A stretch of 64,000 bases of DNA, taken from NCBI RefSeq assembly GCF_907164905.1, contig NZ_CAJRAF010000002.1, forward strand, positions 1-64,000, written 5' to 3'. Position 1 is the stretch's first letter, and every line of letters begins with the position of its first letter. Source of the stretch: Dyadobacter sp. CECT 9275. GTDB taxonomy: Bacteria; Bacteroidota; Bacteroidia; Cytophagales; Spirosomataceae. The position numbers and the translations under genes are program-made. Shown one piece after another: positions 1 through 64,000 of the stretch. The notes under the pieces were generated by a model. It made no database searches and was not told the origin of the DNA. It saw nothing but the letters and a program-made list of their open reading frames with translations.

Positions 1-628
1 TACTTTCAACTGATAAGGAACGCATTTCGTTCATTAAAACGGCTAAAAGGTTTGATTTTCCAGAACCTGTTGAACCTGCAATAAGAATTTGAGTGTTGGT
101 TACATTTTTGCTATTCATATCTAAATAAGCACTAATATCCCCATCGTAATTACCTATATTTAAGTTTAATAATGGTATCTGTCCTGCTTTTATTGAAGCT
201 GTTGTACTTACTTTTAGCCATTCGTGTAATGTGTCGCCTTTCATCAGCATATCAAAGCCTCTGAAAATCTCCGCATTAACGACTTTACTTTTTGTAATGT
301 TATCTTCCCAATTTATTTCTAAATCGTGGTATCGTAACTTTATCATTGAAGACAGCATTCCATTTAGATTGTGAACCGTAAAAAGTGTTGGATGAATACT
401 GTTGGACGACATTTGAATATTGAGTACTTCTTTGTTTCTTTTCTCATTATCGGACAATCCCGCAATTAAACAAATACGCATCAGTTTTGCATTTCCTTTC
501 GGACTTACATTTTTATGATTATCGGTATAGTGTTTTAAATTGATGTGTTTCTCTAAACGCTCTCGCAAATCATTCATTTTTGAATTCAATGCTTCTGCTT
601 GTCGTAATCCTGTTTCTATTGCTGCCAT
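1..628 (-). CDS. HerA/FtsK-like ATPase with DndE-like N-terminus (partial)
   Basis: This is the 5' part (about 209 codons) of a minus-strand gene that runs off the left edge. The ATG is at 628, 12 bp after the stop of the DndD-like gene, so it is the last visible gene of the operon. The N-terminal ~100 residues, with the stretch KLMRICLIAGLSDNE, look like the helical DndE fold found in phosphorothioation systems. Near the window edge comes a P-loop, AGSTGSGKSNLL, of the HerA/FtsK DNA-translocase type. I infer a DNA-pumping or DNA-loading motor that works with the neighbouring DndD-like ATPase, helicase and methyltransferase. The DndE resemblance is by eye. The P-loop is certain. Confidence 0.7.
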   Translation of the reverse strand, partial: MAAIETGLRQAEALNSKMNDLRERLEKHINLKHYTDNHKNVSPKGNAKLMRICLIAGLSDNEKRNKEVLNIQMSSNSIHPTLFTVHNLNGMLSSMIKLRYHDLEINWEDNITKSKVVNAEIFRGFDMLMKGDTLHEWLKVSTTASIKAGQIPLLNLNIGNYDGDISAYLDMNSKNVTNTQILIAGSTGSGKSNLLAVLMNEMRSLSVES

Positions 629-640
629 AACTACTTAAAA

Positions 641-2644
641 TTAATTAGGAAAATAGCCTTCAACTACTTCTGTTAATTGATTTTCCTTGTCTCTTACTAG
701 AGTGAATTTTTTTGAAATGAAATTTTCGATTTTACTCAAATCAATAGACTTTCTTATTTCACTATCTGTACTCAATAAAATGGTTTGATGTGATAATTTA
801 GGAAAGTAATTTTCGAGTAATGAAGCTCGACTACTTTCGTCTAAATATCCAAAAACGGTGTCAATCATTACTGGAGGATTGTAATCTCCGAAATAATGCA
901 ATGATTTTAAAAGTACCTGGATTATTATTTGTTTTGAAGCTGCATTTAATTCATCAAGATATATTTCATTTCCAGCTTTGTGATAAATTTTGAATGAAAG
1001 ATTACTTAAATCTTCTGACAATACTACACGATCTATCTGATTTTCATATACTACTAAAGTTGTATTTAAATCGTTTTTCATTGCCTCCTCAATACGTGCT
1101 TTTTTATTTTTTAACAACGCATTGGAAATATTTGAAAATAATGGACCTAATTTTTTCAGTACTTCCAGTTTAGGATTTGGTACTTCTTCATCTGACAAAT
1201 CAAATCTTTTAATTTTGGTGTCTAAACGCTCAATTTCAGATTGGTAATTTTTGATACTGTCTTTGTATTCTTTTATCTTTAATTCGTTGGCATCATAACT
1301 TTGAATGATTTCTTCGCCGCCACCCATATCATTTTTTCTTAAATCCAATAATTGAATTTTCAAATTAGGTAGCGAAGCTATTTCTTTTTCTAAACTACTT
1401 TTTTGCTGCTCCAATATGTTGTATTGATTGATGCTTGACCAACCTAACAATTGTTCGAAATGAGTTATATCGTTTTTATCAATAAAATCATATTCTGTAT
1501 CATTTTTGTTTTGACCTGATTTTTTAATGATATAATCTGCTAGTTTTATTTTCTGTTCGGCTGTTAGTTCTCCCTTTATTAAATTGTATTCTTTGAGGAA
1601 ATCCAATACTTTTTCCGATACTTTATTGATGTGTTCCGGCTCTATAAAATCGCTATTATTTTGTTGGCTTTTCTCCGAAAGTATTAATTCAATTTCGTTT
1701 TGAACAATTGTAATGAGCTTTGGAATGAACACCTGAATTTCAATATCATTTAAGAATTTTTCTGATTGATCAATAAATAAGATTTCCTTGTTTAGAATAT
1801 CTTCAATCTTTCTTTCTACAATTTGAATTTGCTCTTTGATATTTGCTTGAAAGTTTTTCCCATCTTTAGCACCTTCATAGAATTCTTTTTGAGCCAATGA
1901 ATAACTCAAACTTCTGTCATACTTTACTTTAGTGGCATCTATTAAATCCTGGTATTTTTTATGTTCTTCTAAAAGGTTTTTGTATTGAATTCTTTCTTCT
2001 TCCACTTCGATACTTTGCGCAATGTATTCCTGCGTTAGTGTATTGGTTGCATTGCCTAATTGAATGTATTTATTGAAACCCATTACGTTTTCAATATTTT
2101 CTTTGATAACACGATTAAGGTATTCGTCTTTTAACAAATTACCTGCTTCCATTGCATCAAAAAGGAAATACTTACTTAATTCTTGTGGTAGATTGGCTTT
2201 GATTATTTTATTTACTTCGGCTTCTTTTTTTACTCTTTCGGCGTGTGGTGTAGCCGTACCGTAATTAAAAACGTCACCGTTAAGATTAAGCATTACTGCT
2301 TCTACAGGATTGTTTTGTGCATTGAGTGTGTATAATCGCTTGATTATGTATTTGTAATCGCTGTGTAATACTTTACCTGTGAAGTGAATTTCTAATTCAA
2401 TTTTGTTGCTGCTATTACCTGCGTTTTTTGCCCTTTCGCCAGCGTTTTGCAGTTTGTTGAAGTGCTGCTCATCTTTTACTTTTAGACCATACAATGCACT
2501 ATAAATGGCTTGAAATAGAGTAGTTTTACCACCACCATTTTCTCCACCAATTAATATTATTGGCTGCTCTTCGTTTACGGTTAAATCCAAATCGAGTTCC
2601 CGATAGGTTTTGAAGTTTTTGGCAATTATTTTGGTAATGAGCAT
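641..2644 (-). CDS. DndD-like SMC/Rad50-type ATPase
   Basis: This 667-aa protein has an N-terminal ABC-ATPase half-site with Walker A GGENGGGKTT near residue 34. The characteristic KYFLFDAMEAG stretch is near residue 160, and a long coiled-coil-rich middle follows (about 200-500). At the C-terminus are a Walker B/D-loop VMIDTVFGYLDESSR and an LLSTDSEI switch. This order and the ID-T-x-x-G-x-LD signature match DndD, the ATPase of DNA phosphorothioation systems. DndB/C/sulfurtransferase genes are not visible, and a methyltransferase and helicase take their place, so I infer a DndD-like nicking or conformational ATPase recruited to a methylation-based defence system. It sits 5 bp from the 71-aa gene upstream. 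Confidence 0.85.
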   Translation of the reverse strand: MLITKIIAKNFKTYRELDLDLTVNEEQPIILIGGENGGGKTTLFQAIYSALYGLKVKDEQHFNKLQNAGERAKNAGNSSNKIELEIHFTGKVLHSDYKYIIKRLYTLNAQNNPVEAVMLNLNGDVFNYGTATPHAERVKKEAEVNKIIKANLPQELSKYFLFDAMEAGNLLKDEYLNRVIKENIENVMGFNKYIQLGNATNTLTQEYIAQSIEVEEERIQYKNLLEEHKKYQDLIDATKVKYDRSLSYSLAQKEFYEGAKDGKNFQANIKEQIQIVERKIEDILNKEILFIDQSEKFLNDIEIQVFIPKLITIVQNEIELILSEKSQQNNSDFIEPEHINKVSEKVLDFLKEYNLIKGELTAEQKIKLADYIIKKSGQNKNDTEYDFIDKNDITHFEQLLGWSSINQYNILEQQKSSLEKEIASLPNLKIQLLDLRKNDMGGGEEIIQSYDANELKIKEYKDSIKNYQSEIERLDTKIKRFDLSDEEVPNPKLEVLKKLGPLFSNISNALLKNKKARIEEAMKNDLNTTLVVYENQIDRVVLSEDLSNLSFKIYHKAGNEIYLDELNAASKQIIIQVLLKSLHYFGDYNPPVMIDTVFGYLDESSRASLLENYFPKLSHQTILLSTDSEIRKSIDLSKIENFISKKFTLVRDKENQLTEVVEGYFPN

Positions 2645-2649
2645 AGTAC

Positions 2650-2865
2650 TTATATTTTGTTTAAAGCCTTTTCGATAATTTTTTCAATCTTTTTGCTGTC
2701 AATATCTTCGTTATTGATTTTAAGATTGTGGAACTCTTTTAGTATATTCTCCTCTAGCCATTCAAAGCCTAATCCTTGTTCATCACAAAGATTTTTGATT
2801 ATTTCCATATCGTCTTTACGAATACCAAAATGAATGAATGTTGTATCTAGTCCTTTGTTTATCAT
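2650..2865 (-). CDS. small protein of DNA-modification operon
   Basis: This 71-aa, charged, predicted mostly helical protein lies between the Res-like helicase (11 bp upstream) and the DndD-like ATPase (5 bp downstream). It has no cysteine pair, membrane segment or recognisable catalytic motif. The sequence reads as two helices around ICDEQGLGFEWLEENI-like text, with a basic, lysine-rich end. Small proteins at this position in methyltransferase/helicase operons are commonly described only as system-associated. A role as a connector or regulator of the ATPase is an inference from position. The tight spacing makes it a real gene rather than a chance ORF. Confidence 0.75.
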   Translation of the reverse strand: MINKGLDTTFIHFGIRKDDMEIIKNLCDEQGLGFEWLEENILKEFHNLKINNEDIDSKKIEKIIEKALNKI

Positions 2866-2876
2866 AATCTATTTAT

Positions 2877-5171
2877 TTATAATGAAATTGGATTAAACAT
2901 ATCCCAACCTGCTGTATCTTTTGTGTTGGTTATTTTATTGTTGCAATACCACCAAGTTGATACATTATTAGGCGATTTTTCAATCAATATTCCACCAATA
3001 GTTTTTAATCCTTTACCGTTTCTTTCTGCAATAAAATTTACTAAAGCATTGTGTTTTAAATGTGCATTTGCAGGATCACTTCCTGCCGTTTTTGTATCAA
3101 ATAAACAAGAAACATTAGATTTACTCAATATTACAAAATCGACATAAAAAAGACTTTGTTTGCCCAAATAATCAATATAAGGTACTGCAAAATGTTCTTT
3201 GGCTTTTTCTCCATTTTTGTACCACCAATGAAGATTTCCTTTGTTTTCTTCTAAAAACTCTGCAAACTTAACTTCGGGTTTTGATGCCCTGTTGTATTCA
3301 TAAAACGGTTCTAAAGCGTGTCTTTGTACTGCTTCTTTTTCCTCATATAACTCATTGTAAATTCTTTCAATTGGCACTTCCCATTGATAATTTTGAACAT
3401 CTTTTGTAGCGTTGTTTGCTTTATGCTCTTGCATTTCCTGATAACGCTCTTTTGCCTTTTCTATTAACTCAATGAAGATGGGTTGGTTTTGGTCATACAA
3501 CATTATTTTAATAGCATCATATTCTATAATTCCGAAGTAGTCTTCAAAAAAGTATTTCATACCACCTTCCAAAACTGGCGTACTATCTACCGCTGCATAA
3601 GGTGCTGTTAATGCTCTACAAAAATCTTTGAATAATCGAGCCAATTCACTTGGCGTTTTTGCAAAACGTGCCGTTTCAGTAACTAATTTTGTTTGCTCTT
3701 CCCCAGTTAATAGTACATTTTCCGGAATAACAATTTCAATTGTATTTATATCCGTGTTTATGAAACGTTTTTTTAATAATTGTTTATTGGTTTCAAAAAA
3801 ATGGTCTGAACCCATTTCTCTTTTTAATTCCCAATTTAATTCTGCAATTTCGTATAATGCTTTTCTGAAAGTAGCTCCTAAACGATTACGAACTATTCTA
3901 GTATTGATATAAGTAGAATTCAATTGAACTGGCACATAATCTTCTATTCTACGTGCTTTGTTCATTGTGATATAACTCATATCATCTTTTACGATTTCGA
4001 TTTGATTTTTACTTAAATTGGTAAAAACATATCCTTGATTTAATAACGGATTTGGATAATGTTTTTGTTCTGGCATACGCAGAATTCTACCTACGGTTTG
4101 AATGGTGAATGTGGTACTTTTTAATTCCCTGAAAATTAATAACACTCCTGCTCGTGGACAATCCCAACCTAATGCTATGGCTTGTTTGAATAGCAAAACT
4201 TCAACCATATTATCGGGTTTTTCAATATCCTCTATATTGTCTTTTCTGCCTGATAACCAAACTGCCAGTTTATTGTTATTAACCGTAATATTATATTTAA
4301 CCTCTAAATTCTGCAATACTACATCAATGTATTTTTCATCATCGGCTGTATTGTTATCGCTAGTATCGTTTGGTAATTGTATTAGTAAAAGTGGATTAAT
4401 TTTAACCCCTAAACTTTCATACGCTTGGCGTAATTCTTCTCTTTTTGCTAACGCTTGTTCTAATAAAATTTCTTCTAATGAGCGACCTTGTTGTACGATG
4501 GTATCTAATGCAGGATTTAGAATAATGCCTTCTTTTATCATTTCTTCGGCAATTACATCTTGTCGTTCTACCAAAGTTCTATAATCGCTATTTGTGGTTG
4601 GTGTAGCAGAAACCCGAATTTCTATTTTTGGATATATTTTTTGCAATACTTCATTTGCTCTTTTTGCTGTTTTGGTATTGGCGAACATATGTTCTTCATC
4701 AATAATTACAATAATTTCTGTATCGTTTAATTTGGCTTTGTTAATGAAACTATATAGGTTTTTATTGCTTTCATTTTCCCTAATCATTGTGTTTTTCTCT
4801 TTGTTGATGCTTTCCCAATTGACAAACAAAACTTCATTAGGTTGCAATTCATTATCTGTAACATCCTCAAAGAAAATAGGTTTTATGGAACGCATTTCAG
4901 CAAAATATCCTTTCAAAGAATTATAGCTTTGTATGTATAATTTGTTTGGAGCAATCCAGATAAAAGCTGCTTTGCGTTTTTCTAATTCGTAGCGTTCTGG
5001 TAATTCTTCGCAAAACTTATTTAATAAAGATGCCATCATTACTGTTTTACCTGAACCCGTTGGTGCTTTGAAAACTAGGTTCTGCCTAGCATTTGGTCGT
5101 TTTAATAACTTAAGCAATTTTTGTGAAAGATCAATGACTGCTTCGTCTTGGTAATTTTTTAAGTGTATCAT
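2877..5171 (-). CDS. type III restriction Res-like DEAD/DEAH helicase-nuclease
   Basis: This 764-aa superfamily 2 helicase has Walker A APTGSGKT near residue 40, a DEEH box in VIIDEEHMFA near 158, motif III SATPT, and motif VI QTVGRILRMPE near 370. The C-terminal region carries a PD-(D/E)xK-like nuclease signature, VDFVILS followed about 10 residues later by FDTKTAG. This is the standard layout of the Res subunit of type III restriction enzymes, though it is shorter than many (which are about 900-1000 aa). It follows the methyltransferase gene by 7 bp, the classical mod-res order. It would be expected to translocate on and cleave unmodified DNA together with Mod. Here Mod is interrupted, so its control may be altered. 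Confidence 0.88.
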   Translation of the reverse strand: MIHLKNYQDEAVIDLSQKLLKLLKRPNARQNLVFKAPTGSGKTVMMASLLNKFCEELPERYELEKRKAAFIWIAPNKLYIQSYNSLKGYFAEMRSIKPIFFEDVTDNELQPNEVLFVNWESINKEKNTMIRENESNKNLYSFINKAKLNDTEIIVIIDEEHMFANTKTAKRANEVLQKIYPKIEIRVSATPTTNSDYRTLVERQDVIAEEMIKEGIILNPALDTIVQQGRSLEEILLEQALAKREELRQAYESLGVKINPLLLIQLPNDTSDNNTADDEKYIDVVLQNLEVKYNITVNNNKLAVWLSGRKDNIEDIEKPDNMVEVLLFKQAIALGWDCPRAGVLLIFRELKSTTFTIQTVGRILRMPEQKHYPNPLLNQGYVFTNLSKNQIEIVKDDMSYITMNKARRIEDYVPVQLNSTYINTRIVRNRLGATFRKALYEIAELNWELKREMGSDHFFETNKQLLKKRFINTDINTIEIVIPENVLLTGEEQTKLVTETARFAKTPSELARLFKDFCRALTAPYAAVDSTPVLEGGMKYFFEDYFGIIEYDAIKIMLYDQNQPIFIELIEKAKERYQEMQEHKANNATKDVQNYQWEVPIERIYNELYEEKEAVQRHALEPFYEYNRASKPEVKFAEFLEENKGNLHWWYKNGEKAKEHFAVPYIDYLGKQSLFYVDFVILSKSNVSCLFDTKTAGSDPANAHLKHNALVNFIAERNGKGLKTIGGILIEKSPNNVSTWWYCNNKITNTKDTAGWDMFNPISL

Positions 5172-5178
5172 TTATGAA

Positions 5179-7062
5179 TTAGTCATTTTCATTATTAAAT
5201 AAATCTTTTTCTTCCTCAATATCATCTTCTAAAATTGGAATAATTTCTCTTTTTATTTTAGGAAGGACATTTTGATAAGCTTTATATATAGCATCGGGTA
5301 ATGAACATAATGTGATACAATCTAAAACTTCTTCAAAATCTTCTGTATATGGATATTGGCCGTTGCTAAATACATATACTTTTATAGGATTATTATTTTT
5401 CTTTTCAGTTTTAAGTTGTTTGATAATATCAATACTATCTTCAATATATATGTCATCATAAATAATCATCATCTGTGACTTCGCATCAGCAAAAATGGAT
5501 ATTTGAGATTGCTTTATACCTTTAAATGTACTTATTGGAATATAACAGTTTTCTTTAATACATAGTAATTCTGTCGATAAGATTGTAAGTTCTTTTTTAT
5601 TTTTTAATGTTTTTTCACGACTTACAGATTCACTTTTGTAATAACGCAAATTATTATTTTTTAAACTTTCTTCAAACCCACCTTTTGAATTTTCATATCC
5701 TTGGATAGCATTTTTTATTCGTACATAAGTTACTTCTTCACAAATATTATTTTCATTATTAGTAACAATAATGCATTTGTTATTAAAATTGAATTTTTTG
5801 TTTAGTTGCATCACTGAGTGTAAAGTAGAACCTGAACCTCCAAAGAAGTCTAAAACTATTGATTCATTTGATAAATTTGCTAATTCAAAAACTTTACTCA
5901 AAAAATCTAAAGGTTTTTTACCGTTTTTAAAATCAACACCGCCCTCATATCCAACGGTATTAAATTCATTTACAAAGTCAAAAAAATTAGGATAAGGCAG
6001 TCCAGTGTCAGATTTTGATTTAATTGGTTTTCCTTGAAAATAAGTGCCATTTTTAACATTTTTATTAGGCGGTTGCATAATAAATCTATATCCTAATCCA
6101 TCGCCTCTTGTACCCATATTAATGACCTTATACAATGTTTTGTATCCATCTAAGTCTTTTTTGATTCTTAGGTTATTCTCATAAAACTCTGAAGCAGAGC
6201 CGCTTTGTGTAATTAATGAGCCTCGAATAGAATATGATTTTAAATCACCTTCTCCAGGATTTGTTTGAACTAAAGTATAAGATTCTGTATCGTATATCTC
6301 AACTTCATAACCGCCAATAAATTCAATTTTTTGTGGTGGTTTAGTAATATTTATATTGTATTTATAATCGTTATCAACTTCTCTTTCATTAGTTCTTCTT
6401 GGTGGAATAAATTCATTCGTTTTTCTGTAAGCTAATAAGTATTCAGTAGTTTGATGATACCTAATGTCTTGCCTTAATATTCTATTTTCGTGTCTTACTT
6501 TAATAGTAAAAATATTTTCGCAGTTATATTCTCCAAAAACTTCGTCACATAACATCTTTAACTGACAGAATTCATTGTCATCAATAGAGATAAACATTAT
6601 TCCTTTATTATTCAATAGGTTTTTAGCTATTTTTAGTCTTTTAGACATAAAACTCAACCAAGTAGAATGTCTAAATGGATGTTCCTTTTCAACAAATTGA
6701 GCTTCGTCTTTAAAAGTGTCGTGGTATTTAAAATCCTTATTACCAGTATTATATGGTGGATCAATATAGATTACATCAATTTTACCTTCGTGGGTAAAAG
6801 TTAGAGCAGTAAGAGCGTGTAAGTTGTCGCCTTCAATCAAAATATGGTTTGGGTTATCATCGCCATTGATAATTGCTTTGTCTTTTACTTCTTTTAAAAC
6901 TGGTAAATTATCTCGTAATTGTTCTTCTACATCTTCGGGTTTGTCTTCCCAAACTAGGCCATATTTTTTCTAGGTGTTTACCAAATTAATTAAATAGGCG
7001 CGTTCGTCTTGAGAGATACCCTCGAGTTGTTTTATTTTTGAGATTAGGTCTTGTTTGTTCAT
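5179..7062 (-). pseudogene. type III-like DNA methyltransferase (Mod), in-frame amber stop
   Basis: The reading frame opens with ATG at 7062, only 3 bp after the stop of the upstream OLD gene, and runs 627 codons in one frame except for TAG at codon 31 (complement of 6970-6972). The residues around it (LINLVNT, stop, KKYGLVWEDKPEDVEEQL) are the normal Mod N-terminus, so the stop replaces a residue in a conserved segment, most simply AAG to TAG. Downstream are motif IV DPPYNTG and then the SAM-binding FFGGSGST. That order marks a beta-class N6-adenine or N4-cytosine methyltransferase. Re-initiation at TTG 6840 or another internal codon would give a ~553-aa protein that keeps both motifs, so partial function is possible. 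Confidence 0.85.
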
Positions 7063-7065
7063 AGT

Positions 7066-8979
7066 TTATTTTACTGTACCGAATTCGATAATGGTTTCAA
7101 TTAATTTTATAAGGTTTGGCGATGTTTCTCCTTTTACCCAAGCTAATTCTAATGTCCGTGCTACAACTAAAGGGTTTTTATGAAGTCCTCCAGCATTTCC
7201 AAATTCTAAACTTGCTTGATCAAAATAAGTTTTCCAATTTGAGATTTCACTTTGTACTTCAATTCCTAAATTTGATTTCCAAGCCCAAAGATTTGGTTTT
7301 ACAACATTGACAGATTGAAATTCATCTTCGGTTGCGTGTCCTTGAATGGTTAATAATTTTTTGTTATCTGGTTTATGTTGATGATGGTATTTTTCTTCCA
7401 CGTCAGTATCACTATCGTACACAATAAAGGCATTAATATTTAGTAGTTTGACTACTGCTGCTGGTTCTATTATGTTACTTTTTTTATCGGCATTGATTAA
7501 GTGCATACCCGAAGCTCTGAATTGCCCTGATAATCCCATTAATTCTAAATAGGTTTTGATGTAAGCAATATCCTCAATACCCTCTACAAAAACTGGAACT
7601 CTACAAAAAAACATTTCATTTATAGACGGACTTAAATATGGAAATAGTTTTGCTACAATTCCTTTATTATTGACTGGTTTTGAACCAATACTTGTTAGAT
7701 ATTCAGATAACTCTTGATAAGTCACTCTTGAACTTAATGTTTCAATTGGATTACCGTTTTCACGAATAATTCTTATTTTTTCAAAACTATTTTTAGGAAT
7801 GAATAGTGGCGAATGTGAGCATAACATTACTTGCGTATTTAGTCCTGCCAAATCCATTAATGTTTCCGCTAAATGCCTTGCTTGTGGTGGATGCTGATAT
7901 AGTTCTGGCTCTTCTATACTTAATATTAATGTTGGCGCATTTTCGTCATCGGTTGTACTTAATTCTTGCAATAAAGCCAACATAAACGACCTTTGTAAAC
8001 CGTGACCAAATCTTGACAACTCTCCTTCAAAACCTCTTTCTCCTAATGCTATGGCTGCCGAAGGTTCTTCAATTTTAATGGCTTTTTCAGCATCTTTTTT
8101 CCATTGAACGGAAGCACTAATGCTTGGATTTGCCCATTGGCTTAATTTATTTTTCAATGAAGAAGAAATATCATCTAAAACATTTTGCTCATCAGCCAAT
8201 AATTGAGAATATTGTACATCAACTACTTTTCTGATTTCTGATATTCTCTCCGTAAAATTAACCTTGGCTCTTACGGTTCGTGATAATAATATCCCTAAAG
8301 CTGAATTTTTATTTTCTTCTCCTTCTTCTGTTACGTCTTTTGAAGCTGAAACAAATACCCATTGAATGTGAGGTAACAAAAGATTTGCACCTCTTGAAAC
8401 ACCATAGAACTGGTCTTCACTAGGTATTAAAACACATTCGTCTGGTCTTGCTGCTTCATATTCTCTTAATGCCGTAATTTTAGCATCTTTAAATCCTGCA
8501 TTTGGTAAATCGGTAAATTTAACTTGTAACTGACTGTAACAAGCATTTAATTCAGGTGCTTTGGCTGAAGCTTTTTCCAGTTCAAAAAATATTCTAAAAT
8601 CATCAATCCCTAATCTGTTACCAAATTGTTTGATTTCAGCTCTTTGTGTTGCAGCATCAAATTCAGCTTTGGCGGTTACAATTAACTTTCCTTGTCGAGC
8701 ATAATTACTTAAATCTTGTTCCGCCTGTTTACTTAATTCAGTAAATGTTACTGTAATTTCAATAGGCTCGGCAGTATTGCAGTGATGGAAATCTTTTTCA
8801 GTTAGCTTACTCAAATCTGTTTTACTGTCTTTGTAGTGTCTGAAAAACACTTGCAATGCTGTAAATACTGTTGATTTCCCCGCGCCATTTGCCCCAACTA
8901 AACAAGTATAATTATCAAAATAAATAGTATCATCCTTGAATGAGCGGAAGTTTTTTATGCGTACAGTTTCTATTTTCAT
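7066..8979 (-). CDS. OLD-family ATP-dependent nuclease (AAA + TOPRIM)
   Basis: This 637-aa protein has an N-terminal ABC-type ATPase with Walker A GANGAGKST at about 29-37, and a signature/Walker B region ending in LSIEEPELYQHPPQARHLA and a switch histidine in CSHSPLF. A C-terminal TOPRIM domain follows, with VEGIEDIAYI near residue 455 and the acidic pair YDSDTD near 510. This is the arrangement of class 1 OLD (overcoming lysogenization defect) nucleases, several of which act in phage defence. It is the first gene of the operon: a ~600-bp gap lies upstream and the mod start codon follows 3 bp after its stop. Association of OLD nucleases with restriction loci is known. A direct partnership with Mod/Res here is inference. 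Confidence 0.85.
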   Translation of the reverse strand: MKIETVRIKNFRSFKDDTIYFDNYTCLVGANGAGKSTVFTALQVFFRHYKDSKTDLSKLTEKDFHHCNTAEPIEITVTFTELSKQAEQDLSNYARQGKLIVTAKAEFDAATQRAEIKQFGNRLGIDDFRIFFELEKASAKAPELNACYSQLQVKFTDLPNAGFKDAKITALREYEAARPDECVLIPSEDQFYGVSRGANLLLPHIQWVFVSASKDVTEEGEENKNSALGILLSRTVRAKVNFTERISEIRKVVDVQYSQLLADEQNVLDDISSSLKNKLSQWANPSISASVQWKKDAEKAIKIEEPSAAIALGERGFEGELSRFGHGLQRSFMLALLQELSTTDDENAPTLILSIEEPELYQHPPQARHLAETLMDLAGLNTQVMLCSHSPLFIPKNSFEKIRIIRENGNPIETLSSRVTYQELSEYLTSIGSKPVNNKGIVAKLFPYLSPSINEMFFCRVPVFVEGIEDIAYIKTYLELMGLSGQFRASGMHLINADKKSNIIEPAAVVKLLNINAFIVYDSDTDVEEKYHHQHKPDNKKLLTIQGHATEDEFQSVNVVKPNLWAWKSNLGIEVQSEISNWKTYFDQASLEFGNAGGLHKNPLVVARTLELAWVKGETSPNLIKLIETIIEFGTVK

Positions 8980-9577
8980 AATTAAGCTAGTTGTTGTAAT
9001 CGATTAGTTTCTTATTAAGAAATTAAGAAATACATTTTCTAAACAAACTATCTCATTATTAATTAATGCTTTAGTTTAATCTACATATTGTCTTTCCTTG
9101 AAGCTTTTAGATGTTGAATTGTCAATTTTTAACAATAGGATGTAAATATATAAAAAAGCAAACGAAAGAAAAATGAGGAAAACCGTAAACGGAAGAAAAA
9201 AGAAGCATAATAGTGCGAATAAATTTAGGGTAAGGAGGGTAAGGTAATTTGGGATAAAAAAGAAATTATTTTTTTTGAACATAAAAAACGGTTTTAAGTG
9301 GCTGTTTGAATGCAAAATGGAACGACTACTTTATTATTTTGCTTTGATATGGTCTGATATTACCCGATTGTTTGAGAATAAAAAAAACTAAAAATGTTTC
9401 TTGAAAAACATCCTACTCGAAACCGCAACCGAATAGAATTACTAATGATGAAGATAACAACTAAAGCTCAATAGTAAAAGTCAAGCCCGAACAGTTGCTG
9501 ATAGCGAACAAAAAACTGAGAATATATTCGTCGCCCCTCCATATTGCCAAACCGAATATTGGTAGCAGTGCATTTTG
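8980..9577 (-). other. AT-rich intergenic region upstream of the defence operon
   Basis: About 600 bp of very AT-rich sequence separates the defence operon from the RBBP9-type gene. It should contain the operon promoter, but I see no convincing TAnnTTTG box on the minus strand. The only ORF of note is the doubtful hydrophobic 79-aa frame at 9076-9315, listed separately. No repeat or RNA gene was recognised. Confidence 0.5.
9076..9315 (-). CDS. possible small membrane protein (doubtful)
   Basis: This 79-residue frame has a long hydrophobic core (roughly residues 22-64, rich in Phe and Leu), enough for two membrane segments, followed by a short charged tail. It lies just upstream of the defence operon on the same strand. 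The sequence is extremely AT-rich. Such DNA readily yields Phe/Leu/Ile-rich frames by chance, and no family is recognised. It is listed because small membrane proteins do occur beside defence genes, not because a function is indicated. Confidence 0.2.
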   Translation of the reverse strand: MHSNSHLKPFFMFKKNNFFFIPNYLTLLTLNLFALLCFFFLPFTVFLIFLSFAFLYIYILLLKIDNSTSKSFKERQYVD

Positions 9578-10105
9578 TCAACCGAGTGTTTTTAAAATCT
9601 CCATTCCTTCGTCCCAATTTGTGTGTCCTGAAACTGCATTGATGTGTCCTGCGTTACCAATATTTATAAATTCACTTCCCCAACTGTCTGCAAAAAATTT
9701 GGCTCTGTCCAACGAAACCCAAATGTCGTCCGCACTTGCTACAACGATTGTCTTAAAATTTATTTTGTCAAGTGGAATTGGTGCAAAACCTGTCGCTGGA
9801 AAAGTGTATTGTGGTGCTTCAAGGTCGCTTGGTGCAACAAGCAATGCTCCTTTAATTTGTCTTTTGTATTTTGTCGCCCAATGAGCAATAGTTGAACAAC
9901 CTAAACTGTGTCCGACAAGTACAACAGTTGAAGGATCAAACTCTAAAACTTTCTTGTCAATGACAGTTATCCATTCTTCACAAGTTGGTGCGTCCCACTC
10001 TTGTTGGTGAATTCTAAAAAAATTATCTCCTGATTTTTCAAAATATGTCTGCCAATGTTCTGGTCCTGAATTTCCAAGTCCTGGTATAATTAAATAATTT
10101 GTCAT
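9578..10105 (-). CDS. RBBP9/YdeN-type serine hydrolase
   Basis: This 175-aa single-domain alpha/beta hydrolase opens with YLIIPGLGNSGPEHWQ. It has the nucleophile elbow GHSLG (Ser about residue 65), the acidic residue in SADDIWV and the catalytic His in GNAGHINAVSGH, so the full triad is present. The length and the PGxGNSxxxHW opening are typical of the RBBP9/YdeN family (PF06821), cytosolic hydrolases whose natural substrates are mostly unknown. It stands alone, minus strand, between the defence operon and the redox module, and its promoter must lie in the 10106-10300 interval. Base composition is AT-rich like its neighbours, consistent with the same island. Confidence 0.85.
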   Translation of the reverse strand: MTNYLIIPGLGNSGPEHWQTYFEKSGDNFFRIHQQEWDAPTCEEWITVIDKKVLEFDPSTVVLVGHSLGCSTIAHWATKYKRQIKGALLVAPSDLEAPQYTFPATGFAPIPLDKINFKTIVVASADDIWVSLDRAKFFADSWGSEFINIGNAGHINAVSGHTNWDEGMEILKTLG

Positions 10106-10312
10106 TTAGTCTAAATGTTTTTTGTCGTTTTGAATTTTAGATGACTATGCAATACATTCAATACTGATTGGGAAACTTTTATTATGCCTAATTTTGAACT
10201 ATTGAGTAAAAAACAAATCACATAAAATTTCTTAATGATTAAAGAGAAGGCACTAATCCTAAAAACAGATGAAAAATAAGCTAGATATTCTAAATGTTTC
10301 TCTGTTTTTTTG

Positions 10313-10320
10313 TAAATTTG
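10313..10320 (+). promoter_or_regulatory. putative promoter (TAnnTTTG) of element copy A
   Basis: TAAATTTG fits the Bacteroidota -7 consensus TAnnTTTG. It lies 2 bp before repeat copy A. Copy B has the same box (TATATTTG) at the equivalent place. No good -33 TTG is evident. Confidence 0.5.
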
Positions 10321-10322
10321 CT

Positions 10323-10422
10323 ATTGATTTACAAGGAATTTGGTTGAAAATGAATGCAATGAGCACCATTACTAAATCGTTACCGATAGTGTTTATGAAT
10401 CTTGTAAACTACTCTTAATTAG
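10323..10422 (+). repeat. 100-bp conserved element, copy A (direct repeat with 17783-17882)
   Basis: About 84 of 100 positions match copy B without gaps. The matches are concentrated in three blocks: ATTGATTTACAAGG at the left end, an identical 28-bp core at 10371-10388 and the 10 bases before it (AGCACCATTA at its start), and TCTTGTAAACTACTCTT at the right. TTTACAAG in the left block and CTTGTAAA in the right block are exact reverse complements in both copies, and the core contains ATCG-TTAC-CGAT, so a transcript could fold as a closed, branched structure. A TAnnTTTG box precedes it and a hairpin with a T-run follows. It could be a small RNA, a leader, or a recombination site. The redox operon starts 73 bp downstream. 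Confidence 0.7.
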
Positions 10423-10449
10423 CTGTTTTTGGATTTGCTAATTTTTTTT
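10417..10449 (+). terminator. intrinsic-terminator-like hairpin after copy A
   Basis: AATTAGC (10417-10423) and GCTAATT (10437-10443) form a 7-bp stem, followed directly by a run of eight T (10442-10449). It lies at the 3' end of repeat copy A and before the first msr gene, so it could end a ~120-nt transcript or act as an attenuator. Confidence 0.55.
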
Positions 10450-10495
10450 AAATATAAAAGACGCTAGCTCAGATAATAATTTGTTAATAAGAAAT

Positions 10496-10981
10496 ATGAA
10501 AAAAATAGGTTTTGGTGGAGGCTGTCATTGGTGTACAGAAGCCATATTTCAGGCTTTAAATGGCGTTGAGTCTGTGGAGCAGGGCTGGATCTCCTCATTG
10601 AACCCCTATGATACATTTTCAGAAGCCGTTATTGTCCATTTTAATGAAGGCATCACACTGGATGTGTTAATTGAAGTGCATCTGCTGACGCATAGTAGCG
10701 CAAGCGCACACAGTATGCGTTACAAGTATCGTTCGGCAGTGTATTATATTGATCCCAATGATAAAGACACTATCGAAATAATAATCAATAAACTGTCAAA
10801 GGAAAATGACACCAAATATATTACACAGACACTGCCCTTGGCAGACTTCAGATTGAATTCGGAGCGTTTCCTCAATTATTATAAAAAAGACAAACAGAAA
10901 CCTTTCTGCCAAACCAATATAAATCCTAAACTAGCTGCAATACGCAAAACATTCGGTCATCATATTCGAAATGATTTTTAA
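10496..10981 (+). CDS. divergent MsrA-like methionine sulfoxide reductase
   Basis: This is 161 aa from ATG 10496 (an upstream in-frame TTG at 10481 is less likely). The opening IGFGGGCHWCTEAIF is the MsrA active-site segment with His in place of the usual Phe of GCFW and a second Cys two residues after it, as in the GCFWC subclass. The usual GYAGG turn and the N-R-Q-G-x-D-x-G-x-QYR segment are missing or changed (SMRYKYRSAVYY remains). MsrA reduces the S epimer of methionine sulfoxide in proteins. This copy is a distant relative whose substrate may differ. It is the first gene of a run of redox-repair genes on the same strand, with 100 bp before thioredoxin. Confidence 0.75.
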   Translation: MKKIGFGGGCHWCTEAIFQALNGVESVEQGWISSLNPYDTFSEAVIVHFNEGITLDVLIEVHLLTHSSASAHSMRYKYRSAVYYIDPNDKDTIEIIINKLSKENDTKYITQTLPLADFRLNSERFLNYYKKDKQKPFCQTNINPKLAAIRKTFGHHIRNDF

Positions 10982-11042
10982 GATGGGAAGAATTGCCAAA
11001 ATATCGGGTGATAACGGTAAGAGAAAGGGTATTGCCGTATAT

Positions 11043-11050
11043 TAACTTTG
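11043..11050 (+). promoter_or_regulatory. putative promoter (TAnnTTTG) for trx-msrB-msrA
   Basis: TAACTTTG matches the -7 consensus and lies 31 bp before the thioredoxin ATG, in the only sizeable gap (100 bp) of the early redox operon. No clear -33 element. Confidence 0.45.
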
Positions 11051-11081
11051 TGGAGTTAGATAACAATTAAAGTTTTTAGTT

Positions 11082-11408
11082 ATGAGAAAAATAGAAAGTA
11101 AACAGGAATTTGAAGAAACAATTCAAAAAGAAGCAAGCGTAGTTGTAGATTTTTACGCCGACTGGTGTGGTCCTTGCCAGACGCTATTACCCACATTGGA
11201 TGACCTGTCCAAAGACTTTGAGGGGAAGGTCAAAATAGTTAAAGTTAATGTTGATAATCAACAGGAACTTGCCCAGCGTTTTGGTGTGCGTAGCATCCCC
11301 ACATTGATCTTTTTCAAGAACCAAAAAGCTGTGGAGACCATAGTAGGTCTTCGAACCAAGGATGAACTTCAAAAGAAGATATCCGCGTTGGAAATAGGAA
11401 ATAAATAG
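11082..11408 (+). CDS. trxA: thioredoxin
   Basis: This 108-aa cytosolic thioredoxin has the WCGPC active site (Cys29 and Cys32), the FYADWCGPC strand, the cis-proline in SIPTLIFF and the closing GLRTKDEL helix. There is no signal peptide. It reduces disulfides and regenerates MsrA and MsrB after each catalytic cycle, which fits its place immediately before msrB (21 bp) and among three msrA-type genes. The organism surely has a housekeeping thioredoxin elsewhere, so this is a dedicated accessory copy. The symbol is by family and does not imply that it is the essential copy. Confidence 0.93.
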   Translation: MRKIESKQEFEETIQKEASVVVDFYADWCGPCQTLLPTLDDLSKDFEGKVKIVKVNVDNQQELAQRFGVRSIPTLIFFKNQKAVETIVGLRTKDELQKKISALEIGNK

Positions 11409-11429
11409 TAACATTCAAAATAAATAGTT

Positions 11430-11876
11430 ATGTTAAACTGGAATGATATCATCAAGTTCGTAAACAAAGGTAATCCTGTTCCGACTCGCAGGGTGGAAAA
11501 AACAGACGAGGAATGGAAAGAACTGTTAAGCCCCGATTCGTATTTTGTTACCAGGGGGAAGGGTACTGAGCGAGCACATAGTTCGGATATGTGCGGCTTA
11601 TTTGAACCGGGTAAATATGAATGTATCAGTTGTGGAACACCTTTGTTTGATGCAACTGAAAAATTTAACAGCACTTCTGGCTGGCCTTCTTTCACTCAGC
11701 CCATAGCTGTTGAAAATATTGCCTACCATAAGGATGGTGGTTATGGTATGATAAGAGTGGAAACGACCTGCAATGTCTGTGATGCGCATTTGGGCCATGT
11801 TTTTCCGGATGGTCCTGCACCAAGTGGTCTTAGATACTGTATCAATGCCGTGGCGCTTAAGAAAGTAGAGGGCTGA
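11430..11876 (+). CDS. msrB: peptide-methionine (R)-S-oxide reductase MsrB
   Basis: This 148-aa MsrB has both zinc CxxC pairs (CISC near residue 71 and CNVC near 117), the substrate-pocket segment SGWPSF, HLGHVFPDGP and the catalytic Cys in LRYCINAVAL. An additional Cys in SSDMCGLF stands where many MsrBs carry the recycling residue. It reduces the R epimer of methionine sulfoxide and complements the MsrA genes on either side. No signal peptide is visible, so it acts in the cytoplasm. It lies 21 bp downstream of thioredoxin, its expected reductant, and 63 bp before the next msrA. Confidence 0.93.
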   Translation: MLNWNDIIKFVNKGNPVPTRRVEKTDEEWKELLSPDSYFVTRGKGTERAHSSDMCGLFEPGKYECISCGTPLFDATEKFNSTSGWPSFTQPIAVENIAYHKDGGYGMIRVETTCNVCDAHLGHVFPDGPAPSGLRYCINAVALKKVEG

Positions 11877-11939
11877 GATCTCTCAAGCATTTCAGATCAA
11901 AAATTTTAAAGAACTTAAATAAAATAAAAGCTATAAGTA

Positions 11940-12431
11940 ATGGAAAATTTGAAAAAAGCATATTTGGCGGGTGGATGTTTCTGGGGCATGGAAGATCTTT
12001 TCAGAGCACGTCCTGGCGTAATTAATACCGAAGTCGGGTACTTAGGGGGACAGAACGATAATCCCACCTACGAGTATCATCCCGGCCATGCAGAGGGTGT
12101 TGAAATTACCTATGATCCAAGCAAGACAACTTATAGGGAGTTATTGGATTATTTTTTCAGGGTACATGATCCCAGCACGGTAGATAGGCAGGGCAATGAC
12201 AGGGGCAAAAGTTACCGCTCGGCACTATTCATTCAGAACGATGAAGAAGGAAATGATGCCGTGGAAATGATCAAATTAGTTGATGATTCGCAACGCTGGC
12301 CTGGAAAGGTAGTAACGACATTGGAGCCGTTCACAAAATTTTGGCCTGCCGAAGACTACCATCAAGATTATCTGGTCAAAAATCCGAATGGCTACACCTG
12401 CCACTTTGAGCGCTTTGGAACTTTTTTGTAA
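11940..12431 (+). CDS. msrA: peptide-methionine (S)-S-oxide reductase MsrA
   Basis: This 163-aa canonical cytosolic MsrA has [11 protein letters not shown] with the catalytic Cys, the GYLGG turn, the [19 protein letters not shown] segment, EDYHQDY and a C-terminal resolving Cys (YTCHFERF). It reduces methionine-S-sulfoxide in proteins and depends on thioredoxin. It is the second of three MsrA-type genes in this module. Its stop is at 12429-12431, and the next small gene starts 4 bp later. Confidence 0.93.
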
Positions 12432-12435
12432 AGCA

Positions 12436-12645
12436 ATGAACAAAGTAACGGCAGAAATTTACCAGCTGCATCCCGATCGGTATATATTGGTCTCTGGACA
12501 GGAGGAAGGCGCACCTACATGCCCTTATGAAAATGTCCAACAATGGGTTGGCTATGATACCTTAACCAAAGAATATATTCGGTTTACAAAGTCGGTATAC
12601 AAAAAGCTTGTTGAAGAAATGGAAAATAAAAAAATAAAGATATGA
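12436..12645 (+). CDS. conserved-looking small protein of the msr operon
   Basis: This is 69 aa from ATG 12436; the frame is open further upstream inside msrA, but the ATG directly after the msrA stop is the natural start. Its end overlaps the next msrA by ATGA (12642-12645), which points to translational coupling and supports it being real. The sequence (HPDRYILVSGQEEGAPTCPYENVQQWVGYDT) has one Cys and several aromatics, no signal peptide and no motif I recognise. A role in the redox module is inferred from coupling only. Confidence 0.65.
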   Translation: MNKVTAEIYQLHPDRYILVSGQEEGAPTCPYENVQQWVGYDTLTKEYIRFTKSVYKKLVEEMENKKIKI

Positions 12646-13301
12646 ATATAGTAGTTTTCTTATCGACCGCACTCGGCTTCTTCGCCATGACAGGTTGTAG
12701 CAACAGTATGAGTAACAAAGCCGAGCATAATAAGGGCTTGGAAGAAAAAGTAAGCATTACTGAAATGACAGGCAATAGCGATAGCACGGACGTTATCTAT
12801 TTTGCCGGAGGATGTTTCTGGGGAACAGAGCATTTTTTTAAACAGGTAGATGGTGTTATCGCTACCGAAGTAGGCTTTGCCAATGGCCGTACCGACAATC
12901 CGACATATGAGGATGTAGTACAGAAAAATACGGGCTACGCTGAAACCGTAAAGGTTACATACGATGCTGAAAAATTGGATTTGAATCTGTTACTTGATTT
13001 GTATTTCCTTGCTATTGATCCTACGAGCGTAAATAAACAGGGTAATGATATCGGTGATCAGTACCGTACGGGCATTTATTACACCTCAGGCCAGCAGTTA
13101 CCACTTATAAACCAACGGATAAATAAAGAGGCGGCAAAACATATCAGAGCTATAGCAGTTGAAGTAACCCCCATAAAGAAATATTATAAAGCCGAGGATT
13201 ACCATCAAGACTACCTGGATAAGAATCCGGGAGGATACTGCCATATTAATCCGGCACTTTTTAAAGTGGCGAAGGAAGCTAATAAGGCAACCAATAAATG
13301 A
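12642..13301 (+). CDS. msrA: exported MsrA lipoprotein
   Basis: This 219-aa protein has a short hydrophobic signal ending in the lipobox AMTGC (Cys19), a ~35-residue linker, then a full MsrA domain: [44 protein letters not shown] and the C-terminal resolving Cys in GGYCHIN. I infer an envelope-anchored enzyme that repairs periplasmic or surface proteins, next to the two cytoplasmic MsrA forms. Its start overlaps the 69-aa gene by 4 bp. It needs a membrane electron relay or a periplasmic thioredoxin; none is encoded beside it unless the downstream redoxin serves. Confidence 0.88.
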   Translation: MNIVVFLSTALGFFAMTGCSNSMSNKAEHNKGLEEKVSITEMTGNSDSTDVIYFAGGCFWGTEHFFKQVDGVIATEVGFANGRTDNPTYEDVVQKNTGYAETVKVTYDAEKLDLNLLLDLYFLAIDPTSVNKQGNDIGDQYRTGIYYTSGQQLPLINQRINKEAAKHIRAIAVEVTPIKKYYKAEDYHQDYLDKNPGGYCHINPALFKVAKEANKATNK

Positions 13302-13329
13302 TAATATCATCAAAAAACTATAAAAAATC

Positions 13330-14325
13330 ATGAAAAAAGTAGCAATCAACGGATTTGGTCGCATAGGAAGGGCAGCATTAAAACTGATTTTTGAAACCGA
13401 TGACCTTGAAGTCGTCGCCATAAACGATTTGATGTCGGTAGAAAATGCAGCATATCTGCTTAAATACGACAGTAACTATGGTAAGTATGCTAAAGATGTT
13501 AAATTTGAAGGAGACAGCTTATTTGTGGGGGATAAAGAAATCAAGTATTCCAGTCTACGCAACATTTTAGAGTTACCATGGAAAGCACTCAATGTAGACG
13601 TTGTTATTGAAAGTACCGGCATATTTACCAACAGTGCCGATGCTGAAGGGCATATTCTGGCTGGTGCTAAAGCAGCTGTAATTTCAGGTCCTACAAAAGA
13701 CACTCCAACAGTTGTTTATGGCGTAAATACTACAGATGATAAGACATTGGTCTTTTCTTGTGCAAGTTGTACGACCAATAACATCAGCCCTGTAATAGAA
13801 ATTTTGGGAAGAAGGTTAGGTATAAAAAAAGCAATTCTTAATACCATACATGGATATACTGCTTCACAAAGCCTTGTCGATGCGCCTTCGAAAAAAGAGC
13901 CACGCATGGGTAGAGCGGCCGGCTTGAATCTGGCACCGGCTGCTACGGGAGCAGCCATAGCGACTACTAAAGTATTACCTCAGTACGCCGGAAAGTTCGA
14001 CGGCGTTGCCATTAGAGTTCCCGTCCCTGTTGGCTCCATTTCGGATATTACTTTTATTGCTGAGAGACCTACCACGGTTGAGGAAATCAATCAGATTCTG
14101 TCAGAAGAAGCGACCACAGAACGGTATAAAAAAGTGATCGCTGTAACAAATGAACCCCTTGTATCAACTGATATCATAGGAAGTGCTTTCGCTTCTACCG
14201 TAGATTTAGAAATGACAAGGGTTGTTGATGGAGACCTAGTGAAAATAATGGCTTGGTATGACAATGAATGGGGATTTACCAATCAGATGATCAGACAGAT
14301 TCAATCAATATGGCAACCTGAATAA
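13330..14325 (+). CDS. gap: divergent type I glyceraldehyde-3-phosphate dehydrogenase
   Basis: This 331-aa protein has the Rossmann opening INGFGRIGR, Asp33 (NAD preference), catalytic Cys147 in CASCTTN and catalytic His174 in NTIHGYTASQ. The family motif is normally ASCTTNC. Here the Cys four residues after the nucleophile is Asn151, and an extra Cys (144) precedes it. The phosphate loop (DAPSKKEPRMGRAAG) also differs from the usual D-G-P-x-K-D-W-R-x-GR. The enzyme converts glyceraldehyde-3-phosphate to 1,3-bisphosphoglycerate and is a classical victim of thiol oxidation. Located 28 bp after the MsrA lipoprotein, it is plausibly an oxidation-tolerant spare copy (inference). A hairpin follows at 14363. 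Confidence 0.9.
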   Translation: MKKVAINGFGRIGRAALKLIFETDDLEVVAINDLMSVENAAYLLKYDSNYGKYAKDVKFEGDSLFVGDKEIKYSSLRNILELPWKALNVDVVIESTGIFTNSADAEGHILAGAKAAVISGPTKDTPTVVYGVNTTDDKTLVFSCASCTTNNISPVIEILGRRLGIKKAILNTIHGYTASQSLVDAPSKKEPRMGRAAGLNLAPAATGAAIATTKVLPQYAGKFDGVAIRVPVPVGSISDITFIAERPTTVEEINQILSEEATTERYKKVIAVTNEPLVSTDIIGSAFASTVDLEMTRVVDGDLVKIMAWYDNEWGFTNQMIRQIQSIWQPE

Positions 14326-14362
14326 ACTGATTTAAGCGCACATGCTTACGTCGATTAACTGC

Positions 14363-14393
14363 ATTCCCCTTCTGAAAAGGATAGGGGAATTTT
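14363..14393 (+). terminator. intrinsic terminator after gap
   Basis: ATTCCCCT (14363-14370) pairs with AGGGGAAT (14383-14390), an 8-bp perfect stem, followed by T residues. It lies in the 81-bp gap between gap and the redoxin gene and may end or attenuate the upstream operon. Confidence 0.7.
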
Positions 14394-14406
14394 GATATTT
14401 ATTGTT

Positions 14407-14862
14407 ATGGAAATTTTGAACAACCAAATCCAACCCTGGCATTTGGAAAGTATCGGACAGAAAGATCTTCCACATTACGATAGCTTCAAAGGAAAACCCT
14501 TATTGATCTTGTTTTTCTATTTAGGCTGTCCGGGATGTGTAGGAAGAGCTATCCCATTTGCCAATAAAATGGCGTATGAACACGGGGACAAGATGAACGT
14601 ATTAGGGATTCATAGCAATTTTGAAGGTCCCGAATATACCAATGATGAAATTATTGAAAATTTAAAGTCATTGCATGTTAGGTTTCCGGTTTTTAGGGAT
14701 GCCGGTATGGCCACCACTTTTCACGATTACCAAGCCGGGGGGACACCTCACTGGGTTTTGGTAGATAAAAACGGTAAGGTAGTCCGTTCCATATTTGGTT
14801 CGGATCCCAATCGAGCATTATTATGGTTAGATTACGCAATTATTGAAGAGTTGGAAAAGTGA
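14407..14862 (+). CDS. redoxin / TlpA-AhpC-like thiol protein
   Basis: This is 151 aa from ATG 14407 (TTG 14392 is an unlikely earlier start). It has a thioredoxin fold with the CxxC site in YLGCPGCVGRA (Cys41, Cys44), the cis-proline in GGTPHWVLVDKNG and a beta-hairpin FGSDPN end. It resembles TlpA/ResA-like redoxins and AhpC/TSA-type proteins, but the C-P-G-C site favours a disulfide reductase over a peroxidase. No signal peptide is evident, so cytosolic. Its position between gap and cysS, after three msrA-type genes, suggests thiol-disulfide maintenance of these enzymes. Confidence 0.8.
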   Translation: MEILNNQIQPWHLESIGQKDLPHYDSFKGKPLLILFFYLGCPGCVGRAIPFANKMAYEHGDKMNVLGIHSNFEGPEYTNDEIIENLKSLHVRFPVFRDAGMATTFHDYQAGGTPHWVLVDKNGKVVRSIFGSDPNRALLWLDYAIIEELEK

Positions 14863-14906
14863 ATTAGAATTTACCTTCAAAACATTGCAACTTTTGAATA
14901 TTCAAT

Positions 14907-16388
14907 ATGACTATATATAAAGATCATCCACTGAAAATATATAACTCACTTTCGAACGAAAAAGAAATATTCACACCGATTCAAGATGGTCACGTTGGGA
15001 TGTATGTCTGCGGTCCGACGGTGTACAGTAATGTACATCTTGGTAATGTAAGGACATTCCTCTCGTTCGATATCATCTATCGCTATCTTCTGCATTTAGG
15101 CTATAAAGTCCGTTATGTGCGTAATATCACTGATGTAGGACACCTGGTTGATGATGCAGATAGCGGTGAAGATAAAATTGCAAAAAGAGCGCGTTTGGAA
15201 CAACTTGAACCAATGGAAATTGTTCAACGCTATACCGTTGATTTCCATGATATCCTCCAAAAATTCAACCTTTTGCCGCCAAGCATTGAACCAACGGCGA
15301 CCGGTCACATGATTGAGCAAATCAATGTCATACAGAACATCATAGATAAGGGCTATGCCTACGAATCGAATGGATCGGTATATTTCGACGTGGCAAAGTA
15401 TAGTGAGGATTACGATTATGGTGTGCTCAGCCATCGGGACCTGATACACACGCTTGATAACTCCAGACCACTTGACGGCCAGTCTGACAAACGGAATGAA
15501 CAGGATTTTGCGCTATGGAAGCGTGCTGATCCACACCATATAATGCGCTGGCCTTCGCCGTGGAGCGATGGTTTTCCGGGATGGCATACGGAGTGCACCA
15601 CAATGAGCACAAAATACCTTGGGCAAAGATTTGACATCCACGGTGGAGGTATGGATCTGAAATTTCCACATCATGAATGTGAAATAGCTCAGGGAGAAGC
15701 CTCCACGGGCCATGCACCGGTTAACTACTGGCTGCATGCCAATATGTTAACGCTGAATGGAAAGAAAATGTCCAAATCTAGTGGAAATAATATTCTGCCA
15801 GATGAGATTTTGGCTGGCGACAATCCTGTTCTTAGCAAAGCGTTTTCAGCTTCGGTGACGCGTTTTTTTATGTTACAAACGCATTATCGAAGTATTATGG
15901 ATTTTTCGAATGAGGCGATCCTGGCTGCTGAAAAAGGATACGACCGCCTGATGAAAGCGATAAATAGCTTATCGAAGCTTGAGCCTGGAAATAGATCGAC
16001 ACTCGACATCGCTGGTTGGGAAGCCAAATGTTATGAGGCGTTGGATGACGATTTTAATACGCCGATACTTATCTCACACCTTTTTGAAGGCGTTACGTAT
16101 ATTAATCAACTGAAAGACAAGACTGCCATACTTTCAGCAACCGATCTGGAACATTTCAATAAAGGTATTTCAACCTTTGTTTTTGACGTACTAGGATTGG
16201 AAATGAGATCGGGTGTGTATGACAGCTACGCTGAAAAACTCGACGGGACAATCAAATTACTAATTGAAATTAGGAATAAGGTGCGAGCAGATAGAAACTT
16301 TACTTTGTCAGATCAGATACGCAACCGACTCGCTGAGTTAGCTATCAAATTGAATGATTCAAAGGAAGAAACAACTTTTAACTATTGA
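14907..16388 (+). CDS. cysS: accessory cysteinyl-tRNA synthetase
   Basis: This 493-aa class I synthetase has the zinc ligands Cys35 (MYVCGPTVY), the Cys in GWHTECTTM and the His/Glu of PHHECE. It has the HIGH-type motif as HLGN (44-47) and KMSKS near residue 289. It charges tRNA-Cys. In typical Bacteroidota housekeeping CysRS the first motif reads HLGH followed by ARPAITFD. Here [12 protein letters not shown] marks a separate lineage. A second CysRS inside a redox-repair module, rather than near housekeeping genes, suggests a spare copy used when the normal enzyme is damaged or inhibited (inference). It follows the redoxin by 44 bp. Confidence 0.93.
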
Positions 16389-16417
16389 TCTGATTTAAAG
16401 ATTCGCTTTAAATTAAA

Positions 16418-16445
16418 TTGTGTTTTGAGATTATATGTATTTTTG
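16418..16445 (+). promoter_or_regulatory. putative promoter for the AraC gene
   Basis: TTG at 16418-16420 and TATTTTTG at 16438-16445 fit the -33/-7 pattern with a 17-bp spacer, 36 bp before the AraC ATG. This would give the regulator its own transcript. Confidence 0.45.
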
Positions 16446-16481
16446 ATAATAATATAGAAGTACTTTAAATTGAATATTAAT

Positions 16482-17303
16482 ATGATCTATCAAGGAAAGC
16501 AGAACGAATACTTTGAGTTGGAGTATGTAGATTGTGACAATTTCAGAAGCTTTAGGCCGATTGTATCTGGGGCTCTGCAGCTACTGTGGTTTCAATCTGA
16601 CGGAAACAAATTGATCATCGATGGCATTCACCAAACTTTTAATAACAACCAGATTGTTAGTCTCTCTCAATACCATCATGTGCAATATGAGCAGATTAAC
16701 GCTATGAAAATGCTTCGGTTCAATTCAGAATTCTATTGCATAATTAACCATGATAGCGAAGTCGGCTGTAAAGGTGTATTGTATTATACACCTGCAAAAA
16801 TACCGGTTGTTTCGGTTCAGGAGCCGCAATTTGCGATAATGAATGATGCCTGGAACCTAACCGATATGGAATTAGAAATGAAAGACGAATTGCAGCTTGA
16901 AATGCTGCAAATTGTCCTCAAGCGCATCCTGATACTGTGCACAAGAATATACAAAATGCAAGGTACCTTGTCTTTCATCGACGATAGTCAGCATAATTTA
17001 ATAAGGGAATTCAATTTTCTGGTTGAACAAAACTTTAAGGAGCAGCATAGCGTCTCTTACTATGCAGGTTTATTACACAAATCACCAAAGACCATTACCA
17101 ATACCTTTAAGAAGATTGATGAAAAATCACCACTTCAGCTTATCCATGACCGTATTCTGTTAGAGGCTAAAAACTTGCTGCATTATACAAAACGGGATAT
17201 TTCTGAAATAGCGTACGAACTCGGATTTGAAAACGTGCAGGTATTCAGCCGATTTTTCAAGAGACTCTCAGGTATTTCTCCTACCGAATTTCGACTCAAA
17301 TAA
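16482..17303 (+). CDS. AraC-family transcriptional regulator of the redox module
   Basis: This is 273 aa from ATG 16482. The C-terminal ~100 residues form the two-HTH AraC domain (SVSYYAGLLHKSPKTITN, then ISEIAYELGFENVQVFSRFFKR and SGISPTEFR). The ~170-residue N-terminal sensor domain is not one I recognise. It has cysteines at DCDNF, EFYCIIN and VGCKG that could be redox-sensitive, but this is speculative. It is the last gene of the redox module, same strand, with its own promoter. The simplest reading is local control of the upstream genes, possibly through the conserved element at 10323-10422. Confidence 0.88.
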   Translation: MIYQGKQNEYFELEYVDCDNFRSFRPIVSGALQLLWFQSDGNKLIIDGIHQTFNNNQIVSLSQYHHVQYEQINAMKMLRFNSEFYCIINHDSEVGCKGVLYYTPAKIPVVSVQEPQFAIMNDAWNLTDMELEMKDELQLEMLQIVLKRILILCTRIYKMQGTLSFIDDSQHNLIREFNFLVEQNFKEQHSVSYYAGLLHKSPKTITNTFKKIDEKSPLQLIHDRILLEAKNLLHYTKRDISEIAYELGFENVQVFSRFFKRLSGISPTEFRLK

Positions 17304-17729
17304 AAGAAGAGAATTTAGGCGGATTAGGCTTAAAAACATAGCAATTAAAAACGTAGACCTCTTTAAGGGCAGATCTTGAACAGTAGGGTAAATCGATCTT
17401 AATAGGTTTCGATTTAATTATTGTGCGACCTGATTGACTGAGTTTTTAATGTCTTGAAAAAAACTCTAACTCAGTAAGGCTGTCATTATGGATATAAAAC
17501 AGCACCATAGCTTTATGCTCAGTGTTCCTGGTACATGGATAGGTCAAACTACCAGCCTTTGCTTAAGCCATATATCTAAAGCATTCTGTATCTCTCTGTT
17601 TGGGTACATATTCTATATACACCTTGCCATGTCTTATACTAAAGCAGGGCTCATACTATTGGGATTACGGTAATGCGCAATTGTAGGAGCACACAAATGA
17701 GCAACCTCCGCAATAACTTTGTAAGTCGA
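17304..17729. other. intergenic region after AraC, with hairpin 17437-17475
   Basis: No supported gene. ACTGAGTT (17437-17444) and AACTCAGT (17468-17475) form an 8-bp inverted repeat that may end the AraC transcript. A 61-codon frame at 17488-17673 has no recognisable features. TAACTTTG at 17714-17721 matches a -7 box but leads straight into the terminator at 17730. No remnant of an ECF sigma factor was found here. Confidence 0.5.
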
Positions 17730-17770
17730 AATAAAGGGTAAAGAGCCAATGTACTCTACCCTTTATTTTT
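17730..17770 (+). terminator. strong intrinsic terminator before element copy B
   Basis: AATAAAGGGTA (17730-17740) and TACCCTTTATT (17757-17767) form an 11-bp perfect stem, followed by T residues up to 17770. It insulates copy B and the fecR locus from the redox module and can act in both directions. Confidence 0.8.
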
Positions 17771-17778
17771 TATATTTG
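17771..17778 (+). promoter_or_regulatory. putative promoter (TAnnTTTG) of element copy B
   Basis: TATATTTG matches the -7 consensus, lies 4 bp before repeat copy B and corresponds to TAAATTTG before copy A. It faces fecR, whose ATG is about 200 bp downstream. Confidence 0.5.
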
Positions 17779-17782
17779 CAAT

Positions 17783-17882
17783 ATTGATTTACAAGGTAAT
17801 CAAATGAAAAAGAATGTAATAAGCACCATTACTAAATCGTTACCGATAGAGTTTTCCTCTCTTGTAAACTACTCTTTATTAG
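17783..17882 (+). repeat. 100-bp conserved element, copy B (direct repeat with 10323-10422)
   Basis: Same orientation as copy A, 7,460 bp further on. The outer palindromic arms (TTTACAAG and CTTGTAAA) and the central ATCG-TTAC-CGAT stem are kept. Differences fall between them: nine in the first 31 bases, six after the core, one near the right end. The hairpin after copy A is weaker here (ATTA and TAAT arms), but a T-run follows at 17904-17909. The copy ends 99 bp before the fecR ATG and coincides with the change from AT-rich to GC-richer sequence, so it may mark the right edge of an inserted element. Confidence 0.7.
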
Positions 17883-17981
17883 TCACTTTGTGCTATATTA
17901 ATCTTTTTTGCAAAAAAAGTAAAAAAAATGGACTAAAAATAGTCGGTTTCCGCACTTGGTAGCAAACCAAAGGTTGAGCCA

Positions 17982-19070
17982 ATGTCCAGGGACTATTCAA
18001 AATATGAAATAGAAGATTTTGCTTTTGACGAATCTTTTCAAAAGTGGGTGTTCGGTGAGAATTCCGGACAGCCTGGTTTTTGGGAAGATTATATCAGCGA
18101 AAACCCGCATCAGACAGACAAAATCCTCGCTGCCCGATTGCTGGTCCAGGAGCTCAGCTCGGATGAAAACGCATCAGAACTTTACGCTGACTTAAAGGAA
18201 TCCGTTTGGGAAGAAATACAAGATCGGGTTGCGACCAAAAAGGTAACGTTCTGGAACAGGCTTTCCGCATGGAAAATTGCGGCCTCCATTTTACTGGCAA
18301 GTGCTGTTATGATTGGTTCGTACAGGTTGGCCACCACCTTGGGAACACGGGATACATTGCCAAAGGCTTTGGCTGCTCAGAGTAAGGACCGCCTGTTTGA
18401 GGAAGTTAACAGGACAGATAATGTTCTAAAAATCAACCTGGACGATGGTAGCACGGTAAGCCTTTCCAAAAATAGCCGGCTGATATACCCTAAAAAATTT
18501 GGCCCCGGGGAGCGTATTGTCCAACTGAAAGGCGAGGCATTTTTTGAAGTTGCCAGAGATGCCAACCATCCCTTCCTTATTTATGCCAATGAGACGGTTA
18601 CAAAGGTTCTCGGGACCAGTTTTCGGATACGGGCTTTTCAGACTGACCCTTCGGTAGTTGTTTCCGTAACCACGGGTAAGGTATCTGTTTTCGCTCAGAA
18701 AGATATGGAGCAAAATGCAGCCACAGGAGGTGTAGTTCTCACGGCCAATCAGCAAGCGGAATTCACAAGAAGTCAGCAGCATTTCACCAAATCATTGGTG
18801 GAGAACCCCATCGTTTTGGCCGGAGAAAGGGATATACAGTTTGATTTCAACGATACACCCTTAAATCAGGTTTTCGACTTACTGCAGGCGGCTTATGGTG
18901 TAGAGATTATATACAATCCGGAGCTGGTGGAGAACCGAACCCTCCGTGTCAATCTGGGTAACGAAAGCCTTTACGAAAAGCTGAACGTGGTGTGCAATAC
19001 CATGGGAATGAGCTATCAGGTGGTAGATACAAAGATTATTATAGAAACAAAAAACAAACCCGATTCCTAA
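17982..19070 (+). CDS. FecR-family anti-sigma factor / transmembrane regulator
   Basis: This 362-aa protein has a cytoplasmic N-terminal region (1-90), one membrane helix at about 96-115 (IAASILLASAVMIGSY), a periplasmic FecR domain (about 145-245, LDDGSTVSLSKNSRLIYP, GEAFFEVA, VLGTSFRI) and a C-terminal DUF4974/STN-like domain ending in KIIIETK. In Bacteroidota FecR proteins carry the signal from an STN-bearing SusC to an ECF sigma factor. The STN-type SusC is the next gene, but no sigma-factor gene precedes FecR. The region upstream is the end of the redox island. Either the sigma partner is elsewhere or it was lost. Confidence 0.9.
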   Translation: MSRDYSKYEIEDFAFDESFQKWVFGENSGQPGFWEDYISENPHQTDKILAARLLVQELSSDENASELYADLKESVWEEIQDRVATKKVTFWNRLSAWKIAASILLASAVMIGSYRLATTLGTRDTLPKALAAQSKDRLFEEVNRTDNVLKINLDDGSTVSLSKNSRLIYPKKFGPGERIVQLKGEAFFEVARDANHPFLIYANETVTKVLGTSFRIRAFQTDPSVVVSVTTGKVSVFAQKDMEQNAATGGVVLTANQQAEFTRSQQHFTKSLVENPIVLAGERDIQFDFNDTPLNQVFDLLQAAYGVEIIYNPELVENRTLRVNLGNESLYEKLNVVCNTMGMSYQVVDTKIIIETKNKPDS

Positions 19071-19117
19071 CCCTTAACCCCCTTATAAAGTACTATGATA
19101 TAATAGCTGTTAAAAAA

Positions 19118-19147
19118 AAGTCAGCAATGGTGCAACATTGCTGACTT
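19118..19147 (+). promoter_or_regulatory. 12-bp perfect hairpin in the susC leader
   Basis: AAGTCAGCAATG (19118-19129) and CATTGCTGACTT (19136-19147) form a perfect stem with a 6-nt loop, between fecR and susC. It is preceded by eight A, so it would work as an intrinsic terminator on the minus strand. On the plus strand only TTC follows, so it could be an attenuator or processing site that sets the fecR/susC ratio. Confidence 0.6.
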
Positions 19148-19238
19148 CAAAGATCGCCTCCCTGAACCTCTGTGGCAAGAGGGGGAGACATGTCTTGCCT
19201 ATTCACATTTCCAGGAACATTCAAAACGTATCAAAGGT

Positions 19239-22200
19239 ATGCAAAAAGAACATTTACCTCTTAAAATCTTATTCGTCATGCTGAAATTCTCCGGCATACA
19301 CATTATTCTGGTCATGCTCACCTTCGGAATGAGCATGGCAAAGGATGGGCTGGCTCAGGATTTGTTAACCCGTCCTATATCTTTGGAGATCAGGAACCAG
19401 CACATCCGCACGGCCTTGTCCTTAATTGAAAAATCGGCGAATGTAAAGTTTAGCTACGAACCTGCTATCATTCTTAAAAATGAAAAGACTACCCTGGTAG
19501 CCAATGCAGACCCGCTCGCCCTGGTGCTGGACAAGCTACTCACGCCTTTAGGGCTGACCTTTTCGGTCTCCGGAAAGTATATCATCCTGATGAAGAAAAA
19601 CAAAACCATGGAGGACGCTTCGCTGCACTCCACGGAGAAAAACAGTAGTTCATTTTCAGAAACGAAGGTGTCGGGAAAGGTGACGGATGAAAAAGGGGAT
19701 GCCTTGCCGGGCGTCAGTATTCTGATCAAGGGAACAGGATCCGGAACCATTACGGATGCTAATGGAAAATACACGATTGATTTCCCCAATACGAGTGCCA
19801 TACTGGTGTTTTCGTTTGTAGGCTATGATAGCCAGGAAATCGAAACCGGATCCAACAGTGATCTGAACATCTCCCTGAAACCCTCATCCAGGTCATTTGA
19901 AGAAGTTGTGGTAGTGGGTTATGGTACCATGAAAAAAAGAGACATCCTGGGGTCGGTAGCCACACTGAAATCCGACGACCTTCAAAAGCTCAAACCCGCA
20001 TCCATGGATGCCGCGCTTCAGGGGATGGCCTCAGGCGTAATGGTGACGTCAACTGGCGTTCCGGGCGCCCCGGTACAGGTGAAGGTACGTGGTATTAACT
20101 CCGTATCGTCCAATACAGATCCCTTATGGATTGTTGACGGTATACCCATTGTAACGGGAGCCATAGGGTCCGATTTCAACGGATCTACCAACCAGAATAT
20201 TCTTTCGATGATTAATCCGGCAGATATTGAATCCATGCAGGTATTGAAAGATGCAGCGGCCACTTCTATTTACGGTTCGCGTGGTTCCAATGGCGTCATT
20301 GTCGTGACCACCAAGAGTGGCAAAAAGGGAAAAAGCACCTTTGACGTAGACATTCGCGCAGGTGTCAGCAACTGGACGAAAACAGATGTAGGTATCGCTT
20401 CGGGAAAGGAGTTTGTGGAGATCATGGATCTGGTGAGATCCAACAGCCGTTTAGCCGGCCCGTATGAGCCTGTGCAAAGCCTTGGACAGCTGGATACCTA
20501 CCAAACTTCCATGACAAGAGCCGAAGCCATGAGCACCAATACCAGATGGGCCGATCAAATCAGTCGCATGGGTAGCTTTTCCGATGTTCGGATATCAACA
20601 AGCAGTGGTTCGGAAAAAACCAATTCTTATCTGTCACTGAATTACAGGAAAGACAACAGCAATCTCAAATTCGGTGATTTGCAAACGCTTTCCAGTAATT
20701 TCAATATTAAACATAACCTGCTCAATACCTTATCCCTGGGATACAGGATGCTGGCATCCTATACAAATAATAACCGCATCAGCTCAGGTGACGGCAAACA
20801 AGGCGCAGGAGGCTGGGGACAAGTAAATTCCAATGCGCTGCCCTGGTACAAAGTATATGACCCGGATGGTGTCAACGGGTATTGGAACCCGCAGTCGATG
20901 GTCAATCCGCTTGCCAGTATGGATCCGGTACATTCAGAAAATAACCTGAAAGCTTTGAACCTGCTGACCGGGCTTAATGCCGATCTGAAGCTTCCTGTCA
21001 AAGGCCTGATGTTACATGGTGAAGTGGGGTTGAATTATGTCAACAGCCAGGCAGCATCATGGATTAGCGAAAAAGTCCGCATACTGGGAAGCCGTGCTCA
21101 GGAAAGTAAAATAAACTCGTCCACGCTGAATTATAACTCCTATTTCAATTATGACGCTACTTTCCAAAATCACCATGTGAATGTGGTAGCCGGGGTGGAA
21201 GGCACACGCGCACGATCCCATGCTACCAATCTGACCGGGATTGGATTGGTTGGCACTTTTCATGAGATAGGCACGCCCACCACGCTCTCGGGCAGCAGTA
21301 GCCTGGGTAACGAAGCGTATCTGATGGGGATCTTCGGTAGGGCCAATTACAATTTCAAGGAGAAATATTATGCGGGATTGAGTATCCGCCGCGACGGAAT
21401 TTCGAAATTCGTTAATGAAAACCGCTGGGCTACTTTCCTGTCCGGGTCCCTGGGCTGGATTATCTCCGAAGAGAAGTTCTTCAACTTTGAGGCAATTAAT
21501 CTGTTGAAATTCAGGGGTAGTTATGGACAAACGGGTAATACCAATATCCCTACGGGTATCACAGGAGATATCTGGAGCAACCGTTCCGGCGACGGCACAC
21601 TGCAATTATCCAACTCCAAAATGCTTACCAACATCGGCAACCGGAATGTCAAATGGGAAACCACCAGCACGATAGACTTTGGTGCAGACTTCGGATTGTT
21701 CCAGAACAGGATTAATGGATCCGTAGCGTGGTATACCAAAAAGGTTCAGGATATGTTGCTTAAAGCCACCGTTCCTTTGTCGGCGGGGATACAGCAAAGT
21801 AATTCGATCTGGCAGAATATTGGCGATATGAAAAGTTATGGATTGGAATTCGATATTGACGCCCTGCTCATTTCCAAAAAGGATTTTAAATGGAGAGTGG
21901 GAGGGAATTTTGCAACCAACCGCAATAAAGTACTGGCGCTTACACCGGAACTGGACAAAGCAGGAAACGGTATCTTCCCGTCAGAAACGGTGCGCGAAAT
22001 TATCAAAACCGGATTACCGTTGGCCAACTGGTATATGGCTGACTATGCAGGCGTAGATGCTGACAAGGGTATTCCTATGATTTATGAAATCGAAAGGCAG
22101 GAAGGTGGTACCCTGCGTCGTACAGGCAAAATAATACCTGCTACTACCACCAACCAGACTGCCAACAGGATGATTCTAGAAGGAAAAACATCAATTCCGA

Positions 22201-22751
22201 AGGTTACCGGGGGTGTTAACACCAACGTAACCTATAAAGGGTTTAATGTAAGTATGTTCTGGAATTTCGCCGCGGGTCATTACATCTATAACAGACTAAG
22301 ACAAAGCCTGATGACGCCCAATACAGGACTGATGACGCTTTCGCAGGAAATACTTACCGATACCTGGAGGAAACCCGGCGATCATACAAAGTATCCGATG
22401 ACCACATACGGCAATAGCTATTATTACAACAGCGACGGCAGCCCTTCAAACGTACAGGTGCAGTATGGCAGCGAAAATATCACGCCTAATTCGCTATATC
22501 TGGAAAAAGGGGATTATCTGCGCCTTAAAAGCCTTCAGTTGGGTTATAATATCCCCGTAAAACTAGCCGAGGCTAGTCGTATAAAGGGGATCTACGTGTA
22601 TCTGAGTGGGACCAATTTGCTGACATTCACTAAATTCTCGGGTTATGACCCCGAAGTGAATATCATTGACGGCTCCTTGAGCAGCGTCGTATTTGCTCTT
22701 GAAATGCCTCAGTCAAGAGTTTTTTCCGTTGGTGTCAGTGCTAAATTCTAA
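19239..22751 (+). CDS. SusC/RagA TonB-dependent receptor with STN domain
   Basis: This 1,170-aa outer-membrane transporter starts with a signal-like region, then an STN (secretin/TonB N-terminal) domain at about 45-120 (PISLEIRNQHIRTALSLIE), a carboxypeptidase-D-like domain near 145-225 (VSGKVTDEKGDALPGVSI), a TonB-box-like VVVVGYGTMKKRDILG, a plug with IYGSRGSNGVIVVTTK and a C-terminal beta barrel ending in aromatic residues (VSAKF). It pairs with the downstream SusD lipoprotein (20 bp) to import a polymeric glycan breakdown product. The STN domain implies signalling through FecR. The enzymes downstream hint at an alpha-galactoside-containing substrate, not proven. Confidence 0.95.
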   Translation: MQKEHLPLKILFVMLKFSGIHIILVMLTFGMSMAKDGLAQDLLTRPISLEIRNQHIRTALSLIEKSANVKFSYEPAIILKNEKTTLVANADPLALVLDKLLTPLGLTFSVSGKYIILMKKNKTMEDASLHSTEKNSSSFSETKVSGKVTDEKGDALPGVSILIKGTGSGTITDANGKYTIDFPNTSAILVFSFVGYDSQEIETGSNSDLNISLKPSSRSFEEVVVVGYGTMKKRDILGSVATLKSDDLQKLKPASMDAALQGMASGVMVTSTGVPGAPVQVKVRGINSVSSNTDPLWIVDGIPIVTGAIGSDFNGSTNQNILSMINPADIESMQVLKDAAATSIYGSRGSNGVIVVTTKSGKKGKSTFDVDIRAGVSNWTKTDVGIASGKEFVEIMDLVRSNSRLAGPYEPVQSLGQLDTYQTSMTRAEAMSTNTRWADQISRMGSFSDVRISTSSGSEKTNSYLSLNYRKDNSNLKFGDLQTLSSNFNIKHNLLNTLSLGYRMLASYTNNNRISSGDGKQGAGGWGQVNSNALPWYKVYDPDGVNGYWNPQSMVNPLASMDPVHSENNLKALNLLTGLNADLKLPVKGLMLHGEVGLNYVNSQAASWISEKVRILGSRAQESKINSSTLNYNSYFNYDATFQNHHVNVVAGVEGTRARSHATNLTGIGLVGTFHEIGTPTTLSGSSSLGNEAYLMGIFGRANYNFKEKYYAGLSIRRDGISKFVNENRWATFLSGSLGWIISEEKFFNFEAINLLKFRGSYGQTGNTNIPTGITGDIWSNRSGDGTLQLSNSKMLTNIGNRNVKWETTSTIDFGADFGLFQNRINGSVAWYTKKVQDMLLKATVPLSAGIQQSNSIWQNIGDMKSYGLEFDIDALLISKKDFKWRVGGNFATNRNKVLALTPELDKAGNGIFPSETVREIIKTGLPLANWYMADYAGVDADKGIPMIYEIERQEGGTLRRTGKIIPATTTNQTANRMILEGKTSIPKVTGGVNTNVTYKGFNVSMFWNFAAGHYIYNRLRQSLMTPNTGLMTLSQEILTDTWRKPGDHTKYPMTTYGNSYYYNSDGSPSNVQVQYGSENITPNSLYLEKGDYLRLKSLQLGYNIPVKLAEASRIKGIYVYLSGTNLLTFTKFSGYDPEVNIIDGSLSSVVFALEMPQSRVFSVGVSAKF

Positions 22752-22771
22752 ACGATTCAATGTAGTAAATC

Positions 22772-24346
22772 ATGAAAATATATCATAAGATTCTCAAAGC
22801 CTGCTGTATTTTTCTTCTCACATTTGGGATGTCGTCCTGTGAAAAGTATTTCGAACTGGAAAGACCTTTTCAGTTCCCCTGGCAGAACGCGAAGGAGCTG
22901 GAACTTGCCGTTCGGGAAGGGTACCTGCATTTGTCCAATGATCCCTGGTTTAACCCCATGGGTTCCCTGTCAATGGTTCAGTTCGGCCAATCGGATATTG
23001 TAAGGTTACTGCCGGAAGCCATCCAGGGGAATAATTATGCCACTCAGTACTATAACCGCACCTATGCAAGCGCGCCATCGGATAAGGAAGTGGCCGAAAC
23101 TTTCAAATTTTTATATTACATCATTACCAATAATAACGCAGCGCTACAATTGCTGAACGATGCGGAAAGAGACGGTAAGGATCCTTTTGAAGGGATGGTA
23201 AATGCTGACCGCGAGTTGGTGAAACGTTATAAAGGTGAATTGTATTTTATGCGCGGGGTAGCCTATTGGTATCTTGCAAGACTATATGCTCCTCCTTTCG
23301 ATCCAAAGGGAGCTAATGACAGCCGCCATTTCGTTTTACGCACAGACTATGTCAAAACAGCGGAAGGATTGAAAGAACCCTATTTGGGTACAGTTGCGGA
23401 AGTTTGGGGGTTGATACAGAGCGATTTGGAAAAGGCAAAAGAATTGCTGCCCGAAAGTTACGTCACAACCGAAACCCAGCCGAAAGGAAGGGCGAACAAA
23501 TTTGCAGCATCGGGTATGTTAGCAAGGGTATATTTCATAACCGGGCAGCATGCCAAATCAAAGGCTGAATGTGACTTTATACTGGGTAGTTCTATGTACG
23601 ACCTTTCGGAAGATCCGATTGTGGCATTCAATCGCACGGGTGCGCAAAGTGCGAAAGAGGTTATCTGGGAAACAGCCTACGTGAGCCCAAGCACTCGTTT
23701 TGACAGGACGCCTGGTATTTATGGAAAGAACCTGTACAACAACAATAACCGGGGAGGGGATTATTCCACCTACACGATGGGATACGCCGCTTTGAAAGAA
23801 ATCGGATGGATGACCGACGGACTCAAGGGCAACTACGCAGAAATACCGGATGCAAAAAAGGATAAGCGCTACACGCAACTTTACAGGCGTTATGAGGAAT
23901 ATGGCGCCGTTGGTGGTGATCCCAATGCAACTTGTAAAGTGGCAAGGCCGGAAGTATGGGTCGACAAGTACTTCCGCTCATCCAGCGGCCGCCATTCCAA
24001 CAGGCCTATGATCAGACTTGCGGAAATTTACCTCACCCGTGCCATTCTGCGTTTTAATACCGGTGATACCCAAGGGGCCGCGCAAGACCTGAATGTGGTC
24101 AGAAAACGTGCCGGATTGGGAGATATCACAGCCTCGGATATCACAGCCAGCGATATCCACAACGAACGTACCAAGGAACTGGCTAGTGAGCATGGAGACC
24201 GCACCCATTACCTTATAGGATTACGCATGCCTTTAGGAATAGGTGACAGAGATCCGGCCCGTTTCTCGCCGGTAGCGCCGCCTTACTCCGCATACTACTG
24301 GTCCGTACCGATCATTGAGCAGCAGCAAAACCAGTCGTACAAATAG
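22772..24346 (+). CDS. SusD/RagB outer-membrane glycan-binding lipoprotein
   Basis: This 524-aa protein has a lipoprotein signal with lipobox MSSC (FGMSSCEKYF) and a SusD-like helical architecture. The N-terminal TPR-like half includes RYKGELYFMRGVAYWYLARLYA, and the C-terminal half has PMIRLAEIYLTRAILRFNTGD, VRKRAGL and an EHGDRTHYLIGLR-type end. SusD proteins form the lid of the SusC channel and bind the glycan at the surface. It lies 20 bp downstream of its SusC partner. Confidence 0.95.
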   Translation: MKIYHKILKACCIFLLTFGMSSCEKYFELERPFQFPWQNAKELELAVREGYLHLSNDPWFNPMGSLSMVQFGQSDIVRLLPEAIQGNNYATQYYNRTYASAPSDKEVAETFKFLYYIITNNNAALQLLNDAERDGKDPFEGMVNADRELVKRYKGELYFMRGVAYWYLARLYAPPFDPKGANDSRHFVLRTDYVKTAEGLKEPYLGTVAEVWGLIQSDLEKAKELLPESYVTTETQPKGRANKFAASGMLARVYFITGQHAKSKAECDFILGSSMYDLSEDPIVAFNRTGAQSAKEVIWETAYVSPSTRFDRTPGIYGKNLYNNNNRGGDYSTYTMGYAALKEIGWMTDGLKGNYAEIPDAKKDKRYTQLYRRYEEYGAVGGDPNATCKVARPEVWVDKYFRSSSGRHSNRPMIRLAEIYLTRAILRFNTGDTQGAAQDLNVVRKRAGLGDITASDITASDIHNERTKELASEHGDRTHYLIGLRMPLGIGDRDPARFSPVAPPYSAYYWSVPIIEQQQNQSYK

Positions 24347-24367
24347 GGACCTTTATCATTCGTGTCA

Positions 24368-26149
24368 ATGCAAAAGTTATGTATTACCATCTGTCTCATC
24401 GTCTTTTCTTATTTCATTGCCAAAGGACAGGGTAAGCCCATATTAAAGTTCAATGCTCACGCCAGGTTCAAAATTGTGCAGTTTACCGACACGCACATTC
24501 AATATGATTCCTATCGTTCGGACAGCGTACTGGCCGTAATGAAAACGGTCATTAAAAGGGAAAAGCCGAATCTGGTGATCCTCACCGGCGATGTTGTCGG
24601 CTCTGATAACAGAAAGAAGGCGTGGCTGAAAGTGGCCCGGGTAATGAGTGATGCAAAAGTTCCGTGGGCCGCGAGTTTGGGAAATCATGACGCAGAGTAC
24701 GAAATTACCAAAGAGGAAACCATGGCTGCGATCGTAGGATTGCCCTATAACCTCACCATAAGCGGACCGGAAGAACTGGCCGGAAAAGGGAATTACGTCT
24801 TGCCGATTCAGTCGTCAAAATCGCAGAAGACAGCGGCCCTCTGTTATGTGTTAGATTCCGGTGAAAAACCAGACCCGAATGCTTACGAGTGGATGGATGA
24901 TAGCCAGGTGCAATGGTACAGGAAGCAGAGTGCGGCATTTACCAGACAAAATAGTGGTACTCCGCTTCCTTCCCTGGCGTTTTTTCATATTCCTTTTGTT
25001 GAGTTCCATCATGTTATCGGGAAAAGTACCACCGTTGGCGTTAATCTGGACGCAATACCGGCTTCGGGTAGTTCCCGTTCCAACCTTTTTACCACCATGC
25101 AGGAGTGCAAAGATGTAATCGGTGTATTTGTGGGGCACGAGCACAACAATAATTACATTGGCTGCCTGGATGATATCTGCCTTGGATTCGGTCAGGCGAC
25201 CGGACGACAGATTTATGGAGAACTCGGATCAGGAGCAAGGGTTATTGAATTGTATGAGGGACAACGGAAATTCGATTCCTGGATTCTGAAGTTATACGAC
25301 AATAGCCGAGAAAAGGATACATGGAAACCTGCCAACAGCAATGAAAGGAAGTTTTTTGTTTCCTACCCGCGCTCGTTCGCAGAGAAAAAACCAAATGCCA
25401 GTAAGATCACCATGACAGCAGACGCGGATACCCGGTTGGGTATCCGCTTGTCTGGCAGCGGAACAGCTACGATCGATTGGGGAGACGGCTCCGCGAAGCA
25501 GGTCCTTACCCTTGCAGATGGTGCCGGTGTAAAAATCGATCATACCTACCCGGATGCCTCTGCACATACCATCGCTATCAATGGCGAGCATATCACAGCC
25601 CTGGACTGCAGGGATAGTAAATTATCCTACCTGGATGTAAGCAACAACACGGCGCTGACTTTTCTGGATTGCAGTGAAAACAGACTGACCTATCTGGACC
25701 TGAGCAACAATACTGCGCTGAAAATACTGTGGTGTAATGGCAATCAATTAAATTATTTAGATGTCAGTAAAAATGCATTGCTATCCGAGTTGTATTGCTA
25801 CCGAAACCTGTTGACAAATCTGGATGTCACTAAAAATACCAGGCTGACCTGGTTGAATTGTTATCAAAACCTTTTAACAAGCCTGGATCTTGGAATGAAC
25901 ACATTACTGAGACGGCTGGATTGCTACGAAAACCGGTTGAAGACGTTGGATGTCAGTAAAAACACGGCACTGCAATGGTCGGTTTGCTGTGATAATCAGC
26001 TTTCAGCCGAGTCTCTGAATGCCTTGTTTGCGACCTTACCTCAAAGCGCCGCTGCCGCAAAATTATACGTAGCTGGTAACCCCGGTGAAAAGGATTGCGA
26101 CCGGAGCATTGCCAAGAGTAAAAACTGGACCGTCGGCCTCAGGTATTAA
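24368..26149 (+). CDS. secreted metallophosphoesterase with C-terminal leucine-rich repeats
   Basis: This is 593 aa from ATG 24368 (a GTG two codons earlier is possible), with a signal peptide (ICLIVFSYFIAKGQG). The calcineurin-like phosphoesterase motifs are in order: FTDTHI, ILTGDVVGSDN, LGNHD, a HIPF histidine and GHEHNN, so the di-metal site is complete, as in purple-acid-phosphatase-like family members. After a ~100-residue linker domain come about eight 20-21-residue leucine-rich repeats of the type L-x-x-LDVSxNTxL-x-x-L-x-C (residues ~410-560). The repeats suggest adhesion or substrate binding. It follows SusD by 21 bp, so it belongs to the uptake locus and may strip phosphate from the imported glycan. 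Confidence 0.88.
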   Translation: MQKLCITICLIVFSYFIAKGQGKPILKFNAHARFKIVQFTDTHIQYDSYRSDSVLAVMKTVIKREKPNLVILTGDVVGSDNRKKAWLKVARVMSDAKVPWAASLGNHDAEYEITKEETMAAIVGLPYNLTISGPEELAGKGNYVLPIQSSKSQKTAALCYVLDSGEKPDPNAYEWMDDSQVQWYRKQSAAFTRQNSGTPLPSLAFFHIPFVEFHHVIGKSTTVGVNLDAIPASGSSRSNLFTTMQECKDVIGVFVGHEHNNNYIGCLDDICLGFGQATGRQIYGELGSGARVIELYEGQRKFDSWILKLYDNSREKDTWKPANSNERKFFVSYPRSFAEKKPNASKITMTADADTRLGIRLSGSGTATIDWGDGSAKQVLTLADGAGVKIDHTYPDASAHTIAINGEHITALDCRDSKLSYLDVSNNTALTFLDCSENRLTYLDLSNNTALKILWCNGNQLNYLDVSKNALLSELYCYRNLLTNLDVTKNTRLTWLNCYQNLLTSLDLGMNTLLRRLDCYENRLKTLDVSKNTALQWSVCCDNQLSAESLNALFATLPQSAAAAKLYVAGNPGEKDCDRSIAKSKNWTVGLRY

Positions 26150-26348
26150 AACTTAACTGTACAGTCTCATCATCCGGTACCGCTGGTTAAACAGGAGATA
26201 CCTTGAAATAACCGCCGGTCAAAAAACATTCCCCAGCAGCATATTGGGCACCTGAGGCGTGCCCGAAACAGCGGTAAAACAGGCTGACAGGAATGCGATG
26301 ATGCTTGTTGGATGTCTCATGATCAGCCGAATAAAGAACACAACCTTC

Positions 26349-28376
26349 ATGAAAAATCAATATTCCCTCTTTGCCATCAGTCTGTTTTTTTTGACTATAT
26401 TTTTCTGTTTCTCTTTGGAAAGTTATGCAAAGGAAATTGACATATACATCTCACCAACGGGCAGCGACAACAATTCCGGAACCAAAGGTTTTCCCTTAAA
26501 GACACTTGAAAAAGCAAGGGACATTGCCCGCTCGGTTCACAGAAAATCGCCCGGCCAGCCGGTAACTGTATATGTAGCAGGTGGAATTTACCAGCTTGAA
26601 AAGTCCGTCGTGTTTAGCGCTGAAGACTCCGGAAATGAGAGAAGTCCGTTGGTGATCAAAGCTTCGGGTATTGGCAAGCCGGTTTTTACCGGAAGCCGTA
26701 CCTTGAAAAAATGGCAGAAACTGGCAGATCCTGCGAAGCTGGCATTGCTGAGCCCTGATGCAAAAGGGAAAGTATATGTTACCGATGTAAAAGAAGCGGG
26801 AATTGTCAATTTTGGCGACCCGATAGCAGCTGGCAAACGCCCCGAATTATTTTGCAACGGCGTATTACAAACCCTCGCACGCTGGCCGGATCAAGGGTTT
26901 GCAACTGCCGGGCTTGTGAAAGGATCCACCGCATTACCTCCCGTATTTAAGAACAAGAGGGGATGCAAAGAAGGCATTTTTGAGTATACGGAACATCGTC
27001 AGAATCGTTGGGCGAATGAAAGTGCCCCGTACCTCGGTGGCTACTGGTTTTGGGATTGGGCCGACGAATTCCAGAAGGTACGTAACGTCGACACGCTTTC
27101 TAAAACCTTGCATCTGGACGAACCCTATCATCATTACGGCTATAAAGACAGTTTGAGATATTTTGGAGTGAACCTGTTTTGCGAAATCGACCAGCCCGGC
27201 GAATGGTATCTTGACCGCACCGACGGTAGGCTTTATTGGTATCCGCCGGTTGACGTGCATCCCAACGCCGCCGACGTAGGTCTTTCTGTATTCAGCGAGC
27301 CCTTTATGATTGAATTGAAAAACTGTTCTTATGTGACCTTGCAGGGATTGGCTTTCGAAGAAAGCCGTGGAAGCGCGATTTTGGTTTCAGGAGGGAGAAA
27401 CTGCCTGATCAAAGATTGCAGGATCGAACGCTTTGGGCGTGATGGTGTACACGTAGCAGGTGGCTCCAATCATGGAATTTCGGGCTGTCTGATCCGGACG
27501 CTGGGTTTCCGAGGAATTGATATGAAAGGCGGGGACCGGAAAAATCTGACTCCTGCAAACAGTTATATTGAGAACACTGTGGTGGAATATTTCTCGCTTT
27601 TTAAAAGAACTTATGAACCGGCAGTTCACCTCGAAGGCTGCGGCATGCGGGTCAGCCACAACCGGTTTCGTTATTCGTCTTCGTCCGCCATGCGACTGGA
27701 GGGCAACGATTTTACCATCGAATACAACGAGGTAAGCCATGTAGTAGACGAGTCTGACGATCAGGGTGCGGTTGATATTTTTTACAATCCATCTTACCGG
27801 GGCATCAAGATACTTTTCAACCGGTGGTCTGATATTTCAGGCGGTACCCACAGCGGCGCTGCTGGAGTCCGGCTGGATGATATGATTTCGGGAGTCCACA
27901 TTTTCGGAAACATTTTCGAAAGGTGCGGCTCGGCGCAATTCGGTGGTGTACAGATCCATGGCGGGAAGGATAATCTGGTGGAGAATAATCTGTTTTATGA
28001 TTGTTTAGCCGCGGTTTCCTTTCACCAATGGGGTGAAAAACGCTGGCTGAAAGAACTGGACACCCTGGCCATTCGAAAAAAGATATATGAGGAGGTAGAC
28101 ATCCGGTCTGCGCTGTATCTCGCTAAATATCCTGAACTGAAAACAATACGGGAAAATGCCGATGTCAATGCGATCAGAAATAACCTGATTGTAGATTGCC
28201 GGAACCAGTTTCTGCGGAATAAAAGAGACGTTCTGGTTTTGGAAAATAACCCTCAAATTCAGGGAAACGGGAGCAGGGTGGAAGCATTTTGCACACCGGA
28301 AATACTTACCGCATATGGGTTAAAACCCATCCCCCTGGGGGAGATCGGCCCGCAGAATAATCAGTGGATCAAATAG
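26349..28376 (+). CDS. right-handed beta-helix glycan-active protein (GH141-like)
   Basis: This is 675 aa from ATG 26349; the frame is open 90 bp further upstream, but the signal peptide (SLFAISLFFLTIFFCFSLESYA) begins here. The start of the mature protein, IYISPTGSDNNSGTKGFPLKTLEKAR, is the usual entry of secreted parallel beta-helix enzymes. An insertion domain with RPELFCNGVLQTLARWPDQGF is like the one found in GH141 relatives. The second half is a beta-helix with repeated N-G-x-x-I-x-x-N type turns. GH141 members act on plant cell-wall glycans, but the exact activity cannot be read here; a lyase or a binding protein are alternatives. Confidence 0.7.
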   Translation: MKNQYSLFAISLFFLTIFFCFSLESYAKEIDIYISPTGSDNNSGTKGFPLKTLEKARDIARSVHRKSPGQPVTVYVAGGIYQLEKSVVFSAEDSGNERSPLVIKASGIGKPVFTGSRTLKKWQKLADPAKLALLSPDAKGKVYVTDVKEAGIVNFGDPIAAGKRPELFCNGVLQTLARWPDQGFATAGLVKGSTALPPVFKNKRGCKEGIFEYTEHRQNRWANESAPYLGGYWFWDWADEFQKVRNVDTLSKTLHLDEPYHHYGYKDSLRYFGVNLFCEIDQPGEWYLDRTDGRLYWYPPVDVHPNAADVGLSVFSEPFMIELKNCSYVTLQGLAFEESRGSAILVSGGRNCLIKDCRIERFGRDGVHVAGGSNHGISGCLIRTLGFRGIDMKGGDRKNLTPANSYIENTVVEYFSLFKRTYEPAVHLEGCGMRVSHNRFRYSSSSAMRLEGNDFTIEYNEVSHVVDESDDQGAVDIFYNPSYRGIKILFNRWSDISGGTHSGAAGVRLDDMISGVHIFGNIFERCGSAQFGGVQIHGGKDNLVENNLFYDCLAAVSFHQWGEKRWLKELDTLAIRKKIYEEVDIRSALYLAKYPELKTIRENADVNAIRNNLIVDCRNQFLRNKRDVLVLENNPQIQGNGSRVEAFCTPEILTAYGLKPIPLGEIGPQNNQWIK

Positions 28377-28411
28377 CCAGCTTACCGCCCTTTTATCCCC
28401 TTAACAACTCC

Positions 28412-28443
28412 CATGAATCCCTTCGGATACGCTCTGATTCATG
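28412..28443. repeat. inverted repeat before the GH36 gene
   Basis: CATGAATC (28412-28419) and GATTCATG (28436-28443) form an 8-bp perfect inverted repeat 50 bp before the GH36 ATG. It could be an operator or a weak hairpin. No T-run follows. Confidence 0.35.
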
Positions 28444-28492
28444 AGTAACCGGTGCGGGCATTACACCATTTAATCACCTGCTCATTCACACA

Positions 28493-30547
28493 ATGAAAAA
28501 AAATCTGTTGATTTACTTTCTAGCCATTACGCTTGGCCATCAAACAGTGTACGGACAAATACCAGACTTCCCAGATGGAGCCGATGTTCATCACTGGATA
28601 GAAAAGCATTTCGCTCAGGGAAAAATTCCTCCGTTTTCGTTCATTTATGGCGGTAAAAGCTCTGTTTCGTTCATTAAAAACTGGAAGTTCAGCAAAGAAA
28701 AACTGAGCCCGGTCCATCCCCACGCAGATGTAACGGTTTTCACCTATTCGGAACCTTCCGGAGGGCTTTCGGTCAAATGTACCCTCACCCGGTTTACCGA
28801 TTTCCCCGCCGTGGAATGGGTACTGCATTTCAGTAACCAGTCTGCTAAAAACTCCCCGGTTATTGAAAAAACCTGCGCCATTGACTATTCATTTGCAGGC
28901 CGGGAAGCTGGGAATTTCGTTCTGCACCATTCCAAAGGGAGTAATGCGGAAGTGAATGATTTTCAGCCCTTCGATGAGCCTATGCAGGTTGGGAAAAACA
29001 GATACCTGACTCCCTGGGGCGGGCGTTCATCGGACGATACCGCCTTTCCGTTTTTTAATATCGAAATGCCTGGTCGACAGGGAATTGTAGTTGCGGTTGG
29101 CTGGACGGGAAAATGGTTTGCCGATGTTGTCCAGAAAGATGAAAAATCCGTTTCGCTTAAGTCCGGTATGGAAAACATGCATCTCTCATTGTATACAAAG
29201 GAAGAAATTCGCACCCCCAAAATTTGTTTGCTTTTTTGGGAAGGTGAAGATCAGATGACGGGTCACAACCAGTTCCGACGGTTTATTTTGGCACATCATA
29301 CCCGAAAAATAAACGGTCGAAATCCGGAGCTGCCATTATCGGTTTCATTTGAGCTGGATGGTGCACCTTTCCCTTGCACTGTTCATACGTGCCTGACGGA
29401 AGCAGCGGCGGTGGCGCATATCAAACGTTATCAGCAGTTCAAATTTACGCCTGAGCTTTTCTGGATAGATGCGGGATGGTATACGGGTTGTGGATGGGAT
29501 AAAGCAAATGGGGAATGGCCGCAGAATGTGGGCAACTGGACGGTGGACAAAGAGCGTTTTCCCAACGGACTGAAACCCGTTTCGGACGCCGCCCATGCAG
29601 CGGGTGCCAAATTCATGTTGTGGTTTGAGCCCGAACGGGTGTATAAAGGGACACAGATTTACAACGATCACCCGAAATGGTTACAGAGCCTGCCAGGTTC
29701 AGACTCCTATTTATATGACCTGGGTAACCCTGATGCCCGATTGTGGTTAACGGACTATCTCACAGATTTCCTTCGGAAAGAAGGTGTTGACTACTACCGG
29801 CAGGACTTCAATTTTGATCCGATGCCTTACTGGAAAAATCAGGATACTCCCGACAGAGTCGGCATGGCAGAAGCAAAATATATTGAAGGCTTATATGCTT
29901 TCTGGGACAGCTTGCTTGTACGTTTTCCCGATATGATAATTGACAACTGTGCTTCGGGCGGCAGAAGGATTGATCTGGAAACAACATCACGGAGTACACC
30001 TTTATGGCGGTCTGACCTGGAACAAAATTCAACAGGCAACCAGAATCATACCTATGGACTGAATCTCTATTTGCCCCTGCATGGGACGGCCCTGAATAAA
30101 ACAGGCCAGTATTATGTAAGATCGAGCCTGGGAAGTAACGCGGTCATCACCTGGAGTGTCGATGGCAATAACAATGAAACCATTCAAACCTACCAGCAGT
30201 ACATCGCTGAGTTTAAACGATTGAGGCCCTATTTTTATGGCGACTATTATCCTTTAACTGTCGCTCATAAACGGTATATGAACAATAACTCCTGGCTGGC
30301 TTATCAGTTAAATCGTCCCGAGAACAAAGACGGATTGGTAATGGCATTTCGTCGTGACCGGTTTACCGACGACTCCATGATCATTAAATTGAACGGTTTG
30401 GTTTCCGAGGCGCAGTATGAACTGTTTTATGAAGACAGTGGAGTCGGTGTAGTAAAATCGGGTCAGGAGTTGAATGATGGAATAGAAATCAAGATTCTCG
30501 ATAAACCCGGATCCCTGCTGATCAGCTATCGGCTGATTGAGAAGTGA
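28493..30547 (+). CDS. GH36 alpha-galactosidase
   Basis: This 684-aa enzyme has a signal peptide (LLIYFLAITLGHQTVYG). An N-terminal beta-supersandwich occupies about 25-290. The (beta/alpha)8 domain carries FWIDAGWY, MLWFEPERV, the nucleophile Asp438 in YYRQDFNFDP, CASGGRRIDLE and the acid/base Asp508 in WRSD. A C-terminal beta domain follows. The order and spacing are typical of GH36 alpha-galactosidases, which remove terminal alpha-1,6-galactose from oligosaccharides or galactomannan. Export to the periplasm is expected. It is the clearest clue to the substrate of this locus. Confidence 0.93.
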   Translation: MKKNLLIYFLAITLGHQTVYGQIPDFPDGADVHHWIEKHFAQGKIPPFSFIYGGKSSVSFIKNWKFSKEKLSPVHPHADVTVFTYSEPSGGLSVKCTLTRFTDFPAVEWVLHFSNQSAKNSPVIEKTCAIDYSFAGREAGNFVLHHSKGSNAEVNDFQPFDEPMQVGKNRYLTPWGGRSSDDTAFPFFNIEMPGRQGIVVAVGWTGKWFADVVQKDEKSVSLKSGMENMHLSLYTKEEIRTPKICLLFWEGEDQMTGHNQFRRFILAHHTRKINGRNPELPLSVSFELDGAPFPCTVHTCLTEAAAVAHIKRYQQFKFTPELFWIDAGWYTGCGWDKANGEWPQNVGNWTVDKERFPNGLKPVSDAAHAAGAKFMLWFEPERVYKGTQIYNDHPKWLQSLPGSDSYLYDLGNPDARLWLTDYLTDFLRKEGVDYYRQDFNFDPMPYWKNQDTPDRVGMAEAKYIEGLYAFWDSLLVRFPDMIIDNCASGGRRIDLETTSRSTPLWRSDLEQNSTGNQNHTYGLNLYLPLHGTALNKTGQYYVRSSLGSNAVITWSVDGNNNETIQTYQQYIAEFKRLRPYFYGDYYPLTVAHKRYMNNNSWLAYQLNRPENKDGLVMAFRRDRFTDDSMIIKLNGLVSEAQYELFYEDSGVGVVKSGQELNDGIEIKILDKPGSLLISYRLIEK

Positions 30548-30655
30548 TACTTTCATTTTTTTGTAAAATCAATCCATAACAGTCGGTAAAAGTAACTTTT
30601 ACGTTTCCTTAACCTTCTTTTACAGGAATCCGACAAATTTTGGTTCAAAGACCTG

Positions 30656-30663
30656 TAGGTTTG
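30656..30663 (+). promoter_or_regulatory. putative promoter (TAnnTTTG) before the Asp-box gene
   Basis: TAGGTTTG matches the -7 consensus about 127 bp before the ATG at 30791, in a 243-bp gap that otherwise holds no gene. Confidence 0.4.
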
Positions 30664-30790
30664 CGGCCACCGCAGTGGTTGAAATCCCCGAAAACAAATG
30701 GAAAATGAGGAAGCTCCTATCCGTTTGATTATATGGATCCCACTTCCGGTAGTTACTCATTTACATGGTTTTACTTAAATTAAAGGGAAA

Positions 30791-31894
30791 ATGAAAAAAT
30801 CTTTTGTGTTTATTCCGGCCGTCCTCCTGGTATTGATCCTGCTCAATTCTTTTGTGTTAAAAGAAAAGGAGGCAAAAAAGAAACCAGTAAAAGTCGGCAA
30901 ATCTGCAGGTACTGCTCACATCATTTTCAGATCTACTGATGGAGGGCAGACATGGCAGGATATTAGCGAAGGGCTGCCCGAAAAGTTGCAGAAAGAGGGG
31001 GTGTGGAGAGATGGTGTTTTTGCAAATGACCATGGTATTTATCTGCGTGCCGGAAACGGGTTTTATCACAGTGAACCGAATGCCGCTACTTCTTTCTGGA
31101 CACAGGAGAATTTTCCTGGCAGGCAAAGGAACATTACCCCCGGCAGGGATGGGATATTTGCCTATGATTTCAGGGGACAATTTTTACAGAAAGCAAATGG
31201 AACCGGTAATTGGTCGCCGGTGTACGGCGATTTTCAGCACCAGGCCATGCGTATAGATACAACCACAGACTGGATGACCAGGAATTATCATGAGAAAATA
31301 GTACACAACGTTTTTGAAACACGCGAAGGTACCGTTCTTGTGAGCTCGAACAACGTTCTTTTCAGATCCGCTAATAAGGGGAAAACCTGGGAGCCCGTGC
31401 ATGCTGGTGGCGGGGCAATGAAACTGACAGCGTCAGACGGGGTACTTGTGGCTACCAGCAAAGAGGGAATATTGAGATCCACGGATGATGGTCAAAACTG
31501 GGAGTATGTGATCCGTGAAGAGGGTGCCGGTATCGCCGTGGAACGTATCGATGGCGGATTTGCTGCTATACTAAACAACCCGGAAACCCAAACAAACAGC
31601 GTACACATTTCATTGAATGGGGGAGAAACCTGGACTGCCATCGGTGACGACCTTCTGCCTTCCTGGGGTAGTGTATTCATGAAAAGGATAGGCTTGCTTC
31701 AATCTTTGCCGAGTATTTCATCCATCAAACAAGTGGGTAAATATCTGGTATGTAGTCGGGCCGATGGTATATTCCGGTCAGCTGACAGGGGTAAAACCTG
31801 GCAACCCATAACCCTTCCTTCAACTGAAAAATACGGCTTCAGTTTATCTGTTTCGGGTAACGTGATGTATGTTATGCCCAATAAGGGATGTTGA
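30791..31894 (+). CDS. secreted Asp-box (BNR/sialidase-like repeat) beta-propeller protein
   Basis: This 367-aa protein has an N-terminal hydrophobic signal (FIPAVLLVLILLNSFV). It contains at least five Asp-box repeats of the form S-x-D-x-G-x-x-W: STDGGQTW, SANKGKTW, STDDGQNW, SLNGGETW and SADRGKTW, spaced through the chain as in a six- or seven-bladed propeller. Asp boxes occur in sialidases, xyloglucanases (GH74) and many non-enzymatic surface proteins. The catalytic Arg triad of sialidases is not evident, so a binding or structural role is as likely as an enzymatic one. It closes the polysaccharide locus on this strand. Confidence 0.8.
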   Translation: MKKSFVFIPAVLLVLILLNSFVLKEKEAKKKPVKVGKSAGTAHIIFRSTDGGQTWQDISEGLPEKLQKEGVWRDGVFANDHGIYLRAGNGFYHSEPNAATSFWTQENFPGRQRNITPGRDGIFAYDFRGQFLQKANGTGNWSPVYGDFQHQAMRIDTTTDWMTRNYHEKIVHNVFETREGTVLVSSNNVLFRSANKGKTWEPVHAGGGAMKLTASDGVLVATSKEGILRSTDDGQNWEYVIREEGAGIAVERIDGGFAAILNNPETQTNSVHISLNGGETWTAIGDDLLPSWGSVFMKRIGLLQSLPSISSIKQVGKYLVCSRADGIFRSADRGKTWQPITLPSTEKYGFSLSVSGNVMYVMPNKGC

Positions 31895-32053
31895 AACTGA
31901 AAGCATATCGGTCACAGGCTGGCTCGTGACATGCGATTTGCGACAGGTATCACAAATGACCGCTCTGTCCCGATACGGCTACAAATTCCCGCGATCAGGC
32001 TACAATTACGGAAGGAGAGGTGCTGAACTTTGCTGTGCATAAAAAACATAGCT

Positions 32054-32878
32054 ATGACACAACAAAAAGTATGGTTCATCACCGGCGCGTCGCGTGGTTT
32101 TGGCCGCGTCTGGACAGAGGCCGCATTGGAGCGTGGCGACAAGGTAGCCGCTACCGCGCGCAATCCGGAAAGTATCGCTGATCTTCAGACAAAATATGGC
32201 GACAATGTGCTGGTCCTGGAGCTTGACGTGACCAGGGCAGAGCAGGTAAAGCAGGCCGTCAACACGGCACATGCGCACTTCGGGAGGCTGGATATTGTCT
32301 TGAACAACGCCGGTTATTCCCTCGTTGGTACCATAGAAGAGGCCCAAGCGGACGAGATTCGTGCGATGTACGAAACCAATGTCCTTGGTCCGGTGGCGGT
32401 GATTCAGGCGGCTCTGCCGCTGTTGCGTGCGCAAGGCTACGGCCATATTATGGGCACTTCCAGTAACCTGGGCCACGTGACGTTGCCGGTCATTGGTTAC
32501 TACTGTTCGTCCAAATGGGCATTTGAAGCCATTCATGAAAGTCTGGCTGCGGAAGTCAGTGCATTCGGTATCAAGGTAACCATTCTTGAACCCGGGGCGT
32601 ATGCCACGGAGTTCGGTACCCCTGAATCGCTGAAGTTTGCGCAGGGCATGGATGTCTACGCCGATTTTAAGGCCGGGTTTTTCGGAAAGCTGCAAAACAC
32701 CCAGCGTGGCAACCCGGAAGCGACACCGCAGGCGCTCTTCCAGGTCGTGGATGCCGAAAACCCGCCGCTGCGTTTTAACCTCGGCAGCCACAACCTTTCG
32801 CAGACACGCGCTGCGTATGCCGGGCGGCTTGCGACCTGGGAAGCATGGGATGCGATATCCGCCTCCGCACAGGGTTAA
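32054..32878 (+). CDS. short-chain dehydrogenase/reductase
   Basis: This is 274 aa from ATG 32054. It is a classical SDR with the cofactor loop TGASRGFG, D in LELDVT, NNAG, the catalytic Ser of GTSSNLG, and YxxxK in YYCSSKWAFE. No substrate-specific feature is recognised. It is more GC-rich than the left part of the window. The AraC-type gene 63 bp downstream, after a terminator-like hairpin, is on the same strand and is likely its regulator. Confidence 0.9.
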   Translation: MTQQKVWFITGASRGFGRVWTEAALERGDKVAATARNPESIADLQTKYGDNVLVLELDVTRAEQVKQAVNTAHAHFGRLDIVLNNAGYSLVGTIEEAQADEIRAMYETNVLGPVAVIQAALPLLRAQGYGHIMGTSSNLGHVTLPVIGYYCSSKWAFEAIHESLAAEVSAFGIKVTILEPGAYATEFGTPESLKFAQGMDVYADFKAGFFGKLQNTQRGNPEATPQALFQVVDAENPPLRFNLGSHNLSQTRAAYAGRLATWEAWDAISASAQG

Positions 32879-32892
32879 CGATGAAATTCAAG

Positions 32893-32923
32893 GCCGGTCA
32901 TTGCCCGACAATGGCCGGCTTTT
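32893..32923 (+). terminator. intrinsic terminator after the SDR gene
   Basis: GCCGGTCATT (32893-32902) and AATGGCCGGC (32910-32919) form a 10-bp stem with one G-T pair, followed by four T. It separates the SDR gene from the AraC gene at 32942. Confidence 0.75.
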
Positions 32924-32941
32924 CGTACATTTCGGATAGCC

Positions 32942-33862
32942 ATGAAAAAAGAAGATCACAAACTGCACCGGTTCGAGTCGCTTTCAGAGGCGCACCGCGC
33001 TTTTGGTTTGCCGCAGCCTGCCCATCCGCTCATCAGTTCTATCAATGGCGCGCATTCGCCTGTAGACCCTGAGAAAATACCCGCGCGCCATGTGCTGGGG
33101 TTTTACAAGGTTTCTTTCAAGCCAAAGTTGGGCGGGAGGTTAAAGTACGGGCAGGGTTATTATGATTTTAATGATGGAGGCCTGCTCTTTGCGGCCCCGG
33201 GCCAGATTATCGGAGGCGACGACCAGGAGGGTACCGTATGCTCACAATATTCACTGCTCATTCATCCCGATTTCTTCCTTGGCTATCCGCTGGCCAAAAA
33301 GATCAGGCAGTATGGCTTTTTCTCTTATGCCATCAACGAAGCCCTGCATCTTTCCCAAACGGAGAGCGAAACGGTCCTCTCCATATTTCGTTTTATTGAA
33401 ACGGAACTAAACAGCCGTATCGATGATTTTAGCCAGGACGTACTGATTTCGCAGATTGAACTGCTGCTCAGTTATGCCAATCGTTTTTACAAACGGCAGT
33501 TCCTGACGCGCAGGGCAGCCAGCAACGACTTGCTCCAAAAACTGGATGAGCTACTGGGTGCTTACTTTAACGATGAACGATCCCTGCGCGACGGCCTGCC
33601 GACGGTGAGTTTTCTGGCCACCAGCCTGAATGTTTCGCCCAGTTATCTGAGCGATATGCTGCGTACCCTTACGGGTCAAAGTGCGCAGCAACATATTCAC
33701 GACAAACTGATTGAGAAAGCAAAGGAAAAACTCTCAACCACCAATCTGTCGGTCAGTGAGGTGGCCTATGCCCTCGGATTCGAGCATTCGCAGTCATTCA
33801 GTAAATTGTTCAAGGCCAAAACCCATCTGTCGCCCCTTGAATTCCGCAGGTCGTTCCATTGA
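32942..33862 (+). CDS. AraC-family transcriptional regulator
   Basis: This 306-aa protein has a cupin-like sensor domain in the N-terminal ~180 residues (SEAHRAFGLPQPAHPLIS opening, then LGFYKVSFKP and APGQIIGG) and a C-terminal AraC HTH pair (VSFLATSLNVSPSYLSDML, VSEVAYALGFEHSQSFSKLFK, THLSPLEFRR). The opening motif recurs in the truncated AraC gene at 63856, so the two are paralogues. It probably controls the SDR gene upstream or its own expression. Confidence 0.9.
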   Translation: MKKEDHKLHRFESLSEAHRAFGLPQPAHPLISSINGAHSPVDPEKIPARHVLGFYKVSFKPKLGGRLKYGQGYYDFNDGGLLFAAPGQIIGGDDQEGTVCSQYSLLIHPDFFLGYPLAKKIRQYGFFSYAINEALHLSQTESETVLSIFRFIETELNSRIDDFSQDVLISQIELLLSYANRFYKRQFLTRRAASNDLLQKLDELLGAYFNDERSLRDGLPTVSFLATSLNVSPSYLSDMLRTLTGQSAQQHIHDKLIEKAKEKLSTTNLSVSEVAYALGFEHSQSFSKLFKAKTHLSPLEFRRSFH

Positions 33863-34257
33863 GCCGCGGGTGGTCGCGGCTGATTTGTGACCTCTGTGAA
33901 TGTTTTAGCAAAAACACCCGGCATACCGGCATGATCCGGAATGTCAGGGCACGGTGCATCCCACCATACGGGTCGAATCCGGCCAGGCGCCTGTCGGTAC
34001 CGCGACGGCACGACCTTGGGTACAGCCAGGGTATCTAGGCGTATCTCCATCATGATGATCCGGTCCGCAGCGTATTCCGGCCCAACGATGCGGCGTCCTA
34101 TCGCGCTATCGGCGATACAATTTGCCGGATTCCCCGGCTCAGCTTCATCGTATTTTATCTCTGTTTCATCTATCCAAAGAGCTGCTTCGAAATCACATAG
34201 GCATAACCACTCAGGGCATTGCTATTTCTTCGGGTTAAAATCGTAGAAACCAAAATC
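33862..34257 (+). other. intergenic region with hairpin 33862-33881
   Basis: AGCCGCG (33862-33868) and CGCGGCT (33875-33881) form a 7-bp stem at the end of the AraC gene, probably its terminator, though without a clear T-run. The remaining ~370 bp is GC-rich and open in short frames on both strands, with no recognisable gene, repeat or promoter box. Confidence 0.45.
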
Positions 34258-36879
34258 ATGCGGCCCTTCCGAAGTCTTTTTCTCCTGGCCTTTTTATCCA
34301 TCGTCCGTATCGGCCAGGCCCAGCAACATACGGAAACGTTTCCAGATCAACCGGGATTGGAAACCAAATGGCGCGATAAAAACGATACTTTGCAAAAGGG
34401 AACGGGCGGAACCACGGTGAGCGGACAAATACTGGATATCGCCACGGGCCAGCCGGTGCCATTTGCGAGTGTTGTTTTGGTAAAGAGTAAGTATGGAACA
34501 AGTTCTGACGAACAGGGGAAATTTGTGATAAAGATAACCGGCGAGGATCATCAGATTACGTTTTCCTCGCTTGGCTATAAGCCCGAAAGCCAAATGATTG
34601 TGCCGGGGAAACAGCTCGGCATGACGGTTTACCTTGAAAGCAGCCAGACCCAGCTCGACGAAATTGTCATTAAATCCGGCAAAAGGCACCGCTACAAAAA
34701 TAAAGACAATCCTGCGGTCGAACTGATCCGGCAGGTGATCGATCACAAGGACAGGAACCGCATGCAAAATGCGGATTACCTTCAATATGATCAGTATGAA
34801 AGAATTGCTTTCTCAATGGTGGAGCTTTCTGATCGTTTTTTGACTAGCAGGGCGTTCAAAAAGTACCGCTTTTTGCTTGATACCACCCAGGTTATTGACG
34901 GCAAAAAGCAATCTGCTCTGCCCTTATACATGAGTGAAAAATCATATAAATTTTACAATCGTGCGAATCCGGGGAAATCGGTCAGCGTTTTGCAGGCGCA
35001 AAAGCAGGTGAATTTCAGCAGTTTCCTGGATTCGGCCGGCCTCGACATTTATTTGAACCGGCTGTATAGCCATGTGGATATTTATGCGAATAATATATTC
35101 ATTATGACCAGCCAGTTTTTAAGTCCGATTGCCGACCATGCGCCGGTCCTCTACAAGTTTTTTATCACAGATACCCTTCAAACAGGAAGCGGAAATGTAG
35201 TTGAAATCAGCTTTTTGCCCAGGAATAAGGGCGATATGCTTTTTGAGGGAAAGCTGCTCGTTACCCTGGACGGGAATTATTCCATCGTATCGGCAGACCT
35301 GAACGTCAACAAGGATGTTAATCTGAATTTTATCCGGTCATTGCAGGTACACCAGGACTTCCGGCGAGATCCCGATAGCCGGTATTATCTGGTCAAAAGC
35401 GATGTGAAAGCAAATTTCGGTTTGACGAAAGATAAAAAGGGCGGCGTATATGGACAGCGTACGATATTTTTTCAGCATTATAAGTCGGGAGTTCCCATGC
35501 CCGCATCATTTTATGAAGGCAAGAGCCAGCGGCTGGCAATCGAGCCGGTCAGGGCAGGGGCAGATTATTTCAAGTACCGGGCCGATACACTCACAGTCCA
35601 GCAGCAAAAAGTATATTCCAATATCGACAGCCTGAAAAAGATGCCCTCTTTTAAAAGGTTCATTTGGTTTAGCACGCTGGTAGCAGGCGGTTACGGTGAT
35701 TTTGGCAAATTTCAGGCTGGCCCCGTCGATGCGCTTTACTCCTACAATCTCGTAGAAGGCTCCCGCCTCAGAGTAGGCGGCAGAACAACCCCTTTGCTCA
35801 ATAAATCCATTTATCTGGAAGGGTATACCGCATACGGCTTTAAGGACAGGCAATTAAAGTATTACCTGAGTGGCGTTTATTCTTTTAATCAAAAGGCCCC
35901 CTCACAATATCCCAATAATTATTTCAAAGTAAGTTACCAGTACGACACCGATATTCCCGGACAAAATTTCCTGATTGATAAATCGCAGAGCCCGCTGGCC
36001 TCGATCAGAAGGGGAACGAATAATTTGTGGCTGTATAATAAAATTTTCAGGCTGGATTATCTCAAAGAACTGGAAAATCACCTTTCGTACAGTTTGATGT
36101 TTAAGAACTGGAATCAGCAGCCAGCCGGAGGGCTGGTTTACCAGGCGGCGTTTCGGCCGGACAGGCCCATCCGTCAGGTAACCGCCACCGAAATAGGAAT
36201 AGGACTGCGTTATGCACCGCACGAACGTATTTTCCAGGGAATGATGCACCGCCGGACTATTGCCGGCAAATATCCGATCCTGTCTGCTCAGGCCAATTTT
36301 GGTATGATTGCGGATGCCCAGCGGCCGCGCAGCTATGTGAACCTGAGCGGAAGTGTATTTAAGCGCTTTTACCTCTCACAATTCGGATTTAGTGATATAA
36401 CCCTTCATGGCGGCGCAGTTATGGGGCAGGTTCCATTTCCGTTTCTGAATATTCTTCCTGCCAATCAGACTTACCTGTACGAAAAGAATGCCTATAACAT
36501 GATGAACTTTCTGGAATTTGTCGCAGATCATTATGCAGGCCTCAATGTAACGCATAGTTTCGAGGGTTTCTTTTTGAATAAGATTCCGGCTGTGCAAAGA
36601 CTGAACCTGCGCGAATACCTTTCTTTCAAAATACTTTTTGGCGGTCTCAGAAGGGAAAATAACCCGCTTTATAATAAAGATCTTTACCAGTTTCCGCTCG
36701 ACACAAACGCGGTCCCGGCTACTTATGCAATGGGGAAAACACCTTACCTGGAAGCGGGTGTAGGTATTGGAAATATTTTTAAAATACTTAGAGTCAGTGT
36801 AGTTAAGAGATTTAATTACCTCAATCATCCGGGCGTTGCCCCCATCGGCGTGAGGTTCAGTTTCACACCCGAGTTTTGA
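34258..36879 (+). CDS. DUF5686/carboxypeptidase-regulatory-like outer-membrane protein
   Basis: This is 873 aa from ATG 34258 with a signal peptide (SLFLLAFLSIVRIGQAQ). A carboxypeptidase-D-like beta-sandwich lies at about 48-140 (VSGQILDIATGQPVPFASVVL, FSSLGYKPES). A long domain of the DUF5686 type then follows (NPAVELIRQVIDHKDRNR, LPLYMSEKSYKFY, SQFLSPIADHAPVLYKFF). The C-terminal half is beta-strand-rich and barrel-like, ending GVRFSFTPEF. Such proteins are common outer-membrane components of Bacteroidota with no assigned biochemical role. It precedes serine palmitoyltransferase by 57 bp, which may place it in envelope-lipid biology. Confidence 0.85.
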   Translation: MRPFRSLFLLAFLSIVRIGQAQQHTETFPDQPGLETKWRDKNDTLQKGTGGTTVSGQILDIATGQPVPFASVVLVKSKYGTSSDEQGKFVIKITGEDHQITFSSLGYKPESQMIVPGKQLGMTVYLESSQTQLDEIVIKSGKRHRYKNKDNPAVELIRQVIDHKDRNRMQNADYLQYDQYERIAFSMVELSDRFLTSRAFKKYRFLLDTTQVIDGKKQSALPLYMSEKSYKFYNRANPGKSVSVLQAQKQVNFSSFLDSAGLDIYLNRLYSHVDIYANNIFIMTSQFLSPIADHAPVLYKFFITDTLQTGSGNVVEISFLPRNKGDMLFEGKLLVTLDGNYSIVSADLNVNKDVNLNFIRSLQVHQDFRRDPDSRYYLVKSDVKANFGLTKDKKGGVYGQRTIFFQHYKSGVPMPASFYEGKSQRLAIEPVRAGADYFKYRADTLTVQQQKVYSNIDSLKKMPSFKRFIWFSTLVAGGYGDFGKFQAGPVDALYSYNLVEGSRLRVGGRTTPLLNKSIYLEGYTAYGFKDRQLKYYLSGVYSFNQKAPSQYPNNYFKVSYQYDTDIPGQNFLIDKSQSPLASIRRGTNNLWLYNKIFRLDYLKELENHLSYSLMFKNWNQQPAGGLVYQAAFRPDRPIRQVTATEIGIGLRYAPHERIFQGMMHRRTIAGKYPILSAQANFGMIADAQRPRSYVNLSGSVFKRFYLSQFGFSDITLHGGAVMGQVPFPFLNILPANQTYLYEKNAYNMMNFLEFVADHYAGLNVTHSFEGFFLNKIPAVQRLNLREYLSFKILFGGLRRENNPLYNKDLYQFPLDTNAVPATYAMGKTPYLEAGVGIGNIFKILRVSVVKRFNYLNHPGVAPIGVRFSFTPEF

Positions 36880-36933
36880 TCCGGAAGTAAACGGATCCTT
36901 CTTAATCGATCTCATTTACATAAAACCAATTGA

Positions 36934-39232
<2,299 letters not shown>

Positions 39233-39236
<4 letters not shown>

Positions 39237-40003
39237 AGGTATTAATTATTGAAGATGAGGCGGTTGCGGCAAGAAGGTTGCAAAATTTGCTGCATGAAGT
39301 GGATCCGTCTATCGAAGTTGTCTCGGTGGTTGACAGCATCGAAGATGCCGTTCTCTGGTTCGGCGAGTTTGCACATCCGGAGCTGATCTTTATGGACATC
39401 ATGCTTGCTGACGGACAGTCATTTGAAATATTTGAGCATGTTGAAATCAAAGTGCCCATTATCTTCACGACTGCCTACGACGAGTTTGCCATCAAGGCGT
39501 TTAAAGTCAACAGTATCGACTATTTGTTAAAGCCGATTGAATTGCCGCTGCTTGCCGATGCGCTGAAAAAATTTCATTCCCTGATACGCCCCCACCAAAA
39601 TATGAAGGAAGTCATAGCATCGTTGCTGGTGACCAGGCAGGGAAACGAGGAACCAAGGCCGGACTTTAAAAACAGGTTCCTGGTGAAGCTTGGGGATAAA
39701 TTTATTCCTATCCCCATTTCGGAAGTGTCCTATTTTAGTTTTGAGGATAAGATTTCCTTTTTATATACGAACAGCAACAGGAGATACATGCTTGATCATA
39801 CGCTAGACGAATTGGAAAAATTGGTTGACCCGACGCTTTTTTTCAGGTTAAACAGGCAGTATATAGTCTCTTTTTCTGCGATAAAAAGTGTTCACAATTA
39901 TTTTAACGGAAAGCTGAAAGTTTTTACCGAGCCGCTGGTTTCTGCCGGTATTATCGTAAGTAAAGAAAGGGCGCAATCGTTTAAGTCCTGGCTCAATAAG
40001 TAA
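39233..40003 (+). CDS. LytTR-family response regulator
   Basis: This 256-aa protein has a receiver domain (1-120) with the acidic pair EDE near residue 7, phospho-acceptor Asp55 in LIFMDIML, Thr in FTTAYDEF and Lys in YLLKPIE. A LytTR DNA-binding domain follows at about 150-250 (FLVKLGDKFIPI, FRLNRQYIVSFSAIKSV). It pairs with the overlapping sensor kinase. Position suggests that it controls envelope or sphingolipid genes nearby. A hairpin at 40038-40080 follows. Confidence 0.93.
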
Positions 40004-40037
40004 GCTGTAATTGTCAGAACCCCAAATTGCAGAGGTT

Positions 40038-40080
40038 AGCCACGAGTTGACGTGCCATGACAGGCCGTCAATTCGTGGCT
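40038..40080 (+). terminator. 15-bp hairpin after the LytTR gene
   Basis: AGCCACGAGTTGACG (40038-40052) and CGTCAATTCGTGGCT (40066-40080) pair over 15 positions with a single G-T pair. It probably ends the spt-kinase-regulator transcript, although only a weak T-tract follows. The rest of the 273-bp gap shows nothing clear. Confidence 0.65.
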
Positions 40081-40276
40081 GATTTGCATTCTGACTCATG
40101 CCGGTTCACTGACTCAAATTAGGTCCGGGCTTTGCCTGTTTTCCCGCGGTTATTTCATTCCGGAAAATCTACGTTTTATAGCATCTTTGTTCTGCTTCGT
40201 TACAATCTGCTCTCTCGTCTCGTACGTGTTGAATAATATTGTCGTATAAATATTTCAATGCTTATCCGATAAATTT

Positions 40277-41944
40277 ATGGAGCCACAACTGGGCCAGTTC
40301 ATCATTGCTTATGGTTACCTGGGAATTTTTATTTTGGTTTATTTGCAGGAAACGGGCGTACCTACATTTGTCCCCAATGAACTACTGATGTTATTCTCGG
40401 GCTATCTGGCTTACGCCGGAATGCTCGATTTACAGCTGTTGATCGGGGTGACCGTGTTCGCCGATTTTCTGGGAACGCTTTCGTTGTATTGTATTTTCTA
40501 TTTTTTTGGTTCTTACCTGTTGGCAAAAAAGCCCGGATGGCTACCCGTATCCACGTCTGTGCTGGACAGGCTTCGGATCAAGGTTGTTGAGGGCGGAACA
40601 GTAAAATTGTTTATCCTCAGGATCACGCCCTTTGTCCGCGGCTATACGTCCTGTATGGCGGGGCTCATACGTTTGAATCCCCGCAGCTACATTCCGATCG
40701 CGCTGTTGTCTTCTTTGGCTGTGTGCGCTCCTTACATCATTTTCGGAAAAATGATGGGGGCACAAACCAGTCTGATGTTAGACAAATTTTCAGCCATCCT
40801 GGAAGGCTTCCTGGCCGTGGTGTTGGTGCTTACGGTCCTATACATCGGTTTTCAGATCATTCGGTTCTTCAAAAACAAAGCAAGGGAATCGGAAAGGGCT
40901 GCTTACCAGCTGGATAAAACACTCAGGATACACATGGTTTCGGAAACCGAGTACTTCACACGCGGACAAGGGGTTCATACGGCTTTTGTGGAACTGACGC
41001 GGTTAATGAAGGAAGACACGACCATGGCGATCTGCGTTAATGAAAGAGGTAGCGGTCATGTTTTTCATTCACATACGTACGGGCCCTACTATTTTTGGAA
41101 GGGACGCAACTATAAAGGCAGGCGAATTCTGACCGCCCATGTAATCCCTGATTCGAGCCGGGGGGCGATCCCCTTCTGGAAGCTGCTGCTGCCCCTCACT
41201 CGGCGATATCTCAAAATGGCGTATGCTTATGCCGACGTGGTGATCGCTATTTCTCCCACCGTCGAAAAGGAAATCAGGGCGCTGGGCGTCACCTCAAAAA
41301 TCGTACGTATACCCAACCCCGTTATCAGGGAAATCTGGTCGGGCTCGGATGAAAAAAGGAATAGGGGACGGTTACAATTGGGTGTGGCTGATGGCCAGCA
41401 TTTAATCATAGGTGTGGGGCAGCTGCAACAACGCAAGGGTGTCGAAGATTTTATCGATATGGCAATTTCAATGCCGGATTCCAGGTTTGTGTGGGTCGGC
41501 GGGCGTCCCATGGGGCTGTTTACAGAAGGCATCGCGCGTATCAACCAAAGAATCGAGAATGCCCCCTCCAATGTATTTTTTACGGGGCTGCTTGAGCTGG
41601 ACGACATGCCGTCCATGTATGCCGCTGCCGACATTTTCTTATTTCCGTCATACCAGGAAAATTGTCCGCTGGCACCTTTGGAAGCCGCCGCCGCTGGTTT
41701 GCCGGTGGTGTTCAGGGACATTGCCGAATATACCAGCCTGTTTCAAGCTCCGTATCTGAAAGCCTCATCCACACCGGAGTTTGTGGATATTACCAAAAAG
41801 CTTATAGGTAGTTCTGACTTTTATCAAGAGGCGGTTGAGATGTCTGCAAAGCTGATTGCCGGGTTCGACAAGGAGACAATCAAAGCTGAAATCAATGGGG
41901 GGATCAGTACCGAAAACGGCCCGACCAGGTTCCCCAGCTTTTGA
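40277..41944 (+). CDS. DedA (VTT)-glycosyltransferase family 4 fusion protein
   Basis: This is a 555-aa protein made of two modules. Residues 1-205 are a DedA/VTT-type membrane domain with several hydrophobic segments and the family signatures FVPNELLMLFSGYLA and ITPFVRGYTSCMAGL. Residues ~225-545 are a GT-B glycosyltransferase of family 4 type, with VIAISPTVEKEI, the donor-site GVGQLQQRKGVEDFI and the E-x7-E motif in ENCPLAPLEAAAAGLPVV. DedA proteins act as lipid scramblases or flippases, and GT4 enzymes commonly glycosylate lipids or build envelope glycans. Fusion of the two suggests that a glycolipid is made and moved across the membrane by one polypeptide (inference). No frameshift joins them; the frame is continuous. 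Confidence 0.85.
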   Translation: MEPQLGQFIIAYGYLGIFILVYLQETGVPTFVPNELLMLFSGYLAYAGMLDLQLLIGVTVFADFLGTLSLYCIFYFFGSYLLAKKPGWLPVSTSVLDRLRIKVVEGGTVKLFILRITPFVRGYTSCMAGLIRLNPRSYIPIALLSSLAVCAPYIIFGKMMGAQTSLMLDKFSAILEGFLAVVLVLTVLYIGFQIIRFFKNKARESERAAYQLDKTLRIHMVSETEYFTRGQGVHTAFVELTRLMKEDTTMAICVNERGSGHVFHSHTYGPYYFWKGRNYKGRRILTAHVIPDSSRGAIPFWKLLLPLTRRYLKMAYAYADVVIAISPTVEKEIRALGVTSKIVRIPNPVIREIWSGSDEKRNRGRLQLGVADGQHLIIGVGQLQQRKGVEDFIDMAISMPDSRFVWVGGRPMGLFTEGIARINQRIENAPSNVFFTGLLELDDMPSMYAAADIFLFPSYQENCPLAPLEAAAAGLPVVFRDIAEYTSLFQAPYLKASSTPEFVDITKKLIGSSDFYQEAVEMSAKLIAGFDKETIKAEINGGISTENGPTRFPSF

Positions 41945-41985
41945 ATGCATCCTAGTCGCTGTGGAGCCGGGGTTTGTAGCCCAAA

Positions 41986-42026
41986 GTAGCATACACCAAA
42001 AACACGGGGAGGCTGGTGTATGCTAC
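41986..42026. terminator. bidirectional terminator-like hairpin between convergent genes
   Basis: GTAGCATACACCA (41986-41998) and TGGTGTATGCTAC (42014-42026) form a 13-bp perfect stem between the plus-strand DedA-GT gene and the minus-strand flavin reductase gene. It has no long T-run, but the position between two gene ends supports a shared terminator. Confidence 0.7.
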
Positions 42027-42041
42027 CTGGTTAGCAGAAGG

Positions 42042-42623
42042 TTACGCTGTGATCTCCTTCCATTTGGTCATCCTGGCCTTCATATCGATGGTACGGCCAT
42101 CCAGGCTGAAAGTGCCGTCGCCTTTATGATGAAAGATGCGCTGTTCTTTCCTGCTCCTGTTGACCCAGGCCCTTACTGCCTCGACCACAAAAAGGTTGTA
42201 TTTTTCTGACAACTGTGTATCGACAACCCGGCATTCGATGTTGGCCAGACATTGTTTAATGAGCGGCGCGCCGACAATTTCGGCGTCGAGAGGGTCCAGA
42301 TTAAACCGTTTGAACTTGTCTGTTTCCGCTCCGCTGCAATTCCCGATATCCACGGCTTTCTCCATCAAATCAGCTCCGGGGATAGCTATCACACACGTTC
42401 CGGTCTCTACCAGCGCCTTATGGCTGAAGTCCCATGGCCCCATGACGAATGCGATTAACGGCGGGTCATGCTGAACCATCATGTGAAAGCCCATTGTCAT
42501 GATGTTACTGTTGTCCTGGTGGCCAGTGGTGACCAGCACTAACGGCCCGGGTTCCAGCAATCGAGCCAGCTTGTTCAGCGGATACGCTTCCATCTGTTTC
42601 TGTCTGTATGCATCATCGTTCAT
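42042..42623 (-). CDS. flavin reductase-like (FMN-binding) protein
   Basis: This is 193 aa from ATG 42623 (the frame stays open further upstream without a sensible N-terminus). The flavin reductase-like fold shows in PLVLVTTG, NIMTMGFHMMVQHDPPLIAFVMG, TCVIAIPGADLMEKAVDIGN and LANIECRVVD. These proteins bind FMN and reduce it with NAD(P)H, often supplying reduced flavin to monooxygenases. An FAD-dependent monooxygenase is encoded 1.3 kb away beyond the AraC gene, which makes a functional link possible. The gene stands alone on the minus strand. Confidence 0.87.
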   Translation of the reverse strand: MNDDAYRQKQMEAYPLNKLARLLEPGPLVLVTTGHQDNSNIMTMGFHMMVQHDPPLIAFVMGPWDFSHKALVETGTCVIAIPGADLMEKAVDIGNCSGAETDKFKRFNLDPLDAEIVGAPLIKQCLANIECRVVDTQLSEKYNLFVVEAVRAWVNRSRKEQRIFHHKGDGTFSLDGRTIDMKARMTKWKEITA

Positions 42624-42897
42624 TTTTGCTGAATAACGGCGTCGGCGGTTCGTTTGCGAATGAGCCTGCTGCCTCGCCCGCGATGGCTGCTCCACCTCTG
42701 GCACCCCATTCAGTTGGTCTGTGCCACGCCGATTTTTGCTATGCAAAAATCGGGCTTACCAGCCGCGACTCGGTTTGGTAAATGGTAAAAAACAGGTTTT
42801 GCAATGCGTTGCGGTCCGGAAATTGCGCTTCCAGGTAAGCGGTATCGCGTCCGGTCCGTCACCGGGTTCAGGCCTCCCGGAGCCGGTCGCGGTGTTT
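42624..42897 (-). other. gap upstream of flavin reductase
   Basis: 274 bp between the flavin reductase start and the AraC stop. The reading frame of the reductase stays open into it, but the codons look non-coding. No promoter box of the TAnnTTTG type was found on the minus strand. Confidence 0.35.
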
Positions 42898-43857
42898 TCA
42901 GCTGAACGAACCGGCGCTCCACTTTTTGGGCGTCGTTCCGAAGTGGCGCTCGAATAACCTTCCGAAGTGGCTCAAATTGGTAAACCCCAGCCGGTACCCC
43001 GTCTCGGATACCGACAAATGCTCTTGTTGCAGAAGCCTTGCCGCTTCCTGCATGCGCAGAAATTGATGGTACTCATAAAGCCCTTTGCCGAATACCTGGG
43101 TGAAAAGTTTCCGGAGCCTGATGGTATTCATACCACTGAGTTTTACCAGGTCATCCTGTGCCCAGGGCTTGTCCAGCGAGGATGCGATCCGATCCCGTAC
43201 CCGGTATACGGCCTCTATTTCCTCATGCCGCAGATGCTGGTGTGGCACCGCCTGCCGGTGGGCCAAATTGGTGAAGAGCAAATAGAGCAGTTCAAGGGAT
43301 TTCAGTTTGTAATAGGCTTCGGGAAGTGTGATGGCGGAAGAGCCATGAACAACCTCATTGACCACGGTCGCCATCTGGGGCGACATAAACTCTTCGATCA
43401 GCAGCGTTTTTTCCTGATGAAACAGGTATTCAAATGTACGATGATCTTTACCAAGGAAATTTTTTAGGTAATCCAGGCCGATTAAAATACTGATCTGACG
43501 AATGGTGATGCCCGCAGGAAACAGCACCTCGCTTTCCAGGTGCAGGGGCGTAATCTGCACGTGAGGCTGCTCCTGAGGATGCCTGTTACCCGCCATCGGC
43601 TGATCCGAAGCCCGGCTGATGATGTTCTGAAATGAAATTAACAGGCCTCTGTCAATGATATCAATGGATTTCCTGCGGTAGGAAAGCGTTTTATCCGCCA
43701 CGACCGAGCGGACCATGATCAGCATTTCGGGGAGCAGATCAATGATCCGGACTTCATGCAGCCGGAGGGATTGTAACCCTTCACCGAATGCCGAAACCGG
43801 GATACCCATCCTGGCGGCCCAATAGAGCATCTGATTCTTGTTTTCCTGGTCAGGCAT
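42898..43857 (-). CDS. AraC-family transcriptional regulator
   Basis: This 319-aa protein has a long N-terminal domain without recognised ligand motifs and a C-terminal AraC double HTH (WAQDDLVKLSGMNTIRLRKLFTQVFG, then LSVSETGYRLGFTNLSHFGRLFERHFG and TPKKW). The shape resembles the PchR-like AraC group common in Bacteroidota. It is divergently transcribed from the FAD monooxygenase at 43948, with 90 bp between the two starts. An inverted repeat over the monooxygenase promoter is a plausible operator. Confidence 0.9.
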   Translation of the reverse strand: MPDQENKNQMLYWAARMGIPVSAFGEGLQSLRLHEVRIIDLLPEMLIMVRSVVADKTLSYRRKSIDIIDRGLLISFQNIISRASDQPMAGNRHPQEQPHVQITPLHLESEVLFPAGITIRQISILIGLDYLKNFLGKDHRTFEYLFHQEKTLLIEEFMSPQMATVVNEVVHGSSAITLPEAYYKLKSLELLYLLFTNLAHRQAVPHQHLRHEEIEAVYRVRDRIASSLDKPWAQDDLVKLSGMNTIRLRKLFTQVFGKGLYEYHQFLRMQEAARLLQQEHLSVSETGYRLGFTNLSHFGRLFERHFGTTPKKWSAGSFS

Positions 43858-43911
43858 TTTTTTGGACTATTATTACTTCTTGACGGGCTATTTTATCCCT
43901 TAAAGTAGGAA

Positions 43912-43930
43912 TAAGTTTGCATTGTCAAAC
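43912..43930 (+). promoter_or_regulatory. promoter and palindrome before the FAD monooxygenase
   Basis: TAAGTTTG (43912-43919) matches the -7 consensus 29 bp before the ATG. GTTTG (43915-43919) and CAAAC (43926-43930) form a short inverted repeat overlapping it, a possible binding site for the divergent AraC regulator. Confidence 0.45.
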
Positions 43931-43947
43931 ATTTAAAACCAATAACA

Positions 43948-45120
43948 ATGAAAAAGAACATGCTGATATCAGGGGGTGGTATTGCCGGGTTAACGGCGGC
44001 AAAATTGCTCTCCGCACAGGGGCATCAGGTAACATTGATCGACAAGGCGCCTGCTTTCAGCAAGGCAGGGTTTCTGCTCTCGCTCAAAAGCTTCGGCGTG
44101 AGGATCATGGATGAGCTTGGGTTGACCGGCAACCTTTTACGGGAGTCGTCGCCGTCGGAATACGCCACTTTCCTGGAAGCAAATGACCAGGTCATTCAGC
44201 ATATCAGTTATGAAAAGATGAGCCGGAATACAGAGCGGTCCGTGCTGATCTCCCGGGGCGGTTTGCATCACGTGTTGTTCGAAGACATCAAAGACACTGT
44301 ACCGGTGCGGTTTCAGACAACGATCCACCGGCTCGTGCGCCACGAAGAAGCGACGCTGGTTACGCTGTCGGACGGCAGTGAGCTTATGGCGGATCTGGTC
44401 ATTGTTGCGGAAGGCCTGCGTTCTCCCACCAGGGAACGGTACTTTGAGGGTTGTAAACTGGAAGATTTCAGTACGCTCTATATGGGCGGGAAGCTGAAAT
44501 ATGCTCATGGATATACGGTCGGTTCGTTCAAGATCTACATGGATGTCCACAAGATGCTTTCTATTTATCCGATTGGCCCGGACGAGATTGCCATCCAATG
44601 CTACATTCATCACCAGGGCGAGTTACCGGCCGCCGGCCTGAATGCAACGGAGCTGCTGGAAAGGTCCTTTCAGGAATACAGCCAGGATGTGCAGGACCTG
44701 CTTCACCGGTTCGCAGCAAACGGGTTGATGTTCGTGGACAAAATGGGCATGGTCAGCGCCCCGAACCTGGTCAGCGGCCCGCTGGTTTTGCTGGGTGATG
44801 TCGGTTACTGTCCTACGGCGCTGTCGGGCATGGGGGCGTCCATGTCCATCTATGGAGCCAAAGCGTTGGCCCACTTCGTTGGTCAAACGCCCGGCGACCT
44901 GCCGTTGGCCTGCAATAACTACAATACGCTGATGCAGCCCATCATTGAAAAGTTTCAGGGAAATGCAAAGCGAAATGCCGCAGCCTTCATTCCAGCCAGC
45001 ACCGGACAACTGGACCAGTTCGTTCGTTCATTCAGGGCAGCTTCCGATGCCGAGCTGCAAAAAATCATGACCGATCCGATTTTGTTAACCGAAGAGCAGC
45101 TGCGCTTTCAGATCAGCTGA
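43948..45120 (+). CDS. FAD-dependent monooxygenase (PHBH-like fold)
   Basis: This 390-aa protein has the N-terminal dinucleotide motif SGGGIAGLTAAKLL, an acidic residue in VTLIDKA, the middle DG-like motif in LVIVAEGLRSPTR, and the FAD-ribityl motif LLGDVGYCPTALSGMGASMSI. This order defines class A flavoprotein monooxygenases (aromatic hydroxylases, TetX-type enzymes). There is no signal peptide and no second NAD(P)H domain, as expected for the class. The substrate is unknown. A drug- or xenobiotic-modifying enzyme under AraC control is plausible but unproven. Confidence 0.88.
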   Translation: MKKNMLISGGGIAGLTAAKLLSAQGHQVTLIDKAPAFSKAGFLLSLKSFGVRIMDELGLTGNLLRESSPSEYATFLEANDQVIQHISYEKMSRNTERSVLISRGGLHHVLFEDIKDTVPVRFQTTIHRLVRHEEATLVTLSDGSELMADLVIVAEGLRSPTRERYFEGCKLEDFSTLYMGGKLKYAHGYTVGSFKIYMDVHKMLSIYPIGPDEIAIQCYIHHQGELPAAGLNATELLERSFQEYSQDVQDLLHRFAANGLMFVDKMGMVSAPNLVSGPLVLLGDVGYCPTALSGMGASMSIYGAKALAHFVGQTPGDLPLACNNYNTLMQPIIEKFQGNAKRNAAAFIPASTGQLDQFVRSFRAASDAELQKIMTDPILLTEEQLRFQIS

Positions 45121-45586
45121 AAAGGAGGTTGGAATCTGGCCTTTCCGGCAACTGTCGCCGCAGATTCGCCCTCACATTTGTCATTACAAACCGCGCGCTT
45201 TACTTTTAGCAAAAGGACAGGGAGTATGACGTATGAAACCGCTTTTTGCTTACATCGAATCTAAATCTTTGCATTCACTTATGAAAATACAAATGGGTTA
45301 ATCAGACAATATTTTCCGAAATCGTGCCTCTTTGGAATAGTAAGAGAATCTGATATATGCTGAAATTTTCAACCAGTAAGAAACTGAGTGAAAATTTCAG
45401 CTCACCGTGTACCGATAAGAAGTGGATGAAAAATATATTCTGGGTGGCAGTGGGGTTAATTTTGAAACTTGTGACAAATGGCGTTTTTACATGGCCTGGG
45501 TCGATGTCAACTGGACAGGGAAAATGGTTTTCACGCATGTCTCTTGCAGGCGAACTGCGCGGGTAATTAGCAGATGTTCTTTTCAA
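45121..45586. other. gap between monooxygenase and GH32 with a 13-bp palindrome
   Basis: 466 bp without a supported gene between convergent genes. GCTGAAATTTTCA (45359-45371) and TGAAAATTTCAGC (45389-45401) are exact inverted repeats around a 17-nt loop. They could be a terminator or an operator. Short frames over it on both strands have no coding features. Confidence 0.55.
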
Positions 45587-47089
45587 TTACTTTTCCGAGG
45601 GTTTCAGAACCCGGTAGTTTAAAGTATCGATGATGATGCCGGACCCAGATTTGATAAGGAGATGTGTCATTGGTTTTTCCGGAAAGAAAATGTCAGTCAC
45701 CACTGTTAATCCGTTGTCCGCAAAGAGCTCTACGGAAGCCGCATCAGCTATCAAGGTCAGGGAAACATTTTTTTCCGTCGCAAACCTTGGAGCAATATGT
45801 TTCGCTCCAAAGCCTTTCTCAAAGTCAGTTTTGCCAGATTTTGAACGGTCAATGTAGTATTGATTTTCGGCCTTGCTATATCCCAGGATAAGCTCATTAC
45901 CGGCTTCATTTGCCAATACGATTGAAAAATCTGCCGTGCTGCCCGTTTTTAAGTCCAACCTGAACAGTCCTGTTTTATTCTTGGTTTGATTGGTCAGGTC
46001 CAGCTGGTTTTTAACGCTCACGTTTTTCAATGAAAAATATGTGGTGTTCAATATGGACAATTCTTTTACGAGAAGCGAAGTAAGGTAAATTTCTTTTCCT
46101 ACGGTTTTCAGACCCAATTCCCGGGCGACCGTATTGGCGCTTCGCCAGGGATGTGTCGGGACCTGATTGGCATATTGCCAGTTGCTCATCCAGCCCATCA
46201 GGATTTTCCGGTCTGCGGTATTTGAGAAAGTCACAGCTGCATAATTGTCGGTGCCAAAATCCAGCCATTTTGTTTCCTTTGAATTGGACGTAAAGGTTTT
46301 CCCATCAAAGTCTCCCAGAAAATACTGGCCTGCGGACCCTTTGTTGGGGCCACCGGGATTGATGTTTACAATCAAAACCCAAACCTGCTTTCCTTCATGC
46401 ATGATTGGAAACAGGTCAGGACATTCCCACACGCCTCCATGCCCGCCGTCCGTTGCACCAAAATCACTTTCGCGCGACCATGCTTTTAGATCGGCGGATG
46501 AATAGAAAGTGACTCGATCCTTTGTGGCTAACGTCATGATCCATTTTTTTGCTGGCTCATACCAGCTCACCTTGGGATCTCTAAAATCACTGATGCCTGG
46601 ATTTTTCAGGACCGGGTTTCCTTTATATTTTGTCCAGGTTTTACCATCATCCAAACTGTAAGCGATGCTTTGCGTCTCATGTTTTCCCGTTTTGAGCTTT
46701 TCCTGAACCGGGTCGTGGTGTGTAAAAATGGCCACCAGAGCATCTTTCCCAAACCCCGCCGTATTGTTTTTGTCCACGACCGCACTCCCTGAAAAGATAT
46801 AGCCCAGGCTATCGGGATACAAAGCGATAGGTTGCTCTTTCCACGAAACCATATCCCTGCTCGTCGCATGTCCCCAATGCATGGGTCCCCATATCTTGTC
46901 ATCGGGGTAGTACTGATAAAACAGATGGTAAATTCCATTGTGATAAACCATACCGTTCGGATCGTTCATCCAATTGGCCCTTGGGGTAAAATGAAACTGC
47001 GGGCGGTACTTTTCCCGGAAGTCCTGAGCCAAAGCTTGTAATCCCGTGAATAAAGCGATAAGAAACAGGCAAGTGATTGTTTTTTTCAT
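45587..47089 (-). CDS. GH32 fructan hydrolase (levanase/inulinase/invertase)
   Basis: This is 500 aa from ATG 47089 with a signal peptide (ITCLFLIALFTGLQALAQ). The five-bladed propeller carries all three catalytic motifs: WMNDPNG with nucleophile Asp43, FRDP with transition-state Asp171, and ECP with acid/base Glu222. A C-terminal beta-sandwich (~340-500, VSLTLIADAASVELFADNG) is the GH32 lectin-like domain. It releases fructose from fructans or sucrose. It is the most downstream gene of the fructan locus (read leftwards) and follows the SusD gene by 82 bp. Confidence 0.95.
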   Translation of the reverse strand: MKKTITCLFLIALFTGLQALAQDFREKYRPQFHFTPRANWMNDPNGMVYHNGIYHLFYQYYPDDKIWGPMHWGHATSRDMVSWKEQPIALYPDSLGYIFSGSAVVDKNNTAGFGKDALVAIFTHHDPVQEKLKTGKHETQSIAYSLDDGKTWTKYKGNPVLKNPGISDFRDPKVSWYEPAKKWIMTLATKDRVTFYSSADLKAWSRESDFGATDGGHGGVWECPDLFPIMHEGKQVWVLIVNINPGGPNKGSAGQYFLGDFDGKTFTSNSKETKWLDFGTDNYAAVTFSNTADRKILMGWMSNWQYANQVPTHPWRSANTVARELGLKTVGKEIYLTSLLVKELSILNTTYFSLKNVSVKNQLDLTNQTKNKTGLFRLDLKTGSTADFSIVLANEAGNELILGYSKAENQYYIDRSKSGKTDFEKGFGAKHIAPRFATEKNVSLTLIADAASVELFADNGLTVVTDIFFPEKPMTHLLIKSGSGIIIDTLNYRVLKPSEK

Positions 47090-47171
47090 GATTGAGTTTA
47101 TTTTTTTGGCTGCCGGCAATCGGCCTTCTTAACCTGGCCAACTGCCGACGGCCCATAGCTGAAAGCTAAAC

Positions 47172-48884
47172 TTAAAATCCCGGATTTTGTTTATACAATC
47201 CCTTGGTGAAACTGATTTCCCGCTGTGGGATTGGGAGGTACTCATCCCGCCCGGCCGTGAATTTTGCGGTGGACAAAAACGGACGTCTGAGCTTTTCCTT
47301 CTCAAGATACGCGTTCAGAGTCTTTTCGGCAATGCCCCATCGCACCAGATCAAAAAACCGGGGACTTTCCGTTGCAAATTCCAGGCGACGTTCCCACTGC
47401 AACGCTTTACGGGCATAATCCTGCGTCCAGCCCGTAGCTGAATATTCCTTGATATTGTATCTGGAAGCAAACGTTCCGTCTGTCTTTTTTAATCTGCCAG
47501 TACTGTTTGCTGCTCTTTTTCTGATTTGATTGATCAGTGGCAGCGCCTGCGCCTGCTGTCCAAGTTCGATATACGCTTCGGCCTGCATTAACAAAACGTC
47601 GTCGTATCGCAGAATGTCAATATTTTTGGATGAGCCAATAAAAGGGCCTTCTTTGTGATATGACGCACTGGTCGCCAGTTGCTGTTCCTTCATGGTGTGA
47701 AAAAAACCATAAACACCCGGATCACGTATCCAGCTATTGCTGAATGGCTTGGTGGCGTCGTATTTGTAGGGGTGCCCGTCTAAGCCAATGGTATGATCCA
47801 CGCGCGGATCTACGGTTTCGGTTGCGAAATCTACGTTCTTATCGTTAAACGTATCGAAAAGAGGTAATCCATCCGCGCTTGTCCTGTAAGCATTGGCAAG
47901 GTTCTGGCTGGGTTGGTGGAAGCCGCAGCAGCCATATTGAGGTGCGCCGTGCGGATAATTCAGGCCAGTCACATAGCTCAGTCGGCCGACAGCCGTTCCG
48001 TCATTGATGGAGTACTGGATAGCAAAAATGGATTCGGGGCCGTTTTCCGTTTCAGCGATAAAGTTCTCTGCAAAATCGGGTTGCAAGCTGTATTGTCCGG
48101 ATGAAATCACCTGTTGGGTAAGTGTCACCACTTCCTGCAAACGGGTTTTATTGATGTTAACCACCTTGTGCGTGTCATCCTGTTCGTAGGCCTGATACAG
48201 CCTCAGTTTTGCAAGGTAGGCAGAAGCCGAAATTTTGTTTGCACGTCCCAGCTGGGTTTGTTTGGCAGGCAGATTGTCTATCGCAAACTGAAAATCTTCT
48301 GCAATCCTATTCCATAGCTGATCATTGGTCAGCGCCGTGTTAGAGGTTTTCAGTATTTCCTCACTGGTCAGGTTTTCGGTGATGTAAGGAACGTTTTTGA
48401 AAAGCATTTTAAGCATAAAGTGCGAATGCGCGCGTAAAAAACGCATTTCGGCGGTACGGATTTTCTTTAAGGGAAACTCAGTTTCGTTGAGCGCGTTGAT
48501 ACTGGTGAGCGCCGCATTGGCACGGCTGATCGCTTTATAAAAATTTTCCCAGGTGTACGGATGCATCGAACCCAGATCCGGCCTTGTGAGATTGTAATGT
48601 TCGTAAAAGTCAATTTCGGCCACATCCGAAACGCCGCCGCCTCCTTTGTAGGCGTCATCGGAGCGTACGCTGCCGTATATCCACATGCTCGTCATGGGGC
48701 CAATCATTTCATCGTTACCAATCCCGGCATAGGCGGCTGTCGCCAGGGCTTCGGCACTGGAAGCCGACCTGGTATTATCAGAAGACAAAAGTCCTTTCGG
48801 CTGATAATCCAGATAATCGTTGCAGGATGTAGCGGAAAGCAGCCCGCCAGCCAGTAAAATGTTATATATGAATTTTGTTTTCAT
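47172..48884 (-). CDS. SusD/RagB lipoprotein of the fructan locus
   Basis: This 570-aa protein has a signal with lipobox ATSC (LLSATSCNDYLDYQPKG), then a SusD-type architecture: N-terminal DNTRSASSAEALATAAYAGI, the helix EMRFLRAHSHFMLKMLF, a central binding region and the C-terminal RRLEFATESPRFFDLVRWG and DEYLPIPQREI. It binds fructan chains at the surface and caps the SusC channel encoded 18 bp upstream. It lies between susC and gh32 on the minus strand. Confidence 0.95.
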   Translation of the reverse strand: MKTKFIYNILLAGGLLSATSCNDYLDYQPKGLLSSDNTRSASSAEALATAAYAGIGNDEMIGPMTSMWIYGSVRSDDAYKGGGGVSDVAEIDFYEHYNLTRPDLGSMHPYTWENFYKAISRANAALTSINALNETEFPLKKIRTAEMRFLRAHSHFMLKMLFKNVPYITENLTSEEILKTSNTALTNDQLWNRIAEDFQFAIDNLPAKQTQLGRANKISASAYLAKLRLYQAYEQDDTHKVVNINKTRLQEVVTLTQQVISSGQYSLQPDFAENFIAETENGPESIFAIQYSINDGTAVGRLSYVTGLNYPHGAPQYGCCGFHQPSQNLANAYRTSADGLPLFDTFNDKNVDFATETVDPRVDHTIGLDGHPYKYDATKPFSNSWIRDPGVYGFFHTMKEQQLATSASYHKEGPFIGSSKNIDILRYDDVLLMQAEAYIELGQQAQALPLINQIRKRAANSTGRLKKTDGTFASRYNIKEYSATGWTQDYARKALQWERRLEFATESPRFFDLVRWGIAEKTLNAYLEKEKLRRPFLSTAKFTAGRDEYLPIPQREISFTKGLYKQNPGF

Positions 48885-48902
48885 TGGAGTTCTGTCAAAA
48901 AG

Positions 48903-51900
48903 TTAAAATGAAACATTTAAACCAACCGTAAATGTCCTGGGAATCGGAATTGCATTAACATCCACACGTTCAGGATCCGGACCGGCAAACTGTCTGGATT
49001 TGATCAGGAACAGATTTTCCGCCATCACGTACACACGCAATCTTTGCAGCCTAATCTTCTCAATAGCTTTTGAATCAATTGCGTAACCCAGCTGCACGTT
49101 TCTTAATTTGAAATAAGATGTGTTCACGTTAAAATAATCGGAAGCACGGGTTTCATTGTTTGCATCAGAAAGAGACAAAGCCGGAATTCTGGAACCTGTG
49201 TTTTGTGGCGTCCAGGCATTAAATACACCAGGCCCTGCGTTTTCACGGCCTCTTACAAAATTGTTGTAAAAGGTGTAAGCATCGAAACCGGATCTGCCGG
49301 CAACGCCTGAGCCAAATATGGAAAGGTCAAAGTTTTTGTAAAATGCCTCGATTTTTACATTGTATTCGAAAGCTGGCAATGTCGTTCCAAAAAATACGCG
49401 GTCAAGGTCGTCGATTTTACCATCTCCGTTGCTGTCTACATAACGGATGCGGCCGGGTCCTGCACCCACCTGCGTCGGAGCGGCGTCAACTTCCTGTTTA
49501 CTCTGGAAAAGTCCGGCGGTTTTGTAACCAAACAGGTCAAACTGCGAGTGACCCAGAATACTCTGTGTTACATTTCCGGGATATGCAGCCCGTACCTCCT
49601 CGGGTAAAACCGTGATTTTGTCACGGAATCTGCTCACACCGGCCATCACATTGTAAGTAAAGTCACCTTTGGGTTTTGCATAATATCCGACCGAAAATTC
49701 GAAACCATTATTGGATTTTTGCGCGCCGTTTACCACTTTCAACTGTCCCTCGCCCACAGCGGATGCGATGGGCGGCGTAATCAATATATCACTGGTTTTC
49801 CGGGTGAAATAATCCAGCGATCCTTGAATGCTTCCGTTAAAAAGGCCGAAATCAACACCAAAATTCGCTTCATCAGTCGTTTCCCATTTCAGGTTCGGAT
49901 TAGCTCCCTGTATCGACACAATGCCCGAGGGGAGATTACCCGTATTTGCACCATTCAGATCGTAGGCCGTGCCGATGTTGTAAAACTGATCGAAGAAACT
50001 GTTGTGCCCGTCGGGAAACTGAGAGCGGCGGGTACCATAGCGCGTATCATACAGGCCAAATCGTGCAAGGTCCCCGATTTCCTGGTTACCCACACGGCCC
50101 ACACCCGCACGCAGTTTGAGGCTGCTCACCGATTTGAAGTTTTGCATAAAGGCTTCCTTGTCTATGCGCCAGCCAACCGATGCCGCCGGGAATATTCCAT
50201 AGGCATTTTCTTTTCCGAAGCGCGAGGAACCATCCCGCCGGATCGTCAGGGCGGCCAGGTACCTGTCTGAGAAACCGTAGTCGACCCTCGCAAATTGTGA
50301 AAGCAATCTGCTTCCCGAGCCCGTTCCGGTAATATTGGAATTTCCGGTTCCTGCATTCAATACAAAGTAATCTTTTGTCTGCTGCGCAAATCCTTCTTTT
50401 CGTGCTGTTTCAAAATTCAGGTCATTTTTGATTGCTTCAACCCCACCCAACAGCTTGAAATGGTGTTGGCCGACTTCGAAATTGTACCGGACCGTGTTAG
50501 ACCACGTTGCGCTTAAATAGCGATTCTGGTCTATGGTCAGGCTGTTGTTAGAGCGACCGAATGAGCCTTCTTCAAAAGACTGCTCTATATTTTTGAAATA
50601 ATAACTTGCATTGTCCATCCCCAGACTTGTGCGCAGAAACAGATTTTTAACTGGTTCAATTTCAGCAAAGACGTTACCAAACAGTGTAACACGGTGCGTA
50701 TTGTCCCATTTATTTATTTCCTGCATGTGCAACGGGTTGTTTCTATCCGAATAGCCCGAGCCGATCCCGCCGCCCCAGGTGCCGTCTTTTGCATAAACCG
50801 GAATGGTGGGAGCCATAGTAACCGCAAGGCCTGTGGTAGCGGCGCCGCCAATGTCTGTGGACGCCAGCCTTTCATTGGATGAGGCCATCTGCATATTGGC
50901 GCCAATTTTAAGCTTTCCGTCGAAAGCGCTCGTGAGTGCATTGATACGCCCGCTCAGCTTGTCGTAATTGGTGTATCTGAGCATGCCCGTATTTTTGTAA
51001 TAACCCAGGTTAATCTGCAGCGAAGAGGTTTTATTACCTCCCGAAATCGTGAGTTCGTTGTTGGTGACGATCCCGGTTTTATACAGTTCCTTTTGCCAGT
51101 TGGTATTGCCGGCGGGCATGTTGGCATTTCCACCAACAAGAGGCTGTACCGAAACACTGTTCAGCACAGGATTAGTAAAGTTTTTATTCCAGTCAAACTT
51201 GTATAGCGCACCGTAGCCATCCTCCGGATTTACGCCATCGTTTACGGAAGCCTGCCAAAGCGCACGACCGCGGTCAACAGCATTGAGCATCTTGAATCGT
51301 GCATACTTTTCAGATTGCGCCGACAGGCTCGTGTTGAAGTCAATGGTGATCTTTCCATTGGCATTGGAACCGTTTTTGGTAGTTACGATAATGACACCAT
51401 TGGAAGCTCTTGAACCATAAATCGATGAGGCCGAAGCGTCTTTCAGCACCTGCACGGATTCAATGGAATTGGGGTTCAATCCCTGGAAAACCTCTGGGCG
51501 TTTGGTCGGAACACCGTCAATGATATACAACGGATCTGTGTTGCCCAGTGTATTTGCTCCCCGGATCAGGATGCGCGAATTGGCACCATTCGGAGAGCCT
51601 GTTTTTTCAATGTACAGCCCCGGAACACGGCCCTGAAGTGCCTGCATAGGGTTACCGGAACTGATATTTTTAAGCGGTGCCATATCCACAATCGCGATCG
51701 CCCCGGTTAAATCTTCCTTTTTCGAGCTGGTATAACCTACAACAACTACTTCATTCAAACTTTTCTGGTCGTATTCCAGCGTGACATCCACAATGGATTG
51801 ATTCCCGACAGGCATTTCTTTGGCGACCATACCCACATAGGAAAACACCAGTGTAGCAGATGAACTTACCGAAATCGCATATTTGCCCGTGGCATCACTC

Positions 51901-52061
51901 ACTGCTCCGTTGGTTGTTCCCTTTTCCAGGATACTCACGCCCGGGAGGATTTCTCCGTCCGTCGCTTTTACAGTTCCGGAAACCGAAACTTTGCTTTGCG
52001 CCCATACCAGCTGTATACTGGTCAGGATGGCAAACGCCATCAATAGTAATCTTTTGTTCAT
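48903..52061 (-). CDS. SusC/RagA TonB-dependent transporter of the fructan locus
   Basis: This is 1,052 aa from ATG 52061 (the frame stays open inside the fructokinase gene upstream). It has a signal peptide (MAFAILTSIQLVWAQ), a carboxypeptidase-D-like domain (VSGTVKATDGEILPGVSI), the TonB-box-like EVVVVGYTSSKKEDLTG, a plug with SIYGSRASNGVIIVTTK and a beta barrel ending GLNVSF. There is no STN domain, in line with control by the hybrid sensor rather than FecR. It starts 4 bp after the fructokinase stop. It transports fructo-oligosaccharides across the outer membrane (inferred from the locus). Confidence 0.95.
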   Translation of the reverse strand: MNKRLLLMAFAILTSIQLVWAQSKVSVSGTVKATDGEILPGVSILEKGTTNGAVSDATGKYAISVSSSATLVFSYVGMVAKEMPVGNQSIVDVTLEYDQKSLNEVVVVGYTSSKKEDLTGAIAIVDMAPLKNISSGNPMQALQGRVPGLYIEKTGSPNGANSRILIRGANTLGNTDPLYIIDGVPTKRPEVFQGLNPNSIESVQVLKDASASSIYGSRASNGVIIVTTKNGSNANGKITIDFNTSLSAQSEKYARFKMLNAVDRGRALWQASVNDGVNPEDGYGALYKFDWNKNFTNPVLNSVSVQPLVGGNANMPAGNTNWQKELYKTGIVTNNELTISGGNKTSSLQINLGYYKNTGMLRYTNYDKLSGRINALTSAFDGKLKIGANMQMASSNERLASTDIGGAATTGLAVTMAPTIPVYAKDGTWGGGIGSGYSDRNNPLHMQEINKWDNTHRVTLFGNVFAEIEPVKNLFLRTSLGMDNASYYFKNIEQSFEEGSFGRSNNSLTIDQNRYLSATWSNTVRYNFEVGQHHFKLLGGVEAIKNDLNFETARKEGFAQQTKDYFVLNAGTGNSNITGTGSGSRLLSQFARVDYGFSDRYLAALTIRRDGSSRFGKENAYGIFPAASVGWRIDKEAFMQNFKSVSSLKLRAGVGRVGNQEIGDLARFGLYDTRYGTRRSQFPDGHNSFFDQFYNIGTAYDLNGANTGNLPSGIVSIQGANPNLKWETTDEANFGVDFGLFNGSIQGSLDYFTRKTSDILITPPIASAVGEGQLKVVNGAQKSNNGFEFSVGYYAKPKGDFTYNVMAGVSRFRDKITVLPEEVRAAYPGNVTQSILGHSQFDLFGYKTAGLFQSKQEVDAAPTQVGAGPGRIRYVDSNGDGKIDDLDRVFFGTTLPAFEYNVKIEAFYKNFDLSIFGSGVAGRSGFDAYTFYNNFVRGRENAGPGVFNAWTPQNTGSRIPALSLSDANNETRASDYFNVNTSYFKLRNVQLGYAIDSKAIEKIRLQRLRVYVMAENLFLIKSRQFAGPDPERVDVNAIPIPRTFTVGLNVSF

Positions 52062-52065
52062 GAAA

Positions 52066-52953
52066 TTATTGGTTAACGGTAAGAAAATGATCGAGTTCTG
52101 ATTCGGAAATGTTGGGCGTTGCGCCCCGGTGAGAGGCGACCAGTGCACCAACTGCACATGCTTTTTTGAGTGCGGAAGCGATGGTGGAGCCCAAAATATA
52201 TTCTTTCAGAAACATCGCCAGGAATGAGTCTCCGCTCCCGATGGTGTCCTGCACCTCAACCTCATATCCTGCTTGTTTATGGAAACCGTCATGGGAAAGA
52301 ACCATAGCTCCCTCGGCGCCGAGGGTTACACAAACCAGTTGAAGATTGAAGCGCTCATATAAAAACTTCATTTGGGTTTCCAGTTCGGGTTGTATGCCAA
52401 ACCAGCTGCAAACCGTATGGAGCTCATGCTCATTCACTTTGACAACATCAGCCTGAAGCATCAAATGCTCGGTGGCTGCCCTTTCTAAATGCGGAGGACG
52501 TATGTTCACGTCGAACACTTTTAGTTTGGCGTCTTTCAGTAATTCAAAAAGGGTCTCCCGGGATTGCTGACTGCGAACTGACAGTGTGCCATATACGAAC
52601 ACATCGGAATCCATGACAAGCCGCTTGTTTTCAGGGGTTGCCTGGATGTAGTCCCAGGCAACGGGCTGCACGATTTTATAAGTAACTTCGGTTTTGTCGG
52701 TCAGGTTAACTTTCACAATTCCGGTCAGATGCGTGATTCCCGTTTGAATGAAATTCGTATCAAGACCCTTTGTGTGAAGATATTCCATCAACTCAACGCC
52801 CAGGTCGTCGTCACCGACACGACTGATGAAGGCGGGATTCATGCCAAAGTTTTTGAGGTGAATGGCTACATTCATCGGTGCTCCCCCGGGTTGTTTGCCC
52901 GAAGGCAGCATATCCCAAAGCATCTCTCCGAAAACAGTTATTTTAGGTTTCAT
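52066..52953 (-). CDS. PfkB-family fructokinase
   Basis: This is 295 aa from ATG 52953. It has the ribokinase/PfkB fold with ITVFGEMLWDML, the first signature GGAPMNVAIHLKNFG, and the second signature with catalytic Asp in DTIGSGDSFLA. The GGAP-N-A opening is typical of fructokinases. It makes fructose-6-phosphate from fructose released by the GH32 enzyme. It sits between the sugar porter and SusC, 4 bp before the latter, within the minus-strand operon. Confidence 0.92.
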   Translation of the reverse strand: MKPKITVFGEMLWDMLPSGKQPGGAPMNVAIHLKNFGMNPAFISRVGDDDLGVELMEYLHTKGLDTNFIQTGITHLTGIVKVNLTDKTEVTYKIVQPVAWDYIQATPENKRLVMDSDVFVYGTLSVRSQQSRETLFELLKDAKLKVFDVNIRPPHLERAATEHLMLQADVVKVNEHELHTVCSWFGIQPELETQMKFLYERFNLQLVCVTLGAEGAMVLSHDGFHKQAGYEVEVQDTIGSGDSFLAMFLKEYILGSTIASALKKACAVGALVASHRGATPNISESELDHFLTVNQ

Positions 52954-53077
52954 ATATATTGAGATAAATAGCGAAAGTGACTTTATCGTGGTTTTTTTAG
53001 AATGCACTATTACTGAATTCATTTACAATACATTCCCGCTTCGGCATAACGGTAGACAACTCGCCAACAGCCCATCA

Positions 53078-54400
53078 TTAATGGAGCACCATTATTTTCT
53101 CGGGCCGTTCCAGTGACGTTCCCTTGGTTTCGGGCATGACGCGCCACACGAAAATGAGTTGCAAAATCATCATCACGGTAAAAAACGAGAAGGTGATTCC
53201 GCCACCGAGGTATTCTGAAATGATAGGGAATGAGAAGGCGATGATCGCAGCCATGAACCAATGTGTGAAACTCCCCAGCGCCTGGCCGTTGGCACGCACT
53301 TCGTTTGGGAAAATCTCGGAGATAAAAACCCATATTACTGCGCCCTGGGAGAATGCAAAAAATGCGATGTAAACGAAAAGAAAAACGGGTACGCCTGTGA
53401 AATCCTGTACAAAAAATGCCCTGGCAACCAATCCGAGTGTGACGATGACACCTACGGAGCCAATGGCCATCAGCGTACGTCGGCCAAAACGGTCGATGAA
53501 ATTGATGGCCAGTAGTGTGAAGGCGAAATTGACAAAACCGATGCCGGCAGAAGACAAAAACGCAGCTTTTGCCCCCAGACCAGTCATTTCAAAAATGCGT
53601 GGACTATAATAAATGATGGCGTTGATACCCGAAACCTGGTTGAAGACCGCAAACAGAACCGCCAGCGTGACGGGTGTTTTATAGTTGGCGGAAAACAAAC
53701 GGGCAGATGGCTTTCCTTTGGCTTCATCGTTGGCGTTCTGGATGGCGAGCAACGTTTCTTCACTGGTATCAGCGTCGATGACGTTGAGAATTTCCTTGGC
53801 CTGCGTTACATCGGCCTTTTTCATAACCAGCCAGCGCGGGCTTTCGGGCACATAAAGGATGGCCAGCAGGAAAATCAGAGACGGGACCGCCTGGACTCCC
53901 AGCATCCAGCGCCAGGCATTATCGCCCATATCCTGCATGAAGTAATTGGAAAAATAGGCGATCAGGATCCCGAAGACTACATTGAACTGAAACAACCCGA
54001 CCATTTTTCCTCTTGACCCGGCTGGCGAAATTTCGGAGATGTACATCGGCGCGGCCACGGAAGAAGCGCCCACACCAAGGCCACCAATGAAACGAAAAAA
54101 TAGGAATACATACCAGTCCGTTGCGAGCGCAGAGCCAAGTGAAGACAGCAGATATAATACCGCAATCCAGAACAAGGTCGTTTTTCTTCCCAGTTTGTCT
54201 GCCGGAATCCCGCCCAGCATTGCACCGATTACCGTACCGATCAGTGCGATAGAGACTGTGAAGCCGTGTTCAACCGCCGACAGATCCCATACGAGTTGAA
54301 TGGCTTTTTCCGCGCCCGAGATAACGGCCGTATCGAATCCAAAGAGAAATCCGCCAAGCGCGACAGCGACAGACCATACCAGTACCTTTCTGTTTTTCAT
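53078..54400 (-). CDS. MFS sugar porter (fructose importer)
   Basis: This is 440 aa from ATG 54400, with twelve membrane segments. Sugar-porter signatures are FGFDTAVISGAE in helix 1, the D-K-L-GR loop as ADKLGRKTTLF, ISPAGSRGKM, PESPRWLVMKK and the second-half FGRRTL. It imports a monosaccharide, in this locus almost certainly fructose, across the inner membrane. It is the first gene of the fructan operon, with a promoter box 22 bp upstream and repeated TTGATACA sites further up. Confidence 0.93.
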   Translation of the reverse strand: MKNRKVLVWSVAVALGGFLFGFDTAVISGAEKAIQLVWDLSAVEHGFTVSIALIGTVIGAMLGGIPADKLGRKTTLFWIAVLYLLSSLGSALATDWYVFLFFRFIGGLGVGASSVAAPMYISEISPAGSRGKMVGLFQFNVVFGILIAYFSNYFMQDMGDNAWRWMLGVQAVPSLIFLLAILYVPESPRWLVMKKADVTQAKEILNVIDADTSEETLLAIQNANDEAKGKPSARLFSANYKTPVTLAVLFAVFNQVSGINAIIYYSPRIFEMTGLGAKAAFLSSAGIGFVNFAFTLLAINFIDRFGRRTLMAIGSVGVIVTLGLVARAFFVQDFTGVPVFLFVYIAFFAFSQGAVIWVFISEIFPNEVRANGQALGSFTHWFMAAIIAFSFPIISEYLGGGITFSFFTVMMILQLIFVWRVMPETKGTSLERPEKIMVLH

Positions 54401-54421
54401 TTGTAGTTCTGATTTTTTTGT

Positions 54422-54429
54422 CAAAACTA
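54422..54429 (-). promoter_or_regulatory. putative promoter (-7 box) of the fructan operon
   Basis: On the minus strand this reads TAGTTTTG, matching TAnnTTTG, 22 bp before the MFS start codon. Confidence 0.55.
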
Positions 54430-54478
54430 CATCCACCAGGCACTCGGAATAACTAAATAATATCTCAAAAAAGTTAAA

Positions 54479-54579
54479 CTTTGATACAGTGGTATTTTAG
54501 AAGTATATATTTATGATAATCAGTGAATTAGCCAAACATTTAACTTTTGATACATCCTGTGTCTTTCAATTTTGATACA
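54479..54579 (-). promoter_or_regulatory. three TTGATACA repeats, probable HTCS binding sites
   Basis: TTGATACA occurs at 54481-54488, 54547-54554 and 54572-54579 in the same direction, each within a longer match of the form TTAACTTTTGATACA. On the transcribed (minus) strand this reads TGTATCAAA. They lie 50-150 bp upstream of the operon's -7 box, between the fructan operon and the sensor gene. This is the expected place for the AraC-type output domain of the hybrid sensor to bind. Confidence 0.6.
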
Positions 54580-54668
54580 ACGTATTTAAAATCCATACCA
54601 AAATAGTTGCCGTTGTTCCCTGTGCAATTGAATAATAATGTGATTGGTTTAAATAAAATCGTGGGTAC

Positions 54669-57407
54669 TTATGATTTTTTATATTCCATCGGCGTTTGGT
54701 TATATTTCCCCTTGAAGGCTGTGGAAAAATAGGTAGGAGAGGAAAAACCGACTTTGTAGGCAATATCCGCAACCGTCAGGTCATCCCGTCGTAAGAGGAA
54801 TTTGGCTTTATTGAGCCGAACCTGCTGGACATATTCATTCACACTCATACCCAGCAGGGCTTTGACTTTCCTGTATAATTGCACCCGCGACATCCCCAGA
54901 TCTTTGGCGATGTCTTCTACACCCAGTTCGGCGTTGTCGTAATGTTCTTCAATGTATGCCGTAAACAACGTGATAAATTTCTTGTCCAGTTTGTTCGGAT
55001 TTGCTGCTGACGAGTTTTCAATGGGGAGTTCACTGGTATAATGTTCCCGCAGTATGGCGCGGTTTCTGAGCAGCGTTTTGATCATTTCCTGGACATACTG
55101 CAGGTTGAATGGCTTGGTGATATAGGCGTCTACACCTGCCCGGATGCCCTCAATTTGCTGCTCTGTGGTGGTTCTGGCAGTAAGCAAAACGACAGGAATA
55201 TGCGAAGTTCTGAAATCCGTTTTGAGTATGGAGGTAACACTCAATCCATCCTTTTTGGGTAACATCACGTCGCATACGATCAGGTCCGGAATATGTTCAA
55301 ATGCCATCCGCAATCCATCTTCACCGTCGTTGGCTACAAAGGTCTGGTAATGGGTCCGGAGCTTTTGTTTCAGTAGCTGTACAAGGTCTGAATTATCTTC
55401 AATGATCAGCACAGACAGTTCGCCATTTGAAACGCTCTGTGCTTCTGTGATGTCCGGAAGTGTATTTTCTATGTTAAGCTCGAGCTTTTGATCCATCGAA
55501 AAATCTTCGACTTGGTCATGACGGAGCTGTTCTTCCAGAAAATGACTCTTGCCCAGCGGTAACGCGATGGTGAATGCAGTTTCCTTGTTGGGCTGGCTCC
55601 GAACCGAAATGGTTCCGTTGTGTAGCGCAATCAACTCTTTGGAAAGTGCCAGGCCTAACCCCGTTCCGAGTGTTTTATAGCTGTTATCTCCCTGATAGAA
55701 TACCTCGAAAACATGTGCAAGTTCGGATTCCGTCATGCCGATGCCGTTGTCTTCCACCACGATCTGTACCTGATCCTGCGAATTTCTTTTTATATAAAGG
55801 TAAACCCGTCCCTTGTCCGGAGTGAATTTAAATGCATTTGAAAGCAAATTGAAAATGACTTTATCCAGCATGTTGACATCAAACCAGACGGTCATTTCCG
55901 TCTCGGAAGTGATGAGCTGAAAATCAATTTTGTGTTTTGATGCAATCCTTTCAAAAGCCACCATAATCTCTTTCACAAACGCGACCAGGTCGTGTTCCCC
56001 CGCTCTTACCTGCATACGGTGACTGCCAAGTTTTCTGAAGTCCATCAGCTGGCTGACGAGCCTCAAAAGCCTTAGTGTATTTTTTCTGATCAGGGACAAT
56101 TCCTGTTTGACCAAAGGGTCCCTGATTTTGTCACTGGCCAGAACGTCCTCAACCGGCGCCAGGATCAGTGTGAGCGGGGTACGGAACTCATGAGAAATAT
56201 TGGTGAAAAATTTAAGCTTTGCTTCATTTTCAATATCGGCACGCTGGGCCAGCTCTTCAATCTGGTTTTTTTGGTCCGATATTTCGTGGTTCTGTACCTC
56301 AAGACGCTTGTTGATCTTTCTGTTTTCACGCAGGGAATAAAATGAGATGGCCCCAAAAATCAGGGCCAGGGCAAGGGTCACGGAAACAGTCCAGATCACG
56401 ATGCTTTGATTTTCAGTGATCGCGCGTTGTTCCTCGATTTTCTCCTGACGGCGTTCGATATCCTGCTGTTGCGCTACCAGTTTGTCGCTCTGTAACTTCA
56501 TGATCCGCACATTGGTAGCGTCAATCATGGTGATCTGAAGTTTGTTTTCTCTTCTAAAAGGTTGTTTCTGAAGAATGGCAATGGCGGTACGAATCGCTTC
56601 TTCTCCGCCGGTTGGGTAAAGAATGGTGGCGTTCAGCACATCTTTGTCTACCAGATCTATACCGCCATCGGGTCCGGTAAGCCCGTCGACCCCAATCAAC
56701 CTGATCTTTTTTTCGAGTCCCAGATTTTTGCAAACGCCAAAGGCTTTTAAAGCGCGGCGGTCATTCTGGCAAAATATGACGTCAATATCTGTATGTGCTT
56801 TCAATAGTTTGGTGAGAGGGGCCTCGAATGAGTACTTGTCCCAATCGCCGTCGAGTTTTGCGATGAGCTCGATGCCGGGAAAGTGGCCGATGGTTTCTGA
56901 AAATCCACGGTGGCGATCCATATCAGCAGAGGAGCCAGGCTTTTCACTGATTTCAATCACCTTTCCGCTGCCCTTCAGGAGCGTGTTGGTATAGGCCCCC
57001 GCTATCTGTCCCACTTCCACGTTATCCGCTCCGACGTAGGCAGTGTACTGATCGGAACTGGTCCTGCGATCCAAGATAATCACAGGGATACCATTCTGAT
57101 ATGCTTTTTCAACCACTGGCGTGATCGGTTTTGCCTCGTTTGGCGATACGATCAGAAGATCGATATTTTGGTTGATGAGTTCTTCGATTTGTTTAATCTG
57201 CGTGCCGCTTTGCCCGCGGGCGTCCTTCATAATGAAATTGATCTCGGGATTGAAAGACAATTCCCGGTACATACTTTCCTGCATCGTTTTTCGCCAGTTA
57301 TCCGCTCCGGTACACTGCGAGAAACCGATGGTGTACTGTTTAGGCTGCTTTTTAGAGCAGGCTGTCAGAATGAGACAGAATAGACCAATTAGTTTTAAGT
57401 ATTTCAA
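54669..57407 (-). CDS. hybrid two-component sensor/regulator (fructose-type HTCS)
   Basis: This 912-aa single-chain signalling protein has an N-terminal signal with a possible lipobox (ILTACSKK), a periplasmic sugar-binding (PBP1/LacI-type) domain at about 25-300 (YTIGFSQCTGADNW, VIILDRRTSSDQYTAYVGADN), and a membrane helix at ~336-358. The kinase core has His406 in NISHEFRTPLTL and ATPase boxes DNGIGM and GTGLGLALS. A receiver domain with Asp713 in CDVMLPKKDG and a C-terminal AraC HTH (~800-912) complete it. A PBP-type sensor on an HTCS is the plan of BT1754, which senses fructose. The locus around it fits. It probably activates the divergentless operon 53078-45587 through the TTGATACA sites. 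Confidence 0.93.
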   Translation of the reverse strand: MKYLKLIGLFCLILTACSKKQPKQYTIGFSQCTGADNWRKTMQESMYRELSFNPEINFIMKDARGQSGTQIKQIEELINQNIDLLIVSPNEAKPITPVVEKAYQNGIPVIILDRRTSSDQYTAYVGADNVEVGQIAGAYTNTLLKGSGKVIEISEKPGSSADMDRHRGFSETIGHFPGIELIAKLDGDWDKYSFEAPLTKLLKAHTDIDVIFCQNDRRALKAFGVCKNLGLEKKIRLIGVDGLTGPDGGIDLVDKDVLNATILYPTGGEEAIRTAIAILQKQPFRRENKLQITMIDATNVRIMKLQSDKLVAQQQDIERRQEKIEEQRAITENQSIVIWTVSVTLALALIFGAISFYSLRENRKINKRLEVQNHEISDQKNQIEELAQRADIENEAKLKFFTNISHEFRTPLTLILAPVEDVLASDKIRDPLVKQELSLIRKNTLRLLRLVSQLMDFRKLGSHRMQVRAGEHDLVAFVKEIMVAFERIASKHKIDFQLITSETEMTVWFDVNMLDKVIFNLLSNAFKFTPDKGRVYLYIKRNSQDQVQIVVEDNGIGMTESELAHVFEVFYQGDNSYKTLGTGLGLALSKELIALHNGTISVRSQPNKETAFTIALPLGKSHFLEEQLRHDQVEDFSMDQKLELNIENTLPDITEAQSVSNGELSVLIIEDNSDLVQLLKQKLRTHYQTFVANDGEDGLRMAFEHIPDLIVCDVMLPKKDGLSVTSILKTDFRTSHIPVVLLTARTTTEQQIEGIRAGVDAYITKPFNLQYVQEMIKTLLRNRAILREHYTSELPIENSSAANPNKLDKKFITLFTAYIEEHYDNAELGVEDIAKDLGMSRVQLYRKVKALLGMSVNEYVQQVRLNKAKFLLRRDDLTVADIAYKVGFSSPTYFSTAFKGKYNQTPMEYKKS

Positions 57408-57641
57408 TTTTTATTTGTATTTGAGCAAGTGTTTAGCTTATTCAAATGTATTATAAATGAAAGCTCAAACAAATCGTTGCAGGAAAAATGATCAGTGGAT
57501 ACACGGAACGACCTACCACCCATATGTTGCACGACAGCATGCCGTTGACCGTTTGAGTATGTGCTGACGCCGCCGGGTATGTGAAAGTCCGTTTTTTCAG
57601 AAACGACCATACAGTCTCAATCACCTCACCGGAACCCTTTG
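57408..57641 (-). other. gap upstream of the HTCS gene
   Basis: 234 bp without a supported gene. It must carry the HTCS promoter; no clear minus-strand TAnnTTTG box was found and no TTGATACA site occurs here. Confidence 0.35.
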
Positions 57642-57986
57642 CTAGGCAACTTTGATAACAAACGCCGTCAATTCGGCCATGCGGCCATCCTCAAACCGCC
57701 AAACGTCGCAATACGCATAATGGGCCAGCATTCCGTCCTGATCCTTCAAATCGATCGTGCCGATGGCGGTGACATAATCGCCTTCTGCCACCAGCGTATC
57801 TACCTGAAACCGGGGCGGTTCCAGGTAGGTTTCGACCATGTACTGCCGGACAGCCTCTTTTCCCGCGAGCGTTTGTTCCCCGACAAAATGCCATACAACG
57901 TTATCGGTACAATACACCAGAAACCCTTCGTTGTCCCCCGCCATCACCGCCGCATTGGCAGCCTGCAATACTTCCTTGTTTCCCAT
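57642..57986 (-). CDS. NTF2/SnoaL-like small protein
   Basis: This 114-aa alpha+beta-barrel protein of the NTF2-like superfamily starts with VLQAANAAVMAGDNEGFLVYCTDNVVWHFVG and ends with the curved sheet YVTAIGTIDLKDQDGMLAHYAYCDVWRFEDGRMAEL. This is the usual SnoaL-like pattern, with the conserved W-x-F near the pocket and DGR[MI] near the end. Members are small-molecule-binding or isomerase-like proteins. No specific substrate can be inferred. It stands alone on the minus strand. Confidence 0.85.
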   Translation of the reverse strand: MGNKEVLQAANAAVMAGDNEGFLVYCTDNVVWHFVGEQTLAGKEAVRQYMVETYLEPPRFQVDTLVAEGDYVTAIGTIDLKDQDGMLAHYAYCDVWRFEDGRMAELTAFVIKVA

Positions 57987-58313
57987 CTTTGTAATAGCTG
58001 GTTAAATGTTCATGGCTCCAAAAACATCGAGCCAGCAAGATAAGCAGGTGGCGCTGGATTACGATGGTTTGACCGTTTAATCAGTTTTTGGGTGGGGGTG
58101 GTTAGGTTGGGGAGTTGCGGGGCTTTTGATGGAAAAACTAGTAGCTTATTGAGGTCGGATTTGGACGAGTCGATATTGAAGGAGCTGATGGATCGCTTGG
58201 AGAAGTCGCTCGGCAACCTATTATTGACGAATAATAAATACGTTCTTACAACAATTACTAATGATACCTGGCCGTCTTGATATCTACTCGATTATAACCG
58301 AAAATCCGTCGAA
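57987..58313. other. gap upstream of the metallophosphoesterase-HSP90 gene
   Basis: 327 bp; short open frames on both strands lack any recognisable feature. Composition shifts from GC-richer to AT-rich within this stretch, which marks the left boundary of the AT-rich gene that follows. No TAnnTTTG box was found. Confidence 0.35.
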
Positions 58314-59081
58314 ATGAGAATTGTCCAACTTTCCGATATTCATCTCTCCTCAAACAATATTTACGACCTAGAAAATTACTATTTGGAGGCACTGGTAAAG
58401 GATTTATTGGCATTTCATCAACACAATTCAGTTGATCTAGTAATTTTTACAGGTGACTTGGTGGATAAAGGTGGCAATTCTCTTAAAGAATCACCATATG
58501 AGACTTTCAAAAAAGTAATCATTACACCTATCGTTTCAGCACTAAAAATCACTGATTCACAAGTGCTGATGATTCCCGGAAATCACGACATTGATCGCAA
58601 TCAAATCGAGCTCAAAAGCGAATTCTATCTGGCTAATACTTTGACCAGAGATGGTGCAAATAAGTTAGTGAATGAAATGAAGATGTCATTCACAGAGGAT
58701 AACAATCGAATCAAAAGATTCAAAGAATTCGAAAAAGAATTTCATAAAAATACACCAAATTATGTTTACAGCAATTCAGAATCTTCTGTTATCATTAACA
58801 CCATAGAAGGCGACATCGGAATTTCACTAGTGAACGACTCGTGGAGATGTTCTAGCGATCTACAACGCCAAAATCATTTTATCGGAAGCAATCAGTTATT
58901 CAATACTGCTAAGATATTTTCCGAAGCAAAGACTCAACTTAACGTTGCTGTATTTCATCATCCTCTCGAAGCCATTAATGAGGATGAAAAGGAAGAGATT
59001 GAAAATATACTAAAATCAAAAAACTTCTCATTTTCACTTTTTGGACATAGCCAAAGAGACTGTAAAATGAACTCTGTCTAA
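58314..59081 (+). pseudogene. metallophosphoesterase-HSP90-like fusion gene, 5' part (IS-interrupted)
   Basis: This is the 5' portion of an AT-rich gene. The native sequence runs to about 59055; the last nine codons to the TAA at 59081 come from the insertion sequence. It has the calcineurin-like phosphoesterase motifs: QLSDIHLS (Asp/His), FTGDLVDKGG, IPGNHDIDR, the histidine in VFHHPLE and, at the break, FGHS. Removing the IS and one target duplicate joins 59047 to 60501 in frame and restores the final metal-binding motif as FGHSHKYKYQ. The intact gene would be 2,643 bp (880 aa). As it stands, this fragment lacks the last metal-ligand His and is probably inactive. Confidence 0.88.
59048..59055 (+). 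repeat. target site duplicate, left copy
   Basis: TAGCCAAA, against TAGCCATA at 60501-60508 on the other side of the IS: 7 of 8 bases match, with TAGCCA exact. The length suits IS256-family insertions. The mismatch suggests mutation since insertion. Confidence 0.6.
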
Positions 59082-60500
59082 AAGTTTTAACTTTAAGACA
59101 GAACATGGAAAAGACAGAATTCGAACAGATGCGCGACAAGGCGCTGGAACAGTTGATGAAAGGACAATCGTTGACTGGTAAAGACGGGGTCTTCGCTCCG
59201 CTACTTCAACAATTTTTGGAAAGTGCTCTTGAGTCAGAAATGAATGCTCATCTCAGTGAGCAGGAGCGGGAATCCGGTAACAAACGCAATGGCAAAGGCA
59301 GCAAACGCTTAAAGACTATGTCTGGTGAAATTACTCTGACTACGCCAGAAGACCGAAAGAGCAGCTTTTCCCCACAAATTGTCAAGAAACGCGAAACGGT
59401 CCTGGCTGATAACCTCGCTCCTCAAATTATTGGATTATACAGTAAGGGCATGAGTTTTCGCGATATATCTGATCACATTCAACAGATGTATGACGTTGAA
59501 ATATCTCATGCAACACTCTCCGAAATCACAGAAAGAGTAATTCCGCAAGTCAAGGAATGGCAAAGTAGGCCACTAGAAAGCCTTTACACCATTGTTTGGT
59601 TGGATGCTATGCATTATAAGGTGCGAGATGGAGGCCGGGTCGTGACACGGGCTGTCTACAATGTGCTTGGTGTGAATCGACATGGCTATAAAGACTTGAT
59701 TGGCATGTATGTCTCAGAAAGCGAGGGCGCTAACTTCTGGCTTTCAGTACTTACAGATCTGAAATCCAGGGGAGTGAAAGATATTTTGATAGCTTGTACC
59801 GATAATCTTACTGGCTTTTCCGAGGCAATATTGGCGTCATTCCCGGAATCGGAAATTCAAAGTTGCATCATTCATCAGATCAGAAATTCGCTTAAATACG
59901 TCGCTTCTAAGGATCAAAAAACTTTCATGCAAGACCTAAAAACGGTCTACCAGGCGCCCACGAAAGATAAAGCAGAGTTAGAGCTGGATAAACTCAACGA
60001 TAAATGGGGCCCCAAATATCCGGTTGTGATCAAATCTTGGCAGAATAATTGGCATAAACTGTCAACCTATTTTGCTTATGATGAGCAAATTAGAAGACTT
60101 ATTTACACGACCAATGCCGTAGAAGGCTTTCATAGGCAAGTCAGAAAAATTACAAAAACAAAAGGTGCCTTCCCTAATGATATGGCCCTGTTAAAATTGA
60201 TCTATCTGGCGGTTGAGAATATAAGTCGGAAGTGGACCTCCCCTTTACAAAATTGGGCACTTACCGCCCAACAATTGCATATCAAATTTGGCGACAGAAT
60301 GCGGATGGACCTTTAATTTTGCTTCCCAATATGAAACGCAAAAATAGCCTGCTATTGAATTTATCAAGGGTATATAAACGGCTTCGTGCCTCCGCCGCCC
60401 TTGACAAACCCAATAACAAGCAAAAAAGCATTTGAAATCGAAAAGAAAAATTAAATTTGAACCAACCTAGATAGCCAGACAGAGTTCAGATTACACTCCC
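59056..60500 (+). mobile_element. IS256-family insertion sequence
   Basis: This 1,445-bp element has imperfect terminal inverted repeats of 24 bp (59056-59079 and 60477-60500). Twenty positions match, with the inner 12 (TGAACTCTGTCT) identical. One transposase gene fills it (59105-60316). It interrupts a metallophosphoesterase-HSP90 gene, whose two halves join in frame when the element is removed. The 3' part (60317-60476) is non-coding. Confidence 0.9.
59105..60316 (+). CDS. IS256-family transposase
   Basis: This 403-aa DDE transposase of the IS256/mutator type has catalytic residues Asp167 (WLDAMHYK), Asp233 (CTDNLTGF) and Glu340 (TNAVEGFHRQVRK). The family signature HQIRNSLKYV lies between the second and third. 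The N-terminal part with EMNAHLSEQERE and NGKGSKRLKT is the usual DNA-binding segment. The gene is full length with no frameshift, so the element may still be mobile. It starts 49 bp inside the left end. Confidence 0.96.
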   Translation: MEKTEFEQMRDKALEQLMKGQSLTGKDGVFAPLLQQFLESALESEMNAHLSEQERESGNKRNGKGSKRLKTMSGEITLTTPEDRKSSFSPQIVKKRETVLADNLAPQIIGLYSKGMSFRDISDHIQQMYDVEISHATLSEITERVIPQVKEWQSRPLESLYTIVWLDAMHYKVRDGGRVVTRAVYNVLGVNRHGYKDLIGMYVSESEGANFWLSVLTDLKSRGVKDILIACTDNLTGFSEAILASFPESEIQSCIIHQIRNSLKYVASKDQKTFMQDLKTVYQAPTKDKAELELDKLNDKWGPKYPVVIKSWQNNWHKLSTYFAYDEQIRRLIYTTNAVEGFHRQVRKITKTKGAFPNDMALLKLIYLAVENISRKWTSPLQNWALTAQQLHIKFGDRMRMDL

Positions 60501-62409
60501 TAGCCATAAGTACAAGTATCAAAACGTATTAAGTGCAATTGGTGGATATGTATCGATTAACGGAAGAGCTGCCTTAGATAATCCTTCTCAGGAGTTGGCA
60601 AACTATCAACCTGGCTACAATATTCTTGACATTAACCTCAATAATGGCACATTTGACCTCTACGCGCGTAAATTTGTGCGATCGAATGGGTTCAGCTTCC
60701 AGGCGGATGTTGATTCATTACCAGATGGTAAAACCTCCGGTAACATTCCTAAGACTGAGTACTATGAGTTGGCAAAGAATTCAACAAATAAAGATAGCGA
60801 TCTTCCAAACGGATACACGGCAGATGTAGATAGAATTGTAACTCTATTGATAGGAAAATCTATTTATACAAATCCATATATTTTTGTTCGAGAGTTAATT
60901 CAAAATTCCGTTGATGCCTGCAACAGATTGAGAGAGATTCTTTTTAACGTTAACCCAAAGATTATCGTAAACATTAATTCTCTTGAAAACTTTATCGAAT
61001 TCACCGATCATGGGGATGGCATGTCAAAATATATATTAAAAAATCATTTTTCTGTTATCGGCAAGAGTATTAGTCAGGAATTTAATGATCACACTGGACA
61101 TTTCAATCTAATCTCTCAATTTGGAATTGGTTTTATAAGTACTTTCATAGTTGCTCAAAGAGTTTGTGTTACCACAAAAAGACTTGATGATATCCTTATT
61201 AATTTTGAAGTTACAAATGTGTTTAAGGGATTTGACTATTCAAGTAAAATCCACACCCATTTGGAAAGTGAGTCCGGCACTTCCATTAGAGTGTATTTAA
61301 AACAAGGAAACTATGCACAGAACTTACTATCTCACATATTAACATATTGTAGACATATAGACAATATGGAGGTCAACTTGGATGGGGCGAAAATTGAACT
61401 CTCTAACACCTGGAATACAGAAGGGTGCTTTCGTGTCATCGAAGACATTAATGATAGATTTGTAGCGAAAATTGGTATTGGACTGGATATAAGATCAATC
61501 TACACCTCAAATAGCGGATTCATAATTAACGCTCACGGAACCAATGCATTCCCTTTTAGATTTCCTGGGATAATTGGTGGTGAAGTTAACTTTAAGCCTA
61601 AGGCCATCGACTTTGATGTATCCAGGAACAACATAATCGACAACGAAAAATCTCTTGCATTTCGAAAGCATATCTCTTCGTCGGCCCGTAAACTATTTAG
61701 AGACGTAATAGAAAGCGGGAATATTGAACTGACTGAAAGGATAATGCAATATATTAGTTATTACATTGAATACTTTGAGGCTAATAATGCAAAGATGACA
61801 GCGTCGTACAACGACTTCTATTCCAAAAGAGAGTTGTTCGATATGTTTATTAAAAATTCCAGGTTTGTTTTTGGCCACCGATCGCAGAACCTGAACGATA
61901 TATTTCTAGAGCTTAGTCGACTCGGCTTGAACAGAATTTATACAATAACTGGAAGGAAATTTGAAGAACACGAAGAGATAGTCATCGAGTATTTAAGAGA
62001 TAATGGAAATTTCGTCGTTGACCCACCAAACTTCAATATTCAATTTCAGGACGGAGGTCACAATGTCAATATGCTAAATGTATTTCATGCAATTGGTGGC
62101 GAATATGGGTTTTCGATTACCGATGTATTGAGCATAAAGGAACATATTTTACATGATATGAAAAAAGATAAGGCACAATATGACACCAAGCTCGTTCAGC
62201 ATTTGTCGGATATTGAAACGAAACATAGTATTTCGATAGACATTGCTGATTTTAAAAATAGTCTAAAACCATCGATTCGTTATGACACTCAATTTCTACT
62301 AAATGAAAGTCATGAATCATTCAAATCGCTATTGACTCACCTAGATACTTTTTTACCGGAAACAATAGATGTGTATTTGCTAGGCCTTTTAGGGTTGCAA
62401 CTATCCTAG
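60501..62409 (+). pseudogene. metallophosphoesterase-HSP90-like fusion gene, 3' part
   Basis: This is the 3' portion of the broken gene, in frame with 58314-59047 once the IS is removed (residues 245-880 of the reconstructed protein). After a ~100-residue linker comes a GHKL/HSP90-type ATPase fold. The N-box is ELIQNSVDACNRL (Glu376, Asn380, Asp383), the ADP-binding loop is TDHGDGM (around 414-419), and the lid glycines are QFGIGFISTFIVAQRV (451-466). These are the HtpG-type signatures. The remaining ~400 residues resemble nothing I recognise. In its present state translation could begin only at an internal codon such as TTG 60595 (604 aa, ATPase intact). Known HSP90s are not fused to phosphoesterases. 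Confidence 0.85.
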
Positions 62410-62805
62410 ATTAAACACACCACAGTTTGTCGGTACTTAGATTAGGTCATGATTCCGAAACGACCAAAAGACCTTTCCTCGTCCCAATCAAACAATCCAA
62501 AACCCAAATATTCAGCAACTCAACAACCTTTACCGAATTTTCAGTGGCATAATCGTCAGGACAATTCAACCCAATCTCCGGGGGGAAATTGATGTCTGTC
62601 AGAACAATCCTTGGTGCATTGCAATTAAAACCAACCAAAAAAAACCGTTACCCTGGCATTTGCTCTTGGTCCCCTGCTGCTGGAATAGGCGATTCCGGCG
62701 ATGATACTCCCCCCCCCAAAAAAAAACGGATACCTTCTACCCGGATTTGGATAATCGGCGCTCTGTGCGGCCTGCCTAAGTTTGTATCACTAAATTTTTC
62801 ATTTT
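62410..62805 (+). other. gap with a C9A9 tract
   Basis: 396 bp without a supported gene. A run of nine C (62709-62717) directly followed by nine A (62718-62726) lies about 50 bp upstream of the -7 box of the alcohol dehydrogenase gene. Small frames on both strands have no coding features. Confidence 0.5.
62777..62784 (+). promoter_or_regulatory. putative promoter (TAnnTTTG) of the alcohol dehydrogenase gene
   Basis: TAAGTTTG matches the -7 consensus and ends 21 bp before the ATG at 62806. No good -33 element. Confidence 0.5.
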
Positions 62806-63846
62806 ATGATACAAGCAAAAGGATATGCGGCGCAGACGGCGGAGAGTCCGTTGGCGCCCTGGCAGTTTGAAAGACGCGACCTCGGCGCGCATGATGTACA
62901 GATCGAGATTTTGTACTGCGGGGTTTGTCATACCGACATTCACCTGATCCGTAACGAATGGTTCCCAGGTGTTTTCCCCATGGTGCCCGGCCATGAGATC
63001 GTTGGCCGCATCAGCGCCGTGGGTGCGCATGCGCGGAAGTTTGGCATCGGTGACCTGGGCGGGGTCGGTGTGATGGTCGACTCCTGCCGCGAATGTGCGG
63101 ACTGCAAAAACGGACAGGAGCAATTCTGCTCCGTCGCTCCGGTACAAACCTACAACAACCTGGGCCACGACGGGCTGCCGGTGTACGGTGGCTATTCCAA
63201 CACCATCGTGGTGCACGAGGATTTTGTGCACCACATCTCCGAGAAGCTCGACCTGGCTGCCGTAGCGCCCCTGCTCTGCGCGGGCATCACGACCTACTCG
63301 CCGCTGAAACGCTGGAATGTCGGCAAGGGGCACAAGCTGGCGGTTGTCGGTCTGGGCGGACTGGGGCACATGGGGGTGAAATTCGGAAAGGCGCTGGGCG
63401 CGGAGGTGACCGTGCTGAGTACTTCTCCGGGCAAACAGGAAGCCGCCAGGCAGCTTGGCGCATCGCATTTTATCATTTCCAAAGACGAAGCGCAGATGCA
63501 GGCTGCCTTCAAAACCTTCGATTTTGTGCTGGACACCGTCTCGGGCAACAGCGATGTGAACCCGTATCTGTCCATCCTGAAAACCAACGGCATTTATGTC
63601 AACGTCGGCATGCCTGCCAAACCCTGGGAAGTAAGCTCATTCACACTCGCGACGGGCAACAAGGTCATCGCAGGTTCCGGCGCGGGCGGATTGCCTGAAA
63701 CACAGCAGATGCTCGACTTCTGCGCCGAACACGGCATCGTCTCCGACATCGAACTGATCGACATCAGGGACATCCACACCGCTTACGACCGCATGCAAAA
63801 AGGGGACGTCAGGTACCGTTTTGTCATTGACATGAAAACCCTGTAA
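62806..63846 (+). CDS. zinc-dependent alcohol dehydrogenase (YahK/CAD-like)
   Basis: This 346-aa medium-chain dehydrogenase/reductase has the catalytic zinc site in YCGVCHTDIH and PGHEIVG, four structural-zinc cysteines in DSCRECADCKNGQEQFC, and the Rossmann motif VGLGGLGHMG. It matches the cinnamyl-alcohol-dehydrogenase-like, NADP-preferring aldehyde reductases (YahK type) in length and motif spacing. Such enzymes reduce a broad range of aldehydes. The gene lies 9 bp before the AraC gene at 63856, which probably belongs to the same transcript. GC-rich compared with the preceding gene. Confidence 0.92.
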   Translation: MIQAKGYAAQTAESPLAPWQFERRDLGAHDVQIEILYCGVCHTDIHLIRNEWFPGVFPMVPGHEIVGRISAVGAHARKFGIGDLGGVGVMVDSCRECADCKNGQEQFCSVAPVQTYNNLGHDGLPVYGGYSNTIVVHEDFVHHISEKLDLAAVAPLLCAGITTYSPLKRWNVGKGHKLAVVGLGGLGHMGVKFGKALGAEVTVLSTSPGKQEAARQLGASHFIISKDEAQMQAAFKTFDFVLDTVSGNSDVNPYLSILKTNGIYVNVGMPAKPWEVSSFTLATGNKVIAGSGAGGLPETQQMLDFCAEHGIVSDIELIDIRDIHTAYDRMQKGDVRYRFVIDMKTL

Positions 63847-63855
63847 CTTCAACAA

Positions 63856-64000
63856 GTGAACAAGCCATACCTCATCAATTCCATATCCGAGCAGCACCGC
63901 CTGCTCGGATTGCCCAAGCCGAAGCACCCGCTTGTCAGCGTGTTCAGGCATGAAGATGCCACCTACGCCAATCTGACTGAATTGCAGCATTTTACATTAA
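63856..64000 (+). CDS. AraC-family regulator (partial, N-terminus only)
   Basis: This is a GTG-started frame (63856) cut by the window edge after 48 codons. Its start, SEQHRLLGLPKPKHPLVSVF, closely parallels the AraC protein at 32942 (SEAHRAFGLPQPAHPLISS), so it is the beginning of a paralogous AraC regulator. It starts 9 bp after the alcohol dehydrogenase stop, repeating the reductase-then-AraC arrangement seen at 32054-33862. The DNA-binding domain lies outside the window. Confidence 0.75.
   Translation, partial: MNKPYLINSISEQHRLLGLPKPKHPLVSVFRHEDATYANLTELQHFTL

Follow-up and report, generated by a model that had tools for sequence, protein, structure and literature searches.

A metallophosphoesterase-HSP90 fusion gene cut by an IS256-type element in Dyadobacter, and its candidate role as a phage-defence switch

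Described systems closest to the fusion

A coupling of HSP90 modules to Calcineurin-CE and HD-CE effectors was reportedly predicted by Nicastro, Burroughs, Iyer and Aravind (NAR, 2023), and the abstract of that study is reported to describe nucleotide-targeting effectors, PRTase-CE included, with HSP90-like modules in place of STAND NTPases. The gene studied here lies in a stretch of 64,000 nucleotides from Dyadobacter sp. CECT 9275 (hereafter the window). It has a layout of that kind: a calcineurin-like metallophosphoesterase (MPE) and an HSP90-like part, joined in a single frame in six genomes, with nucleotide targeting by the MPE putative. The fusion would thus be a new member of a predicted kind of system that has reportedly been proposed before. 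The preliminary description of the window held that no described system has this layout, which is too strong given that prediction and the VcSduA protein discussed below. No profile named Calcineurin-CE was present in our Pfam results, and our literature search returned no title on an MPE-HSP90 fusion, from which we claim no absence from print.

In PMC12137116, VcSduA is a Shedu protein with a GHKL ATPase that protects against phage in the laboratory, and the proposal there is that the ATPase governs a nuclease within one protein. It resembles the fusion in having a GHKL ATPase as the proposed control of a hydrolytic effector, but its GHKL domain is N-terminal, is annotated as paraMORC3-like rather than HSP90-like, and is followed by a C-terminal PD-(D/E)xK (DUF4263) nuclease. 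This nuclease was absent from the Pfam matches of both window pieces and of L062, L063 and L064.

The MPE of the window matches the N-terminal part of the PADLOC model PDC-S60, and parts of two NCBIfam models labelled anti-phage, DS8 and DS9_1. PDC-S60 and DS8_antiphage (NF053861) are, like the fusion, single large proteins with the MPE first; unlike it, they carry a STAND/AAA module in their C-terminal two thirds, where the fusion carries HSP90. Residues 1-305 of the intact homologue L062 match only positions 1-294 of the 1027 in PDC-S60, while L073 and L081 match positions 1-1021. The left piece scores 76.9 bits against the 790-bit threshold of DS8_antiphage, and DS8 is absent among the families listed for L062 at 1e-4. 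With the chaperone HtpG the fusion shares the N-terminal ATPase domain and, by prediction, the overall fold, but it carries an N-terminal effector, branches apart in the tree, and stays far below the 371-bit cut-off of the HtpG model NF003555 (92.2 bits for the window piece, 106.2 bits for L062). As background, PMC7159879 and PMC8195603 count calcineurin-like phosphoesterase as one of the effector domains at the N-terminus and describe STAND domains displaced by other NTPases.

One gene divided by an insertion element

The MPE piece and the HSP90-like piece belong to a single gene, which an insertion element has split in two (Table 1). The left open reading frame (58314-59081) matches Pfam Metallophos (E 6.6e-19), and the right frame matches Pfam HATPase_c_3 (E 4.5e-7) and NCBIfam HtpG (E 2.7e-26 over residues 74-265, far under the model cut-off). 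All nine MPE motif positions are on the left piece except the last His, which is found on the right piece. When the element and one target copy are removed, a single 880-residue frame results, with GHSH across the junction. The preliminary description had reported that an IS256 element breaks the gene, and that its removal joins the flanks in frame and restores the last metal-binding motif; both points hold. Since the start codon is severed from the last metal-binding His and from the whole HSP90 part, the gene is most likely dead in this strain.

Table 1. Features of the divided gene and of its insertion element, in window coordinates
Feature	Position	Strand	Remarks
5' gene piece: calcineurin-like MPE domain to FGHS	58314..59055	+	ORF reads into the IS, stop at 59081
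Left target copy TAGCCAAA	59048-59055	.	7 of 8 bases equal to right copy
IS256-type (Mutator) insertion element	59056..60500	+	imperfect inverted repeats at the ends, GAGACTGT... and ...ACACTCCC
Transposase ORF, 403 aa	59105..60316	+	Transposase_mut, E 3.1e-104
Right target copy TAGCCATA	60501-60508	.	frame gives S-H, matching the last metal-binding motif in most homologues
Last metal-binding His, phosphoesterase domain end, linker region	60502..60795	+	linker also present in the NACHT-paired MPEs
HSP90 N-terminal GHKL ATPase domain	60796..61389	+	ELIQNSVDA, DHGDGM, QFGIGF
Predicted HSP90 middle domain; invariant Arg (DFDxSR)	61390..62133	+	structure models; profile comparison recognises the start alone
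Predicted HSP90 C-terminal domain and stop codon	62134..62409	+	structure models; unrecognised by profile comparison

The borders of the element (59055/59056 and 60500) were set by comparison with its other copies in the genome. We found 11 matches to it in its own genome, six of them near full length (the window copy included), and one other copy is 100% identical. The one-base mismatch between the two target copies went unremarked in the preliminary description.

Uninterrupted homologues spanning the junction in one frame were found in six relatives, with lengths of 880-898 aa. In a same-genus relative the left piece aligns with residues 7-252 (E 2.4e-90) and the right piece with residues 252-886 (E 1.5e-197) of the same open frame, so that the pieces meet at the same residue; they do likewise in two further genomes. 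These alignments bear out the earlier claim of a single fusion gene. Two unrelated neighbouring genes, seemingly made one by removal of the element, would find a parallel in two Actinomycetota records (L094 and L097), in which a separate HSP90-like gene comes after the MPE gene; the single frame over the junction in six relatives virtually rules this out for this family.

The reconstructed fusion gene stands out in composition, as had been noted before. Its GC content is 34.6% in the left piece and 35.6% in the right, compared with 42.1% in the element, 47.2% on the left side (48903-58043) and 57.0% on the right side (62806-64000). Its distribution is patchy. Within the family, 3 of the other 221 genomes carry an intact fusion, and within the order 4 of the other 389 do (three being shared between the counts); among 63 loci it is also present in Pedobacter jeongneungensis and Salegentibacter agarivorans. 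The whole fusion was matched nowhere in searches of phages, plasmids and viral contigs, and no record of the plasmid and phage collections covered the right piece to 80%. In viral contigs 38 stretches matched a pattern; four loci were confirmed, all with the HSP90 part alone. A first scan of genome contigs with a single piece gave 25 stretches and no confirmed one. A clean site lacking the whole gene was looked for in the genus and not found; in the six relatives checked, similarity at the DNA level, upstream of the dehydrogenase gene, stops near 62,715-62,728.

Predicted fold of the HSP90 part

The N-terminal GHKL domain is present with its HSP90 motifs, and it is 33% identical to HtpG over 192 aligned columns. 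The conserved positions, nine in the MPE motifs, nine in GHKL and one additional Arg, are identical in the five tabulated intact homologues and invariant across all six; the metallophosphoesterase motifs D-x-H, GD, GNHD, H and GHxH, divided between the two pieces in the window, are likewise invariant in the six.

The preliminary description left the C-terminal ~400 residues as a domain of unknown type, an assignment that we drop. Among the fold matches listed, full-length Hsp90 aligns with the models of the window piece and of one intact homologue, in an alignment that extends over its middle and C-terminal domains with TM-scores near 0.5, and these residues are therefore predicted to be the HSP90 middle and C-terminal domains. 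In a second comparison with the window piece's own model, 4 of the 50 listed matches extend well past the N-terminal domain. The fold prediction is not echoed by the profiles: sequence profiles recognise no more of HSP90 than its N-terminal domain and the beginning of the middle one, and profile-profile comparison of the middle and C-terminal part with eight HtpG sequences gave no match (probability 0.2 and 0.1%), a null result that speaks against the HSP90 reading. Because these domains escape profile comparison and few of the 50 fold matches extend into them, a clamp cycle for the fusion rests on predicted structure. The Arg of the DxSR motif, invariant in the six intact homologues, is a candidate for the HSP90 middle-domain Arg.

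Exchanged modules and a candidate switch

Among the closest MPEs the partner is a NACHT/STAND NTPase, located in the same protein or encoded by the next gene. The nearest ones are fused to STAND-type NTPases, namely nSTAND4, nSTAND6 and NB-ARC with TPR; nSTAND4 was matched in seven scanned MPE proteins, exceeding the Pfam cut-off in four and remaining under it in L073, L076 and L088. The stand-alone MPE of the nearest clade lies directly 5' of a gene resembling the NACHT-type gene of L074 at all six loci, and among the partner genes Pfam NACHT is above cut-off in L079 and just under it in L078. In the MPE tree (30 of 31 rows; L090, unmatched by the MPE model, was dropped, and L096 covers 39% of columns) the fusion clade has a support of 90/80, under the star threshold, and is nested in a 14-row set (100/98) with STAND/NACHT-paired MPEs; pairing with HSP90 costs three changes.

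On the HSP90 side, the tree (42 of 43 rows; L046 was dropped, and L014, an HD-CE protein lacking a HATPase match, was left out) separates the fusion from HtpG with a support of 94/95, also under the star threshold. The fusion HSP90 has as its sister a TIR-HSP90 protein (98/89); the gene of the latter belongs to a Thoeris cluster, with three ThsB matches lying 2.6-5.1 kb past its end. Of 19 HSP90-matching proteins that were scanned and differ from HtpG in layout (those with a locus; further long HSP90-matching frames, having no locus, are outside this count), 18 carry HD-CE, 17 of these with a HATPase match, and one carries TIR. Since the kin of the MPE pair with NACHT/STAND and the kin of the HSP90 part with TIR and HD-CE, the HSP90 of the fusion most probably takes the place of a STAND ATPase and acts as an effector switch.

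We consider it reasonably probable that the phosphoesterase-HSP90 protein works as a single-protein phage-defence switch, in which an HSP90 dimer would gate the destruction of nucleotides or nucleic acid by an effector. Before infection, the dimer would keep both N-terminal phosphoesterase domains inactive. Binding of a protein made or damaged by the phage to the middle and C-terminal part may then trigger ATP-dependent clamp closure, and the phosphoesterase domains would thereby be uncovered or drawn together; the active phosphoesterase would destroy nucleotides (or nucleic acid), and the infected cell would be stopped. An HSP90-gated enzyme that cuts DNA or RNA directly, as an SbcD/YydB-like nuclease, in place of a nucleotide-destroying effector, strikes us as unlikely.

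A bolder version of the switch, which we put forward tentatively, makes the HSP90 ATP clamp itself the sensor of infection, with phage or misfolded proteins as 'clients' and the chaperone cycle as the threshold that fires the attached phosphoesterase, TIR or HD effector. Such a sensor would amount to an NLR-like immune receptor that has a chaperone, not a STAND ATPase, as its base, the pairing with a phosphoesterase having arisen three separate times on the tree. According to work cited in PMC12169576, eukaryotic NLR receptors need HSP90 as a helper; if the proposal is true, HSP90 in the fusion would instead be the switch of the receptor itself. HSP90 and STAND NTPases would then be interchangeable switches of bacterial immunity, with one effector exchanged between switches and one switch exchanged between effectors. 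The family being compact (one gene, ~890 residues), the idea is directly open to laboratory test.

A defence role had been suggested in the preliminary description; the swapping of modules, on which we mainly rely, makes it likely, but the neighbours of the fusions contribute little. Few defence genes directly adjoin the six intact fusions, and little was found in the way of defence islands around them: of the ten directly adjacent genes compared, which belong to five of these fusions, seven have no PADLOC match at 1e-5 and three match the general domains ThiF/E1, SNc and HTH, other neighbour names being judged by eye. Two of the six intact genes (G484 and G805) lie, by eye, amid housekeeping or metabolic-looking genes, as would suit a housekeeping or stress enzyme, an HSP90 bearing its own protein phosphatase and playing no anti-phage role. 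In eukaryotes the phosphatase PP5 works with Hsp90, and Hsp90-PP5 structures (8gae, 8gft) are among our fold matches, though via the Hsp90 chain. We regard such an enzyme as improbable given the patchy presence of the fusion, the STAND/NACHT, TIR and HD-CE associations of its two parts, and the best PADLOC and NCBIfam matches of its MPE, which are defence-labelled profiles, with no protein phosphatase model among the matches listed. In keeping with the phage-defence reading, a gene ~280 bases away from one intact fusion matches Ppl over the final 120 of its 894 profile positions (E 2.1e-24).

The interrupted fusion gene and its intact relatives

The window (G000:C2:1-64000, in a genome of 7.2 Mb in 4 contigs) carries a calcineurin-like metallophosphoesterase (MPE) frame and an HSP90-type ATPase frame separated by a Mutator-family element. 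The ends of this element, 59055/59056 and 60500, were set by comparison with its other copies; of 11 matches in its own genome, six including the window copy are near full length. The target copies at 59048-59055 and 60501-60508 agree in 7 of 8 bases. This one-base mismatch occurs in the target, yet the element is 100% identical to one other copy in the genome.

Features in the window, from profile matches (E-values) or by eye
Feature	Position	Strand	Basis
HerA/FtsK-like end	within 2-8979	-	by eye
DndD-like SMC ATPase	641-2644	-	by eye
Type III restriction Res	2877-5171	-	by eye
Type III restriction Mod	5179-6840	-	by eye
OLD-family ATPase/TOPRIM	7066-8979	-	by eye
Calcineurin-like phosphoesterase ORF	58314-59081		Metallophos, 6.6e-19
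Mutator-family transposase	middle ORF		3.1e-104
HSP90-type ATPase frame	60502-62406		HtpG profile, 2.7e-26

Removal of the element leaves an empty site with a single open frame of 880 residues and FGHSH across the junction, as the preliminary description had proposed; its reading of the gene as AT-rich relative to its neighbours is borne out by the composition of the window. Among five aligned homologues the junction motif is GHSH in three and GHIH or GHNH in the others.

The whole fusion was found as one open frame in three of 221 other genomes in the family search (222 genomes), namely G484, G506 and G588 (frame lengths 887, 903 and 900), and within that search only the window's genome and G484 carry it among 48 genomes of the genus. 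A fourth (G805) came from the order search of 390 genomes, and a scan of named genomes covering at least 63 loci added fusions in Pedobacter jeongneungensis, Salegentibacter agarivorans and Fibrella forsythiae. Counting the Fibrella and G506 genes once, there are six intact fusions, of 880-898 aa measured from the conserved start; no full-fusion match was seen in the 394 other genomes of the phylum sample. In these relatives the fusion runs uninterrupted across the junction; in the three from the family search, the 5' MPE piece of the window gene aligns to the homologue start, and the HSP90 piece resumes at the same or the next residue and runs to the end. All 19 motif positions invariant across the six are present in the two window pieces combined.

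Exchange of modules on both sides

MPE relatives were taken from the named-genome scan and the order search. By Pfam, the MPE is followed by nSTAND4, often with AAA_14, in L073, L076, L081, L084, L085, L088 and L138 (below the nSTAND4 cut-off in L073, L076 and L088), by nSTAND6 in L087, by NB-ARC with TPR in L089, and by TPR in L137, where the frame is cut by the locus end. The gene of L082 matches the PADLOC profile PDC-S60 along its length. In all six of L074, L075, L077, L078, L079 and L080, an MPE gene of 360-373 aa is directly followed by a gene of ~1200 aa resembling the NACHT-type gene of L074; the two scanned with Pfam, from L078 and L079, scored 25.2 and 31.0 bits for NACHT (cut-off 26.7). 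The two ORFs overlap by 11 bases in L074 and by 4 in L079.

The window family groups as one clade (supports 90/80) in the 30-row MPE tree, within a 14-row set (100/98) that also holds the six NACHT-paired MPEs and one STAND fusion, and pairing with HSP90 requires three changes on this tree. A second, separate MPE-HSP90 fusion of 1174-1293 aa occurs in Bacillota and Chitinophaga (L090, L092, L096, L098), and a third, separate pairing exists as two genes in Actinomycetota (L094, L097). The former has ~340 additional residues between MPE and HSP90; in the latter the MPE frame overlaps the subsequent HSP90-like frame.

On the HSP90 side, we scanned 19 HSP90-matching proteins of non-HtpG layout from the phylum-sample and family searches. 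HD-CE stands at the N-terminus in 18, of which 17 also have an HATPase match, and the nineteenth is a TIR-HSP90 protein in G506 (TIR_2 1.3e-17, HATPase_c_3 4.5e-14). The HSP90 tree places the HSP90 part of this protein as sister of the window family (98/89) and sets the HtpG rows apart (94/95). Three matches to the Thoeris profile ThsB (E 4.3e-57, 1e-75 and 1.1e-132) start 2.6-5.1 kb downstream of it. In the TIR fusion (L065:8931-10394, G506:C7; 488 aa) the HSP90 type of the window family bears a second effector; by eye, a MazG-like gene lies between the fusion and the ThsB matches.

A proposed switch and its place among known systems

That both modules are exchanged speaks for an HSP90 module that would take the place of a STAND NTPase, keeping the effector off and freeing or clustering it once a trigger is bound. 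The trigger site may be the client surface of the middle/C-terminal part, and the switch would be ATP-driven closure of the N-domains; since the effector is fused in front of the N-domain, we infer that closure would bring two effectors together. HD-CE effectors are described as acting on nucleotides, and TIR effectors act on NAD. Because these partner effectors act on nucleotides, we favour nucleotides, by analogy, as the probable substrate over the rival reading, nucleic acid.

Nicastro and colleagues reportedly proposed in 2023 that HSP90- and HSP70-related modules are analogues of STAND and GTPase domains and are coupled to the nucleotide-targeting effectors Calcineurin-CE, HD-CE and PRTase-CE. 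Among the effector domains that earlier work of that group (PMC8195603) names at the N-terminus is the calcineurin-like phosphoesterase; the same work states that other NTPases can displace STAND domains. VcSduA (PMC12137116) combines a GHKL ATPase and a nuclease in one protein, both required for phage protection. For a bacterial NLR-related protein, DnaJ acts as a host factor in sensing (PMC12169576), which shows that chaperones can take part in phage sensing. Taken with the reported proposal, these systems place the MPE-HSP90 family as a probable new member of an already predicted class; its value lies in the module-swap evidence and in a compact protein open to testing.

Genomic surroundings

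The neighbourhoods of the fusions are mixed. In G588, a 1049-aa PHP/AAA protein ends ~280 bases upstream of the fusion; its match to Ppl (E 2.1e-24) covers the final 120 of that profile's 894 positions. Ten genes directly adjoin the remaining five fusions; seven of these had no PADLOC match at 1e-5 and three matched general domains. Housekeeping or metabolic genes surround the G484 and G805 fusions by eye. Recombinase-like genes near the G506 and Salegentibacter fusions, and ParA- and TerD-like genes near that of Pedobacter, were also seen by eye.

Elsewhere in the window, the minus-strand stretch 2-8979 is low in GC (about 29-34%) and by eye resembles a defence island. A 105-base intergenic stretch (62447-62551) is 77% identical to L152:2282-2385 of a genus relative, in opposite orientation relative to the adjoining dehydrogenase gene.
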